Source of the DNA: Ptychodera flava
Taxonomy: Eukaryota; Hemichordata; Enteropneusta; Ptychoderidae
Reading direction: 5' to 3'
Assembly (NCBI RefSeq): GCF_041260155.1
Contig: NC_091933.1
Coordinates: 22,184,599 to 22,248,598, forward strand
DNA length: 64,000 nt
Numbering within the stretch: the first letter of the stretch is position 1; the number at the start of each line of letters is the position of its first letter. The position numbers and the translations under genes were made by a program. Below, in pieces: positions 1 through 64,000 of the stretch. The notes under the pieces were generated by a model. The model ran no database searches. It was not told the origin of the DNA and worked only from the letters and a program-made list of their open reading frames with translations.

Positions 1-153
1 AATTTGCATATCCTTTCTTTGTGAAAATATATTCTTTTATATGCTTATCAACATATTAATAGGTTGTTCTAAAAACAGAGGCGTGGGCCACCCTCAAAAT
101 CCAACTGTAGAGAACCCTGCCAGTATTTAAATATGCTGAAGCAGGGTTTTACT

Positions 154-389
154 TCAATCCTTTGAGGGCTAAAGTCAGTTTTTGTCACCTTTAGAAAATA
201 TACTCCGGTCAAATGGGTGGGGGGGGGGGGGGGATTTTGTCAAAATTTTTATAACGAACTGTAGCCAATGAAATGTGATGTCCATTTGGTCCAATATTAT
301 CAAAAAATTACAGTAAAAATTCATAAAAATGGGTAAAAATTTTGCACTAAAATTTTGGCAGGAGAAAATTATAGCAATCAAAGGGTTAA
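154..389. mobile_element. piggyBac-like MITE, family A, copy 1
   Basis: About 236 bp, similar along its length to the copies at 29506 and 51508. The right end reads CAAAGGGTTAA. The left end has decayed to TTCAATCCTTTGAGGGC where the other copies show TTAACCCTTTGAG. TTAA flanks with CCCTTT-type inverted ends are the hallmark of piggyBac-type elements. It is non-coding and is interrupted by a poly-G run near 219-234. Confidence 0.6.
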
Positions 390-2343
390 CAGGGAATGAT
401 ATCAGGAACTGAATAAAACCTTCAAGGGTTATTATTTGCTATGGTGTACCACTACTGTACCGTGTATCATCACAGTGGTTGTGGAGGAGCGGGTGATGAA
501 TGTTTGAACACTGTTAATAATAGCAAAGAAATACATGTAACCAACAATATAGAGCATTCGTGGTTTGCTGATATTAGTGGTGTTAATGTCTGATCAGTCC
601 CAGCTGTCTTTCCATATGTACCTCGCAGGATACAGCTCGCATTGTACTTTCCTGTTTTCTATCCACATGTTGGGGGCGTTGTGGTCAAGTTGATGTTTTG
701 CACTATTCTAATAGCGATGATCGCGATTTCGGGTTTGTTACTAAATATAGCTGCACGCGGGCGACTTTCGGACAAATATGCTGAAATTCGGACAAATTTT
801 GTCGTTGTATCCGCGGCTGTTGTTACATCTTGTAGACTCAGTCATCAATTCATACGAATAAGTGTGACATTCTAACACTCGCAGGTTTTATTTTCGTCGT
901 TTATGCGGAAATGCGGACAAATATTTATTTATGCATATTAATGAGAGAACAGTGACGTCATTTGCGATCAGCGCTATTGACATGACATTGTGCTAAAGAA
1001 ATGGTTCATTGATGATTTAGCCGTGAGCATGTTGAGGGGATCGAATGCAAGTCGGCAAGAATTGAATGTCTGATGTTTATAGCAAAAAGCGGGATTTACA
1101 TATTCCTCGAGCACAATAATATCGTAACTTGCAACTTTCAAGATTTTTTCACTGACCATTTAAAGTAGTTTTTCATCTTTCAACCACAGTCCTCTGGATA
1201 GATAGGACTGTGTTAACTGAGTGAGAGCTGGTAAGAAGCACCAATAAAGGGGGACCACAGCAAACTACCAGAGTTAGAAGACAATTCAAAATAGAACACT
1301 GAGCTATGCGGACTCATGACAAAGTTGGTATTTGAGATATTTTATGGGTAGACACGTATCAACTTCACTAGAGCGACAGAAAACATGTTACAACTCACCT
1401 GAGGTGAATCCTCCGCGGCCTCTTCAAGCGGTAATTTTTCTAACCCTGGCATATCTCCCGATCGAAATGTGCTATTATCGACCGAATTAAACGACCTTCT
1501 ATCCTTGACGCCGAAGATCAGCAAATGAATCTCAACGGGCGATCAATTCCGAATGTTTTGTCGATATTTCTCAAGACTTCTCCACATATATGTGTACCTG
1601 CAATATTTTGCTCATATGCGCGAACACAGATGCGCGTAATATGACATCTCGTCTCGTCCTGAGTAGTCGGTACGTGTGGTTTGGCGAGATCTGACTGGCA
1701 GTTTCCATTCGGCAAGAGGGGAAGAACGTGAGAAGAAATATATATTTTACGAAAACGTAACAATACTAAACCAGAACAATTTAATGTGATCGGTCAGCGT
1801 TGTTTCTTTGCGCTACCAGTACAAGATATGACCAAGACGCATACATAATCCTGTTTTCGAATTTACGTTTATACAGCAATAGAATCGACCGGCCAAAGTT
1901 CAGATTGTGTTGGGGTCAAGGTTTATTCAAGTCAGCTGATCAATTGTTGTTGTAAATAGCATGTGCCACCTCTGTATTTATCCATATCCGGCCTTTGTTC
2001 ACTATGTGGCCGTGTACAAAGTCATATGATCGAAAGTTGTTGACGCAGTATTCTTAAGTACGCAATATTGGAGACAAATAACATTGGCGTTCCTGCTCTT
2101 GAAGCTAGAAAAAAGAATATATTAATCCATTTCGTCGACAGGGACATCAGGTAAGATAGCGGATTTGACACCGCGATACTGTCGGTACCATCATATTTTA
2201 TACATCCATGGTACCATTGGAAGTAGTCACGTTTAATTAATTCGTGTATACTGATTTGTTTCTGACTTAGAGATGTCCAAACAGCATTCGCGCCTTTCCC
2301 GAGACTCAGTATTTGAGTCCGAGAGATTGTAACATCAGTATAA
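390..2343. other. Intergenic, no gene recognised
   Basis: No convincing exon was found. Short ORFs here lack family resemblance and good splice context. A small hairpin at about 1189-1215 has 9-bp arms (CACAGTCCT / AGGACTGTG) around a 10-nt loop. A related half-motif, GGATAGAGGGACTGTG, lies near 43960. Confidence 0.5.
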
Positions 2344-2344
2344 G

Positions 2345-2477
2345 GTAGTAAGCACAGTTGCGAGTGTAGTGATACGTACCGGCCGCCGCGTACTATGCAT
2401 AGAATAAGTGCCACTTATTCTATGCATAGTACGCGGCGGCCGGTACGTATCACTACACTCGCAACTGTGGTAGTAAG
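2345..2477. mobile_element. Perfect foldback MITE with 8-bp flanking repeats (hAT-like)
   Basis: Two perfectly complementary 58-nt arms (2353-2410 and 2412-2469) are separated by one nucleotide. The outer ends read CACAGTTGCGAG. The palindrome is flanked by the direct repeat GTAGTAAG (2345-2352 and 2470-2477). An 8-bp target duplication with CA-starting inverted ends is characteristic of hAT-superfamily insertions. There is no coding capacity. The perfect arm identity suggests a recent insertion, or possibly an assembly fold-back artefact. Confidence 0.65.
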
Positions 2478-4343
2478 TGAATTGCAACGTCCACTTGTAC
2501 AGATACATGAAAGCAATAGTAGCAACACAATCCTCCTGTGGAAATAGATTGTCTGTCTTAAATTAATCAAACAGAAATAAATGAATAAATTAATTAATTA
2601 ATTAATTAATTAATTAATAAATATTAAAGATAAATAAATAAATTAAATATGGATCAAAAAGCAAGCTCTTCCATTCTACTGCTAATAGCTATCATAACTT
2701 AGGGATTGGTATTTATTATTGTGATCTTCTGCTACTGTATCCGTACATTGTAAAATATCTGCTTTGATATTGGTCATTCATTGCAGGTTATTTTCAGTCA
2801 AATGCTAAACCAACAAGGTTCCTCATACCTATGATATGTATTTTCACAAGAATGGAATAGGGCCGTGCACCAATTATCAACATCACTGACATAAGCACTT
2901 TGTCACTCTGGTACACATGTTTACTTTTGGGGGAGGTGCCGTTGACAGGTTCAAGTAATAAGCAACTGCAGATGTTTGGCACTTCAGCAAGAACTATAGC
3001 CATTAGGTCATACAGACAAGCAATAACAATGTTGAAATGTCATTTGGATCTGATTTCATCTCATTTCAGTTTGTTTACTTTTGTCATTTCTTTATCCTTT
3101 CATTACAACTTGTATGATTTACAATTACACAATGTATTTGTTCATTAGTGTATCATGGATTTTGGAGCAGTGGTACATGGTCATCTGCAAAACTGTCGTG
3201 ATGGTACTTGTAAGTCACCATCACCCAGCTTCAAGGTCACATGGTCATTTTGATAAAATTTGTCACATAAAGTATGAACAGAAGCAATACAAAAGAGGAG
3301 ATAGTGACCCATATGGTCGTAAAATTTCATGTCCATCCAATTATTGTTGTTCTTGACCTTAATGACAACTGTTTTTAATGGGTAACCTCAAGCTTTAAGA
3401 AACAGAACTACATGTATACATCAGGTTCAACAAATTTTGAGTTTTCAAACCAGAAAATTCCCTTGTTTCAAAGGATGCATCAGCAGCATCTTCACTTGCC
3501 AAGGTCTCTTGTCCAGGGCAGCTGGATGCTCCATGAAATCAGATACCAGTGGGAGACTGCATGTAGTCAAAGTAACAGACCCGTGTGAGCGGACGATGCA
3601 AAGGATATTGATGTGAAAAGTTTCATGAACAAGAAACACTTATAACATTATGGTTATAATTTTCATCAGAACAAAGCTGTTATGTAATTCTCAGTACTTT
3701 AAATATGATTATACTACCTAAGTGAGTCATAAAAGTCTTAGGCACTCAACCATATTTTCAACATGGATTTTTACAGGTGAAATTCATAAGATTATAGAAG
3801 TCAGACAATGTTCTAGGTTATATCTAAATCAATAGATGATTCGTCTCTAAAAGATACAGAACTTTTGCCAGGAAAACAACAGCAATTGCAATAAAAGTAT
3901 TTATCAGCATACAATCCCAAACTCGTGGTATGTATGGGTGGTAAGAAGTCAACTTTTTACGCACAATGCATTTCAGTTTCATGCAGTTTGACCCCTACAG
4001 ACAAGACAAAAGCTATTTAAGGAAGTGAGAATTCAACGTTGGGTATTGTGAAGTACCACAAAGGGTTTTATTTATAAACGTCAGTACTGGCATATGCAGT
4101 CAAAACTTGTGTTTCTACCATAGTGTGAATAGAACGGCCATATTGAAGTGTCCTTTTATGATGTGGCGCAATATGGCTTACATAGAAGAACAGTTAATAA
4201 ATGATGTACAGCCAGTTTTTAAAATTGAAACCTCAGAGAAAGATTTATATATTGCACTGATACCACATGGGCAAATTATCATTAAGGTTTGAAAACAAGT
4301 TTCTCAGATGCAAATCAGTCACATTTTGCCACTACTCTTCTTA
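2478..4343. other. Intergenic, simple repeat and no gene
   Basis: It contains a (TTAA)n tract at about 2588-2618 followed by AT-rich sequence. Short ORFs around 2.8-3.4 kb on both strands show no recognisable family and look like chance frames. Confidence 0.5.
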
Positions 4344-6925
4344 GGGACGATTCAGAATTTACTTCCAGGGGGGGGGGGTGGAGGATTTTCAGGGGGGGCC
4401 ACCCATTTTTCCCAAGAAAATTTAGGGGGGGGGGCCAGACAAAAATACCACAATCTTTTAGGGGGGGCCAGGGAAAAAAAACATCAATTCAATATTTGCC
4501 CAGAATTTCTGATCTCTACAAAAGAGAACCATAGACGCTACCTGGGTGACAGATAAACTCAACATGTTTAGTTAAACTCCTTTAGCTGCCAAATTCGGTA
4601 ATATTCACATTGGTTTGTTTTATGCATCTACTGCAGTATCTTGTTCTCCTCCCTGAAGCGTTATGAAATGTCCAGTATTTAGCATGTCAATACAAACCAT
4701 ACAGTGAACAGTCAGGGTTGTTTTTGTTGAAAAGAGATCTCAGATCAAGTCCACACTAGAATTCATTTATCAACAATAACAATGGTCATTTATGTTCACA
4801 CTGGTATTTTGCTAAATACAGCATTGGGTGTTCTATGTAGTGATAGAATAACAACAAATGCTGATACACAGAGATGAACATTGAACAAATGCTAAAAATT
4901 ACAGCAAATGTCTTTTTAAGGTTGGGTTTACCTTGTAGCTTGTAAAGCAGTTGAAAGTTGCATGATAAAGAAGTGTTAATTTATGCAAATGTATGCAAAT
5001 CACCGATTTCTTGGCTTCTTTTTCCTCCCAATTTCAAAATTTCCAAAGAATTTAACTCCACTCCGGCTGGGTCAATTTTCTGAAATTTCACATTATGTTT
5101 TTTAAATGCTATATAAAACAACTATCAATTGGTTTTGTTTGGCAATAAAGCTCTTACATTTTTAATAAGAGGCATTTTGAATAAGAGGCATTTATTTTTG
5201 CTGATCATGATTTTAATCAATTATTAGAGTGTCGGTCTTTAAACCCCTACAATTTTAAAATGAGGATGGATAATGCCAAATAAAATTTTTTTTTTTTCTA
5301 CATGAATACTCTCCTTTCAAGTGAAATATTACATTTCAGAAAATACTGTCTAGTTTTTGACTTAAATTAATTTTATCATTAATACAAAAATTGAGGTTTT
5401 TTACCCCAAATATACACCCACTTCATCCTTTGAGTAAACTACTGCTACTGCTACTCTTCTTTTCTGCTCCTTTTTTCTATGTTTCATTCTCATCAATTTT
5501 ACCCTTTCTAAATTTTTTAAATGTTCTACATAACTTTTTACAGTGCTTACATCTACTATAAACTTTTTGAAAATAAATTTATGGCCGTCTCATCTTCAAG
5601 GTGCTTTTCAGCGAATAGTTTTTCAATGTTGAAAATAAAAATATTATGTATTACTGTCAAAAATATATGGTGAAAAATTTACAAAAGGGTTGATTTTCCA
5701 ATAACAATCCTGTATGTGCATCCAGAAGATCATGTGGCACTGCACCAATGCTATGGTGTCGGATTGTTGAAATATTGTGTACACAAGAAATTTGCTGTAG
5801 TCCAAGAAGTGATCTCAGTGTGTATGAGGCTAGGAGAAATGTGGATAGGCTTACACATTGTGTATTGATGCTAATACTTTTGTGTCCCATTCATTCTGAT
5901 ATGTATAATCAAAGATTTCACAGTGATGGAAAAAAAACCCAAATTAACATGTATTGTTTCGTGTCATCTGAAAACATGCGCATCATGACTATTTTAAAAT
6001 TAAAGTTTGTTAAAAAAATTTGAAATATGAATGCTCTGTCAATTTGAAAAATACTGCTGACAAAATGTGAATTTTGACTTACACAGGGTTGTCTGCATTT
6101 TAATATAACATTGGATTGTGAATGGAATGAGCAGAATAACATGTGAATTCATGTTTTGGATAAGGTGTTTTGTCCAAGAAATGTTCTAAAATATTCCTCA
6201 GCATTGTTGCTTTCAGTGGCAGCTACTTGGTTTTATGACAACGAAATTAGAAAAAAAGAGAAAATTAAAAACAAGTTGGCTTTCACCAATTTTAATTCCT
6301 AATGTTTAAAACTTTCACGGTGAGTCTGCAAATATTCAGCATCATCAAATGAAAATGTATGCTGAACGTGTGCATGTACATGTACATCTCACTTTCCAGA
6401 AATATCTGGATATCTGCAAATGATGTACCATTAAACTTCAAGATATAAAGATCACTTTGCCAATTATCTGCTCCTCTGATTTTCTGTTCACCATTTCTAA
6501 CTGACATCTTTGCTTGTCTTTGTGTGCATCATATGTATCAGTGAGACATAACAAAAAAGTATTAATATTTAGTAATTAATTTTTCTTCAGAAATTTACAA
6601 CCAGATATGTTATTGCTACCCTTTCCAAAAGTGTGCCACTTGCAGTCCCTGCAAATCATTCTTTTTATAGTCACATAACCCTGAAATGATTTGTTATATC
6701 ATCGATTAATGTCCACTACAGTTCCTGCAACTTGTTAGACTGGATATGTCTATAATGTATAAGCATGCATGTATATATTAGGGGGGGGGCCATGGAAAAA
6801 AACAGGAAGATGAGGGGGGGGCCATAGATTTTTTCTATAATTTACTAGGGGGGCCATGGAAAAAAATCACCGAGAAAATAGAAAATCCTCCACCCTCCCC
6901 CTGGAAGTAAATTCTGAATCGTCCC
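4344..6925. mobile_element. Non-autonomous DNA transposon with long TIRs and TTA flanks (PIF/Harbinger-like)
   Basis: The left end GGGACGATTCAGAATTTAC at 4344 is matched in inverse at 6925, and complementarity runs inward through a G-rich tract into GGTGGAGGATTTTC. Both ends are flanked by TTA (4341-4343 and 6926-6928), the 3-bp TWA-type target typical of PIF/Harbinger elements. Just inside each end are about three copies of a G-rich motif, AGGGGGGGCCA followed by A-rich sequence. These lie in the same orientation at both ends. About 2.6 kb, with no recognisable transposase; the short ORFs near 4300-4550 only translate the G-rich repeats. Confidence 0.6.
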
Positions 6926-9900
6926 TTATATGTAATATATTCAATATTGACCTAATCTGATTTTGACCTACGGCCAGTGCAATTTTGTCAATGAGTCATT
7001 TTGAAGGTAGTGGAAATTGTTTCAGTTTTCCTGCCACCAATGAAGTAAGAGTTAATAAACTTAAAGGCGAAGTTACAGGACCGTGGGCGCACAATAGGGG
7101 GATTATATATAGGGGGTTACTGATGACACTGCCATTTGCTTACACTGGGCGGGAGTTTTTGATTCTTATAGCATTGCTTTGACCATGATAAATTTGATTA
7201 AAATCATGATCTGCACTTTCGTAACATATGCAAAGAGGGGTCAAATGGTCGTACAGGGAACACATTTTGAAACGTATGTGTTCTCCAACAAAAAACGGAA
7301 CATTTTCAGTTTATTTTCAACACTCAAGTTTAGTCGCTATACATGTATTCACACACATCATATGCAGTGTGCGAAATTAACGTCGGTCCGACGGTCCGAG
7401 ACCGACAGATTTCTCGTCGGGCCGAAAGTTTTTAGCAACATGTCGGTCCTTATGACCGACTGGAATTTGGAATAAATGATGATAATTTCTCCATCAATAC
7501 CTGTAACAGACGCAGATGATTGACTGAATCATGTGATTCAGACTTGAATGTCATGCACCTATCAATGTTTTCCACCATGGGAGTGCGGGGCAACAGGGGA
7601 TATTGATCGCACTTCGTGTCCTGGTAGTGGGGAATTCGATCTCTATGGTACGCCAGACCGGGGGGGGGGGGGGGGGGTTGACAATGTCGCAACAAAGTAA
7701 TTTTTGTCTTGCGACTTTTTACATTTACGAAGAGTCTAATCCCTCCGATCGACGCGCATAGCACGGTGCAGCTGATTACATTCAGATCAGTATGAATTAC
7801 GTCCATGCATGCAGATTCTAGCAATGGAATGCATTGATTTTGGTGCAACAATGTGACACAATATTATAATAATACTCGTCTAGTGAGTGTAAGCCTGGTA
7901 ATGTTAGCATATCTGTGTCATATGATAACAACACCCAGAATCACTTCACTAGTTCCACACTTTACATGTAAGCAGGGAAGTGTTTGGAATTTTAATACAT
8001 GTACACAAATGTACATAATACAGCCCTTCATTTTATCAAACTGACTCCGTTTTCTTTGCTTTGATTTTCCATTAAAGCGTTCAAAACATCAGCGGTTCAT
8101 AGAAGAGTTTAAGACAAAAACCTACTACGAGAACAGTGCTGTTGACTAAAATAAACATATTAGGTTTTGAACATGGAGGTATTGTTTTACCTCCATGGTT
8201 TTGAACTACGCCCAATACAAGGATAAGATGTTACACGACAGCCTAAGTGTGCTACCTGCAGTCGACAGGCAAGTTCACGTTTCGCTGCGTTTGTTTGTGG
8301 ACCACTAGAACATCTTGCTTTTGCTCGTTGGTCTTCAACCAAAGTTCACAAGGCCGACTGTTACCACGATATATCGTGATAACAAGTGTACATTTTATAA
8401 AACAGAGCGGCCTTATCATTAACAGTTTTGTTGAGTTGCACGATCCGTCGTGTATACTCTCAGAGGCCGAGAGTAGGGCTTCAAATTGTTTCGATGTATA
8501 CCGTTTTACGACAGGCAGGAAAAACTCACCGTCATCCTGGACTGTATAGGCCTAAATGTCGCAAAAATTAAGTCTTTTAAGATTTTACGGTATCATTTAC
8601 TGATCGTGTAGCGATGGTTTTCAGCAGTATCGAGTGTCTGTCAAACTTTTCAGAGTCATTTTATAACTTTAGCTTTCAAAGGGCGATGAGACCCAGCAAT
8701 CACTCAGGCAAACAGTTTGATCAGAAAATATGTGCCATTCATGTTGTCTGCAATTTTTATAACTGAGAAAAAGTTGCGATACTTGTCCTTTTAATTAAAA
8801 GTATAACTTCATCTGTTTCTTCATGAATGCAACAGAGGTCATATTTAAGCATATTTATTGAAAAATTTTGAAAGTAATCCATACGTCATATCAAAATACA
8901 TACCAGGTATTTTCTCCCTTCTGTTTTACGTTACAACATAGAGAAACATATATAGAGTGGCAACGGGTATTGTTTAAGGCGTGAAGTGGTTATGTAACCC
9001 ATCCATGTTCGCCTCGCCTCAGGTTGCTCTCGCCTCTCTTTTCCAAAGAGTGCCGACCATGAATTTGGTAATTTTTGGATTTTCGCCAATTGTTAAGCGA
9101 AAGTATGTTCGGCAAAGTTTATGTTGTTGTTGTCGTGTGGTGCTGAGCAGCATTGACGTGCTGGCGAAAACGGGAGTGTTTTGAGCTTCAGGAAATAAGT
9201 TTTAACCGTTTTAAAAATTCCTCTCATATTTTTTTGAATATATAATGAGTGTGTTTGAACCAAATTTGAAAGTCTTTTATCGATACTGTCTGGTTTTACT
9301 CAATGGTTTACGGTCAATCATACCCTCTTTTGCACGTGCGCCAAGGAAGGACATGTTTATGAAACTGCTGGCGTGTTATGTTTGATTGGCGTGAAGCAGT
9401 GTTTCTGGCCTGAGAGCTCACAAAGTAACTATGGTTGCTACGCGACTGACAGTACGATGCCATCGTCGTATTTTTTTGCATAATCTCGTGTAATTATCAA
9501 CCACAAACAAGCTTCCAAAAAGTTTAACACCTTTGAGCTCATTTTAATATGAAAAGCCATAGTCTACCGAGACGACCATGGAACAAAAGGCATGCAAGTG
9601 TTTGCGACTCTGTCTATGTTAATTACTCTGTCGTTACAATAAAAAAGTCGTAGTGATCAATGTTTGCATAAAATTAATTCATACACTCCCCTTACTCATG
9701 ACTGTTTTCAGGGTACTAAGTTATTCACTCACTCTTCTACCACCTGCGTTGGCTTATTTCAGAAGTGATTTTCAGCGCGCCAACCATTTTCAAATCACAA
9801 TATCACATGGCGTGGTGTAGTGTAAAATTGTACTCAGCAATGCAGAGAACAACAATCCCCATAGAAAGTCATGACAGACAAACTTTTTCTCGCTTTCATC

Positions 9901-10586
9901 ATCCACATGTAGCCAGTTCATGAACCTGTATTCCCCGGCCCTGTTAGTCCCATAGTCCCCCCCCCCCCCCCCCCCCCCCCCCGGTGGAAAACATTGATAA
10001 ATGTGTGCGCATGACAGCTCCTGTCAGATTCCAGATCATGTAGATGAATATTTCATGATCATTTACTTACACTATTCTGCAATCTATGTGAACAATAGTC
10101 TTTTATAGTGAATAGGCCTACTTGCTGACTCTATTGATAAAAGGACATGAAAAATTAAATATTACAACATTCAAAAGCATAGTATTGGTGGAGAAGTTGA
10201 CTTTAATGGTCGTTAACAACTGCCTTAATTGAGGACCAGCAGTTTTCTGTAAGGACCTAAAGCTTTGGCTTGGTGTAGGTCCTTATGACCTGAAGCTCTT
10301 TTCTCTTAATTTCGCACCACTGATCATATGCAAGATTAAATTGACAATGAACGCCTGAAACATGGCAAAATTATGGATTCTGGAACAAAACGCGGCAATG
10401 TCCGATCTGTAGCGCTGTTTTACATTTGCATAGATTTACGGGGAATTCCTGTTTATTTGCTACCACCAATGCACACACCGTTTATGCTGTACAACTGTAT
10501 ATGATATATCATTTGCAGGATTTGCAAAGACCCACAGGTGTTTGTAAAGGTCAACATTGGCATTAAGACCAAAGTCACTGCAAAGA
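6926..10586. other. Intergenic upstream of RENBP
   Basis: No exon was recognised. It holds a poly-G run (about 7661-7678), a long poly-C run (about 9959-9982), a GTCGGTCC-rich palindromic stretch near 7382-7450, the mini-hairpin at 8163-8206, and a 9-bp-arm hairpin near 10241-10280 (AAGGACCTA / TAGGTCCTT). The RENBP promoter presumably lies in the last few hundred bases, but no core element was identified. Confidence 0.45.
8163..8206. repeat. 24-bp mini-hairpin flanked by 10-bp direct repeats
   Basis: A 24-bp stem-loop (8173-8196; arms ATGGAGGTA / TACCTCCAT, loop TTGTTT) sits exactly between two copies of GGTTTTGAAC (8163-8172 and 8197-8206). The arrangement looks like a tiny insertion with target-site duplication. 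See also the CTCGAG hairpins. Confidence 0.6.
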
Positions 10587-13500
10587 ATGGCAACAGATAA
10601 GGTGACGTCAAGGCTTCCAGAATTTCTGGAGAAGATCGAGAGGGAATTGGACAGGGCCATGGAATTCTGGTTGACGCATTCTCATGATGAAGAAAATGGG
10701 TAAGGCACTGTGCAAAGTTTTATACAATACAGATTTAAAAATTGCCCATAGCAAGGACTAATGATTTAAAACAAAAACATTACCGTTATGTTTGAATATG
10801 AAAATTAGTCTGTATAAAAAAGAAAAAAATAGTATGCAATGATTGAATAACTGAAGGACCAATTTGTCTATACCAGATTCCTGCTTTAAGCAGCATTCAT
10901 ACATGAAATCATGTAGATTTTTGTTACATGTATGCAACGTGTATAAGAAACAGATGGTGGTATCAGTGGAGAAGGGAAACAGCTGTACTGGCAAACCTTT
11001 TCAGTATCAGCTATACTGATATCATTTTTGAGTAAATCTACTTGTATTCTCTGAACTATAAGATGAATCAAGGTGATCAGTAAAGGAATTTTAATACGCA
11101 TAATTTTGATATTTTATTCAAGATTATTTTCTTGAAATATGTGTAACTGGTTGATTAATTAGGCTATACGGTAGAATCACTTGATTCTACCGCAATGAAA
11201 ATCTTACATAATAGTCAGCCATATTATTATTAATATTTTATTTCACATACTATAGGCCACTGGCCCATAAGTATACATATCACAAAATATAATTACATCT
11301 CTGAAGACGCTGTAAATAGAATTCATTTCAGTTACACAGAACTTGTTACATTTGGAATTGCACTAGAACATTTCTTTGAGGTGTAAAATATAACTTTTGA
11401 TAGACTACGTATAATAGACACATTTTCAGATTGCAATCATTTTACAAATTTAACTGTTGAAGGTGGAGTATAGAAATGTCTTTATAAATACTTAGCTCTC
11501 AAATCTGTATAAAATGAACATATCAAGCAAAAGTGAAATTCATCTTCAACCTGGTTTATATCACAATAAAGACAGATTCTATCAGCCATATGGCCTACAT
11601 CAGGTCAAATCTGTATTCATATCATATTCTGATACAGTCTATAGATGTCACCATCAATTCTGTGCAAACTTTTAACGTCATTTTGAAATGAAAATAAATA
11701 TTTTTCCCCTGTAGGGGTTACTTTACATGTCTTGGTCGGGATGGCAAAGTCTATGATGATCTCAAGTATGGCTGGCTTCAAGGGAGACAGGTAAGCTTTC
11801 AATGTTTTATGTTTGTTAGCTACATATAGGACTTCTCTTATACCTTGGTTTTGGCTGATCACAATTACATGTACTAAAGCATTACCAAGGGTATACATAT
11901 TTGCTCCTCAGAAAGTCTTCCAATTTCTAATCTTTTATCTGAAAAGTCCCAGAGAAAATGTCTAGCCCGAAATATGACTCGAGAATTCCACACATCTATG
12001 GCTAAAAATTCTTTGAAATTGCCGTAAATCACCCAAAAATACTCCTGAAATATGGCAACACCTCCTGGAAAGTTCTTTGATTTCAAATCAGTGTAAGAGA
12101 CCCTGGTACTTTACATAAAAGTCAACCTGGCAAAGATAGACCTGTTTGATTGAATTTATTTTGGCCTGATGTTTTCTCTCAAAGACTTGCACTAATTGGA
12201 AATGCAAAACCTGTAACTGCTACTTTATGCCAAATTCAATGTCTTTCAGGTATGGATGTACAGCAAACTCTACAATGAAGTGGAAAGATTCCACAGGGCA
12301 GATATTCTCGAAGCAGCCGTGAAAGGTTAGTGCATGGAAATTTCATGAAAATTCAGAATTGTACGGAATATGTCAAGTGTGTCACGCCAAACAGGACGAC
12401 TTCGTACAACAATGTGCTGAAGTAAATGTTGATATTTAAACTCACACAGTGCAAGACACTGAGTGAAAAAGTTGTATTAGCTTGAGGTCAATTAAATATT
12501 AATTTTAGTGAAATTAAATTTTTACTAATTGCATGTTTTAATTAATACAAACCAAGATTTAAATTTATGCAAATTATGTTAATGAGCGTTGCTTAGTACT
12601 AAAATTTTATGCAAATCATTCATTTCAATGAATATTCATTTATCTTGCATCTTGCAAATGTATGTAAACAGAATCATCATTCCTTGACAATTCCATCAGG
12701 ACTTACATCTAACTGAGTAGATTAATTTGTCAGGAAGGTATATGAACTATCTGGAAGTAAAAAGATGCTTTCACAGATAAATTTTGGCCGCTTTTATTAC
12801 ATAGTAAACAAGAGGCTCATTGAGGCACTCAAATGAGAAGATAATAACAAAAATTTGTCTTAACTAGGTGCTGAATTTCTCATGAAAAACTTGAGGGACC
12901 CAGAGACAATGAAATGCTACTTTCTAGTGACCAAAGAAGGCAAGCCAATCAAAATCCAGCGAACGATATTTGCTGAGTGTTTCTACATGCTGGCCATGTC
13001 AGAGGTTGCCAGGGCAACAAAAGACTTGAAATATAAGGTGAGGGATTGTGATTGTGATAATCATGCAAAATCATTCACGTCATAAAACGTGATGTGCTGT
13101 GTGTTGTTTGCTGAGTGAAGGGTGAGAAAAAAAAAATTATGGAAAATTTACCAACATTTGACATTCCAAAAACCTGCTATGCCTGTGTTATCAATATGAG
13201 GAAAAATTAAGTTTGATTTTCACAAGAGCAAGGTAGTGAAAACGTACTCCACAAACTTAACCCTTTCACCACCATGTTTTGTCCCAAATCCATTGTTTTC
13301 TATGGCAAAGTTGGACCTGTATACAGGGAACTGGGGGTGAAAGGGTTAAAAAATGAGTCCACGCAAGTAACATGCCTAATTACCTTATCTGTGTCCTCCA
13401 ATGCTGAGATTGTTTTACTTTTTTCCCCTTCAGGAGGAAGCTGTTAAGATGTTACGGAAAATCCAGTACTGGGTGCAGACTGATGATACGGAACTTGGCC

Positions 13501-16215
13501 GACCGAAGCTGTCAGGAATGACTCCAGTGAACGGCTTGGCCATCCCAATGATGCTATTGGTTCTTGTCGATGAGTTGAGCCATGATGATATTTCATTGGC
13601 TGCCGAGTTCAGAGAGTTACAAGAGTGGACTGTGGAACAAGCTCTTCAACATATACAGGTATACAAAATGGTATATTTACAACACTATCACATCCAGTCA
13701 GGTATTGTTTCCATGTTTGTGGTGAAACTTTTATCATTTATTCTTCATTTTAAGTCAGCTCTCTCCAAGATTTAGCACAATACTTTATCCATGTACTGAA
13801 ATTATGATGTACATGTACCTATATTTTTCAAATTTTGTTGTGATATGGCAGTTCCTTCTATGTTCTTTAAAAGTTAAGTATAAAGTTTGTTTGATTCCTT
13901 TTCAAGGGCCTTTTCAGTGCCTAATCCACACTCATCGCAATACCGTATGTGTTATCCATATTCCCCAATGGAATGTCAGTGATGATTCACAATTTTTGTT
14001 CCTGTGAAACTTATCGAAGATTCCCTATTGATGCCCTTGTGACTGAGTTCCTTTAATTCTGTTCAATGTCATTTCAACTCAACTTTCCTGACCTTGATCT
14101 TCACAATTACAGAGAGATGGAACGGTGATTTTAGAAAGTGTGTCGGTGGAGGGTAAAGAACTACCAGGGTGTCAGGGAAGACACATGAATCCAGGTGAGA
14201 GAAAAGTTCCATTATTTAATATTTATACAGAAAATCATTCAAAGAGTGTCAGTGTTTGATACCAGTACTTGAATAAGATAGTACCATTAATGTAGTTGTG
14301 TGTGTGTTCAGGTAGCCTGGTTACTCTGTTTGATGTCTAAGTCTGATAAAAATCTGACACACATTTTATCTACACAAACATTCTCTATCATTGCTCTGTG
14401 TATATTACAAAGTTGCTCCCAAAATTTGCTTGGCACAGTTGTCTTTGTTTACAATATGTAAAATTGTATATTTATAAACTAATAAACAAAAGAATCTGTA
14501 AAAAAATCCTTTGTATTGATACTAACAAGAGAAGGTAGTTTTAACAAGAACTGATGCAGGAATAACAGTGGACGTACAGAATAAATTACCGACTGATTTC
14601 ACACCAATATTTTGATATTATATTCAGATGGATTTTACCGGCTGTTCCATTTTTCTATGCAAAACTTTAGGACACGCAATCGAAGCAGGCTGGTTCCTGC
14701 TTGATTACGCAGTGAAGAACAACAGACCAGAGCTGAAAGACACTGCTATACAGAAATTCATAGTGAATCCGTTCAAGACAGGCTGGGATGAGAAACATGG
14801 CGGAATCTTGTACTTCCTTGATGTGGACGGCCTGTCCCCGACACAGCTGGAGTGGAATATGAAACTGTGGTGGCCACATAACGAGGCCCTCATCGCATTC
14901 CTCATGGCTTACAAGGAAACCGGTGATGTGACCTACTTGGAGTATTTCGCACAAGTGTTCGATTACTGCTTTCAGCATGTGAGTCAAATTTGAATTGGAG
15001 ATCTCAATTTTGTTTCAATCTCACAACAGGGGTCAAAGGTCTGAAATTTCTAATCTGACAACAAGAATTTGATGGCCTTCAGAGTTTTAGTATTCTGCAC
15101 AGAGCTACTGATTTAATTCAATTTTGAATGTGATTAACAGGTCTAGGAGGTCCAAATTCAATTCTTAAAACAGCAAACAAATGCATTTCCCCACTCTCAT
15201 ATATGTAAATTCATTTTAATTTGATTTAGACTTTACCAGACTGAGAAATAGGGTTTAGTGGATAAGGACATTGAGAAAAGAAAAGTGTTACAAGATGCAA
15301 AGATTCAGTGATTGCGTTTGTTTTGTATGTGAAATTACAGTTCACAGATGACAAGTATGGTGAATGGTATGGCTACCTCAGTCAACAAGGTGAAGTTACT
15401 CAGGATTTCAAAGGTGGTCCGTTCAAAGGTGAGCTTTCTTATTCAACAAACTGTGGCACTTGTACTGGTGAGCTATATGCTGAGCAACTCCAAGCCTCAC
15501 TTTTGCCAATACATATCGGTATCATGCTCTCTAATAAGTGAAAAATAAGAAAGTTGGCTCCTTGTAGGCCTGATAAAATCCTTCCCCTACATGAAAATTC
15601 ATAAGCCTGGAGGTGCGAGTATGGTGACAGTTATATGATATGCTACCAAATTCAAACAAAACTTGCAGTTGATCTAGTTGAAGAAGAGAATCAATATGGA
15701 TTCACTAGGAATGGTTTTGTCACAATATAGTGTCATTGTATTCATCTCTGGGTCAAGGAAATCCCGAGTGATTTGCTGGCTATTGATAGCACCAGATTTC
15801 AAAACCTGTTGGCTTAATTGTTCTGGCACATTTTCGAAATATTGGATTTCACACAAGGCCACATTACAATCAGCATAGTCCTAGGGAGGTCAATTCAGAT
15901 GCATTTATCAGGAAAAGAGCCCCTAAGATGATTGGATCACTGCATAGGACAATAAGGAATACTGGGTCCACTACTCTTCAGATATCCCATGATCCACTGT
16001 ATAATAAACACCACTGCAAATCTCACCCAGTAAGAGTAGATAGTGGATCTGATGTTATTGGTACAAACTGATTCAGAAAAAACTTCGGGTGAAAAGCACC
16101 ATCCTTCTCTGTCACTTTTACAGGCTGCTTCCATGTCCCAAGGTCTTTATTCATGTGTGAGAAGATGTTGAAGGAGATGTTGAAGACGCAGCAGAATGGT
16201 GTAGTCAACCATTGA
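10587..16215 (+). CDS. RENBP: N-acylglucosamine 2-epimerase (renin-binding protein homologue), 9 exons
   Basis: Interconverts N-acetylglucosamine and N-acetylmannosamine, feeding or draining sialic-acid precursors in the cytosol; the mammalian protein also binds renin. Exons: 10587-10699, 11715-11790, 12250-12325, 12868-13037, 13434-13658, 14113-14194, 14671-14978, 15341-15428, 16124-16215. All introns are GT-AG and the phases join cleanly into 1,230 nt (409 aa plus stop), close to the human length of about 417. Recalled human motifs match throughout: [82 protein letters not shown] and GGPFKGCFHVPR. The cysteine in KGCFHVPR (about residue 381) corresponds to human Cys380, reported as essential for activity. 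The start ATG gives [13 protein letters not shown], aligning with the human N-terminus. A possible poly(A) signal AATAAA lies at 17063. The gene appears intact. Confidence 0.95.
11166..11200. repeat. Short hairpin in RENBP intron 1
   Basis: An inverted repeat of about 11 bp, GGTAGAATCA / TGATTCTACC, with a loop of about 2 nt, in AT-rich intron sequence. Origin unknown. Confidence 0.4.
13257..13349. mobile_element. Short piggyBac-like MITE, family E, in RENBP intron 4
   Basis: A 93-bp unit bounded by TTAA at both ends, with inverted termini TTAACCCTTTCACC and GGTGAAAGGGTTAA. Same CCCTTT terminal signature as family A, but an unrelated interior. Confidence 0.55.
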
Positions 16216-17062
16216 TATAAGTGGATGGTGTAATAGGAAAGTACTGGATTGACAGGGATGAAAGACGTTGATAATTTGCAGAGAGTGCATGCAACTTCCA
16301 AATGATCCCAAAAATGGTCTGTGTGTCAAAAGCGTTGGCTGACAGTTCAGACCTTCCAACCAGTAGAGAATATACCTGAACCCAGTCATTCTGGATCAGC
16401 TTATATCTACAAATTAGGGGTGAAATGATTAAAGTGCGGTCATTGATAATAGTTACTCTGTATTCGCATTGACAGAAGTTAGTGTAGCTGTACCTCATAT
16501 GTTCAACTTACACTCTTTGGAACCTAGACATTCAGATAAATTTATGCACATTTACGAAAAAAAGCATCACCAATATTAATACAGGGTGAAAGAAAGTTTT
16601 GCTTCTTTCAGAACATATATTACTCATCCTCTAAAAAATCCTTGAAAATGTACTTTTACCAAATATGATACATGTGATTTTTATTAGTACCCTTGCATTT
16701 GTGTGTATACCATATCGTGGTAAATATGTAAAAGTGTATATATACAATCCCGTCCCAGATTTACTCATGACAAGTGTAAATGCTATGTTTGTGAATGATA
16801 TTTACTCAAGGGTGTTACAATAATAATACAGTTTTAAAGTCAACAATGCATAGTATTTCTAGCAGTTATATTTACCCTAAAAGTTCTCAGGGCAGAGACT
16901 TCATCCTTGTGTTGTTTTTGGTGTCATATTTTTTCTGTTACGTCAGTGTGAGGGGAAAAAATTACTACCAGTACTTTGAAAGACAATGTCAGTACCAGTA
17001 ACCTTTTTAATGATAATGTATGTCGCATTGGGAGTGGGGTGTCACATGAAATGGATGAGTGT

Positions 17063-17068
17063 AATAAA
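17063..17068 (+). terminator. Candidate RENBP poly(A) signal
   Basis: AATAAA about 850 nt after the RENBP stop codon. Use at this site is inferred from position only. Confidence 0.3.
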
Positions 17069-18191
17069 AAGTTATAGAATATTTATTCAATTGGCCAATG
17101 TGTCAGATTTCAAATAGTGTTCCTATGTAGATCCTGGAGCTGGGCTCTGCAGTTCTAGAGTATTAGTGTCATAATCTACTTTACATATGTGACTTCCCTT
17201 TACCAATGTATGAAACTGTGATACCAATCCTTGCCATTTCCTTTTATTCTTTAATTACAGAAAGCATTTCAGACAACCTGTTTTTACTTGACTGTTGTTA
17301 AGGAAAATATTATATATAACAGCATTACTATGGTTGGTCACAATTTTATCCTTTGTAATTAATGTGATATGCTTTTGAATTAGTACATTTTCAAATTATT
17401 ATTCTGTCTTCGTAAACAAGATAGTATATTTAATAAATTTCTGCTGATCAAAAAGTGCATCATCTATAGTAAGGAAAGTTTTTAATTTGTGATCTTTAAA
17501 CTTGCCCGTACTTTAGACTGATGGAGGGTCTTTTCTCATAGAGAAATACTGTATTAGCCCAGTGCAATATTTTACCCGTGAACAAGCTGTGAACAGATAG
17601 GGCCATTTATGCCGTGATGGTTTGATTTAAAATATATGGTTGAGTCCATTAATAGACTGTAAATTTTGTTCTGATTTCTAGTATTTTTGTTCTGTCTCAA
17701 ACTGTAAAGCGCATGTTATTGTTGACAACTCCTAAAATGGTGTCAAATCACACAGGACTGTTTCTGTCAATGAAGCTTTTTATGACTGTGTGAACACCCA
17801 ATGTTGATTCACACTGAGTTTGGCCTAGAATTCACTGGTCCACAACATTGTGTTTGCAAGGCAAATTCACAACTACTGTAAAGAATCACTTTTAAAAGAA
17901 GATTCAGGGAGAAGAAGATGAGGAAAATCTATTGGTTTTCCTGAACAAAAATTATGAAAACTTATCAAAAGTTAGAGCAATTGTCCTACGAAGCAATGTG
18001 TCTATTGGTTCAAGACAACTCAACTAAAAGGGGAGTTATAAAAGGTCATTGCAAATGAAGACATTGCCTCTTTCTTATCAAAGTCACAATTATATCGATT
18101 TTAATATTATGCTGTGTACTACTTTTGGGCAAATAAATGATGATCAGAATAAAGTTCCAGCAGAGATAAATGATGTATGCTGTGTTCCCCC

Positions 18192-18238
<47 letters not shown>

Positions 18239-19031
18239 ATGGTGAACGTATATTTCGGATAGCTTGGAAGTACTGCTGTTGTACCAATGAACATTAAGAT
18301 GTTATCACGAAACAATGTCCGACTTGCAGTACTCCTGTAAATGTAATTCATGGCAGGACCAGCATTTAGAATGCCTTGGCTGGGTAACTAGTTTGGATGT
18401 AGCACTTATTATCTGTTTAAACCATGATGCGCCTAGACTTTCGTTCCACCAGTGGATAACATTCCGTCCTGCTATTTACTGTTTATATTCAGCTACCTCA
18501 TTAGAGTGGCACAAGGGATACAAACGTGATTATAAAATTCGGAACCTATGGAAGATGGATTTGATTTCGTGTGGGATGGGTGAAGTAGGCAAAAACAAAC
18601 GGGCACCAGATATTTCACGCTGGTGGCGTTGCACATTTAACGAAAGACCGTGCATGTCAAAGTTACTGGACAATCACACGAAATTTCATTATTATCGATA
18701 AATAGACGGTAAACTGTACAGACACCATACTTACGGTCATTTTGCCTTTGTCTACACAGGTTTACGTAACGGAGGTAATATTTTGGGCGGTCGGGGGTCC
18801 AAAAGTTTTGACCCTACGTTGTCGGTGCAGGTATCGGACAATCATGTAAGCTTAATATTCGGATGGTAGATCTTGAGTAATTCGAAACTCGCAAAACTAA
18901 TGCAAGTTAAATACGCGTAGGTTACTCATATATAAGTGACAAAGTTTCGGATGAAGCTATGTGAAATTGTATAATGGTATTCAAAGTTATTTACATTCAA
19001 GAAAAGTGCAGGTTGGTTTCGCACTTCAACA

Positions 19032-19115
<84 letters not shown>

Positions 19116-19176
19116 TGACAGGATAGGTCAAGCAGCACCAACTCTAGGACACAGTGTTCTTCACTACAAACTAAAT

Positions 19177-19259
<83 letters not shown>

Positions 19260-19979
19260 GCCTATATATATAGGCCCTATATGAAATGATTTTTGTCCCC
19301 CAAATCACAAACTTTGCTTCCGCGATTACTTGTTGATAAGTCAGCGCTGTGGTGATAGACACCTTAAGACAACCACTTTTTTATTAATTTCATTTCATTT
19401 ATCAATTTCAATGTCGGTTATCCCTAAAGTCCCGTATTCACTTCAATGGCATAGCTTTTACAAAATGGCTGCATGTACGGTGGTGCACGTTTTAGAATTT
19501 GCTCCGTGTTCTCTATAATGAATTACGAACCATTTACTTCCAAAACAAACAATGACTACTGAAAAGCGTGTGACGTGGGCCTGCGCAGATACCCGGAGCT
19601 CATACCTTGTCGACGGCTAGAAGTTATTTTGTCCGTGAGTGTCACTGTACCCAAAATTTGACAAGAGCAGCAGATTTCAGACTTTCTGTCGGGCATGCCC
19701 TGTTCTGCGACGACTCGACTTCATGACCGATATCGCTTTCAAGTGTCACAGTACAAGGTGCACGATTTCCCCACCGTCAAACTTCGGTGGGTGACGATGG
19801 ATTTAATTCAATATTTCACTCTCAAACCTACGTTGACAATATGCTTTAGTAAAGTACAAAAAATAAGATCCCATCTACCACCTCCTCATCCCCCATTATC
19901 GTCACCTAGCAACAGCTTCGGATGTACCTATCGCAACCAATATTCAAATGCATCGCCCGCCACGCACGCTTGCTGTGAG

Positions 19980-20012
19980 CACAGACCCTCGAGAAAAACT
20001 CGAGGGTCTGTG
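19980..20012. repeat. CTCGAG mini-hairpin element, copy 1
   Basis: A perfect 14-bp stem (CACAGACCCTCGAG / CTCGAGGGTCTGTG) around an AAAAA loop, 33 nt in all. It is flanked by CTGTGAG on the left and CCGTGAG on the right (6 of 7 matching), a likely target-site duplication. Confidence 0.6.
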
Positions 20013-20491
20013 CCGTGAGTGACATTTCAGAATCACTGTGTACGTACGAAAAGATACCGTCCACGTCACACATATTAAAACTCATCATGCAACTGGCCAC
20101 GTAGGCATCCAACTTGACCAGTAACCACATTGATAAAAAGCCTAACAGATCTGGACTGTAAGGTATAAACGCAGGCCAAGCAATTTTATCCGCAGGTGAG
20201 AATTTTTTGTGTAAAAGTTTCCAGAAGATATGTGCTTTATAGTTTTGCTTTTGCCAGATTTCAACTTTACTTGTAAAGTTATAAACTTTGAAACTGAGAA
20301 AATTTCGCACTTACTGTTGAACACTATTGAAAAACAGGGCGAGTTCGTTGTGCCACGCCATACTGTTGTGTTATGCTTCGATTCAGGTATCTTCGCAGTC
20401 TTCTTAGGAAAGTTCTCATGATTTTGTGTGTGTTTCTCATTTCAGTTCCGGTAGATAGCGATCTTGCCATTGAATTACTACTGTAACAACG

Positions 20492-21738
20492 ATGAGTATC
20501 ACATTGTTTTTGGAGACTGTTCTTGTTCTGGCCATATCCAGTCCGGTGTACGCTTCGCGTGAGTAATAACTGAATAAGAAATTGTACCCTAGGAGTTAAA
20601 CTCTCGTACTGGTCCATGAATAAAGTCAGCGACAATTAGTCTGCCAACCTTGGGGCATCATAATGCGTCTCCGGGACAGTTATAGTTATTCGGAGTCAAA
20701 GTTTTATAAGTATGTTATTTGTAGATCTTATTTTGAAGCTTATGGGATTCCCATCTTGTTTGTTTGCTGATTTATTTGGTTTTTGAAAATCGGAAATTTA
20801 ATTTTTCTCAAGAGTTATTCAAATATCGGTAAAGTATTGGCATGTTGTTTTCTCTCGTACAAAAATTTGCCCAGTGACCATTTTTTTTAAATTACTGATA
20901 TTGAAAGAGAATGATTTGAAATTTCTACGACGAAAATTTATATCTCAATGCCAGGCAGAGGGAGAGGGTACAAATGCGTCATCCGTTGATAGTCATAAAT
21001 CCCCTACCGTGTGTCTCAATGGATTTTCGACACTTCGCATTTTGGACACACCAGGAAAAGAAACCATTTTGGAAATGTTGAGGGAAGAATGAAACGTGTA
21101 TTTACTTTGTAAATGGCAAGCTTAGGTTAGATGGGAACCGTTCTTGGCACTTTTTGTCTACAAAACAATCGCAAATTTCGAGAATTCGCCGTTTACTTTC
21201 GGATAAAATGCCATTACAAAAGTTATGTGTCTTTTTTAAACAGTAGAGTGGGTCACACATTTCAGTTGACAATTGTCATGTTTCATTGGTCTGTTTAATA
21301 GATCGCAAGCTAATCTTTGCTGAGAAGAGCTGCGATGTTTTCAATCAGGTTGTGGCTGGATGCGACGAGAACAGCGAATGCGTTGTTGGAGACTTTGGTC
21401 CCCACTGTCGTTGCCTGGATGGGTTTGTGATGGATGGCAGTAAAAGATGCATAAGTTCAGGTATTAAAGTGAGACAAAATGAATTTTCACGTTCCTTTAA
21501 AGGGAAACGGTCGTCGGAACTGCGCCTGTGCGAATTTCTTGTTTACAAACAATGTATTGCGTGCACGATATCTTGATGCACCTCATCATCATAGCTGCAA
21601 CATTTAAATATACGATGTAGATTATGACAGGCATGTTTTAACTTTCATCAATCACCATCGTACCTTTGTTAGTGTTTACATTGGTCGTATGGATCCCATA
21701 CGATCTTTGAGCACAGTTAAGTTCCCACGACTTGCATC

Positions 21739-21829
<91 letters not shown>

Positions 21830-22478
21830 AGGGAGGGAGGGAGGAGGGAGGGAGAGAGGCTGTACATAGTAGTATTGTACATACGGGTTGTCAAGGTGAT
21901 AGTTACAGTTGGTGAGTACAACTTAAGTTCATATTTCTACCCCGGAATTTTTATACGACAAATTCTTCAAGTTTTGCTGAAATCGAGTGCATGTCTCAAC
22001 TTATATATTGTTATTCGCAGAATATTTCAAGGGTCCAGAAAAAGGAGATGTCGGGGACGAAGAGCTCGATCGTGAGGATGACATCATTCTGGTGGATCAA
22101 AAGAGGGACAAACGTTCCGAGTCGCTCAAAGAAGATTGCGGTGCCAGCTGCCTGCCGGGTACGCTCATAAAACGAGCCCTGATGAGTGACAAGGAGAGTG
22201 GGAAGGTGCTTAAGAAAAGAGATGCAAAGCTTGGCTGTATCGAGGGGATGAACTGCCCGCACGATGGAATGAGAAAGCGTGAAGCCGACAAGGATTGCGG
22301 GGCAAGCTGTCTGCCAGGGAAACTGGAGAAAAGGAATGCCGATCTGAATTGCATTGAGGGTGTAGACTGCCCTTATGATAAGATGGAGAAACGCGACGCG
22401 GATCCCGATGTCGTACCTGAAATCGAAAAACGAGATGTTAAATGCATCGAGGGAATTAACTGTCCACCTCCTTTCTAG
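20492..22478 (+). CDS. Secreted EGF-domain precursor with a series of cysteine-bearing peptides (neuropeptide/hormone-like)
   Basis: Exons: 20492-20558, 21302-21460, 22021-22478 (67+159+458 = 684 nt, 227 aa). Exon 1 encodes a signal peptide (MSITLFLETVLVLAISSPVYA). Exon 2 encodes one EGF-like module with six cysteines spaced C-x9-C-x5-C-x8-C-x-C-x11-C. Exon 3 encodes an acidic spacer, then peptides separated by KR, KKR or RKR prohormone-convertase sites. One motif, DCGASCLPG (C-x3-C), occurs twice. A second, CIEGMNCP / CIEGVDCP / CIEGINCP (C-x5-C), occurs three times. The last ends in PPPF at the stop. Two products lack cysteine. No amidation glycine precedes the dibasic sites. All junctions are phase 1, so the EGF exon is a symmetrical 1-1 module. 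The layout is that of a neuropeptide or peptide-hormone precursor; an antimicrobial or mucus peptide is possible. I recognise no named family. Confidence 0.8.
20775..20960 (+). repeat. Dispersed repeat family B, divergent partial copy
   Basis: Lies in intron 1 of the peptide-precursor gene. It shares an ordered set of short matches (TTTTTGAAAAT, ATATCGGTAAA, AAAATTTGCC, GTGACC) with the longer copies at 25199 and 61934. Non-coding. Confidence 0.4.
21498..21745 (-). mobile_element. MITE family C, copy 1 (intron 2 of the peptide gene)
   Basis: About 240 bp, inverted relative to the copies at 28254 and 59627. The end AAAGGGAAACGGTCGTCGG is intact; the opposite end is diverged and abuts an (AG)n tract. 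The shared interior includes GACAGGCATGTTTTAACTTTC and the GGTCGTATGG block. Confidence 0.6.
21743..21846. repeat. (AG)n microsatellite
   Basis: A long uninterrupted GA tract followed by GGGA-rich sequence, in intron 2 of the peptide gene next to the family C MITE. Confidence 0.9.
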
Positions 22479-24003
22479 GGCCAAGGACAGGACACAGGTA
22501 CCTGGAATTGCTAGTGTGGTATACATAGAGAGAAGGGCTATGTACATGTACACTACACTGACACCATTGCAACTAATTTGGGATAATTGGATCTTGAAGT
22601 CATATTTTCCAAATTTCTAAAAAATGTTAGGTGCCCTATGGCTGAATGTTGCAATATTACAAATTACTCATAAAAACAAGGGTGTAACTTAAAAAGAAAA
22701 GCAGATGAGCTGACATTTGCAGATTAAACCAGCATTACTTCACCATCCAATTGTCCCAAATTAGTTCCAATCGAGTTCACTGGCAATTCCAGGCACCTGT
22801 GGGACAGGATATTGCGGGTATACAATGAAGCTACCGCAATGCGTTATAACAGCTCATACAACGGCAAATTTAAATACAAATTATAGAGTTCGGTAGTTGA
22901 ACACCTATCCACATTGTAGGGGGTCTGAGATTTGTTTGTACAAAAAGAAATTCGATGATATCTGCGTGTCGTAAGTTTACTATTCGAACACTGATGGCGC
23001 CCTGCAGTAGACGCTCTTATGTTGGCAGAATTTCCCCGAAACATCGTGAGTACAGTAGTCGTAGCACAAATACCTTTGAACAGTTATGATTTATATCATT
23101 AATCCATAATAAAAATATGGCTGGAGACATTTGCAGCTTAGCTTGTGTTCTGTGCAAGAGGAATGTCATCTATAAGGATGACGAACGAGATGGACAAGTA
23201 TACTTGGCAGTTTTCCATATTGCTGGTATACTCAGTTTGCTGGTTAACAATGGAGTCACGTGATTTGGACTGCTGTTGAATTCATGTAGGTTAATTTATC
23301 AAGGTCCAAAAATTGCTATATAATTTTGGAAAATATGGCCGAGACAGCATTTACAATTTAATACACTTTTACAGTAACCAGTTTTCACGACAAGCAAAAT
23401 ATGAAATGTTCCTGACCTATCTCCCGATAAAAAAACTTATTTTTCTCACAGATAAAGCTACTTGTTTTTCTGTGCAGGTAAATGACTATAGATACCTTGA
23501 TTGTCCGACACAAAACAACAAAAGCCTTATCAAAATTTGTGCTTGACAAGGTCTACAGACTTTCATTCGATCTTGCTGGCATACAAGATGGACGGAAGAA
23601 AAAGCACTGTCGTCAGCAAGCACAGTTGGTCTTTATCACAAGATCTTTATTTCCTTTGTTAATGTAACTGTTGAAGAAATGACAACATATCACTTGGAAT
23701 TTAAACAAACACTGCATGATTTACAAGCAAAACATGATATTCAGCTAGCGAGTCGAAGCTTTGCTGTACTTAAAACTATCAGAATGCCTTGCTCTGTTCA
23801 ACTATGAAAAGCTATCGGTGTGTTCATGATTTCATTAGGAATCAGGTGGAAGTGTCACAGTTGAAATATTATTTGGCAATAAGTATACTCTAAGGTGAAG
23901 TTTAGTCAGTTGTGAAACCCTGAATGTTTCTTTTACACTGTCAAGCCCTATACGCCATCCTACCCTGACTTAATATACATAAAGCAAAATTCATGCAAAC
24001 TCA
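22479..24003. other. Peptide-gene 3' flank, no further gene seen
   Basis: A candidate AATAAA occurs at 23108. The rest is AT-rich with no recognised exon or element. Confidence 0.4.
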
Positions 24004-24467
24004 CTATTTGTATGGGTTTTCGTATTTAATAGACAATGTCTCCTTTTTCAAAATTTTCGAAAAATGTGTCCGTAAACGTAACTGACAAGATTCTGACTGT
24101 TGAACAGGAGGAGCGTTACTAGTATGTGAAATGAAAATACTGTTTTCTTGTACGATATCGATAGGTGCATTAACAAATGTCATGGCACTTTCGTTCTGTG
24201 AAAATACCTGTAAAGAATGACCTTTGACCAGAACCAAGTTACTGCATGTACAAGGATATCTTGACAAAGACATTTTTCTGCTGTTTGAAACAAAAAAGTC
24301 TTTCCACTCACAAACAACAATTATCAGCAATTCATATTTCTGCCGAACAGAAATATGATGGGCTACCCTCAGAATTTCACAAGCCTTGCTGAAGACGCAC
24401 ACGACTGAAACATCATCAGAAATCAGCATATTCGTCCCTTTGATGAAATACACGCCTTTGCTCTCCT
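24004..24467 (-). CDS. Candidate terminal coding exon, unrecognised
   Basis: On the minus strand a strong acceptor (TTTTTCCTTCTTCAG) at 24468 opens a 153-codon frame ending in a stop at 24004. The product begins near ESKGVYFIKGTNMLIS and contains LVLVKGHSLQVFSQNESA and NSIFISHTSNAPP, with alternating hydrophobic stretches suggesting a beta-rich fold. It looks more protein-like than the surrounding chance frames. No ATG-initiated full-length model is visible, so upstream exons would be needed. The acceptor phase fits a phase-1 donor, as at the ends of LAP2 exons 2 and 3, so an alternative LAP2 terminal exon is conceivable. An independent gene or a chance frame is equally possible. I do not recognise the family. 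Confidence 0.3.
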
Positions 24468-25198
24468 CTGAAGAAGGAAAAAGCATTTTTTGAAATTTTC
24501 TGAGAGAATTTAAATTATTTGATAGCAAAATAGCCAAGTACACATATGTTTAAACACATAACGAAATAATTTTAGCAAAATTTTTACCAGGAATACACTT
24601 CTTCCTGTTTTTTTACTTAAACTTGTGTGCTTCCAATACTCTCTAAAACTAGTAACTAATCATAAACTGAAATGATCTTTTTTCAGTAATTATTGATTTA
24701 CACAGGGATGGAATGTTTAGACAGATTTTGGGGGTTACTATGGCGGCCAGCATAATCAGTAAAGTGAGAGTAAATTGATTCAAACATCAATTTAATTTTA
24801 CTTTTTTTCTATGGGACAGAGGGTGGTATGGGGATAATGTTATTTTTGAAATATCATAAAATCTGTTATTCTGAAATGAGAAGCTGTACCACAAACAAAG
24901 TGGGCTGTGGATATCTAACTAGAAAAACTTACATGTTCTGTCATGTACATAATCTGTATGTGTGTTCTAATAAACTGTTATTTCTTTAGTAACAAATAGA
25001 ATGCCTTACTAGGGGGGCAGTAAAGGCTCTACAGGAAAATACCCCAGTTAAGTATACCAGACATACAAAATCGATGCCTGTCGAAATACTGTTTTGAAAA
25101 AGATAGCTGACATCTTCAGAAGCAGACACTCAAAGATTGCTATCCCACCTTGAACGAAACAAAAATTCATAGGCATGGATGCAAAAGCATGGTAACAT

Positions 25199-25550
25199 GC
25201 GCCTGGAGAACAGATATTCAGACTATCAAACATTTACAAGTCTTTTCTGATCTACCACTTGTGTGGGTTGTTTTAAAGCTCTTGGAATAAGAAAACATAA
25301 CTGTCTTTAGTTTTTTGAAAATTTAAAGTTTAATTTTTTCTCTGTAGAGTTGACACAGGACAGGGATGGTGGTCATTTTGAATTTCTAATATCGGTAAAT
25401 CTTGGGTAATTTGTTTCTCTAGTGCCAAAATTTGCATGGTGACCCCCACTTTTTACTATTGATTTTGAAAAAGAATGGTTGAAATATTCTTTGAGGAAAG
25501 TTTGAGCAAAATTTTAAGTCTTTCACTTTCAAGGCGCATACTACCTTAAG
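25199..25550 (+). repeat. Dispersed repeat family B, copy 2
   Basis: Extended, same-orientation similarity to 61934-62285. Shared landmarks in order: ACAGATATTC, TTTCTGATCTACC, CATTTTGAATTT, ATATCGGTAAAT, GGTTTGAGC-like and GGCGCAT. Non-coding, type unknown. Confidence 0.5.
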
Positions 25551-26587
25551 ATCAGATGGACACTCAGATAGTCCTAAAGCTTCTTGAGAATTTCTATTAC
25601 AGTGATTTGAAATGCTGGTTGCTTTCATATTTGGTTCAAAGGTAAAAACTCTATAAATATGAAAAAAATTAGCAGAAGTTAGAAGTTACAAAAAGTTCTA
25701 GCGAGCGAAACATAATATCTGGAATAAACAAATACATAATCAATATTGAAGGCGTAGCTGCACCAAAATGCTAACACACTGTTGGTTTGAAGAAAAACAT
25801 ATAACTAATAACGCCATGAACGTCAGAAGTTCTACAGTGAATGGACCTTGATTTGGAACAACTATCAATGTGACTATTCAATGTAACTTGATCAGGCTGG
25901 TTTTGAAAATTGGGAATACAGCCTGACTAAACGCTCTTCTTGACTTAAGCATGTGACAATCTGTGGCAACTGTGCCATTTCTAGGTCTGTTTCACCCTGG
26001 TTTTGAAATTGTATGGTCTAGATGTGCACCAATGAAATAGCACAAACATGAACCTTAACATCATGTGGTAATGGGAGTGGGTTGAGCTATGATGGGGGTT
26101 TAAACTTACAGATCAGTTCGTCAAACAATAAAAATAGCAACAACTCATTAGTTACACAGTTTGCATAGACTGAAACACAACATCTGCCGACTGTCCTTTC
26201 AAAACTAAATTATTTGTTTACGTAAGTATAACCTAAGTAATTCTACCTCCACTAAAGCAGTCAACGGCACAGAGAAAGTGCGAAGTGAAAAGATGGCTGT
26301 ATATACAGGCTACTGTGCTCACATCAAAGTCTTGGATAATGAAATTGTGTGCTCAGCATGTATTATACAGGCATCGCTCTGAGTGGTTTACCCAATAGGC
26401 TACAAACACTGTACATATACATTAACTCGACAGAGTAATGTAAAGCTTCATCAAAAATCAACAATTTGATTTTTTTTAGAGATTTGAAAAGTTTCCATAA
26501 AGGCACTTTTAAGTTCATATCAGAAAACATATAGAAATTGGCATGAACCTACAAGTCTAAATGGTATTTCCTCACGTAAAATTTTCG

Positions 26588-26602
26588 CCACTAGAGGGCG
26601 CC
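26588..26602 (+). promoter_or_regulatory. CTCF-like motif
   Basis: CCACTAGAGGGCGCC matches the conserved bilaterian CTCF core (CCASYAGRKGGCRS) in forward orientation, about 0.9 kb beyond the LAP2 stop codon. Binding is inferred from the motif only. Confidence 0.5.
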
Positions 26603-27530
26603 CTGTTACCACCTCACCACGGCTCGTTCAGTTCAGTTGATGTATCAAAACAATCTGAAGTCATTACAGCTTAGTAATATTTGCTATGTTAGAAAAAGTA
26701 TATTCGCATTCTCGTTTTTATGATTATACAAACTTATAAATGTTAGAAACAGCTACAGGATACTATTTTGCTTATTGGCGTTGCAACAACATGTTCATAA
26801 ATCTTGGATTTTAAGTACTACTATAAATTTTAGGCATTTCTACTCCATGCAACGTTCATGCATTTGAACACACTGCTCATATCTGCTGTGTCCTTAGGAA
26901 ACGTGTGAGTTAAATCGATAAAATTTTCTTCCTAGATCTTACAGATATTGGGAAGTCATGCAGTCTAAAACAGTAAACTTTTCAAAAGGCGAGAAAATTT
27001 TAGTTGTCATACCCAGTAGGCATGTACACAAAAACAAGATTCTTTTACGAGATAAAATCACACCAGTGCTTCTCTAAATTGCCTGCAGTGAAGACACTAG
27101 CTTGCTGTCATGAGTAATGGTCAGGTGGGCCGATTTCTATCACAGCCTGGCAACACGCTCTGCAAGACATTCAATGTTGAGTTGACTGAGTGTTATGTGA
27201 GAAATATTCAAACACAAGATCGTTTATGAGTGAACACACTGTGCATGCAGCGCATTAGCACCGGCCGCACAAGATGCACCGGTGATAAGTGTTTAGTAAA
27301 GGGCAAAATGAGCTTTAGAAATTTTGAGAAGGGTTATGATTGTCATCGGTTTAAAGCTAGGCAATCGGCTCTATTCTCTGGGAAAACTGAGAGAACTGGG
27401 GAAATGACATGAAAAAAGTGGATGAAATTGTGCCCCTATGAGCCCTGCACAACGACTGCACATAACTTCAATTTAAAACAAGGTGATCAAAATGCATGTC
27501 TGTCGGTCAACTTTGGTCATATGCCGCCCT

Positions 27531-30500
27531 TCACTCCACTTTCATTTTGCTACCGCCTGGCAAACTCTCTGGAATCTTCCTCTGCGGCAAACTCTCCATG
27601 TTGTACAGGATGAGGAAGATGAAGAGCGCCACCAGGAGCAGGATGATGATCTGCACAAAGACCGGAATCAACCTCTTCTTGAGTTCAGGTGTCGTTGTTG
27701 AGGTTGTCGTCTGCGTCTTCGTAGTCTGAGCGGTGTCACTGACCATCGTCCCCTCCTCTGACGAACTCGTCCTCTTTGTCTGCTCTTCTGTGACCTGTGT
27801 CACGTGGAGGGACTTCTTTGTAACCTCTCTTTTCCTGACTTGAGTTTGCCGTCTGTATAAGTTTTGCAAAGGAATAAACGATGTTGGAGTATGCACTAAA
27901 ACAAGATCCTCAGATAACAGAACAGACCATCCAGTTGTTCTTGACAAAAATAAAAGCTACCGACAAGGACTACATTCCAAGCAACAAAGCTGTTATCTTT
28001 CATACTACTTTTGGTCAACTTGATAAAGTTACCAGTGATATGATTTTTTTTGCTTTGATGGAAATTTGCTCTGTCTATAGCAATAAAGATCAATGGCAAG
28101 TTTTTTGAAGAGGATTTGGATTATGTCAGAAATATTGTTGCAAAGAACATGAAAGCGATATCACACAGTATTCACTCTTGTGGAATTCAACAGTCTGAAA
28201 ATAATAATAATTTATACTGCACACACCCTTACTGACTCTAATGAACGCAAGTCAAAGGGATACAGTTGTCGGAACTGCGCTCACAGGTCGTATGGGACCC
28301 ACACGACCAATGTAAACACTGTACCCAAGATACGATGGTGATTAATGAAAGTTAAAACATATCTGTCATAATCTACATCGTATAATTTAAATGTTGCAGC
28401 TATGATGATGAGGTGCATCTAGATATCATGCATGAAATAAATTATTTGTAAACAAAAAACTCGCACGGGTGCAGTGCCGACGACTGTTTCCCTTTACAGT
28501 ACATTTACCAATGATTTTGACGATGAGATACAGCTGGATATTGATACACTACCTAATTAGGTTTGTCAGTTTGCTCGCGAATTTACCCTTTTAGTGGTCA
28601 ACTTTTACAACTTTGCGCCAACATCAGACAGACTAAAACAGCAGGTGACGCAGCAAGATGTCTGTAAACTAATTTACTATGTAGTATGTTTATATCTTTA
28701 CAGCAGCTATCAGTTTCAATGGTGACACACACACAGAAACTGGTTGCCAAGCTTTACATGCAGTTCAAAGTAAAGTTTGTTCATTTTACACATCACTCTA
28801 TTATTTTTGAAGTCATGAACTTTATTGATATTCAACTACAAAGAACACTGTCCTCCGAGTCTAAATTTGCAGTAACGTCGTTCTTTTACCACCTCTCCGT
28901 GAATTTGAACTGCTTGTAAAACTTGGCAACCAGTCTGTGTGTGTCACCATTGAAACTGATAGCTGCTGTAAAGATATAAACATACTACATAGTAAATTAG
29001 TTTACAGACATCTTGCTGCGTCACCTGCTGTTTTAGTCTGTCTGATGTTGGCGCGCAGTTGTAAAAAGTTGACCACTAAAGGGAAAATTCGCGAGCAAAC
29101 TGACAAACCTAATTAGGTAGTGTATCAATATCCAGCTGTATCTCATCGTCAAAATCATTGGTAAATGTACTTTAATATACTGGCAAGTGTGGGGTTACTG
29201 AAATGATAACTTTGTTTCCAGTCGATACTGCAATTAAGTAAGAGAAAACAATACGTTGACTGAATACTTACGTCACAACCTCTGTGTCTTGAGAGTTGTC
29301 TTCGTCAGATGAACTACCTAGAGAGGGGAAAAGAGCAACAGGACATTATGGGTTTTATTCCTATATACCCTCTGCATGACCTTGTGTGCAGAACTTGTCA
29401 TTAAAACAGCTGGAGATTGCACAAAAATCAAAAACTACACAATACAACACTGTCACAGCTTCATAAGCTTCATAGGATTGACAGACTGACAGGTACACTT
29501 AGTCTTTAACCCTTTAAGCGCCAAAGTCAATTTTAGTTGCCTTTATAAAATATACGCAATCTAAATTTTTTCAGATTTTTGCCAAAATTTTGATAAAACA
29601 GTGTAGACAATAAAATGTGATGTCCATTTGGTTTAAAATTGTCAAAAAATTACAGAAAAATTCATAAAACTTTGCAAAATGTTGCACTGAAACTTTGGAG
29701 GGAAAAATTACAGCACTCAAAGGGTTAAGCCTCCTATGATCTTGTATTATGATATCATCAAGTTTTCTCCCCATAATTACATATAAAATATTGATATTGT
29801 CAAGGACAGCATCAACTGTCTCTTCACTGTAACTTTCTCAATATCTTAACAGCTTACAATTTGCTTGCTGAAACTGTACTCACCTTCGTCACTGTCGCTG
29901 TAATCGTCAGATCCATTTGTCTGTTTCGATTCCTGAGGTCCATCTACTCGCAACCTAACCAGCTTGCGTTCATACACTGAACGTGTGCTACCTGGAGAAA
30001 AAAAACCAAAAACACATGCCGAAGGTCAGAGATGGAAATTTCTTTTGAATGTCAGTTTGTGAGAATGGCAAAAGAAAGACATGTACGGTACATGTACATG
30101 CATCAAACGTACTTGAACTTCTGCTTTGTGTATTTTTATGACTTTACCACAATGATGTACTTCAAAAAACATACACATATTTTCTTTCTCCTTTGTTGCT
30201 TCTGGACACTGACACAAGGTTATGCATTGTCATTGATTTTCACAAATATCTGTTGAACCTTTTAGAAAGTACTTGCTGGTACTATGACGGCAACTTTTGG
30301 AGGATATCAAAACAATAAACCTAGCTATGAGATAGAATACTTTACTGCTTTGCTAAACAAAGGAAAGGAAATTCACCAGCTGCCTCAGTTTTTTACAGAG
30401 AAAATCTACATTTTTTCTCTCTATTTAACTTTTAATGAGGGTGTATGGAATCAAACATGGACATGACCACTCTGATCTGAAGAAATTTGCATAATAGCAC

Positions 30501-33500
30501 ACTTTTGGAAGCTAAATATCAAATTTCAAAGTTGACACAAAAATCCAGTTTCACTGCTGAAATGATTGAAAACAGTATTTCATGGCCAGCATTACATTCT
30601 CTCAGCTCTGCTGGCCATTTGGAGGACAGATCATAACAAACTCATACCGGTGATAGGACCAGGTGACATGCCAAAATTTTTCAACTCTTCTGCAAGTTCT
30701 CTGTCTGACAAGTTCGCCACCTCTTTCTCGATCTCGATGTCATCCCTGTTGATGGTTCTCTGTGCTTTCTTTGTGGCTTTCTGCAGATAAAAAGACAAAA
30801 AGAACCAACGATGAAAATGGTCACTGTGTAGTGGGTATCCTGATTTTGTCATTTCAAACACAATTAACTTTGGATGTATTAGCCAAATAATTGCTGTCAC
30901 TGGCTTTACAATGTGAGCAACCTGTGGTGTGTAGCCCGCATGCCACATTTCTGCATTTCTCAGATAAAGCAGACAAGCGTGTTTTGGTGACTTACAACAT
31001 TTCTGCGAGCTTTGAGTCAATTTTGAAATCGCTGGAAATACATGTACCTTCGTGTCAGCTGTATGCCAGGACACGTAATGTGAAAAAAGTTTTTGTGTCG
31101 AAAAAACCTTTCTCACTCCAGTGACTCATCAGTTCAGTGTACCGAAAGCATACTCGTACAAACATTACATTCAACTGACCAGTTTCTTAACTATACCATA
31201 GACCCTCAAAAAAAGTTTTTCTCGAGGGTCTATGACTATACGAACATACTCCAGCAGTATTACATATGGTGTAGGTGCATAAAAATCCTATAAATGAGAG
31301 ATCAGAACTATGTAATTAAGAGAGCACACTGATGTAGAACTTGGAAAGATCCCCTTACAAACATGTACAGTCCACTCATAGTAGTTTCCATGTAAATGAG
31401 AGGTCAAAACTGGTCTTTAAAAAATTTACATAACTGTTGATAATTAAACATGCAAATCATATGCAAATCAACTTCATTTCCAACACCATGGCAATAAGAA
31501 AGAAAGGAATGAAGAACCACCTAAAGTTTTGTCTTTTGTCTTTGAGCATAGACCCTCGAGAAAACTATTTCTCGAGGGTCTACCGGTATGCTTCTAGTGA
31601 CTGTTTTGCAGTGTACAGAGTTTGAGGAGATCAAAATTTCAGGTATTTCAATGTAAAATTCTGTAACTTGTTGCATCTAATACTAGATTTCCTCAATAAG
31701 TGTATTCATTTACGCAAAGTGTATTCATGAATATTGTTTGAATATGCAAATTAACTTATGTTCATAAATGACAGATTTTATCATCAATGGAGAATAATGA
31801 TCCACCTAAAACTGAGCATCATGGTCCTTGTTGTTAGAAATATTATGTGCTGAATATTATCTGTCCTTTCGGAATCTCTCTCAACTGAAAACCAGACATC
31901 TCAGTGAGAGCTCTAAGCCCATGGTGTAAACCTTTGCTGCTCAGAGCATGCCTTCACAGCTGATCACTTACAACAAAGTCACAAGGTTGCCCACCCATAT
32001 ACTGCTACTGCTACTGCTAGGAAGTGATGAATTTCACAGGGCAATCAACAAGGATCTCAATCAAACCAAACTAATGAGCAACGAACACAATCATGTCACT
32101 TTTCCTGAACTGCTCTTTCTAACTGCATACTCCTGCTTTATCAAAATTGGGTAATTCTGGAAATAAGCCAGACACTGAAATCAAACTGAATTATCACATG
32201 TACGTTCAAGTTTGAAAAACAGTCACTGATATGCATCATTTCCTTCTGTATTGATCTACTGTTACTATATCAGGTGTGTTGCAAAGTTTAATTGTAGAGA
32301 AAGACAAAAAATAACTGCACTATGTCACCAATAATTTTGGCAAATGTATACGGTACCTGTAAATTAAGTTTAAATACATATTTGTCATGTGGCACAAATT
32401 GAGCATTTATAAAGCTTGATGAACGTTCCTTATTATCACCTTTCTGAACCTTATTATATTGCTGGTAGTAAACATGAAAAAAACGCCAACAAAATTGAAA
32501 CACACACTTCAATGATATCATCACAACGTCATTCTTGATCTGCTTGTGGTAAGTTTATAATTGTTTTTAACCAGTCATTCAATATGTTGCATTAAATTTG
32601 GAGAAACATGGATATCTTTGATTATGTTGCATGGTTTTATCTGTCAAATAAGCTCGAGATTATACTCTGGGTGAACTTTACAGAATTATTTTATCATTTC
32701 TCAGTGGTTTCCTCATTGCTGAGATGTCTTTATTTCATGATATCGACACAGTTGCTGTTTTATCGGGCTGCTGGTATGTGAGGTAATTGTACTATATAAA
32801 CATTACATGCCGAGTAAATGCTTGCTCTACTAGAATCATGAGAATGAGATTTGGCTTAAATGAAACCTATGTGTGATGGTATGCCATACATGTGCATGGA
32901 TTGGGATTTTCATTCAGTACTGGTAGATATGGAAGAGACCAGAATGGTTGGCCTGTGGTAGCCAACTGCTTACTGGACATGGCTAAATTTTTTAAAAATT
33001 CACAAGCACTTCCAGGCTCAGTCTTGCTAAAAGTCAGTTGGCATATAAATATCAAAATACAATAAACTGAGGGAATAAACATTGAGCAGGCTGTCCTGTT
33101 AGTGACAGACTGCTGCATAGAACATGGGGTGAATGCGATAGCCCACACTAGGCTAGCCAATAACTGCTGCCAAGAAGAGCCAAGCGACGGGGGCCAGTCT
33201 ATTACAGGCCATGAATTCACAGAATTTCAGAATTGCTACTATATTCAGAAAAAGTTAACAAAGAGTGAAATTTCATCAGAATAGTTGACAGCCATCTTTC
33301 TATTAAAAACAAGAATTATGAAGGTAATATGTAGTAAACTTTTAAAAAACATAGGGCCAACGTCCCTGAAGCTGCTATAGACATGGATACAAAATTCAGT
33401 ATTTCCCGACTGTATGAAATCATCTCACTAAGGTCATCCTAGGGACCTGTATACATAATATTAAAGCTGTCTGACCAGCGGTTTTGAAAAAATCCAAGCA

Positions 33501-36500
33501 ACCTAACAGTCGACAGAGCTCCACTTGCCTAGAGAATAACTTTTTGTGACGTATGTGTTGATGAAGAAGGTGGATATCTTTGATAGCTCATTTCAGGATG
33601 GCCTGACCAAAAATGGCAAAATTAGCTGCAAAAATACAAAATTGAAGATTTCATCATAATTTCAATATATTACATTAAGATAAACCCTAGGAACCTTTAT
33701 ACACAATATCAAAGCTATCAGATGAGTAACTTTGAGAAACAACAATTTTTGACCAAAACTGGCAAAAATTGACCGAAAAATACAAAATTGAAGATTTCAT
33801 CAAATTTCAATATAATCACACTAAGACAATCCCTAGGAACCTGTATACCAAATATCAAGGGTATCAGATAAGTAGTTTTTTGAGAACCAATTTTTTGACC
33901 CAAAATGGCAAAAATTGCCCCAAAAATACAAAATTGAAGATTTCATCAAATTTCAATATAATCACACTAAGACAATCCCTAGGAACTGTATACCAAGTAC
34001 TAACGGTATCAGACAAGTAGTTTTTGAGAACCAATTTTTTGACCAAAAATGGCAAAAATTTCGCCAAAAATACAAAATTGCAGACTTCATTATATCATAT
34101 TAAGTTCATCTTTGAGAACCTGTATACCAAATATCAAAGCTTTTAGACGAGTACTTTTTGAGAAATAATTTTTTTGACAATAAATGGCAAAAATTACCCC
34201 AAAAATACAAAATTGTAGATTTCATCATAATTTGAATATATCATATTTTTATCATTCCTATGAACCTGTATACTAAATATCAAAGCTGTCAGACAAGCAC
34301 TTATGATGAAATAAATTTTTGACCAAAATGACAAAAATTCTGTAAAAATACAATTTCCATATTTCATCACAATCTGAACAAATCTAAGTTGGGTCATCCC
34401 TAGGGACCTGTATACCAAATATAAAAACTGTTTGATCAAAACCTCATTTCTGTTCCACAACTCATTAAATAGTCCATAATGCAGGATTGGTGTACATTCC
34501 AAAACTACATATATGAAAGACCCCTAAAATCAATTAGTTAAAGGGGGGTTAGAAATTTCCCAAAACTATCTAACCCCTGCTCCGTTTGGCTCCATTTTTC
34601 GGAATCAGAACTTTGGAACCAGTCTGAATATCTGTCCCAAATATCAATGCAGTCTGTTCAGCGGTTTTTGACTTTTTGTCGTTTACGGAAAATGGACACT
34701 GAGTCTGTCTGACACCGGTTGAAGCTAACCCTATTCAGTGTTTCCCCTGGGTTCCAAAATCTTGTAGCAAATTTGGCTAGAAGCCCTAAAAAATTATTCG
34801 CCAAACCAGATATTCAATTAGCCAGGCCGATACCACTGATCACAAATGACGTCATTTCTTTCTCATGCGTGCTACAGACACGGCACGAAACCTGGTTCAG
34901 CATACTAGTTTTTTCAAACGAATCAGATATCCATTCTCGTAGCAGTTTAAAAGTAAAATACCCTCAGACTTGAGAAATATGTGCATTTTTTAGACTTCCA
35001 ATACATTTGCTTTACGCTTGAAGTTTAGCAAGCGAAGCTCGGACAGCGCGTAGCATATCAATGGCGCTTGGGTCAGGGGTCATCATCAAAGACGTCAGTG
35101 TGTATTCACAGCCAGCTTCAATCATGCCATGGATCGCGGAAATCACGGATCATAAATCCAAATGTTCACGTCTAGAACAGAACCGTAAAATATCAAATAT
35201 ATACCCTTTTGATATGGAGAAACATCTTTTTGTTTCACTGACGATCAAGTTAAATGCTCAAATATCGCGACAAGACTTGCGTATTTATTTGCACGATGTG
35301 AACGCGGAACTAGGCCGACTCGGCGGACGAGCGAGCGCTTCTCTGAAAGTCTGTATACGATGTCACGTCACAATACACCACGGTCCGTGATACACTGAAA
35401 ATTGTCGCGAATTTATATTTAAGGAAGCCAATTCACACAAGTTTCTAACGCCAGTAAAGGTATTTTCTTGTTGGCAGCAATACACCACGAACATTTTCGC
35501 TATTCAGGAGTGCCTTACTCGCTCTACGTTCTAAAAAATGTCATGCGTATGCTTTTGACCATGCATGCCGCTACCTTCCTTTCCAAATTCACGATCGACT
35601 TTCCTACATTGATCATAATTTTTCTTTCCATTTCATAGCTTTACTTGCGCTTAGAATGTGTGTTGTAGGGGTGGTTCCCCCCATATTGGTGGAGCAGCCA
35701 AAGTCAAAAAGGAAAGTTTGCCGTTTTGCTTAGTTTCACCGTCACTACGATCCTTCAATTCAATTCAGTGTTGACGATGACATGGCTGTCACTGCACGGA
35801 GTTATCTGTAGGCACACATTGCGCGTAGTCAAACCCAAAACTTCGCAACATTTTAGTCAACTAGTCATGATATACATGCGGTTATTGATTTGTGAGTTGT
35901 TTCGTTACAATTTTATTCATACTGTATGTGTTACAAATAGGATCTCCTGATGCATAAGGTCGGGGATGCACAGAGATAAAGCATTACATCTCAAGTTGAA
36001 TGCAGGACGTGCGCGCGGACAAAGTGATGACGTCATAGTGCAATTTTCGATTCGCAAGTTTGGCTAACTTTTGCCAAAATCTTCTCGCCAAACGCTATTT
36101 TTTCTCGCATTTGCGAATTGGCGATGGCGGGGCAGCGGAAACACTGCCTATATCACAACTTCAGAGATGTGATAATGACCTATGGTCATTATGTTAAAAA
36201 ATACCGCCAATGGCACTTGGACATAATGACCGCCTAGTATTATCGGCATTTATCAACAACCACACTCACTGTGAATTAGACAGACCACGAAGTCAATGAG
36301 CAACATATAGCTGAAAGACTATTTTTCACATTGCGATTTTAAGCTCATTTTTATGAGAAAAGAGACATGTATATGTATATGGAGAAAAAGCAGAAGACAT
36401 ATTTGTAAATTGTTTGTTAAGTGACAATCATATATGCATCTCTTGAAATTTTGTGGTTATAAGGTATAACAGTAGTGTAAGAATAATGAGGTATGAATAA

Positions 36501-39500
36501 GTTAGTAAAGCTAAGTTGACAGTAATTAAGATTACAAAATTATACACTAAGCTGGGGAAATCTGATTGAAATAAATGTTGAAAAGTAGCAAAGTCATGGT
36601 CATCTTTTGTCTAATACCTTGTGTAAGTTCATGAACTTTACATAAATCTTGCTATAGATTTGTTGCTAATGGGCAATAACTGTGTTTCAGATCATTTGAG
36701 AGCAATCTATCCATGACAGGTTTAAATTGTAATATACTTCTATTTAAAGGAGAGAAACTTCTCAAATAATTTTTTTCCCTGTAATTTGCTGTGAGAACAC
36801 ATGGACAGATGCTCAGGACTCTATGCTGGTGCTACCTTGATAACAACCTACAACTTGTAACGTCATTGTCTAACCTGTTCACCCCAATTTCCTGTAGACA
36901 GGTCCACACTCTCCATTGATAACAATTGGTTTGGGCCATACCATTGTAGTGAAAGACTGTAACATGTGAGGTTGTGGATACTTAATCTCTGGAATGTCAA
37001 GTCTGTATATTGACTCAAGGATGTTTACTTAACAAATGCCAAGGGTCATCTCAAAAGTGAGAATCTAAACTATGAAATATGTTTTTTTTAATGCTTTTGA
37101 TGCCCAAAAGACCATAGAAATCTCTTATACTTCGAATCAGCCATCCTGCATATTTCTAACATTCATCAAAACCTCATTCTGTTCAACAACTCATAAAACA
37201 GTCCACAATGCAGGATTGGTGTACATTCCAAAACTACATATATGAAAGACCCCTAAATCAATTAGATGAAAAGGGGGGTTAGAAATTTCCCAAAACTATC
37301 TAACCGGCGCTCCGTTTGGCTCCATTTTTCGAATTGGAACCTTGGAACCAGTCTATGTATCGGTATCAAATATCAACGCAGTCTGTTCAGCAGTTTTTGA
37401 CTTTTTGTCGTTTACGGAAATGGACGACATCAAACACCGGTTGAAACCACCTCTATATCACAACTTCCAGTTGTGATAAAAAAGTAGTTTCTCATAATCA
37501 TATTTTGCATCTACACAATAAATATAAAATCAGTAAGTACTGTGGTTCTCAAGATATTTGAGTGGACGGACATCCTCACAAACGGACATACATACACACA
37601 TACCTAGCTACATGCATACAGACTAGCCATGGACGCCGGACGGATACACATCCCAATAGCTTCTATAGACTATACCCCCGGTAGTCTATTGTTGCTAACA
37701 AATCAAAGATTAAAAATATCCACACAGTGGGAAGAACCCATCAGTCTATATGTGCTAGGCTATGGAGTTACAGGTAGTTGGAGATGAAGTAGGGTAGGCT
37801 ATCCACTTATTACAGTCTACTAATGATCTTGCAATGGCCAATTTGGGACAGTACTGAAGAATCTGTTATGATAATTTGGTGATTCCCCCCATGGAGTGAT
37901 AGGCCACGTGTACAACTATTCTGGGTTTCAGATTGCAATGTAAACCAGGAGGTAGATATTTTTAACCTGAGCATCTGGTGTCCTATAAAATTTAACTCGC
38001 ATATTTTATGGAACTGCATCTCAAGTTCAATGTTGTGCCTCAACTTGCTTAATGGAGTCAACCAGCAGAATCCTTAAACTTTCTACATATATGCTGATTT
38101 TTATCAGACATTTCTTTGTATGAATTACAAAACATAAAAAAATTTGTTTTTGTCAGACAGCGACTTTCTGTTTAGCTCCAAGCTATTAAATGCAAACTGC
38201 ATGTCATCACTTTGAGTATCCTGTATCAATCTTCAACAAATTCCATCTGTTTATGACCTCTTACTCTTTACCAGTCAAGGCAATAGTGTCAAAACCTTAA
38301 GTAATAATGATAACAAGTCCACAATGTTACATGTACATGTATCTACATGTTCCCATAAAATCATTCTGTTCCTTGTTTATATAATGCCATTGCAGTTTTT
38401 AACATTCCAATTTTAATGAGACAAGTGAAAATTTTATTTTACTCTTCCTGACATGTAGTTCTAAAAGCCAAACAATGACTCTAGGCATTTCCCCTAGCTA
38501 AGATCTGTATTGATTATTTCCTTGCACTTACTGTAAAATTTTGTAAGCTATAAGTACTCAAAGTTTTCACAGAAAGAAGAACATGTATGGTAAAATAACT
38601 GGAAGAGGAACTGAAATGACCCCAAGGAATTTTCTGTTGTTTCTTGTGTCCTGTTTAATCTAAGGCAAGAAGTTCATAAGATAAGGTAATTTTAAGAATT
38701 CATTAAATTTGTTTGCGACATTTGTTTTGTAGAAATCAGCAGTCTGAATTTGTGAATTATTTGACACACATAGCACTGGTACAACAAAATACAAACTATG
38801 AGGACCCTCTGAAATGGAGATTTTCATTCAGAGGCACTCCCTCATGTCATCACACAGGGTTTGAAGATTAATCAGTAAATTCACAGCCGCATATCACTGG
38901 AGAGTGGCTTTTTTTTTTCCACATGAGACGTCACTGTACATGTAGTAAAAATAGCAAAACACTTCATCCTGATAGTGATAACACTCAATCCTATGACGAA
39001 TTTCAGCAAAAAAATTTACAAACATGCGTGTAAATTATTTAGATATAACAAACTTTCTGGTTGTTAATTATGAAAAAAAAATGTGGTTATGTCACAATAC
39101 TTATTTTCACAAATATATGTAGAAACATAGAAATAGGACCTTCAGGTGGGTTAGTATGCATAATATTTACTTTATCAATTTGGTTTTTTTTTTTCAATGG
39201 TTAAAAAATTAAAAAAGTTATGAGAAAAGACAGCCAACAAGGGAACAAGATGAGAAATACAGTACCACTGTATCTGAATGGTGAATTCCACACAAATGTG
39301 CGAGTGATTGAAGTCGCTAGATGGGAAACATGCAAGTCAAAGCAATGTTCACTGATAAAAACAGCTTACCCACCATCAGATTTTTCACATAGAAGTCAAA
39401 CGAGAGAAGGCGGATCAACCTCACACGCCGCAGATAGAAATTCATTTTGTCTTCATCACCACTTCCAGAAAACGAATCACATCACAGAATTAAAATCCAT

Positions 39501-42500
39501 GAAATAAACCATGGCCATTACACGTAGATTCCAGGATGATGCATCCAGTGTTGGAAAAAGAGTGGAAAACAGTAGCAGCACACTTCCAGATGATAATTGA
39601 TAGCTCAGGTCACCGACACTGATTTTTGTAGCAAAAGTATCCTGTTATAAACACTTCTAAACTACCGCACTTCTTGTTCTGCTACCGCAGTGTTACGAGG
39701 TCGGTCTTGAAGGCGACATTCATGTAGTGGAACCACACTTTCCTCACAGTGAGTGTAACTGAACAAGCATTTGGCACACACAGTTTCAAAACGCATGAAC
39801 AGAGAAACTGCTGGGGGAGCAGTAGCAAATCAGCTGTGACCTCAAGTGATTGCTCTGGTGAACTTGCTACGTCAGGTCACACGGAATGTAATTGCCATGG
39901 CAACCAGCTGCGGCACCTGACACTGTACACAAGACTCATGAGGTCTCACCACAGGAAACTTTACTTCACTGTTGGTACCAATTAAACCAGCTTGAATACC
40001 GCCAGGTGTTTTCATGTAAAATTTTGACAAAGCTTACAGATGACCTGAAGCTGCTGAATGATGACAACTCAGAACTGAGTGATATTCCTGATCTTTGAAT
40101 GACATAATCATGGACAATTTTTTGACACCCTTTGAATGTATTTATAAGTCAATTATTTCAATCTTTAATTCTTATTGCAGAGCTCTGTACTATCAGGATC
40201 TACGGGGGGTAGTAGTACTGCTGTTTACAGTTACGGAACTAACTGAGAAGTCATAATGTTCTTAAATTCGTATTTTGAACTACCGGTATGATATCAGAGT
40301 AGAGCTGAGAACATAAGCTCACACAGTTATGTAATTTCAATACAGTAACCATTAACTGTTTTTAGTAGATTCTTAGTAAGGCCAAAAAATACAATAGGTT
40401 TGTTTCTGGTCATTGACATCTGGCAAAAATGATGCGGCGACACGATTTTTTCATTTTGTTTTGGTGGACTTTGATACATTTTCCACTTTTTTCCATGGGG
40501 TCCAGAAAATGAAAAGCAGGAAAAAATGACTGGTCACAGACTTTGAAATGATGCGGGCGGTGACCACAAACAAATCTATTTTTTTTGACCTTACATCTAT
40601 TGTTCTCTGTGACTGCTCTTCATCACACGTGTTGTGGCTGCCTCTTTGGCTATGCGTCTGAATACTCTTCCTTGCGGCATACTTTGTGCCACAAGTCATG
40701 ACGCCTGCCAGTGCTTGTAGCAGATGCTATTGAACAATGTATGTTTTTGAATTTACTTTCAAATTACAGAGTTATCTTAAGCAACTTCATAACTTTTGTA
40801 TTTGCAAATTTTGATCACAGTAAAAATTATTGAAGTTGTGACCTTGATGTGGGATGATGCACTCTTGAGAATTGTGGGATTGTGATGGCTAATATGCATA
40901 CTGTACGCAGTCATATGTCATGTGTAGCCACTACAAACCACACACCAATGGTGATTTTTTTTTCCAAGTAGTCGGTCAGATACATACTCTATGTAAAGAT
41001 AGAGACACACTGCACTAGCCATAATGTTGATATACATTGACTCTGTCATTTTTAATTTTTTCACTTTTCGTCTAAAAAACTTTAAAATATGCATGTACTG
41101 GTTAATTATTGGTTAATTATTGGGAAGTGGCAGTGCTGTATAGGGGTTTATGCTGAGTGTTGACGTATCAGATCTAACTACAACAGAATCTTTTGAAATT
41201 GCATAGTGATAATAACCTGCTTGTCCAGACTTTCTCACAACAGAGTCATAATGGACAATCAATGCCTGCTACTACAGGCTATAAAATATTTGTAATTATA
41301 GTTTTTTTGATTTCATGAGGTATTATTTGTTTGGCCAACAGAATTAAAAGTGAAAATTTTGCCAGGTAGTAAAGATATAATGAGAGAGATAACAATACAC
41401 AATACAGTAACATGGAACGTGATTTGGGAGAGAGAAATTAACAATCTGGGCATCAATTGACCCAAGACGTATGTACTTTTTGTGCACTCTAAGCCATGGT
41501 AATTGTGTTGATTAAAGGACAAAATGTTATGCTTGCGTCCATGTACATTTACAGTATAACAATGATCCATACTCAACTGAAACAACACATAAACTTAACT
41601 TGACATTTTTGGACAATGCAGCTTGTAGACATACTTGGTTATATCTGAATGTCATACCAATCACCTCAAATCACGTCATACGTGAACTGATAAATCTTGA
41701 AAAGTCATTGAGTCTCTAATTATTCAAGATCACATTTGTTTCTTTCCTTGAGGAGTTTGTAAACAATGTAGTTTTGTTTTTTAGTTTCAAGTTTCTTAAG
41801 ACTTGACACATGCCATTAACATTATGCCTGAACAAAACAAAATTCATTAATTTTCTCTACAGATAACTCTTAACCCATAAATTACGTCATAGCATTATTC
41901 TTTATAATTTTCAAATGATTTTCCACGTAGCCAGCTCATAACATGCACATTTCTAAAAATTGCCAGTCTGTTTTCTCCTTATCACCCTTTTGTTGTTTGA
42001 CTGGAGTTTTGAGAAATTTTAGTGCGTATCATATCTGCTAATTCTCGCTAAATCACTCAAAACGGTCGGCGTTACAAACCATACGATCACAAAATTTGCA
42101 ACAGCACACGACTATACATGTTTTCCAACACGTATACAGACTGTACGCCAAATAAGGAATGTTTTCACAGACACAAGGTTAAAGTTCATACTGCAGACAT
42201 GACATCATAGGTTTATTCTCCCTGTACCAAGAACTGCGTGGTCACATGAGTAAGGACAATCACAGAGTCAACTCCTTGCTTCAGTTCGGCTTCAGCATTC
42301 TTGCTTCTGAACAGCTGACAAAGCATAGACCCCGCAGACTGCAAGGGTTCAGCATCACCTCAATTGCGAACTCGTTACCAAAAGATGAAGAATTACTTTG
42401 TATAGTTGTCCTGTGCACCATAGCAGAATATGCTGACAAAGGTCTTTTCAGTTTACTGCCAATTGTTGACTCAAAGTCTGCCATTTTATTATTCAAAGGG

Positions 42501-45500
42501 TTGTCAGAATGTTCAGTGGAGCTTCAAAGCCCTGGATGACAAGAATGCTTCTTGCTGGCTCTAACAGGTGAATAACACTGATACAATTGAAGCAGCATTT
42601 TTGACAAAGTGAAACTGCATCTTTGAAGGCCACCAAATGTGTACATATATACCCTACCTCCATGCTTGTTCCAAGCCCATGTGCATTATCAAACAGCTAT
42701 GGTAAAACACCATGGGCAGAAAAATAAATGTACAAGACCTACCGGCATAGCTGTTTATCCTTCAGGAATCCCTCAAAATGGCAAAATATTGATTCAATCC
42801 ACAGCTGGAGGTAACTGTATATTGATTTTGTTGGGCCACACAAATGGGAAGCTGCCCTCAAACAACTTCAATTTAAACAGGAAGTTAGCTAGTGCATTAA
42901 GTTTCGGTCGTAGAGGGCGCTAGATAAGGCAAGGGAATTTTTCTGTTGCCAAGACAGATTCAAAAGTTTGGCTGGTATTACAGTCATTGAGATTATTACA
43001 TTTATGGAGGTTACAGGGCTGACCTTACATAGGCATGCCTGTGCAGACAAGCATGTTAACTTTATCTCGTTTTTTTGTCAAATTAAATGCAACTATTTTT
43101 TTGTCGTCATGAGGGGAAACAAATACTAGTAATTGAAAGAAATTCAAAAGTATGGTTTTCTGTGCATGGTAAACGTTCCATTTTATTCTAAAATTGCTAC
43201 CAAATTGTGTTTCTTCTGAGTTCATCTGGAGTACCCTTATAGGGGTATTATTGTATAAAATACAGAGTTGGTTTCGTTTCCCATTGACAAACTTATCTAT
43301 TTTAAGAACACAACTCCTGAAGTGGACAACTGTTCTTATACACGAAAGTGTTTCAAAATTTGTGCAGGAACATTAATTGCCATAAAATAACACCTTCATA
43401 TCACTTCAACTACTTCAGTTATACAGTTTAAGAAGTGTTGCGTCATGTTATTATATGACCGCATTTAACATTAATGATTGATTCATGGCAGGCATCTTGT
43501 TGCTGCCAATTCCCCATTTTGACATGATCCCAAGATTAACAAACAGAGAAAAAGCCTGAATGGGTTTGGAGAGCGCCCTTTGACATTGAGTAAACAGGCT
43601 GACCTTGCTGTAACCTTCTTACTGCATAATGCCCTATTCTTTATTCAACAGCAGTGAACCATGACAGGGTTGCGTGTGTGTTTGGGAGTTAGTGTAATTC
43701 TATGACAGGTTTTACATGGGTCATTTTAAAATGTGTAAAAATTTTCAAGTTTTCCATATGATTTAGGCACGATTACTGCTATCAAAAACTGTATCTGTAT
43801 TAGTGTATATTGTTGAGGTGTGGGACTGCAGGAATATTTTCACACCTGTAAGGTGATGCCACCCTGGGGATGCCACCCAGCCAAACTCTCTTTAAAAACA
43901 TACGGCACTAATAGCCTAGACTGGCTCTCTCCATGATCCAATCCTGTGGAGAGCCCCTGTGGATAGAGGGACTGTGTTCTAGGGCATGAATCTTTTCATC
44001 TATTTTAATTGTTGCAAATCACAATGGTTTGTTTCAGTTTAAAAAGAGGCAGCTGCTGACATGCCATTGTAACCTTACTCCGTGGCCAGAACAGCCCACC
44101 AGATCAATGGCTGTGCCAATACATTAAGATCAAGAATACCAGGGCAGGGAAATACGATGTAACTCCAGCCAACTGTCAGGTTTACCCCACTTAGATTCAT
44201 TACATAATAACAAACACATTCCTAGCATTGCTCGGTTGACAAGTTTTTTTTACACATTAAAGTCTAGACTTGTCTACTTGTCATGGTTCTGCGATGTACA
44301 AAAATAAAAATGGGATTACTGTATTATTGTCTATGTGTGGGTAAACTGTAATTATTACTTTCATAACAAGCAAGTCTATAGACTGTCGAAGCAAGGATAT
44401 TCTTTTGTACTCCATAGGTATTCTTCACAATGTTTGAATCCTAAAGTAACTCTATAAGAATATGCATGTCCAGGCTGCTTGTAATAAAATATGATAATAG
44501 TCTGCCCGGTGATAAGGTTATCTGCCTATGAGCAATTTTGGCAAAAGATGTGAAAGAAATGAGGGGGGCTGTTGTTCACAAAAGTTCTTTTATGATATTT
44601 TGTATACATGATTCTGTGACCTTTGTATTATTTTAACTGCAAAAGTTGAAAATCATTCTTCAAAATTCTTCGTTTTTAAACACACATCGCCAAAGACTTA
44701 TGAGGGAGACTAGTCCAACTGGAAATATTCCCTTTTTTTAGACTACATCCAGATCAAGCCATGAGGATTGCAGGTCAAAATACTGTCAACCATTTTTTTT
44801 CTGTCAATTGATTGAATAATAAGTACATAAAGTTGGGATGAAGAGTTTGATTTTGGAAGGGGTGTTCAAAAGTGGAGGAAAAATGCTGAGCAAAAATTTT
44901 GTGAAATTTTTTTTGCAGCCATGTTGTTGATCTTTATCGTGGAATATATTCATATGAATATCAGCTGAAAAAAATGTATGACATGTATAAATTTGGAAGA
45001 AAAATTAGCAGGCATACAACACAAAATTTGTATTTTGGAACACACGAAAACATATGCATCATGTCAGCATCCTGACCATCCCCACCCAAGATTTAATGGT
45101 CCATCCCTTCTTAGAATGGAAACAACAGGCATCATGGGATAGCTTGCCAATAAATGCCTTTAAAGACAAAAGCAGCAGTCCCGGTGCTATTTACACTAAT
45201 TGTCCAAGGTCACTTATCAAAGTGGCCCATTAGCTTTCTAGGCCTTTGTGTCAGTCTGCAGTGGCGTTTTTTAAAATGAAGCCAGCACTGCAAAAGGAAT
45301 ATAGCCTATCAAAAATCAATAAAAATTCACAATTTCTGTCAGTTTTATTTTGAAGTAGGGAGATATGCACCAGCTTGTCTGTTGTGACTGATTTACTGAG
45401 GGCAATTTATTAAGATGTTCGGGGAAAACTACTGAAGCCTGTTAGATCGACGGCTCAACTGTCTTTGGCCAGTGAATATGAAGCAATTTGCATCAGCCCT

Positions 45501-47978
45501 GCATTCTCAATTTGCAGGGAATTGAAAACATGTCACTGTGCTTCTTTACACATCTCAAAGTGTAATACTCTGCATACAAACTGAATTCTATGACCTATTC
45601 AACATATCCTGTGCATTGAGTGAAATGTAAATACGGCCGCCAATAGACTCTAGCTCTTCGAGGGTCTATGGTGCAACCAATAATGTTGAAAAGAGAAAAA
45701 AAAAGCAAAACAAATTGGTTGATAGAGGTTTTTCTGATGCTCAAACACATTTTCCAAGAACATAAACTCTTTACACTCATGTCATCCTTGATTAACATAA
45801 ATGAGCCTGCTAAATTGCAGTTTCTTTCTACAGTTTTGTGGCACGGTCCCTCCACAAAGACCTGGGGACATTTTACCAACATCATAATGAGCGGTTTCAA
45901 ATAGGGTTTCTGTGCTTGAGGGTGTACCATTAACATTTCAAAAGGTGCAAATTTGCATGTTGAGGGTCTTTGACACTTCCATGCACAAAGTCCAGACGTG
46001 TAAAGTTGTTGTTGTTTCTATTGTTTATAAATTATATGAAACTATCTGTGGGGTACAGTGCCCCTGTTCTGGGCAACTTGGTATAAACTGGGCGGCAGCT
46101 GTGACCTTGAATTTTCTCTAAGGGATCTACACTGGAGGGATGAGGGGTTATCCAAGTACCGGATTTTGTAAATGCACCAGGGTTTACAATTTACAAATAT
46201 GGCTATTCACTGATACCTCACCTAAACATGTCTGTAAACAATGTGCCACCCTCTTGTTGGCACAACATTACATAATTCCAGTTATGTTTAAATCAAAATC
46301 TCTTGGAATCTGAAGGATAATCCCTTGCTAGCTTGGCCATAAAGCAACAATCGTGTGTTGACAACCAAGTGTGGTATTTTCAATTAACACATTGTTTATA
46401 CAATGTTATCGCAATTAACAGTTAGGCTACAGCTGTCTGCTACCTGTTGATCGCAAGACGGTTCCCTTTCAAAAATGCTGAGGGAACGACAAGTGGCCAT
46501 TTAATAAATACTAGGCATAACGCCGAAATGCAATAAATATGAAAGAAATAGATCGCCTTTGCCTTACATACACTGCTGGTGTGACCTTCATCAACAATGT
46601 CATTTGACATTGTTGGCGAATACCTTGTGCTGAGTGTTGCGGGACCATTAATTCAAGGTAAACAGCTATTGAAAAGCCTCGATACAATGACAGTTCGATG
46701 CCTGCATTGTCGATGAAGAATATGCAGCGCTGGTGATTTTTCAAGAAGATACGAATTTGCATGGCATTGTTGCCGCCAGTGTCCGAGCTAAATGAACGCA
46801 GCTATCTCTGTATACTGAAAGGGTCACGCTTGGTCATAGTACTCACGCGATCTGAAGCTTCACCGATAAGAACACGCTTCTCTGGTGTGCGAGCTTTGGA
46901 TATCGGTTGAACAAAATGCATAACAACAAGTCCGCAAGCTTGCGTTTTGAGGATAAACGATCCTCAAGGCCGAATTATAAACGTGCCGTACCCAAGTTGC
47001 TTTCCGGACGTATTATTATTAACTTGTCAATTTTCTATGAAAGCCGCGCATTCATAACGGCAGTTTTTAAAGTAAATACTCGCTCGTTCACGTGAAGTGC
47101 CGATGTAACTTATCGGAATATCAACATTTACAGTGTGCCAACATGTTGAGCTGCCTTCAACAATATTTATTCCATGGCTACGGAAAATTATGATGATAAA
47201 GACCACTGCGTCAAAATTTTGTTGATAACATTTTTATGTTGTTAGTATTATATCGTGGTCTAATGCCAAGATAACATGCCTTTCTAGTTTCTACGCTCTT
47301 TTCTACCCATAATTTAATTCGAAACGTGTACAGGTTATCAGTTCGAAAAATATTTATAGCGCTGAAGACATTTCTTTCATAATCAACCATTATATTACAT
47401 ATCGCGTCATCATAGTATTGATCAAATATCCTTCGTGCTGGCGATTTGTACTTCACTTCAAAATGGCGTTGAGCTTGTTCAAACTGTGAACTGTCACGGT
47501 CAAAGGGCCAGGCATCATATGGGCGTTCACTCATTGCGTACTAGTACCTGTAGGCTTTTACCACATGTTTACAATTTTCTAACAAACGCGCCGTATAGCG
47601 CGTGCAGTGGCGCGGCCGGCGGTGAGATGGGACCATGCCGACCAAGCACATGGCGATCGATCATCTGAAAATTACAATATCTATATGAAATAATTTCCAC
47701 TCGATGGATGATTTGCAATGCGAGGGCAATGAACCAACCTTTTGTTGGACCTTTCGCACAGGCGTACTTTCTTCATCACTGGAAAACTCCGACTTTAACG
47801 GTGAATCCCCATCGCCACCGGGCTGGATGTTCCGGAGGGGAGTCAAATGCTTCAAGTACAACTTCACGTACGTATCTTTCCTCGCGTCGCTTGGAGGTAG
47901 TCCGATGTTGTGCGCAACAAGATCACTTTTCAGACGTTCTTTTGTGAGACTTGCGGGATCGTCAGATATTTGAGGCAT
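27531..47978 (-). CDS. TMPO: LAP2/thymopoietin-like LEM-domain inner nuclear membrane protein, 5 coding exons
   Basis: A LEM-family protein expected in the inner nuclear membrane, tethering chromatin through BAF and contacting lamins. Exons in transcript order: 47978-47739, 30780-30648, 29991-29884, 29317-29272, 27852-27531; 849 nt, 282 aa. Residues 1-50 form the LEM-like domain (MPQISDDPASLTKERLKSDL, RKDTYVKLYLKHLT), matching the human LAP2 start MPEFLEDPSVLTKDKLKSEL. A FSSDEESTPV linker also matches. The BAF-binding LEM domain is at about 100-139 (LSDRELAEELKNFGMSPGPI, then YERKLVRL). An acidic Ser/Asp linker and a basic segment follow. One transmembrane helix lies at about 237-258 (LIPVFVQIIILLLVALFIFL), resembling the tail of LAP2-beta, with a short lumenal tail. 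The protein is compact, like the smaller vertebrate isoforms. Exon 3 is symmetrical (phase 1-1). The first intron is 17 kb. It shares a promoter region with APEX2. Confidence 0.9.
28254..28495 (+). mobile_element. MITE family C, copy 2
   Basis: About 242 bp in LAP2 intron 4, with inverted termini AAAGGGATACAGTTGTCGG and (inverse) AAAGGGAAACAGTCGTCGG. Its right end abuts the long foldback element starting at 28498. Confidence 0.7.
28498..29171. mobile_element. Foldback element with ~270-bp inverted repeats
   Basis: The left arm (28498 to about 28770) and right arm (about 28905 to 29171) are nearly identical in inverse orientation, with a handful of mismatches and small indels. The loop is about 135 bp. 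Outer ends read AGTACATTTACC / GGTAAATGTACT. It lies in LAP2 intron 4, immediately left of exon 4. No transposase is present. The arms' high identity implies a recent insertion. Confidence 0.7.
29506..29728. mobile_element. piggyBac-like MITE, family A, copy 2
   Basis: A 223-bp unit bounded by TTAA, with ends TTAACCCTTTAAGCGC and GCACTCAAAGGGTTAA. It lies in LAP2 intron 3 and is similar throughout to the copies at 154 and 51508. Confidence 0.75.
31190..31241. repeat. CTCGAG mini-hairpin element, copy 2, with perfect 7-bp flanking repeat
   Basis: A 38-nt hairpin (31197-31234; CATAGACCCTC ... GAGGGTCTATG) is flanked by ACTATAC on both sides (31190-31196 and 31235-31241). The exact 7-bp direct repeat indicates insertion with target duplication. 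Confidence 0.65.
31547..31582. repeat. CTCGAG mini-hairpin element, copy 3
   Basis: Stem TAGACCCTCGAGAAA / TTTCTCGAGGGTCTA around a short CTA-type loop. No clear flanking duplication. It lies 313 bp from copy 2 in the same intron. Confidence 0.6.
33390..34440. repeat. Tandem array of ~145-bp monomers
   Basis: About six to seven diverged monomers, each with GGCAAAAATT, AAAATACAAAATTG, AGATTTCATC, CCTAGGAACCTGTATAC, AATATCAA and a TTTTTGAGAA block. Monomer starts are near 33604, 33747, 33896, 34041, 34176 and 34320, with a further diverged monomer before 33604. The array runs directly into repeat D. Frames on both strands are by-products of the repeat. Confidence 0.75.
34436..36170 (+). repeat. 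Repeat D, copy 1, interrupted by a hAT-like insertion
   Basis: 34436-34735 plus about 36147-36170 align, in order and orientation, with the uninterrupted copy at 37166-37482. Shared blocks include TGCAGGATTGGTGTACATTC, GAAAGACCCCTAAA, CAGTCTGTTCAGC and TATATCACAACTTC. Confidence 0.7.
34736..36146. mobile_element. hAT-like non-autonomous element inserted in repeat D
   Basis: About 1.41 kb with inverted ends CAGTGTTTCC / GGAAACACTG, a terminal sequence typical of hAT elements. The paralogous uninterrupted repeat at 37166 defines the insertion point. CCTAT occurs on both sides, a partial target duplication (an 8-bp one is expected for hAT; decay or misplacement by a base is possible). Internal frames at 34719-34973 and 35061-35390 have no recognisable transposase domain. 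Confidence 0.6.
37166..37482 (+). repeat. Repeat D, copy 2 (uninterrupted)
   Basis: A direct repeat of 34436-34735/36147-36170, ending in an inverted TATCACAACT / AGTTGTGATA hairpin. High similarity, several small indels. Confidence 0.7.
37560..37700 (+). repeat. 3' tail-like dispersed repeat ending in a hairpin
   Basis: ACGGACATACATACACACAT-type sequence, then GGACGCCGGACGGATACAC, then a terminal stem-loop (ATAGACTA / TAGTCTAT around TACCCCCGG) and CTAA. A 3' stem-loop followed by CTRR is reminiscent of Helitron ends, but no 5' end was identified, so the class is unresolved. Confidence 0.35.
45640..45671. repeat. CTCGAG mini-hairpin element, copy 4 (degenerate)
   Basis: CCAATAGACTC ... CGAGGGTCTATGG: the outer stem is retained and the core has decayed relative to copies 1-3. 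Confidence 0.45.
47211..47534 (-). CDS. Small ORF in LAP2 intron 1, unrecognised
   Basis: An ATG-initiated 107-codon frame on the LAP2 strand, about 200 bp downstream of LAP2 exon 1. The product starts MSERPYDAWPFDRDSSQFEQ, is rich in charged and aromatic residues, and continues EVKYKSPARRIFDQYYDD. Its composition looks more protein-like than nearby frames. I could not identify the family. It could be a nested single-exon gene, an alternative exon, or chance. Confidence 0.3.
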   Translation of the reverse strand: MSERPYDAWPFDRDSSQFEQAQRHFEVKYKSPARRIFDQYYDDAICNIMVDYERNVFSAINIFRTDNLYTFRIKLWVEKSVETRKACYLGIRPRYNTNNIKMLSTKF

Positions 47979-48289
47979 GTTCATCAATTTGAAAGACAGT
48001 TCTAGGTAATGGATGTGAACAGAGATAGAGCACGGCTGGGACAAATTCTCCTACCAAGAAATCAACCCGCCACAACAGACGCCACTCGGTGAATGTGACG
48101 TTTACAGGGATTGGCTATTCATTCAGCCCGTGAAGGACGCTCATCGCCGTAATACACCAATCAGAACGAGCCATTCATCACTAAGATGCGCATGTGTAGT
48201 GACCCACGATGTCTTGACCCATATGATGTACAACCACCGTCCATTCCCTTTGCTTTGATAACATTTGGTAACATTCTCACAAATTGAAG
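47979..48289. promoter_or_regulatory. Bidirectional LAP2-APEX2 promoter region
   Basis: 311 bp separate the two divergent start codons. Visible motifs: ATTGG (CCAAT on the minus strand) at 48110-48114, CCAAT at 48157-48161, TGACG at 48096-48100 and an NRF1-like TGCGCATGTG at 48187-48196. There is no obvious TATA box. CCAAT and NRF1-type motifs are common in short bidirectional promoters of housekeeping and DNA-repair genes. Factor binding is inferred. Confidence 0.6.
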
Positions 48290-51048
48290 ATGAAGATACT
48301 TTCTTGGAATATCAACGGACTGCGCGCGTGTAAAACCAAACTCGAGAAATTGTTTGAGTCATTGGACGCAGATATAATTTGCCTACAAGAAACAAAGATC
48401 ACACGTACGTACATCATCGTTGCGTTGTTGTGCTTGTGGTGTAAACTTCCGGTTTGCCACTTGCACTGTAGTCTGTACACTGTACAGTTACACCACACAT
48501 ACATGCACGCGCTGCATTACTCTTGTGCCATTTCCATCTTGAACGAACCACCCGTAAACCCAACACTGCAGGAAATGCTGATATGTGTCGTATAAGTGCT
48601 ATTTTACTGAGTCGTTTGCGTGAAAGAGAAAACAATGTGTATGCAGTCATGAGCGCGCGTGCTTGTATGACGGGCATGTCTCAATCACTATCAGTGCATA
48701 CTCCCTGGATAACACCACCACTTTTTGTATGCATGGTAACACTAATCTGTTATTGCAGTCATCTTTAAGGTTCAGCTTCAGGATCCACATGGTTGCTATA
48801 TTTGCACTGCCTGTTTTATTATTGTCATTGTCCAGGATTAAGTATAGAACAATCGGAAAAAATGCTCATATGACATTTCTCTTGTGTGTGTGACAGTATA
48901 AAATACACCCCTACACGTAAATGTTGTCTGCTTTTCCCTCGCGACACACTCATCGGGCAACACGTCATCCCGTCCCGGTATATTCATTTGTAAGCATAGA
49001 TACTTGAGAGGGTGTATAGTAGAGGAATGTATGATTTATATTCCAAAGTTTGACACACAAGAATAGATCTGTCAAGTTTCAATTTCTTGTCCACACTCAC
49101 AACAACATCAAAATGAGTAACAACAAATAAACATTAATTTAATTAATTGGCAATTTTTGATGTTGTACAGATGGTCAGTTAGATGAAGCCTCGGCCATAG
49201 TTGATGGCTACAACTCATATTTCAGTTTGTCAAGGGGAAAGCAAGGTTACTCAGGTAAGAAATGTTCCTTTGGCTCTGCAAGGTTGACATGCCAACCCTA
49301 TTTCATGAAATGCAGTATGGGGCAAGGGTGGTATATCCTGGTAATGGAAACTCACTTTCATGGTGAGACACATGTAATTTAAGCTGGATGATAACGTTAT
49401 TGCCATGCTTTCGGGTGCCTGCAACGCCTGATTTAAGGAACTGTTAACCCTTATATCCTGCCACTTACCCATCTGCCAAGTCTGTAAAAAGTGTTATGAC
49501 CTAATACCTTTACGCACTTTCGCCTACTTGGCGTGGTATGTTATGGTAGGTTTAGTCAGTAAAAAAATTATGGGAACTGTAACTATGTTCTATGAGGCCT
49601 TCAAATGTTCAACTCTTTGTTAAAATGCAACCTATGGGACGTTGTCTGTAAACAATTTGACCCAATGGTGACATATGAACTTGACAGGATAAGGGTTAAT
49701 GAATATATACTTGTTATCCTGATATTGTGATATTGCAATGGCACCCTTGCCTTTTTGTGTATGTGCAGGAAATATTGTCAATTTGATCTGTGTTTCTGCA
49801 AAATGAATTTTTCAGATTAATGATATCACTCTTTACTGATTCAAGGTGTGGCAACTTTCTGTCGCGATAGTGCATCGCCAATAGCAGCTGAAGAGGGTTT
49901 GACTGGACGACATGCAAGTAGTGCTGGGAAGGAAAAAGTTGGTTGCTATGGTGATCTCACTGACTTCACAGATGAAGAGCTGCAGAGCCTTGACAATGAG
50001 GGCCGATGTGTCATCACGGTGCATAAAATAAAGTATGTCTCTTTTTATAGAATTTAATTTATACTCACACTGCAGATAGGAAACGGTCAATGCTTTTTTG
50101 AAAGAAATGACATGCACTGACATAAAGAGATAGCAAAGTTTGGCCAATGTTAATGAATATGACAGTCTTAAGCTTCATTACAGGGTACTCATATACAAAA
50201 TGTAATTTGACACTAGTGATGCGAAGTGCACATAAAGTTTTCAATGCAAACTAAAATGGTTTTCATAGAGCCTCATCCCTTACCCTAACTCTGACAACTC
50301 CCTAGGATGCTGCAGTCCAGTGTGCAAGTCTTGAAGTCTAGTTTGCTAGTCCTACAGTCTGCTACCTGCAGTTTAATTAACTAACCCAATAGTGTGTTAG
50401 TCCTGTAGTCTGGTTTGTTAGTCCTGCAATCTAGCTGCTAGTCCTGAAGTCTAGTTTGCCAGTCCTGAAGCTTAATGTGTAAGTCCTTTTGTCTAGTTTG
50501 CTCGTCCTGTGATCTAGATTGCTAGTCCTACATACGTTTGATATCATACAAATACACTAATATTCATTACATTATCAGACTATAGACCTTTCTCACGGCC
50601 CCCTTGCTGGCTACGCACTGCAGCTGGTGTAACCAGGGTCAGCAAGGTGGCATAACCTTTTTAGGCTATGCTGGCTTGTGATGAGTCAGTCTACACCAGC
50701 CATAGTGTGTAGCCAGCAAGCAGCTGTGAGACTCTAATCAGACCCGTGCAATGGGAAATTCATAGATCTGAGCATAATATTTCGTGGTCTTCGACCTTCG
50801 ACCACTGGATTGCTCACCCCTGTGATGCATAATTTAGGAATAAAGTTTAGATTTTATATTTAAAATTGTTGAGGTAGTAGTGTGCTGTTGACTTGTCTAC
50901 GGGCTACTGCTGTTGCCCTCATATACTGGTAAAGTGAGATGTATGGTGTTACCATGCAACTTACAGGATTATTATTGCTCTTTAGAGGTGCACTTCATGG
51001 TGGAAGGTCAATAGCTATATATGTATAAATAGATAAATAAATAAATAA

Positions 51049-51112
<64 letters not shown>

Positions 51113-54100
51113 TGTTTATTTGAGTGTTTTATTTAGCTATTAAACCGTGTTTTACTTATCTTTACTTTTTATTTCTCAACAGGGATAGTTCAGGTAACGA
51201 ACGTGAAGTTGCAGTAATGAATGTTTATTGTCCTCGCTATGATTCTGAAGATGAGAAGAGGTTGCGCTTCAAACTTGATTTCTACAAACTCCTTCAAAAG
51301 AGGAGTGAAGCACTGCTCAAAGCTGGAAAGTAAGTCTTTCTTCTTGCTCCATTTTCATCACTTTGTATGTCCAGGTGTTGTAGGAAAGTGACCCGCCCCT
51401 CTCCCACCAGACACTTACCCAAACTCTGGTTTGAAATGTCTATGTGGTGAAGCTCCATGTGATAACTGTCCTGATACACCTGTCCATGATTTGTGGTAAT
51501 ACTTCGTTTAACCCTTTGAGTGCCAAAGTCAATTTTTGTTGCCTTTATAAAATTTAGCCCAGATTTTTTTTTCAAATTTGTCCAAAAATTTTGATCAGAA
51601 ACTGAGATGTATAAAAGCGATGTCTGTTTTATCCAAAGTTATCAAAAAATTACAGAAAACTTCATAAATATTGGAAAATGTTGAACTAAATGGAATAATT
51701 ACAGCACTTAAAGGGTTAAAAAGAATAAGGATTTATAATGGCTTATATGGCTTTGTTGAAAGTAGATAAAAATTTTTGGGCTTTTTGGGGTGAAGGGGGT
51801 AATGGTATGGCAATTGATTAACAGAAAAGTAGATTTACATAGAAGTTAAACGGAATGAATCGACTATTCTGAATGAGAAGTGTGTGTCTTGCAGTTAGTG
51901 AATTGTATGATATGAAATGTATTCCGAGTGGGACACAGGTAAGAATGTACTTTGAAGAAACAAGTACGTATTAATATCTCCGCTATCTGAGACAAAGCAA
52001 GCCCACTGAAGTAGCCATCAAACTGCCTGTCAGATGACTCAACCTACCGGTACTCCCATCAGTGATCTGATAGTTTTCCTTGTATTTCAGGCATGTTATT
52101 ATCCTTGGTGACGTAAACCAATCACACAAACCCATCGATCACTGTGAACCAGATGACAAGGTATGTCAGTCAAAATTTAAGTCCTGCCAACATTTATGAT
52201 GTAATTATAGCATTTCTGCTCAAAATTGCAATATCACGCAAACCACCATGTACCACTTTTTGTACCGTCCCTCATGGCTCATGCTAAATTGAATGAGGTT
52301 GTTGTTATGAAACCTCCAATTTTGTGGTTCCTGGTTCTCCCCATATGCGAGATGAGCTGTGTGTTTTAGATAACCATTCCTTCAACAGAATGTTACATGT
52401 GTGGTCCCTTCCTTTCTTAACCAATGCCCCCTTGCATCAATGTGAAGTTAGGGGGATATACAAATTTGTCTCAAAACCCTTGAGAAAACACTGCAACAAG
52501 TACCAAATATGTCAAATTGGCAACTTCAAAAGTGTTCAATCTTTTGAATGGGATTCATCTATTGTTTTGTGTGTGTGTACTGTCTAACTCATATTTTTTA
52601 AAGTCTCTGAACTGTAAATAGTCGTTGATGGCCATGGCAGTTTTCAACGGTTACCAATCCAAGATCTCAAACACTGTGTTTGTTAGAATTGAAGTTGCCA
52701 TTTTAATATCGGTCTCCTCGCACATAGTTCCCCTCTGGCAGTTTTAGTGTCAGGTCTGAATCTCAGCCAAGAGGTTCTGTCTAGACACCTAGTGTGTGAG
52801 TATAGCAGTCAATGTGTTTACTTCCATACCTTATTTACATAGTTTGTCCTTGCTCACTCTATGATGAACTCTATCCACCATGTGTTGTGAGTTCTGGTAA
52901 TCCAGTAATCAGTGGGTAGTTGTTGTGTGTTACGATACATTACGTAATTGTTGTTTGCATTCATGTGGGGGGATCTGTTCCATTAAAAATAGCAGTGTCA
53001 TGATTTCCCTTTATCAAAAACCTCTATAGTATGGTAATTTGCCTGTTGTTCACTAATGTTTTGACGGCTGTTTGCCTGTTCTGTAGGCACGCGACATGAT
53101 GTACTTCACTCTGTTGTGACATGTAGCATACCCAGTAGATTCATTTATATTGCCTGTATTTACAAGTTCATTATTAATCTGGCGTGTCTTTTCCATTTTG
53201 ATGGTTCCTTCAAAAGAGCAATCACTTTGTTTTTCTGTTTCTCATGATGTACCACAGCTCGCTGTGATATATTTTACTGTAAAATTTACTGTAAAATTTT
53301 CTCATGCATTAATTCTTTTCTCTATGAATGATTAGGTACTGACGTCAATTTCAGACCATGCCATGATTGAATTTGTGTGTTGCAATATACCTAATAAATT
53401 TCCTATTTTGTTTGCCAGTCCTTTTAATTTTTGTTATTTGTTTTTTTTGCAATTTGGGTATTTTATTTCACTGTACATTCCATGCATCGATTTAGTCCTA
53501 GCATTTGAATCTGTTGAGCTTTACTTGTGAATCATGTTAAACTTGTTTAATGATACTTGTTACTGATTCAAAATTAAAATGGTGCCAATCTGTGTCATGA
53601 TTATAAGCATCTCCAGAATTTGTAAGTTTTTGTCTGCCAGTGACAAGGAAAGACTATAAACTCTACAGTAAAAAGGGATTTCAGGAAAATCAAACATTTA
53701 CAGAAGTTTGTATTCAAGAATTACATTCCTGTTAGATTTATGCTTACGGCTTGTATCTTATGTCTCTTTATCTAGAGATACTTTGAAGCCAAGCCTGGTA
53801 GGTATTGGTTGAGTCAGTTTCTCTGTGAGCTCACAGAGGATGGGAGACCAATCATTGAGAAAAGGGACTGCCCCGGGACTTCTGAGTCAGAGTCGGACAG
53901 TCCTGAAAAGGGTTCTGGAAAGGAAAAATCCGGTGGCCTTTTCATCGATACTTTCCGGTACTTCCATCCACAGCAGACAGAAGCGTTTACATTCTGGTCA
54001 ACGCAAACGTCAGCAAGGCAGCTGAACTATGGAACCCGGATTGATTACATAATTGCTGATATTCCGCTCTGCGAGGAGATTTTTGAGGATTCAATGACCA

Positions 54101-54927
54101 TGCCGGACTTTCAAGGCTCGGACCATTGCCCCGTGAAAGCCACATTGAATTGTACAATCATTGCGGCCAAGAGATGTCCATCCCTATGCACAAAGTACAT
54201 GCCGGAGTTTGCCGGGAAGCAGCAGAAACTGTCGGCATTCTTTTTACCAATGAGTAAAAAGCCAGCAACTCAAGAAAAAGCTGCATCATCACAGAGCCAT
54301 GTCCCTCCTGAGGACAAACGTACCAAAGAAACAAAACTGCCTGTCGAAAAGGAATCAAGTTCAGGGGCAGGCAAACAACCTCTGAAAAGGAACAGTTCCA
54401 ACGTAAAAGGCGGCCCAGTAAAGAAGCAAAAGACAACTACAGATGGAAAGACAAAACACGCTGGAAAGATCTTCAGCTTCTTTCAAAGGAAAGAAAGTAC
54501 TCCCAAAGTTGCCAAGCCAGAAGGAAAATATGAGGACAGGCAGTCATGTGAGCCTTCAGAAAAGGGCTTATCGGAAGATTCAATCGAAAAAGTATGTCCT
54601 GCAAACAACACAAGCAGTACTTCAAATGATGAATGTAGCACCTCTCAGAATTTGGACAACTCGTCGGGGGCATCCAGGCTATCCCAAAGTTCTGCAGAGG
54701 AGTGTGAAGAGAGGAAGAAATCGCAAGCAGCTCAGTGGAAAAATGTCCTCCGTGGTCCCCGGCCACCACCTCTCTGTAAAGGTCACCAGGAACCAGCCGT
54801 TTTGAGGACAGTGAAAAAGTCAGGACCGAACTATGGCAAGCAGTTTTACACATGTGCGAGACCAGAGGGCCGAAAAACGGACAAAGAAGCTCGTTGCGAT
54901 TACTTCATCTGGGTGAAAAAGAGATAA
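48290..54927 (+). CDS. APEX2: AP endonuclease 2, isoform ending in exon 6A
   Basis: A nuclear exonuclease III-type enzyme with AP-endonuclease, 3'-phosphodiesterase and 3'-5' exonuclease roles; it works with PCNA and, through its GRF finger, on single-stranded DNA in the ATR-Chk1 response. Exons: 48290-48404, 49171-49254, 49846-50032, 51183-51329, 52091-52160, 53776-54927; 584 aa. Landmarks: SWNING (N7, N9), LQETK (E34), NVYCPRYD, GDVN (D185, N187), LNYGTRIDY and GSDHCPV (D318, H319). A PIP-box QQKLSAFF is at about 350-357, and a weaker GKIFSFFQRK lies where human APE2 has its PIP box. A C-terminal GRF zinc finger spans about 531-584 (CKGH, TCARP, RCDYF). Relative to the human protein there is an acidic Ser-rich insert of about 25 residues after EKRD. 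The start is the ATG at 48290. It is divergent from LAP2. Confidence 0.93.
49444..49699. mobile_element. piggyBac-like MITE, family F, in APEX2 intron 2
   Basis: A 256-bp unit bounded by TTAA at each end. Termini TTAACCCTTATATCCTGCCA and the inverse of TTAACCCTTATCCTGTCAA are near-complementary. Confidence 0.6.
50318..50532. repeat. Minisatellite of ~22-bp units, APEX2 intron 3
   Basis: About nine degenerate units on the theme TTGCTAGTCCTGCAGTCTAG. Confidence 0.75.
50588..50735. mobile_element. MITE-like imperfect inverted repeat, APEX2 intron 3
   Basis: Ends CTCACGGCCCCCTTGCTGGC and (inverse) CTCACAGCTGCTTGCTGGC, continuing into CTACRCACT and GCTGGTGTA on both arms. About 145 bp, non-coding. 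Confidence 0.5.
51029..51110. repeat. (AAAT)n/(AT)n microsatellite
   Basis: Short ATAA units followed by a long AT tract, in APEX2 intron 3 just before exon 4. Confidence 0.9.
51508..51719. mobile_element. piggyBac-like MITE, family A, copy 3
   Basis: A 212-bp unit bounded by TTAA, with ends TTAACCCTTTGAGTGC and GCACTTAAAGGGTTAA. It lies in APEX2 intron 4. Confidence 0.75.
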
Positions 54928-55515
54928 AAATATATCACTGCCAGTACTGACAATCCAGATTTTGTCATCTTATCTGGATAAAATGTTTACAATTTTTTTA
55001 ATGATGATGATTAACAGAATAACTGAAAGGATTTGATAAACCATGTACAATTCAGCTGATTAGTACTTTAGTCAAGTATGAAGAAGTTGTTCATATCTTG
55101 ACTATGATACAGAATTCATTCATTAATAGCTTTCCCAATGCATGGTGTTTTCACCTTCACAGTGACAAGTTTAGATAATGATTTATGTATTCTATCTGTT
55201 CGAGGTTCTTGCAGGGTACAAAAATATACTTTTTTAAATCAAATTATTCATGTATCTTCCTTTGCATTTGATTTTTACCAAAAAAAGGAATGAATCACAG
55301 TGATAGACCACAGTGTAAACTTATGCTATTCTATTCTACCATAAGTGATACTACTCTAACTTGTTCAGTATCTTGGTCTGTCGACTGTATCCTCAATCAG
55401 TCTGCATAAAGTGTAGGCAATTTTGGAAAATGACATGAGGTGTACTGTACATTTGTCATGGTGTAGGTACATGTATTTACTGTGTCCGTGTTATCCTAGT
55501 CTCATGTAAATTTGT

Positions 55516-55521
55516 AATAAA
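55516..55521 (+). terminator. Poly(A) signal after exon 6A
   Basis: AATAAA about 590 nt after the exon 6A stop. The equivalent signal follows exon 6B at 58747, in homologous context. Confidence 0.5.
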
Positions 55522-55693
55522 GGTAGCTATATATCTGTCATGTTTAAAGAATCATTTGTTTTTAATGCTACTCGTCACACTTTTTCATTGTGAGTGAGGA
55601 AATTACATGCTCATTACTTTGCTCATAGGCAGTGGAGTGAAAGACCATGTGCTTTGCTGCACTCACTCAGCTTCCTCATCTGGCAATTTGAAG

Positions 55694-55708
55694 AGCGCCC
55701 CCTAGTGA
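55694..55708 (-). promoter_or_regulatory. CTCF-like motif, end of duplication unit A
   Basis: TCACTAGGGGGCGCT on the minus strand, near the CTCF consensus. It is duplicated at 58858. Confidence 0.45.
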
Positions 55709-56958
55709 TATAAATCCATGAAGTGTTTTAAAGTTGTTCACTGACTTAATTTCCCAGTCTTTGTCTCTATACGAGATGTAAAGAGTGCTGGTCTTACACA
55801 TATCTGGGAAGTTATTTTATTAAAAATTCTTGGTATTGTCTTCTGATTTCTATTTACCTCTCATAAACAAAGTTACCGAAACTTGAAGCACTCTCTCTCA
55901 TGCACCAAGAAAAAGTGTCAATTTAAAAAATTACATCTCACATACACAAAGCTATCATGGGAACACCACAAAGTATTTTTGTTTTTTGTGTAAAGGCCCT
56001 TGAATGCAAAGGATCAATGAATGGTTATTTTTAAATTTTTTAAAATTGATTTACAAAATATTAGGCCACAGAATCATGTGCAAGTAAAAATGAGTGGATC
56101 CACGTCTATCCTACAACAACTCTCATTAAATGGAATCTATTAATTTGTTCAGGCTAAGTATATTCTGTAAAAATTGCTGTTTTTTGTTTGTCAGAATGGC
56201 TGCGATGGATGGCTAATCGCATTACTGTATTTTGCTATAGTAAACCTTTATGTTAATGTATCTGCTGTTTGCCTGTGTTTCGACGGCCATCCAGCCGTTT
56301 AGTAGGCATTGAACATATGCTACATTCTGTTGAAAATAGCACATCTGGTTTTAAGTGTATTGCCTCTGTACAATAGTTCAGTAATCTTGTGATTTTTGTT
56401 CTTATCAGAGTCCATTATATATTGAGTTTTCTTCAAAAGAGTAATTACTTTGATTTCTCGTGATGTATCACAGTTTTTGGCAATAAATTTCGTCTCGTAT
56501 TACATGTGTAAATATTTTCTGTATACACACATGTTGACATAAAAGGCCAGATTTTTTCATGATTTGTATGAGAGATGTGTCAATCGAGTTTTTCCTATTT
56601 TTTTGTCTGTCTTTTGATGTTTGTTGTTGGTGTTTTGCAATTCTGTTATTTATCACAGTATACATGTCATATATTACACCCCTAATATAGGAATCAGTTT
56701 AGCTCTATTAATGAATCTTGTTAACTGGTTAAATTGATATATTTTTACTCATTCCCAAGTGAAAATGGTTCTTATGTCTGTCATGTCTAGGGGCATCACC
56801 AGACTTTGTAAGTTTTGTCAGGTATGATGGCGATAAACCATCACCCCTTGAGGAAAATGAGGGGCGATTGGAAAACTAATAGTATCAGATGTATTTTATT
56901 CAAGAAATACGTCACAGTTAGATTCATGCTCACAACTTGTACTTTTTGTCTTTTGCAG

Positions 56959-58104
56959 AAATACTTTGAAGCCAAGCCTGGCAGGCGATGGCTGAGTCAG
57001 TTTCTCTGTGGTCTCACAGAGGATGGAAAACCAATCATCAAACAAAGAGACAGCTACAGGTCTTCCGAATCAGAGTCTGACAGTCCGGAAAAGGGTTCTG
57101 GAAAGGAGCACTCCGGTGGCCTTTTCATTGACACTTTCCGGTACTTCCATCCACAGCAGACAGAGGCTTTCACGTGTTGGTCAGTAGCGTCGTCAGCTAG
57201 ACAGCTGAACTATGGAACCCGGATCGATTACATTATTGCTGATATTCCACTCTGTGAGGAGACGTTTGAGGATTCTATTACAATGCCTGATTTCCAAGGC
57301 TCAGATCACTGCCCCGTGAAAGCGACACTGAAGGGTACCATCGTACTTGCCAAGAAGTGTCCGTCGCTATGCACTAAGTACATGCCAGAGTTTGCCGGGA
57401 AGCAGCAGAAACTATCGGCATTCTTTGTACCAAAAAGCAAACAGTCAGCATCTCAGGAAGAAAGTGCTCTAGCAAAGGATACATGCACAAAAGAAACAAA
57501 CTTACAAGTTGAAAAAGAAAGTAACACTACGACAGGTAAATCTGCCCTGAAAAGAAATTGTTCCACCATTACAGGTGGTCCGGTGAAGAAGCAAAAAACT
57601 GCAGGCAGCGAAAAGACAAAGCATGCTGGAAAAATATTCAGCTTCTTTCAGAGGAAGTCTGAGACTGACCCAAAAGTTGCCAAACTTGAAAGAGACAAAT
57701 CTGGAAAATGTGAAGAGAGTCTGTCATGTGGATCTTCAGAAAGGGGTTTATCAGAAGATTCCGTTGAAAGAGTACTTCCTGCTAACAGCGCCAGCAGTAC
57801 TAATAGTGATTGCGGGACTTCTCAGAACTCAGAGAGCATGTCAGAGGCATACAGTCTCCCCCAACGATATGTAGAGGAGTATGAAGAGAGGAAGAAATCG
57901 CAAGCAGCTCAGTGGAAAAATGTCCTGCGTGGTCCTCGGCCTCCACCTCTCTGTAAAGGTCACCAGGAACCAGCCGTTCTGAAAACTGTGAAAAAGTCAG
58001 GACCAAACTATGGCAGGCAGTTTTACACATGTGCGAGGCCAGAGGGCCGAAAAACAGACAAAGAAGCTCGTTGCGATTACTTCATCTGGGTGAAAAGGAG
58101 ATAA
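56959..58104 (+). CDS. APEX2: APEX2 alternative terminal exon 6B
   Basis: A second, intact copy of the last APEX2 exon, 381 codons plus stop. It has its own acceptor (TCTTTTGCAG) and the same phase 0, so it can replace exon 6A to give a 582-aa protein. It begins KYFEAKPGRRWLSQFLCGLT. It keeps LNYGTRIDY, GSDHCPV, the PIP-box QQKLSAFF (now followed by VPKSKQ) and the full GRF finger (CKGH, TCARP, RCDYF). It reads FTCWS, as in the human protein, where 6A reads FTFWS. Differences cluster in the linker between the PIP box and the GRF finger. The frame is open further upstream (to about 56815), but the acceptor and alignment place the exon start at 56959. An alternative view is the residue of a partial gene duplication whose 5' exons are absent; nothing resembling exons 1-5 lies between 54.9 and 56.9 kb. 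Confidence 0.85.
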   Translation, partial: KYFEAKPGRRWLSQFLCGLTEDGKPIIKQRDSYRSSESESDSPEKGSGKEHSGGLFIDTFRYFHPQQTEAFTCWSVASSARQLNYGTRIDYIIADIPLCEETFEDSITMPDFQGSDHCPVKATLKGTIVLAKKCPSLCTKYMPEFAGKQQKLSAFFVPKSKQSASQEESALAKDTCTKETNLQVEKESNTTTGKSALKRNCSTITGGPVKKQKTAGSEKTKHAGKIFSFFQRKSETDPKVAKLERDKSGKCEESLSCGSSERGLSEDSVERVLPANSASSTNSDCGTSQNSESMSEAYSLPQRYVEEYEERKKSQAAQWKNVLRGPRPPPLCKGHQEPAVLKTVKKSGPNYGRQFYTCARPEGRKTDKEARCDYFIWVKRR

Positions 58105-58390
58105 AAATGTTTCACTGCCAGTACTGACAATCCAGATATTGTTATCTTATCTGGATAAAATTTTTAGAATTTTTTCATGATGATGATAACAGAATATCTT
58201 AAAGGATTTGATAAACCGTGTATAATTCAGCTGATTAGCACTGAGGTTTTTCATGTCCAAACCTGAAAACACAGGGTTTCCACTTGATTCTGAGCCCGCC
58301 ATTGCCATTATCATAGGACGCAAAATGTCATTCTTTACCAACTACTCTATCCACAATGGTTTCACCACAACTTTGACAAGCTAAGGTGTT

Positions 58391-58486
58391 GTTCTATGTA
58401 CATTTATTTTATCTGTTCAAGGTCCTCGCAGGGTAGACTTGTTCTATGTACATTTATTTTATCTGTTCAAGGTCCTCGCAGGGTAG
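58391..58486 (+). repeat. 50-bp tandem duplication in the exon 6B 3' UTR
   Basis: GTTCTATGTACATTTATTTT ... CAGGGTAGA occurs twice with a 50-bp period and no mismatch over 46 bp. The homologous region after exon 6A is single-copy. Confidence 0.85.
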
Positions 58487-58746
58487 AAAAACACTGTTAC
58501 TTTTAGTTTTCACCAAACCACAGGTATAAGGAATTAGTTATAACATTTGCCACAGAATAATTCCTACTGTTCTGTTCTACCAAGGCTAATGCTTCTCCAT
58601 AGGGTACTGTATCATTAGATGTGGTCCAAGGTTTGATTCACAATCAATCTGTATACAGACAATGACGTGAGGTCTACAAGCATGGAACTACATGTAGTTA
58701 ATAATACTATGCCTTTGTTCTTTTTATCAATCTGGTATATATTTGC

Positions 58747-58752
58747 AATAAA
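58747..58752 (+). terminator. Poly(A) signal after exon 6B
   Basis: AATAAA in a context (ATTTGCAATAAA) homologous to the site after exon 6A (ATTTGTAATAAA). Confidence 0.5.
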
Positions 58753-58857
58753 TGTTTATCAGGTCATTACAGGGCTGCACTTTCTGCCTAATTTTACCGC
58801 AGGTGAGGTACAAACATGTTCTCCAAAACTCGCTGCTTCTCTGTGTTTCCTAAGCTA

Positions 58858-58872
58858 AGCGCCCCCTAGTGA
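58858..58872 (-). promoter_or_regulatory. CTCF-like motif, end of duplication unit B
   Basis: TCACTAGGGGGCGCT on the minus strand, the paralogue of the site at 55694. It is preserved although the flanking sequence has diverged. Confidence 0.45.
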
Positions 58873-58939
58873 CAGATCCATGAAGTGTGTTGATCCGATC
58901 TAACGTCAATTTCTGATCTTCTTAAAGGGTATATATTAA

Positions 58940-58959
58940 GACACACACACACACACACA

Positions 58960-58997
<38 letters not shown>
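58940..58997. repeat. (AC)n(CT)n(AC)n compound microsatellite
   Basis: ACACAC, then CTCTCT, then ACACAC runs just after duplication unit B. Confidence 0.9.
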
Positions 58998-59626
58998 TAC
59001 ACCAGGAAAATAAGTAATTTCTTGAAAATTAATTAGTCTCCCTTATTCTATTCACATGGATACCATTTATCCGAAATGTGATTGAATACTGAATAACCGT
59101 GAACATCAGAAAAATTATTTTGAAAATTTATTTGATGGACAACAACATTGGACCGATAGAATTATTTACGTGTGAAAAAACTGGTTTCTCTTGCATCTGC
59201 CAACAATCATAAAGTGAAACTTGCGCTGAATAGGCAGACAAATTCTGAATAATTGTTACAGGTCAAAATAGTTGTCATGGACGGCTGAATACATTACTTT
59301 ATTTCAGGCAATCTCCATGAAAGCTACGAAATTGTCAGGTCAAAAGGTGTTCATTTAACACATGTAATGAAACAGTCTTTCTTATAATCGTCAAATTTTA
59401 GGGGCAGACCATTTGATTTCTGGGGTTGGAGGATGTTTGGGGGAAATGTTGGTAGGTGTAGGAGAAAATTATTTGATCCGTAATGGCTTGAGAGAAAAAA
59501 ACGTAAAGAGATGCAGGATTGACAATCAGTGAACTTGCTGTCACACTGACAAGGAAAAAATCTGCCATACCCATTTCCTGTAAACTCTCTCCCAGGATAT
59601 CAAACGATTCTCTCCTGTAGCTTTTT
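58998..59626. other. Intergenic, nothing recognised
   Basis: AT-rich sequence without convincing exon, inverted repeat or simple repeat. Confidence 0.4.
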
Positions 59627-59850
59627 AAAGGGATACATTCATCGGAACTGCGCTCAAGGGTCGTGAGGGACCCATACGACCAAACACTGTATCCCAGGTA
59701 CGATTGATGGAAGTTAAAACATGTCTGTCATAATCTACTTCGTATAATTTAAATGTTGCACCTATGATGACGAGGTGCATCTAGATATCGTGCACGAAAT
59801 ACATTGTTTGTAAACAAGTAACTCGAACTGGCGCAGTTCCGACGTGACCA
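59627..59850 (+). mobile_element. MITE family C, copy 3
   Basis: The left end AAAGGGATACATTCATCGG is present. Interior blocks match copy 2 closely (TCTGTCATAATCTACTTCGT, GAGGTGCATCTAGATATCGT). The right end stops at GCAGTTCCGACG without the CCCTTT terminus, so it is truncated or decayed. Confidence 0.6.
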
Positions 59851-59935
59851 GTTTTGATCAGTAGTTGCCGTTGTCGTCATAGTTGTGGTTATGTTAGGCA
59901 GTCGTTGCCGTGTCCATGTGAACTGTCTCTAGCTC

Positions 59936-60114
59936 ATGACGCACAAAAAACCTACGGGTGAAATAAACAGGAATGGGTCGTTAAATTCAAGCATCGCATC
60001 GTTGCGTCGTACTCCCTCCCTTGAACGGCTTGGTCCTATGACATTTTGGAACATTGTCGTCTGGGGGCGCTCGTGCTACCCAACAAGACGGTACATAAAG
60101 AAGGCAAGGATCAG
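59936..60114 (+). CDS. Candidate first coding exon, gene continuing right or broken
   Basis: An ATG opens a 60-codon frame starting MTHKKPTGEINRNGSLNSSI and containing RRTPSLERLGPMTFWNIVVW and YPTRRYIKKARIR. It ends at a good donor (AG|GTCAGT, phase 2). The Ser/Arg-rich start followed by an aromatic and then a basic segment looks like the cytosolic N-terminus of a membrane-associated protein, but no family is recognised. No matching second exon was found to the right within the window. Confidence 0.3.
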
Positions 60115-61930
60115 GTCAGTACGCGGTACTTAATAAATCGTTCACCCTGGTGATATGGCACCATCATCCTAGTAAATTTGCAATATCATTGCCTTCTGAG
60201 TAGGCTTTTGATGCTCCATGTGTGAAAAACGAGACTTTTAATGCTGCAAAATGCCCGGGGACGGTTTATTTTCGTGTGACATTAGAAGTTTTATCCCGGT
60301 GTTTTATCTGCATATTATCACTTGCTAAAGATTAAAGAAACCGCGCCACCAATTTCATCATGTATAAATTAAAGTGGTTTTGTGGTGAATACTAACATGC
60401 GGAGTCATATACACTATTCAGGCGTCGCAAGTCAATTCGCCTCCGGTGAGCGATAATCCTACATCACACTCACAGGTTAACTATGTCAGCCTGGGCCTAT
60501 CCTCACAACAATCCTCGCCTGAAAGCCATGGATACGGTACATGGAGCAACTGCTAATACAGTATCAATGTTCATTAATAACTTATTCCATGGTAACGTGG
60601 GCGGCCGAAAACAACAGTTGAAAACGTTGGCGTTTTGCATGTAATTGTTACCCGATCGATTGCGCCCATTATCGATTGTAAGCGAAATAGCAGACTTGTT
60701 TCTTTCTCTGATGATTAGAGCATGTAGTGCAAGAAATGCTGTGTTTTTGACAAGTACATTGAAGATGTTTGTTGTTTCCATATTGCTGTGTTTAAAAGTA
60801 CTGATTGTACCGTAGTCTTGCTTTTTACGTCCATGATCATACCCACGCTCTCTGTAGTCCACTGTACAGTATCCGATTTATTCGTCAATGCTAACAGCTC
60901 TTCATCAGCTCTCATGGTCAGAATGACCAGCAGATGCGACCGAAGACTATTATAGTCAACGATCAAACATCTCCACAGTTGTCTCAACTGCGGACCTCTG
61001 TAACACAATAACCGTTTCTGGCGCTTCTTGCAGACAACCGTACAGAGGGAATCGCAGCTTTCGAATATTTTTCGGTGCATGAACATAAATTGAAAGTGAT
61101 GACATTGAAATTGCTTCTACAGTATTTCTTCAAAACTTTCTTTTTCAAGACTGTCGCTTTTCATGTCACACCTGATAGTGATACACGTGGAGACTGCAAT
61201 ATTCGACTGAAAGAGCTGTACCTCTTATTCCGTTACTGTAGGGGCACGTATTACCTTAAAACAATTTTAATAAATATAATTTGATACATCTCGTGGGTCT
61301 GCATATCTGTACATATTTCTGACAAAGTAACAATTCTATCAAGCATTTCACATTTTCAAACTTTGAGTGGGGACGGTAATATTCTTATAAATTTGAAAAA
61401 GGGACCGAAAGCCGTATTTTAGGAGGTTATTAGTACCATTTCACATTATGGACCATCCTCGATTTCCTCAGCAGAATACTGTTGCTCAATGAGGTAACCC
61501 GTAACAAGGTGTGATATCGCCAGCATAAATATGCATCACATGATTTCGAATGTTTCCGCTTATTTTCTCTCCGGTGGTTTCATCGTTACAACGATGTGTT
61601 TTTTTTAAAAGCACAGTTTTAGATATAGGTCAGTTTTATCTGTCTAACATTTGCGTCAAACTGTGACATTTTTCGTTCGGAAACTCCTGTTCCTGCCTAG
61701 TCGATGAATTAGATTCGAGTCATTGAGGTGTACACTGGCGATTTTGTCTAGGGACAACGAAACTCGAATTTCCTTCAAGTGTCTCGTTTTTACACAAAAG
61801 TTACATCATACATTCTTAGCGCTGTTTGAAGAGAATGTAGCTGTAATTGCTATTTACCTGTGAAGTCCTCAAACTATTAATCATTCATGATGTTCATATG
61901 GATATTAGCGTAACTTTAGCTCTTTGTCTC
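60115..61930. other. Region with overlapping unrecognised frames
   Basis: Minus-strand frames at 61086-60715 (ATG start, 123 codons, begins MFMHRKIFESCDSLC) and 60862-60503 overlap in different frames. Neither resembles a known family, and at most one could be coding. Nothing else stands out. Confidence 0.3.
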
Positions 61931-61933
61931 CTA

Positions 61934-62285
61934 GGCGCCCAAGGGACAGATATTCGGACTCTCAAATTTTTCCTACACTTTTCTGATCTACCGCTTGTGT
62001 GCGCTCATTCTGAAGCTGTTGCAGTACCAAGTTAACTTTACACAGTCGTAGTTTTGTTTAAAATTGAAAACTTTATTTTCCCCGATAGAGTTAGCACAAG
62101 AATGGCCGCAGCCATTTTGAATTTGCAATATCGGTAAATATGAGATAATTTCTTCCATAGTGGCAAATTTCGTGACGCCCAAGTTTTATTCTTGGTTTTG
62201 ACAGAGTTTTGGTTAAATTTTCCTTGAGAAAGGTTTGAGCAAAAGTTTAAATCTCCCAATTTCGAGGCGCATGCTCTATTTTCCA
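61934..62285 (+). repeat. Dispersed repeat family B, copy 3
   Basis: Extended similarity to 25199-25550 in the same orientation, from ACAGATATTC through ATATCGGTAAAT to GAGGCGCAT. Confidence 0.5.
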
Positions 62286-62898
62286 GTGTGTTGATTTGAG
62301 TCATTGTCATCACCACTCCCGGCCACAGGCGACCAGCTCTTCTTCTCTATCACAGAAACAACAGCCGTGATGACGTTTTCATTTTTTTCAGTAAAATATT
62401 TGCATGTTTTTATTCATCTTTTTAAAAAATGTCGGAACGCGAAGTTTTAGCGTTGTCAACACGACAGATTGTGTACGCAATCATGTTATTTTGGTAAATG
62501 AATGTCCGGTTCAGACTAAAATTCAAAATTTTCAACCTATAATATCGGACAAACACAGGCTCTGTTAACAAGTAGAATGATATATTTTGTGAGTGAAACA
62601 AGAGCCCGTCGATGTTGAAAGCTAACGCACAAGGTATTAAATTCCTTCGTTTTAGATGGAGCACCCCCTCCCTGTTCAAAATGAAAGTTCTAACGCAAAA
62701 TAATAAAAACAAACAAACAAATCAACGACGTCAGCATTCTGCGTCACGGTGCCTTTATTTACACGCATATACAGTCCTAAAGATCCCGGATACTGTACGA
62801 CAAGCTAAGTCCACAGAAGGAAATACCAAAATCAAACATGAATCAAACTATAATCGCGCTTCTCAATGTCTCCATTTCTTCTTTTGCGATTTGGCGTG

Positions 62899-62902
<4 letters not shown>

Positions 62903-62959
<57 letters not shown>

Positions 62960-63010
62960 GAGGATCAACTAAGGATTCAACCAAAGGATTCAAGGATTCA
63001 ACCTAAGGAT
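62903..63010. repeat. (AT)n tract plus AAGGATTCAACC minisatellite
   Basis: An AT run at about 62903-62955 is followed by several imperfect AAGGATTCAACC units. Confidence 0.7.
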
Positions 63011-63119
63011 CCCGCGGGATTCTACAGGGCCTCACACACAAGTCACCAACTTAGGAATCAGTTATTGGTAATGAGGATCAATCATATGAATGATGCAAAG
63101 AAACAAGGGTATATTATAT

Positions 63120-63157
<38 letters not shown>

Positions 63158-63158
63158 C

Positions 63159-63180
63159 ACTTGATGTGTTCTCATCTTTA

Positions 63181-63252
<72 letters not shown>

Positions 63253-63270
63253 GATGAGAACACATCAAGT
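63159..63270. repeat. Inverted repeat with an (AT)n loop
   Basis: Arms ACTTGATGTGTTCTCATCTT (63159 on) and its complement ending at 63270 enclose a 63180-63250 AT tract. Together they can form one long hairpin. Possibly a MITE whose centre expanded as a microsatellite. Confidence 0.7.
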
Positions 63271-63429
63271 ATATATGATACCTATTACTCGAGTTTCATA
63301 ATTTGGCGCGATCGTCAGATATGTAGATTTTATTGTCTGAAATTTGCTTCAGGTCCTTACATATAAGTATCAAGCTGGGTCAAACTATTTGTTGTGGTGG
63401 GTTGGATGGAAATTTGAAAAGTAAAATTT

Positions 63430-63894
63430 GTTTTCGTGTCGGTGCTTTAAGACCAACTCAGAACGCTTGTTTAACAGATTGGACTTTTCTGCATTGATTA
63501 TGAATAGCTTCTCTGTAAGGCAAAGGTTGCATTTCTTAGACGCATTTGAGTAACTGCTTGCTTTCGATAGGATTGATCATGATATATTAAATGGTTTGTC
63601 CTTAGATTTCAAGTGCCAGACATACTTTGATAATTCGGTGCTGTCAGCATATGTCTTGCTTCGGAAAGATTGGACATGATTTGCATACGGTGTTTTCAGT
63701 GTGTTGTCAGTTAGGCCGCTGTAATGTTTCGTCTCATTGGCATGGCTTGTAACAGTAGCTTTATATATTATACGTTTAGACTGGCAACCTCCCTGGGGTG
63801 GGCAATTGGCCTTGATACGGCATCTACATTCGTCAGTGAGATTGTTATCATTGCGCTGAGTAACCAGTTTGTTGTGTGTGCCCACGTTCTGCAT
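63430..63894 (-). pseudogene. Decayed Penelope-like retroelement fragment (GIY-YIG region)
   Basis: The minus-strand translation shows the conserved region preceding and within the GIY-YIG endonuclease of Penelope-like elements: CRCRIKANCPPQGGCQSK (cysteine cluster), IIYKATV, HYSGLTDNTLKTPYANH, then TELSKYVWHLK. A following segment in another frame reads SYSNASKKCNLCLTEKLF, so the fragment carries at least one frame disruption and is not functional. Only the C-terminal part is present; the reverse transcriptase is absent from the window. It is flanked by AT microsatellite at the right edge. Confidence 0.75.
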
Positions 63895-63942
63895 GAGCTG
63901 TAGCTTTATTTGACCGTATTTCTGTTGAGATATACAAATATT

Positions 63943-63943
63943 A

Positions 63944-64000
<57 letters not shown>
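63943..64000. repeat. (AT)n microsatellite at the window edge
   Basis: A continuous AT tract running to the end of the window. Confidence 0.9.

Follow-up and report, generated by a model that had tools for sequence, protein, structure and literature searches.

The gene at positions 20492 to 22478 of the Ptychodera flava window (Hemichordata, Enteropneusta, Ptychoderidae; the whole stretch of 64,000 nucleotides analysed here) encodes a secreted-type protein in which an EGF-like module is followed by a dibasic-delimited series of short peptides with two kinds of two-cysteine motif. We favour the view that multiple copies of two cyclic, non-amidated signalling peptides are cut from this precursor, which is known so far from two hemichordates only. 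Judged from its sequence, the gene very probably specifies a processed, secreted multi-peptide precursor and is probably an undescribed animal signalling-peptide gene; the balance of the data leans towards a signalling system.

Splicing of 20492–20558, 21302–21460 and 22021–22478 on the plus strand yields 227 amino acids plus a stop codon, and both introns are of the GT-AG type and in phase 1. Exon 1 (20492..20558) carries the start codon and the predicted signal peptide (residues 1–22) and ends in phase 1 at a GTGAGT donor. Exon 2 (21302..21460) bears the single EGF-like module and is a symmetrical phase 1-1 exon, a type which can be shuffled without a frame break. Exon 3 (22021..22478) comprises an acidic spacer, convertase-type sites, the ring peptides and the stop codon. 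The donor of the second intron, GTATTA, is weak by eye. A protein search retrieved a public P. flava ‘uncharacterized protein’ (NCBI/UniRef) which is identical to the splice product across 227/227 amino acids. The sequence-only reading had postulated a three-exon, 227-residue protein with a predicted signal peptide and an EGF-like module ahead of the peptides; the length is reproduced by the splice, the annotated protein is identical, and both the hydrophobic N end and the six-cysteine pattern were found. The peptide exon is overlapped on the minus strand by an antisense open frame (22014–22616, 201 codons), probably a by-product of codon composition.

The most hydrophobic 11-residue stretch of the P. 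flava protein covers residues 5–15 with a mean KD value of 2.59, and that of the Glandiceps protein (see below) covers residues 6–16 with a value of 3.25; the best stretches starting past residue 35 reach 1.36 and 1.12, respectively. The hydrophobicity profiles thus exhibit, in both species, the signal peptide expected of a prohormone precursor. The EGF-like module extends from Cys33 to Cys72 (21331–21450, plus strand) and contains six cysteines with the spacing 9-5-8-1-11, including the C-x-C between the fourth and fifth cysteine of the EGF pattern, and the spacing of 9-5-9-1-11 in Glandiceps is nearly the same. Pfam matches of both proteins are of the EGF type only and all sub-threshold (E up to 10 for P. 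flava and up to 0.1 for Glandiceps), the top P. flava match being EGF_MSP1_1 with an E-value of 4.8e-5, under its cut-off. At E up to 1, the PDB contained no match to the P. flava protein. A profile built from both EGF modules weakly matched eight PDB sequences (E 0.06–0.55), among them an inducible metalloproteinase inhibitor (E 0.06) and six LDL-receptor chains (E 0.22–0.55).

The peptide series is divided from the EGF module and the spacer by the sequence RDKR (22104..22115, residues 104–107, plus strand), which we take to be a furin/convertase-type site according to the R-x-K-R rule. Seven units follow on the plus strand, separated by KR, KKR or RKR sites: A1 (SESLKEDCGASCLPGTLI, 22116..22169), b0 (ALMSDKESGKVL, 22176..22211, residues 128–139), B1 (DAKLGCIEGMNCPHDGM, 22221..22271), A2 (EADKDCGASCLPGKLE, 22281..22328), B2 (NADLNCIEGVDCPYDKME, 22335..22388), a3 (DADPDVVPEIE, 22395..22427, residues 201–211) and B3 (DVKCIEGINCPPPF, 22434..22475). 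Five of them contain exactly two cysteines, whereas b0 and a3 contain none. The motif DCGASCLPG with a C-x3-C ring is present in A1 and A2, its core CGASCLPG in A1 being the same in Glandiceps, and the motif CIEGxxCP with a C-x5-C ring is present in B1, B2 and B3. Both motifs thus occur in exon 3 as often as first read, twice and three times in a dibasic-delimited series, each in a unit of its own. A strict alternation of A and B, as also claimed from the sequence, does not hold, as the rings run A-B-A-B-B, unless both cysteine-less units are decayed rings. Four ring units are flanked by dibasic sites at both ends; the fifth, B3, spans from a dibasic site to the stop codon and therefore requires no trimming of its C end. 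The ring units are 14–18 residues long and all five are acidic (pI 4.1–4.5). None of the listed units begins with Gln or ends in Gly, and since no Gly precedes a basic site the peptides would not be amidated. Units starting with [D/E/N/S]-[A/V/I] after the first convertase site amount to 11 of 17 in the two species (5/7 in P. flava, residues 143–227, and 6/10 in Glandiceps); the x-Ala starts in P. flava could permit trimming by a dipeptidyl peptidase, as in some other precursors.

The arrangement was compared with chance expectation. Exon 3 contains eight KR pairs compared to a mean of 1.26 in shuffled sequences, and at least eight were reached in none of 20,000 shuffles of the exon-3 residues; likewise, none of 20,000 such shuffles contained a repeated 8-mer, and the longest exact repeat of nine residues compares with at most seven among 5,000 shuffles. 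When ten cysteines were placed randomly onto eight exon-3 units, every cysteine-bearing unit received two of them in 1,127 of 200,000 placements. In the six frames of the window, the patterns CG[AP][SG]CLP and C[IL][EDN]G-x(2-3)-CP do not occur beyond the five units, and no paralogues were detected within the window at E up to 1.

Besides the P. flava entry, the protein searches yielded a single protein, LOC144441524 from Glandiceps talaboti (Spengelidae), an ‘uncharacterized’ protein of 291 residues with 35% identity to the P. flava protein over 85% of the query, both proteins being database annotations. Its layout is the same: a hydrophobic N end is followed by an EGF-like module and then by dibasic-delimited two-cysteine units. 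These units number eight, three of the C-x3-C type (two with the core CGASCLP and one with CGPGCLP), four of the C-x5-C type and one of the C-x6-C type; one further unit carries a single cysteine, and an additional C-x3-C (CDFVC) is located ahead of the first RKR. Seven of the eight ring units are acidic; together with those of P. flava, 12 of 13 fall within pI 4.1–4.5. The exception is the first Glandiceps A unit, which in its dibasic-delimited form is strongly basic (pI 10.8) and speaks against a uniform product unless it undergoes further trimming. Because Glandiceps shares the layout, the arrangement probably dates back to the divergence of the families of Ptychodera and Glandiceps. A third relative was not detected at E up to 10 in the protein searches (266, 4,480 and 1,418 candidates), which require shared exact words of five residues; more distant relatives, for example in Saccoglossus, echinoderms or chordates, could escape such searches and the family may thus be wider than it seems. 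Repeated dibasic-bounded peptides are conserved in the one orthologue available. The conservation between orthologues on which the sequence-only reading had staked its proposal is therefore real for the layout, the ring cysteines and the dibasic sites and breaks down in some units, which have lost cysteines. Rings are lost readily, as cysteines are absent from two of seven units in P. flava and Glandiceps has a unit with a single cysteine.

Identity between the two species is concentrated in the rings. The cores of the five matched rings are identical at 33 of 38 positions, compared to 11 of 43 in the flanks within the matched units, 14 of 40 in the EGF module (one gap column excluded; 8 of the 14 are non-cysteine positions) and 10 of 30 in the spacer, and the whole matched units including flanks reach 44 of 81. 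The cores differ from flanks, EGF module and spacer with a Fisher p below 1e-5 each, a test inflated by the bias that the cores were chosen as motifs. Less exposed to this bias is the comparison of copies within P. flava, where the flanks were compared for the A copies. The nine-codon core of the two DCGASCLPG copies contains five base differences, all of them synonymous and none non-synonymous, whereas the seven flanking codons show pN values of 0.72 and 0.50 on the two sides. In the B cores, pN is 0.05–0.13 versus a pS of 0.92–1.03. Selection thus seems to have preserved the rings. At default settings, the repeat search of 22000–22480 reported no direct DNA repeat, and a recent tandem DNA duplication as origin of the repeat is accordingly not supported; since, in addition, the cores differ little at non-synonymous sites, the peptide repeats resemble old copies that have been maintained in their amino-acid sequence.

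Assignment of the individual units between the species is partly feasible. For the cysteine-less unit a3, the best alignment partner is SVAEQNDCGPGCLPEIEVE, the third Glandiceps A unit, with a score of 28 against 16 for the runner-up, and a3 is probably a decayed A ring. Unit b0 sits where Glandiceps has its C-x6-C unit, and the alignment score of −3 does not support b0 as a decayed B ring. In the four top-scoring assignments shown, the A series keeps its order, A1 and A2 favouring their own positions by a margin of only 5 score units each. Two of 144 assignments exceed the score of 265 obtained when all seven units are matched in order; positional orthology of all units, the B units in particular, is therefore not supported.

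For cleavage, ring closure, release, receptors and function we infer the following scenario. The signal peptide would direct the precursor into the endoplasmic reticulum, where the EGF module would fold and each cysteine pair would close to a small disulphide ring. Subsequently, convertases of the furin/PC2 type would cleave the RDKR, KR, KKR and RKR sites, and a carboxypeptidase would trim the basic ends of every unit except the last. This would liberate small cyclic peptides of two kinds, for the most part acidic: A with a five-residue ring (CGASC-LP) and B with a seven-residue ring (CIEGxNC-P). They would be released together because both derive from one precursor. We take A and B to be the two ligands of a system of paired signals, and their receptors would most likely be G-protein-coupled. 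As its spacing is unlike that of ErbB ligands and its conservation lower than that of the rings, the EGF module probably has a role in folding or sorting, in analogy to neurophysin in other precursors.

This scenario has to be weighed against other uses of the same protein. The peptides could be cut in the same manner and released onto skin or proboscis as secreted defence, deterrent or mucus peptides without any role as signals. Such a function would fit to acorn worms, which are rich in mucus, and to a gene which the protein searches found in two hemichordates only and which varies in copy number and ring number between the species, one Glandiceps unit even being basic. However, antimicrobial peptides are usually cationic, whereas all five P. 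flava and all but one of the eight Glandiceps ring units are acidic, and the A core CGASCLP, identical at two positions across two families, better suits a receptor ligand than fast-evolving defence peptides. We consider a defensive or mucous function rather unlikely. The original proposal of a peptide-hormone precursor is partly supported: the dibasic two-cysteine design recurs in a second family, and its products would be hormones or other secreted peptides.

It is also conceivable that the EGF module itself constitutes the active ligand or a matrix-binding part and that the peptides of the KR-rich tail, which would then be a spacer or pro-region, lack any function of their own. The almost identical cysteine spacing in both species and the symmetrical phase 1-1 exon are compatible with this idea, but the far lower identity of the module compared to the ring cores and its deviation from the ErbB-ligand spacing make it improbable. 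A misjoining of an EGF exon and a peptide exon from different genes, which might be suspected from the weak second donor and from exon joins taken from annotated models, can be regarded as extremely doubtful, given the identity of the annotated P. flava protein, the phase 1 of both introns and an annotated protein of another genus with signal peptide, EGF module and peptides in the same order. Within the preferred reading of a precursor of two cyclic signalling peptides, we finally speculate, with very little confidence, on a hemichordate-born twin-ligand system: an EGF module shuffled on its phase 1-1 exon into a secreted-peptide gene, the B peptide with its [N/D]CP exit being a convergent or a divergent version of the vasopressin/oxytocin ring and acting via such a receptor, and the A peptide acting via a separate one.

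Several further features were noted in the window. Just past the stop codon, a long hairpin is formed at 22493–22801 by two nested inverted repeats (24 nt with 92% and 43 nt with 84% complementarity), which fall within the putative 3′ UTR; the predicted RNA fold of 22470–22830 has a z-score of −5.16 and none of 100 shuffles was as stable. A search of the window with an E limit of 0.01 revealed no second copy of the hairpin, which might represent a fold-back element or a double-stranded RNA feature within the transcript. A perfect 15-nt inverted repeat with a 5-nt loop is located at 19979–20013, some 480 bases ahead of the start codon; its 14-nt arm pattern has five matches in the window versus 0.14 expected, two of them being its own arms and the others lying at 31221–31234, 31547–31560 and 45657–45670, and it is probably a small dispersed element. 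A domain scan of the neighbourhood, covering 9 of 210 open frames, identified a piece of a GlcNAc 2-epimerase (14616–14990, plus strand), a thymopoietin/LEM-type domain (47664–48050, minus strand), the N end of an exonuclease-endonuclease-phosphatase (48272–48592, plus strand) and a pair of long, mutually similar open frames (53776–54924 and 56812–58101, plus strand), both of which terminate in a GRF zinc finger. The latter are probably duplicated terminal exons of a gene which we presume to be APEX2-like.

Hemichordates stand beside chordates in debates on the origin of nervous systems and, to our knowledge, their peptide signals have mostly been identified by resemblance to established families. 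Searches of this kind would miss a precursor that combines two ring types with an EGF module, is shared by two enteropneust families and differs from the peptide families tested. The A and B peptides would offer ready synthetic ligands for orphan hemichordate receptors as well as cell-type markers, and the precursor would show the shuffling of an EGF exon feeding a peptide precursor.

That the protein matches no recognised family, as initially stated, agrees with our comparison: no Pfam family scores above its cut-off in the P. flava or the Glandiceps protein, and the features tested for vasopressin/oxytocin-type, NG peptide/CCAP, calcitonin-type and ErbB-ligand proteins are lacking. The secreted EGF/ErbB ligands resemble it in the single EGF module behind a signal peptide. 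Their cysteine spacing of x7, x4-5, x10-13, x1 and x8 is, however, different from 9-5-8-1-11 and 9-5-9-1-11, and the P. flava module is less conserved than its peptides. CCAP has a C-x5-C ring and shares it with the B units. The precursors of NG peptides combine repeated peptides with a cysteine-rich domain, neurophysin, according to the excerpted text of PMC4772807, and are similar in this respect. In contrast, the P. flava peptides carry no NG or PF motif at their start, no CCAP motif and no amide, and the precursor no neurophysin. Calcitonin-type peptides also contain a small disulphide ring, which is N-terminal, and mostly a C-terminal Pro-amide (PMC6002491, in excerpt); the P. flava peptides have neither an N-terminal ring with a long tail behind it nor an amidated C-terminal Pro, and no unit ends in P-G.

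In the open-licence literature exclusive of supplements, six peptide strings have no match, and the literature matches listed contain, in their titles and abstract beginnings, no EGF plus neuropeptide precursor of such design; the same applies to the excerpted texts of PMC10508912, PMC4772807, PMC11452194, PMC8557429 and PMC6002491, which describe no such precursor. Related elements are present in Ambulacraria. Expression of the convertase PC2 has been described for the hemichordate Saccoglossus (excerpt of PMC10508912), and precursors with KR-bounded peptides, single-disulphide peptides or a cysteine-rich accessory domain include those of asterotocin, MCH-type and NG peptides (excerpt of PMC4772807). 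The unclassified Arnp precursors of starfish, as presented in the same excerpt, are likewise orphans, from the sister phylum, with possible disulphide peptides; Arnp24 with its two-cysteine peptide differs from the P. flava protein in yielding a single amidatable peptide, and the main text of that paper does not contain the term EGF. The likeness to the vasopressin/oxytocin type, exemplified by starfish asterotocin (CLVQDCPEG-amide; PMC4772807, in excerpt), consists of a single-disulphide ring, an [N/D]-C-P exit in all seven C-x5-C units of both species, and a cysteine-rich accessory domain within the precursor together with a dibasic site. The hemichordate proteins deviate from it in several respects: instead of the C-x4-C ring with P-x-G-amide they have C-x3-C and C-x5-C rings (C-x6-C once, in Glandiceps), the B ring being one residue longer and devoid of an amidation Gly; a C-terminal neurophysin domain is missing, EGF-type matches being the only ones in Pfam; and the P. 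flava precursor is multi-copy, with a second type of ring.
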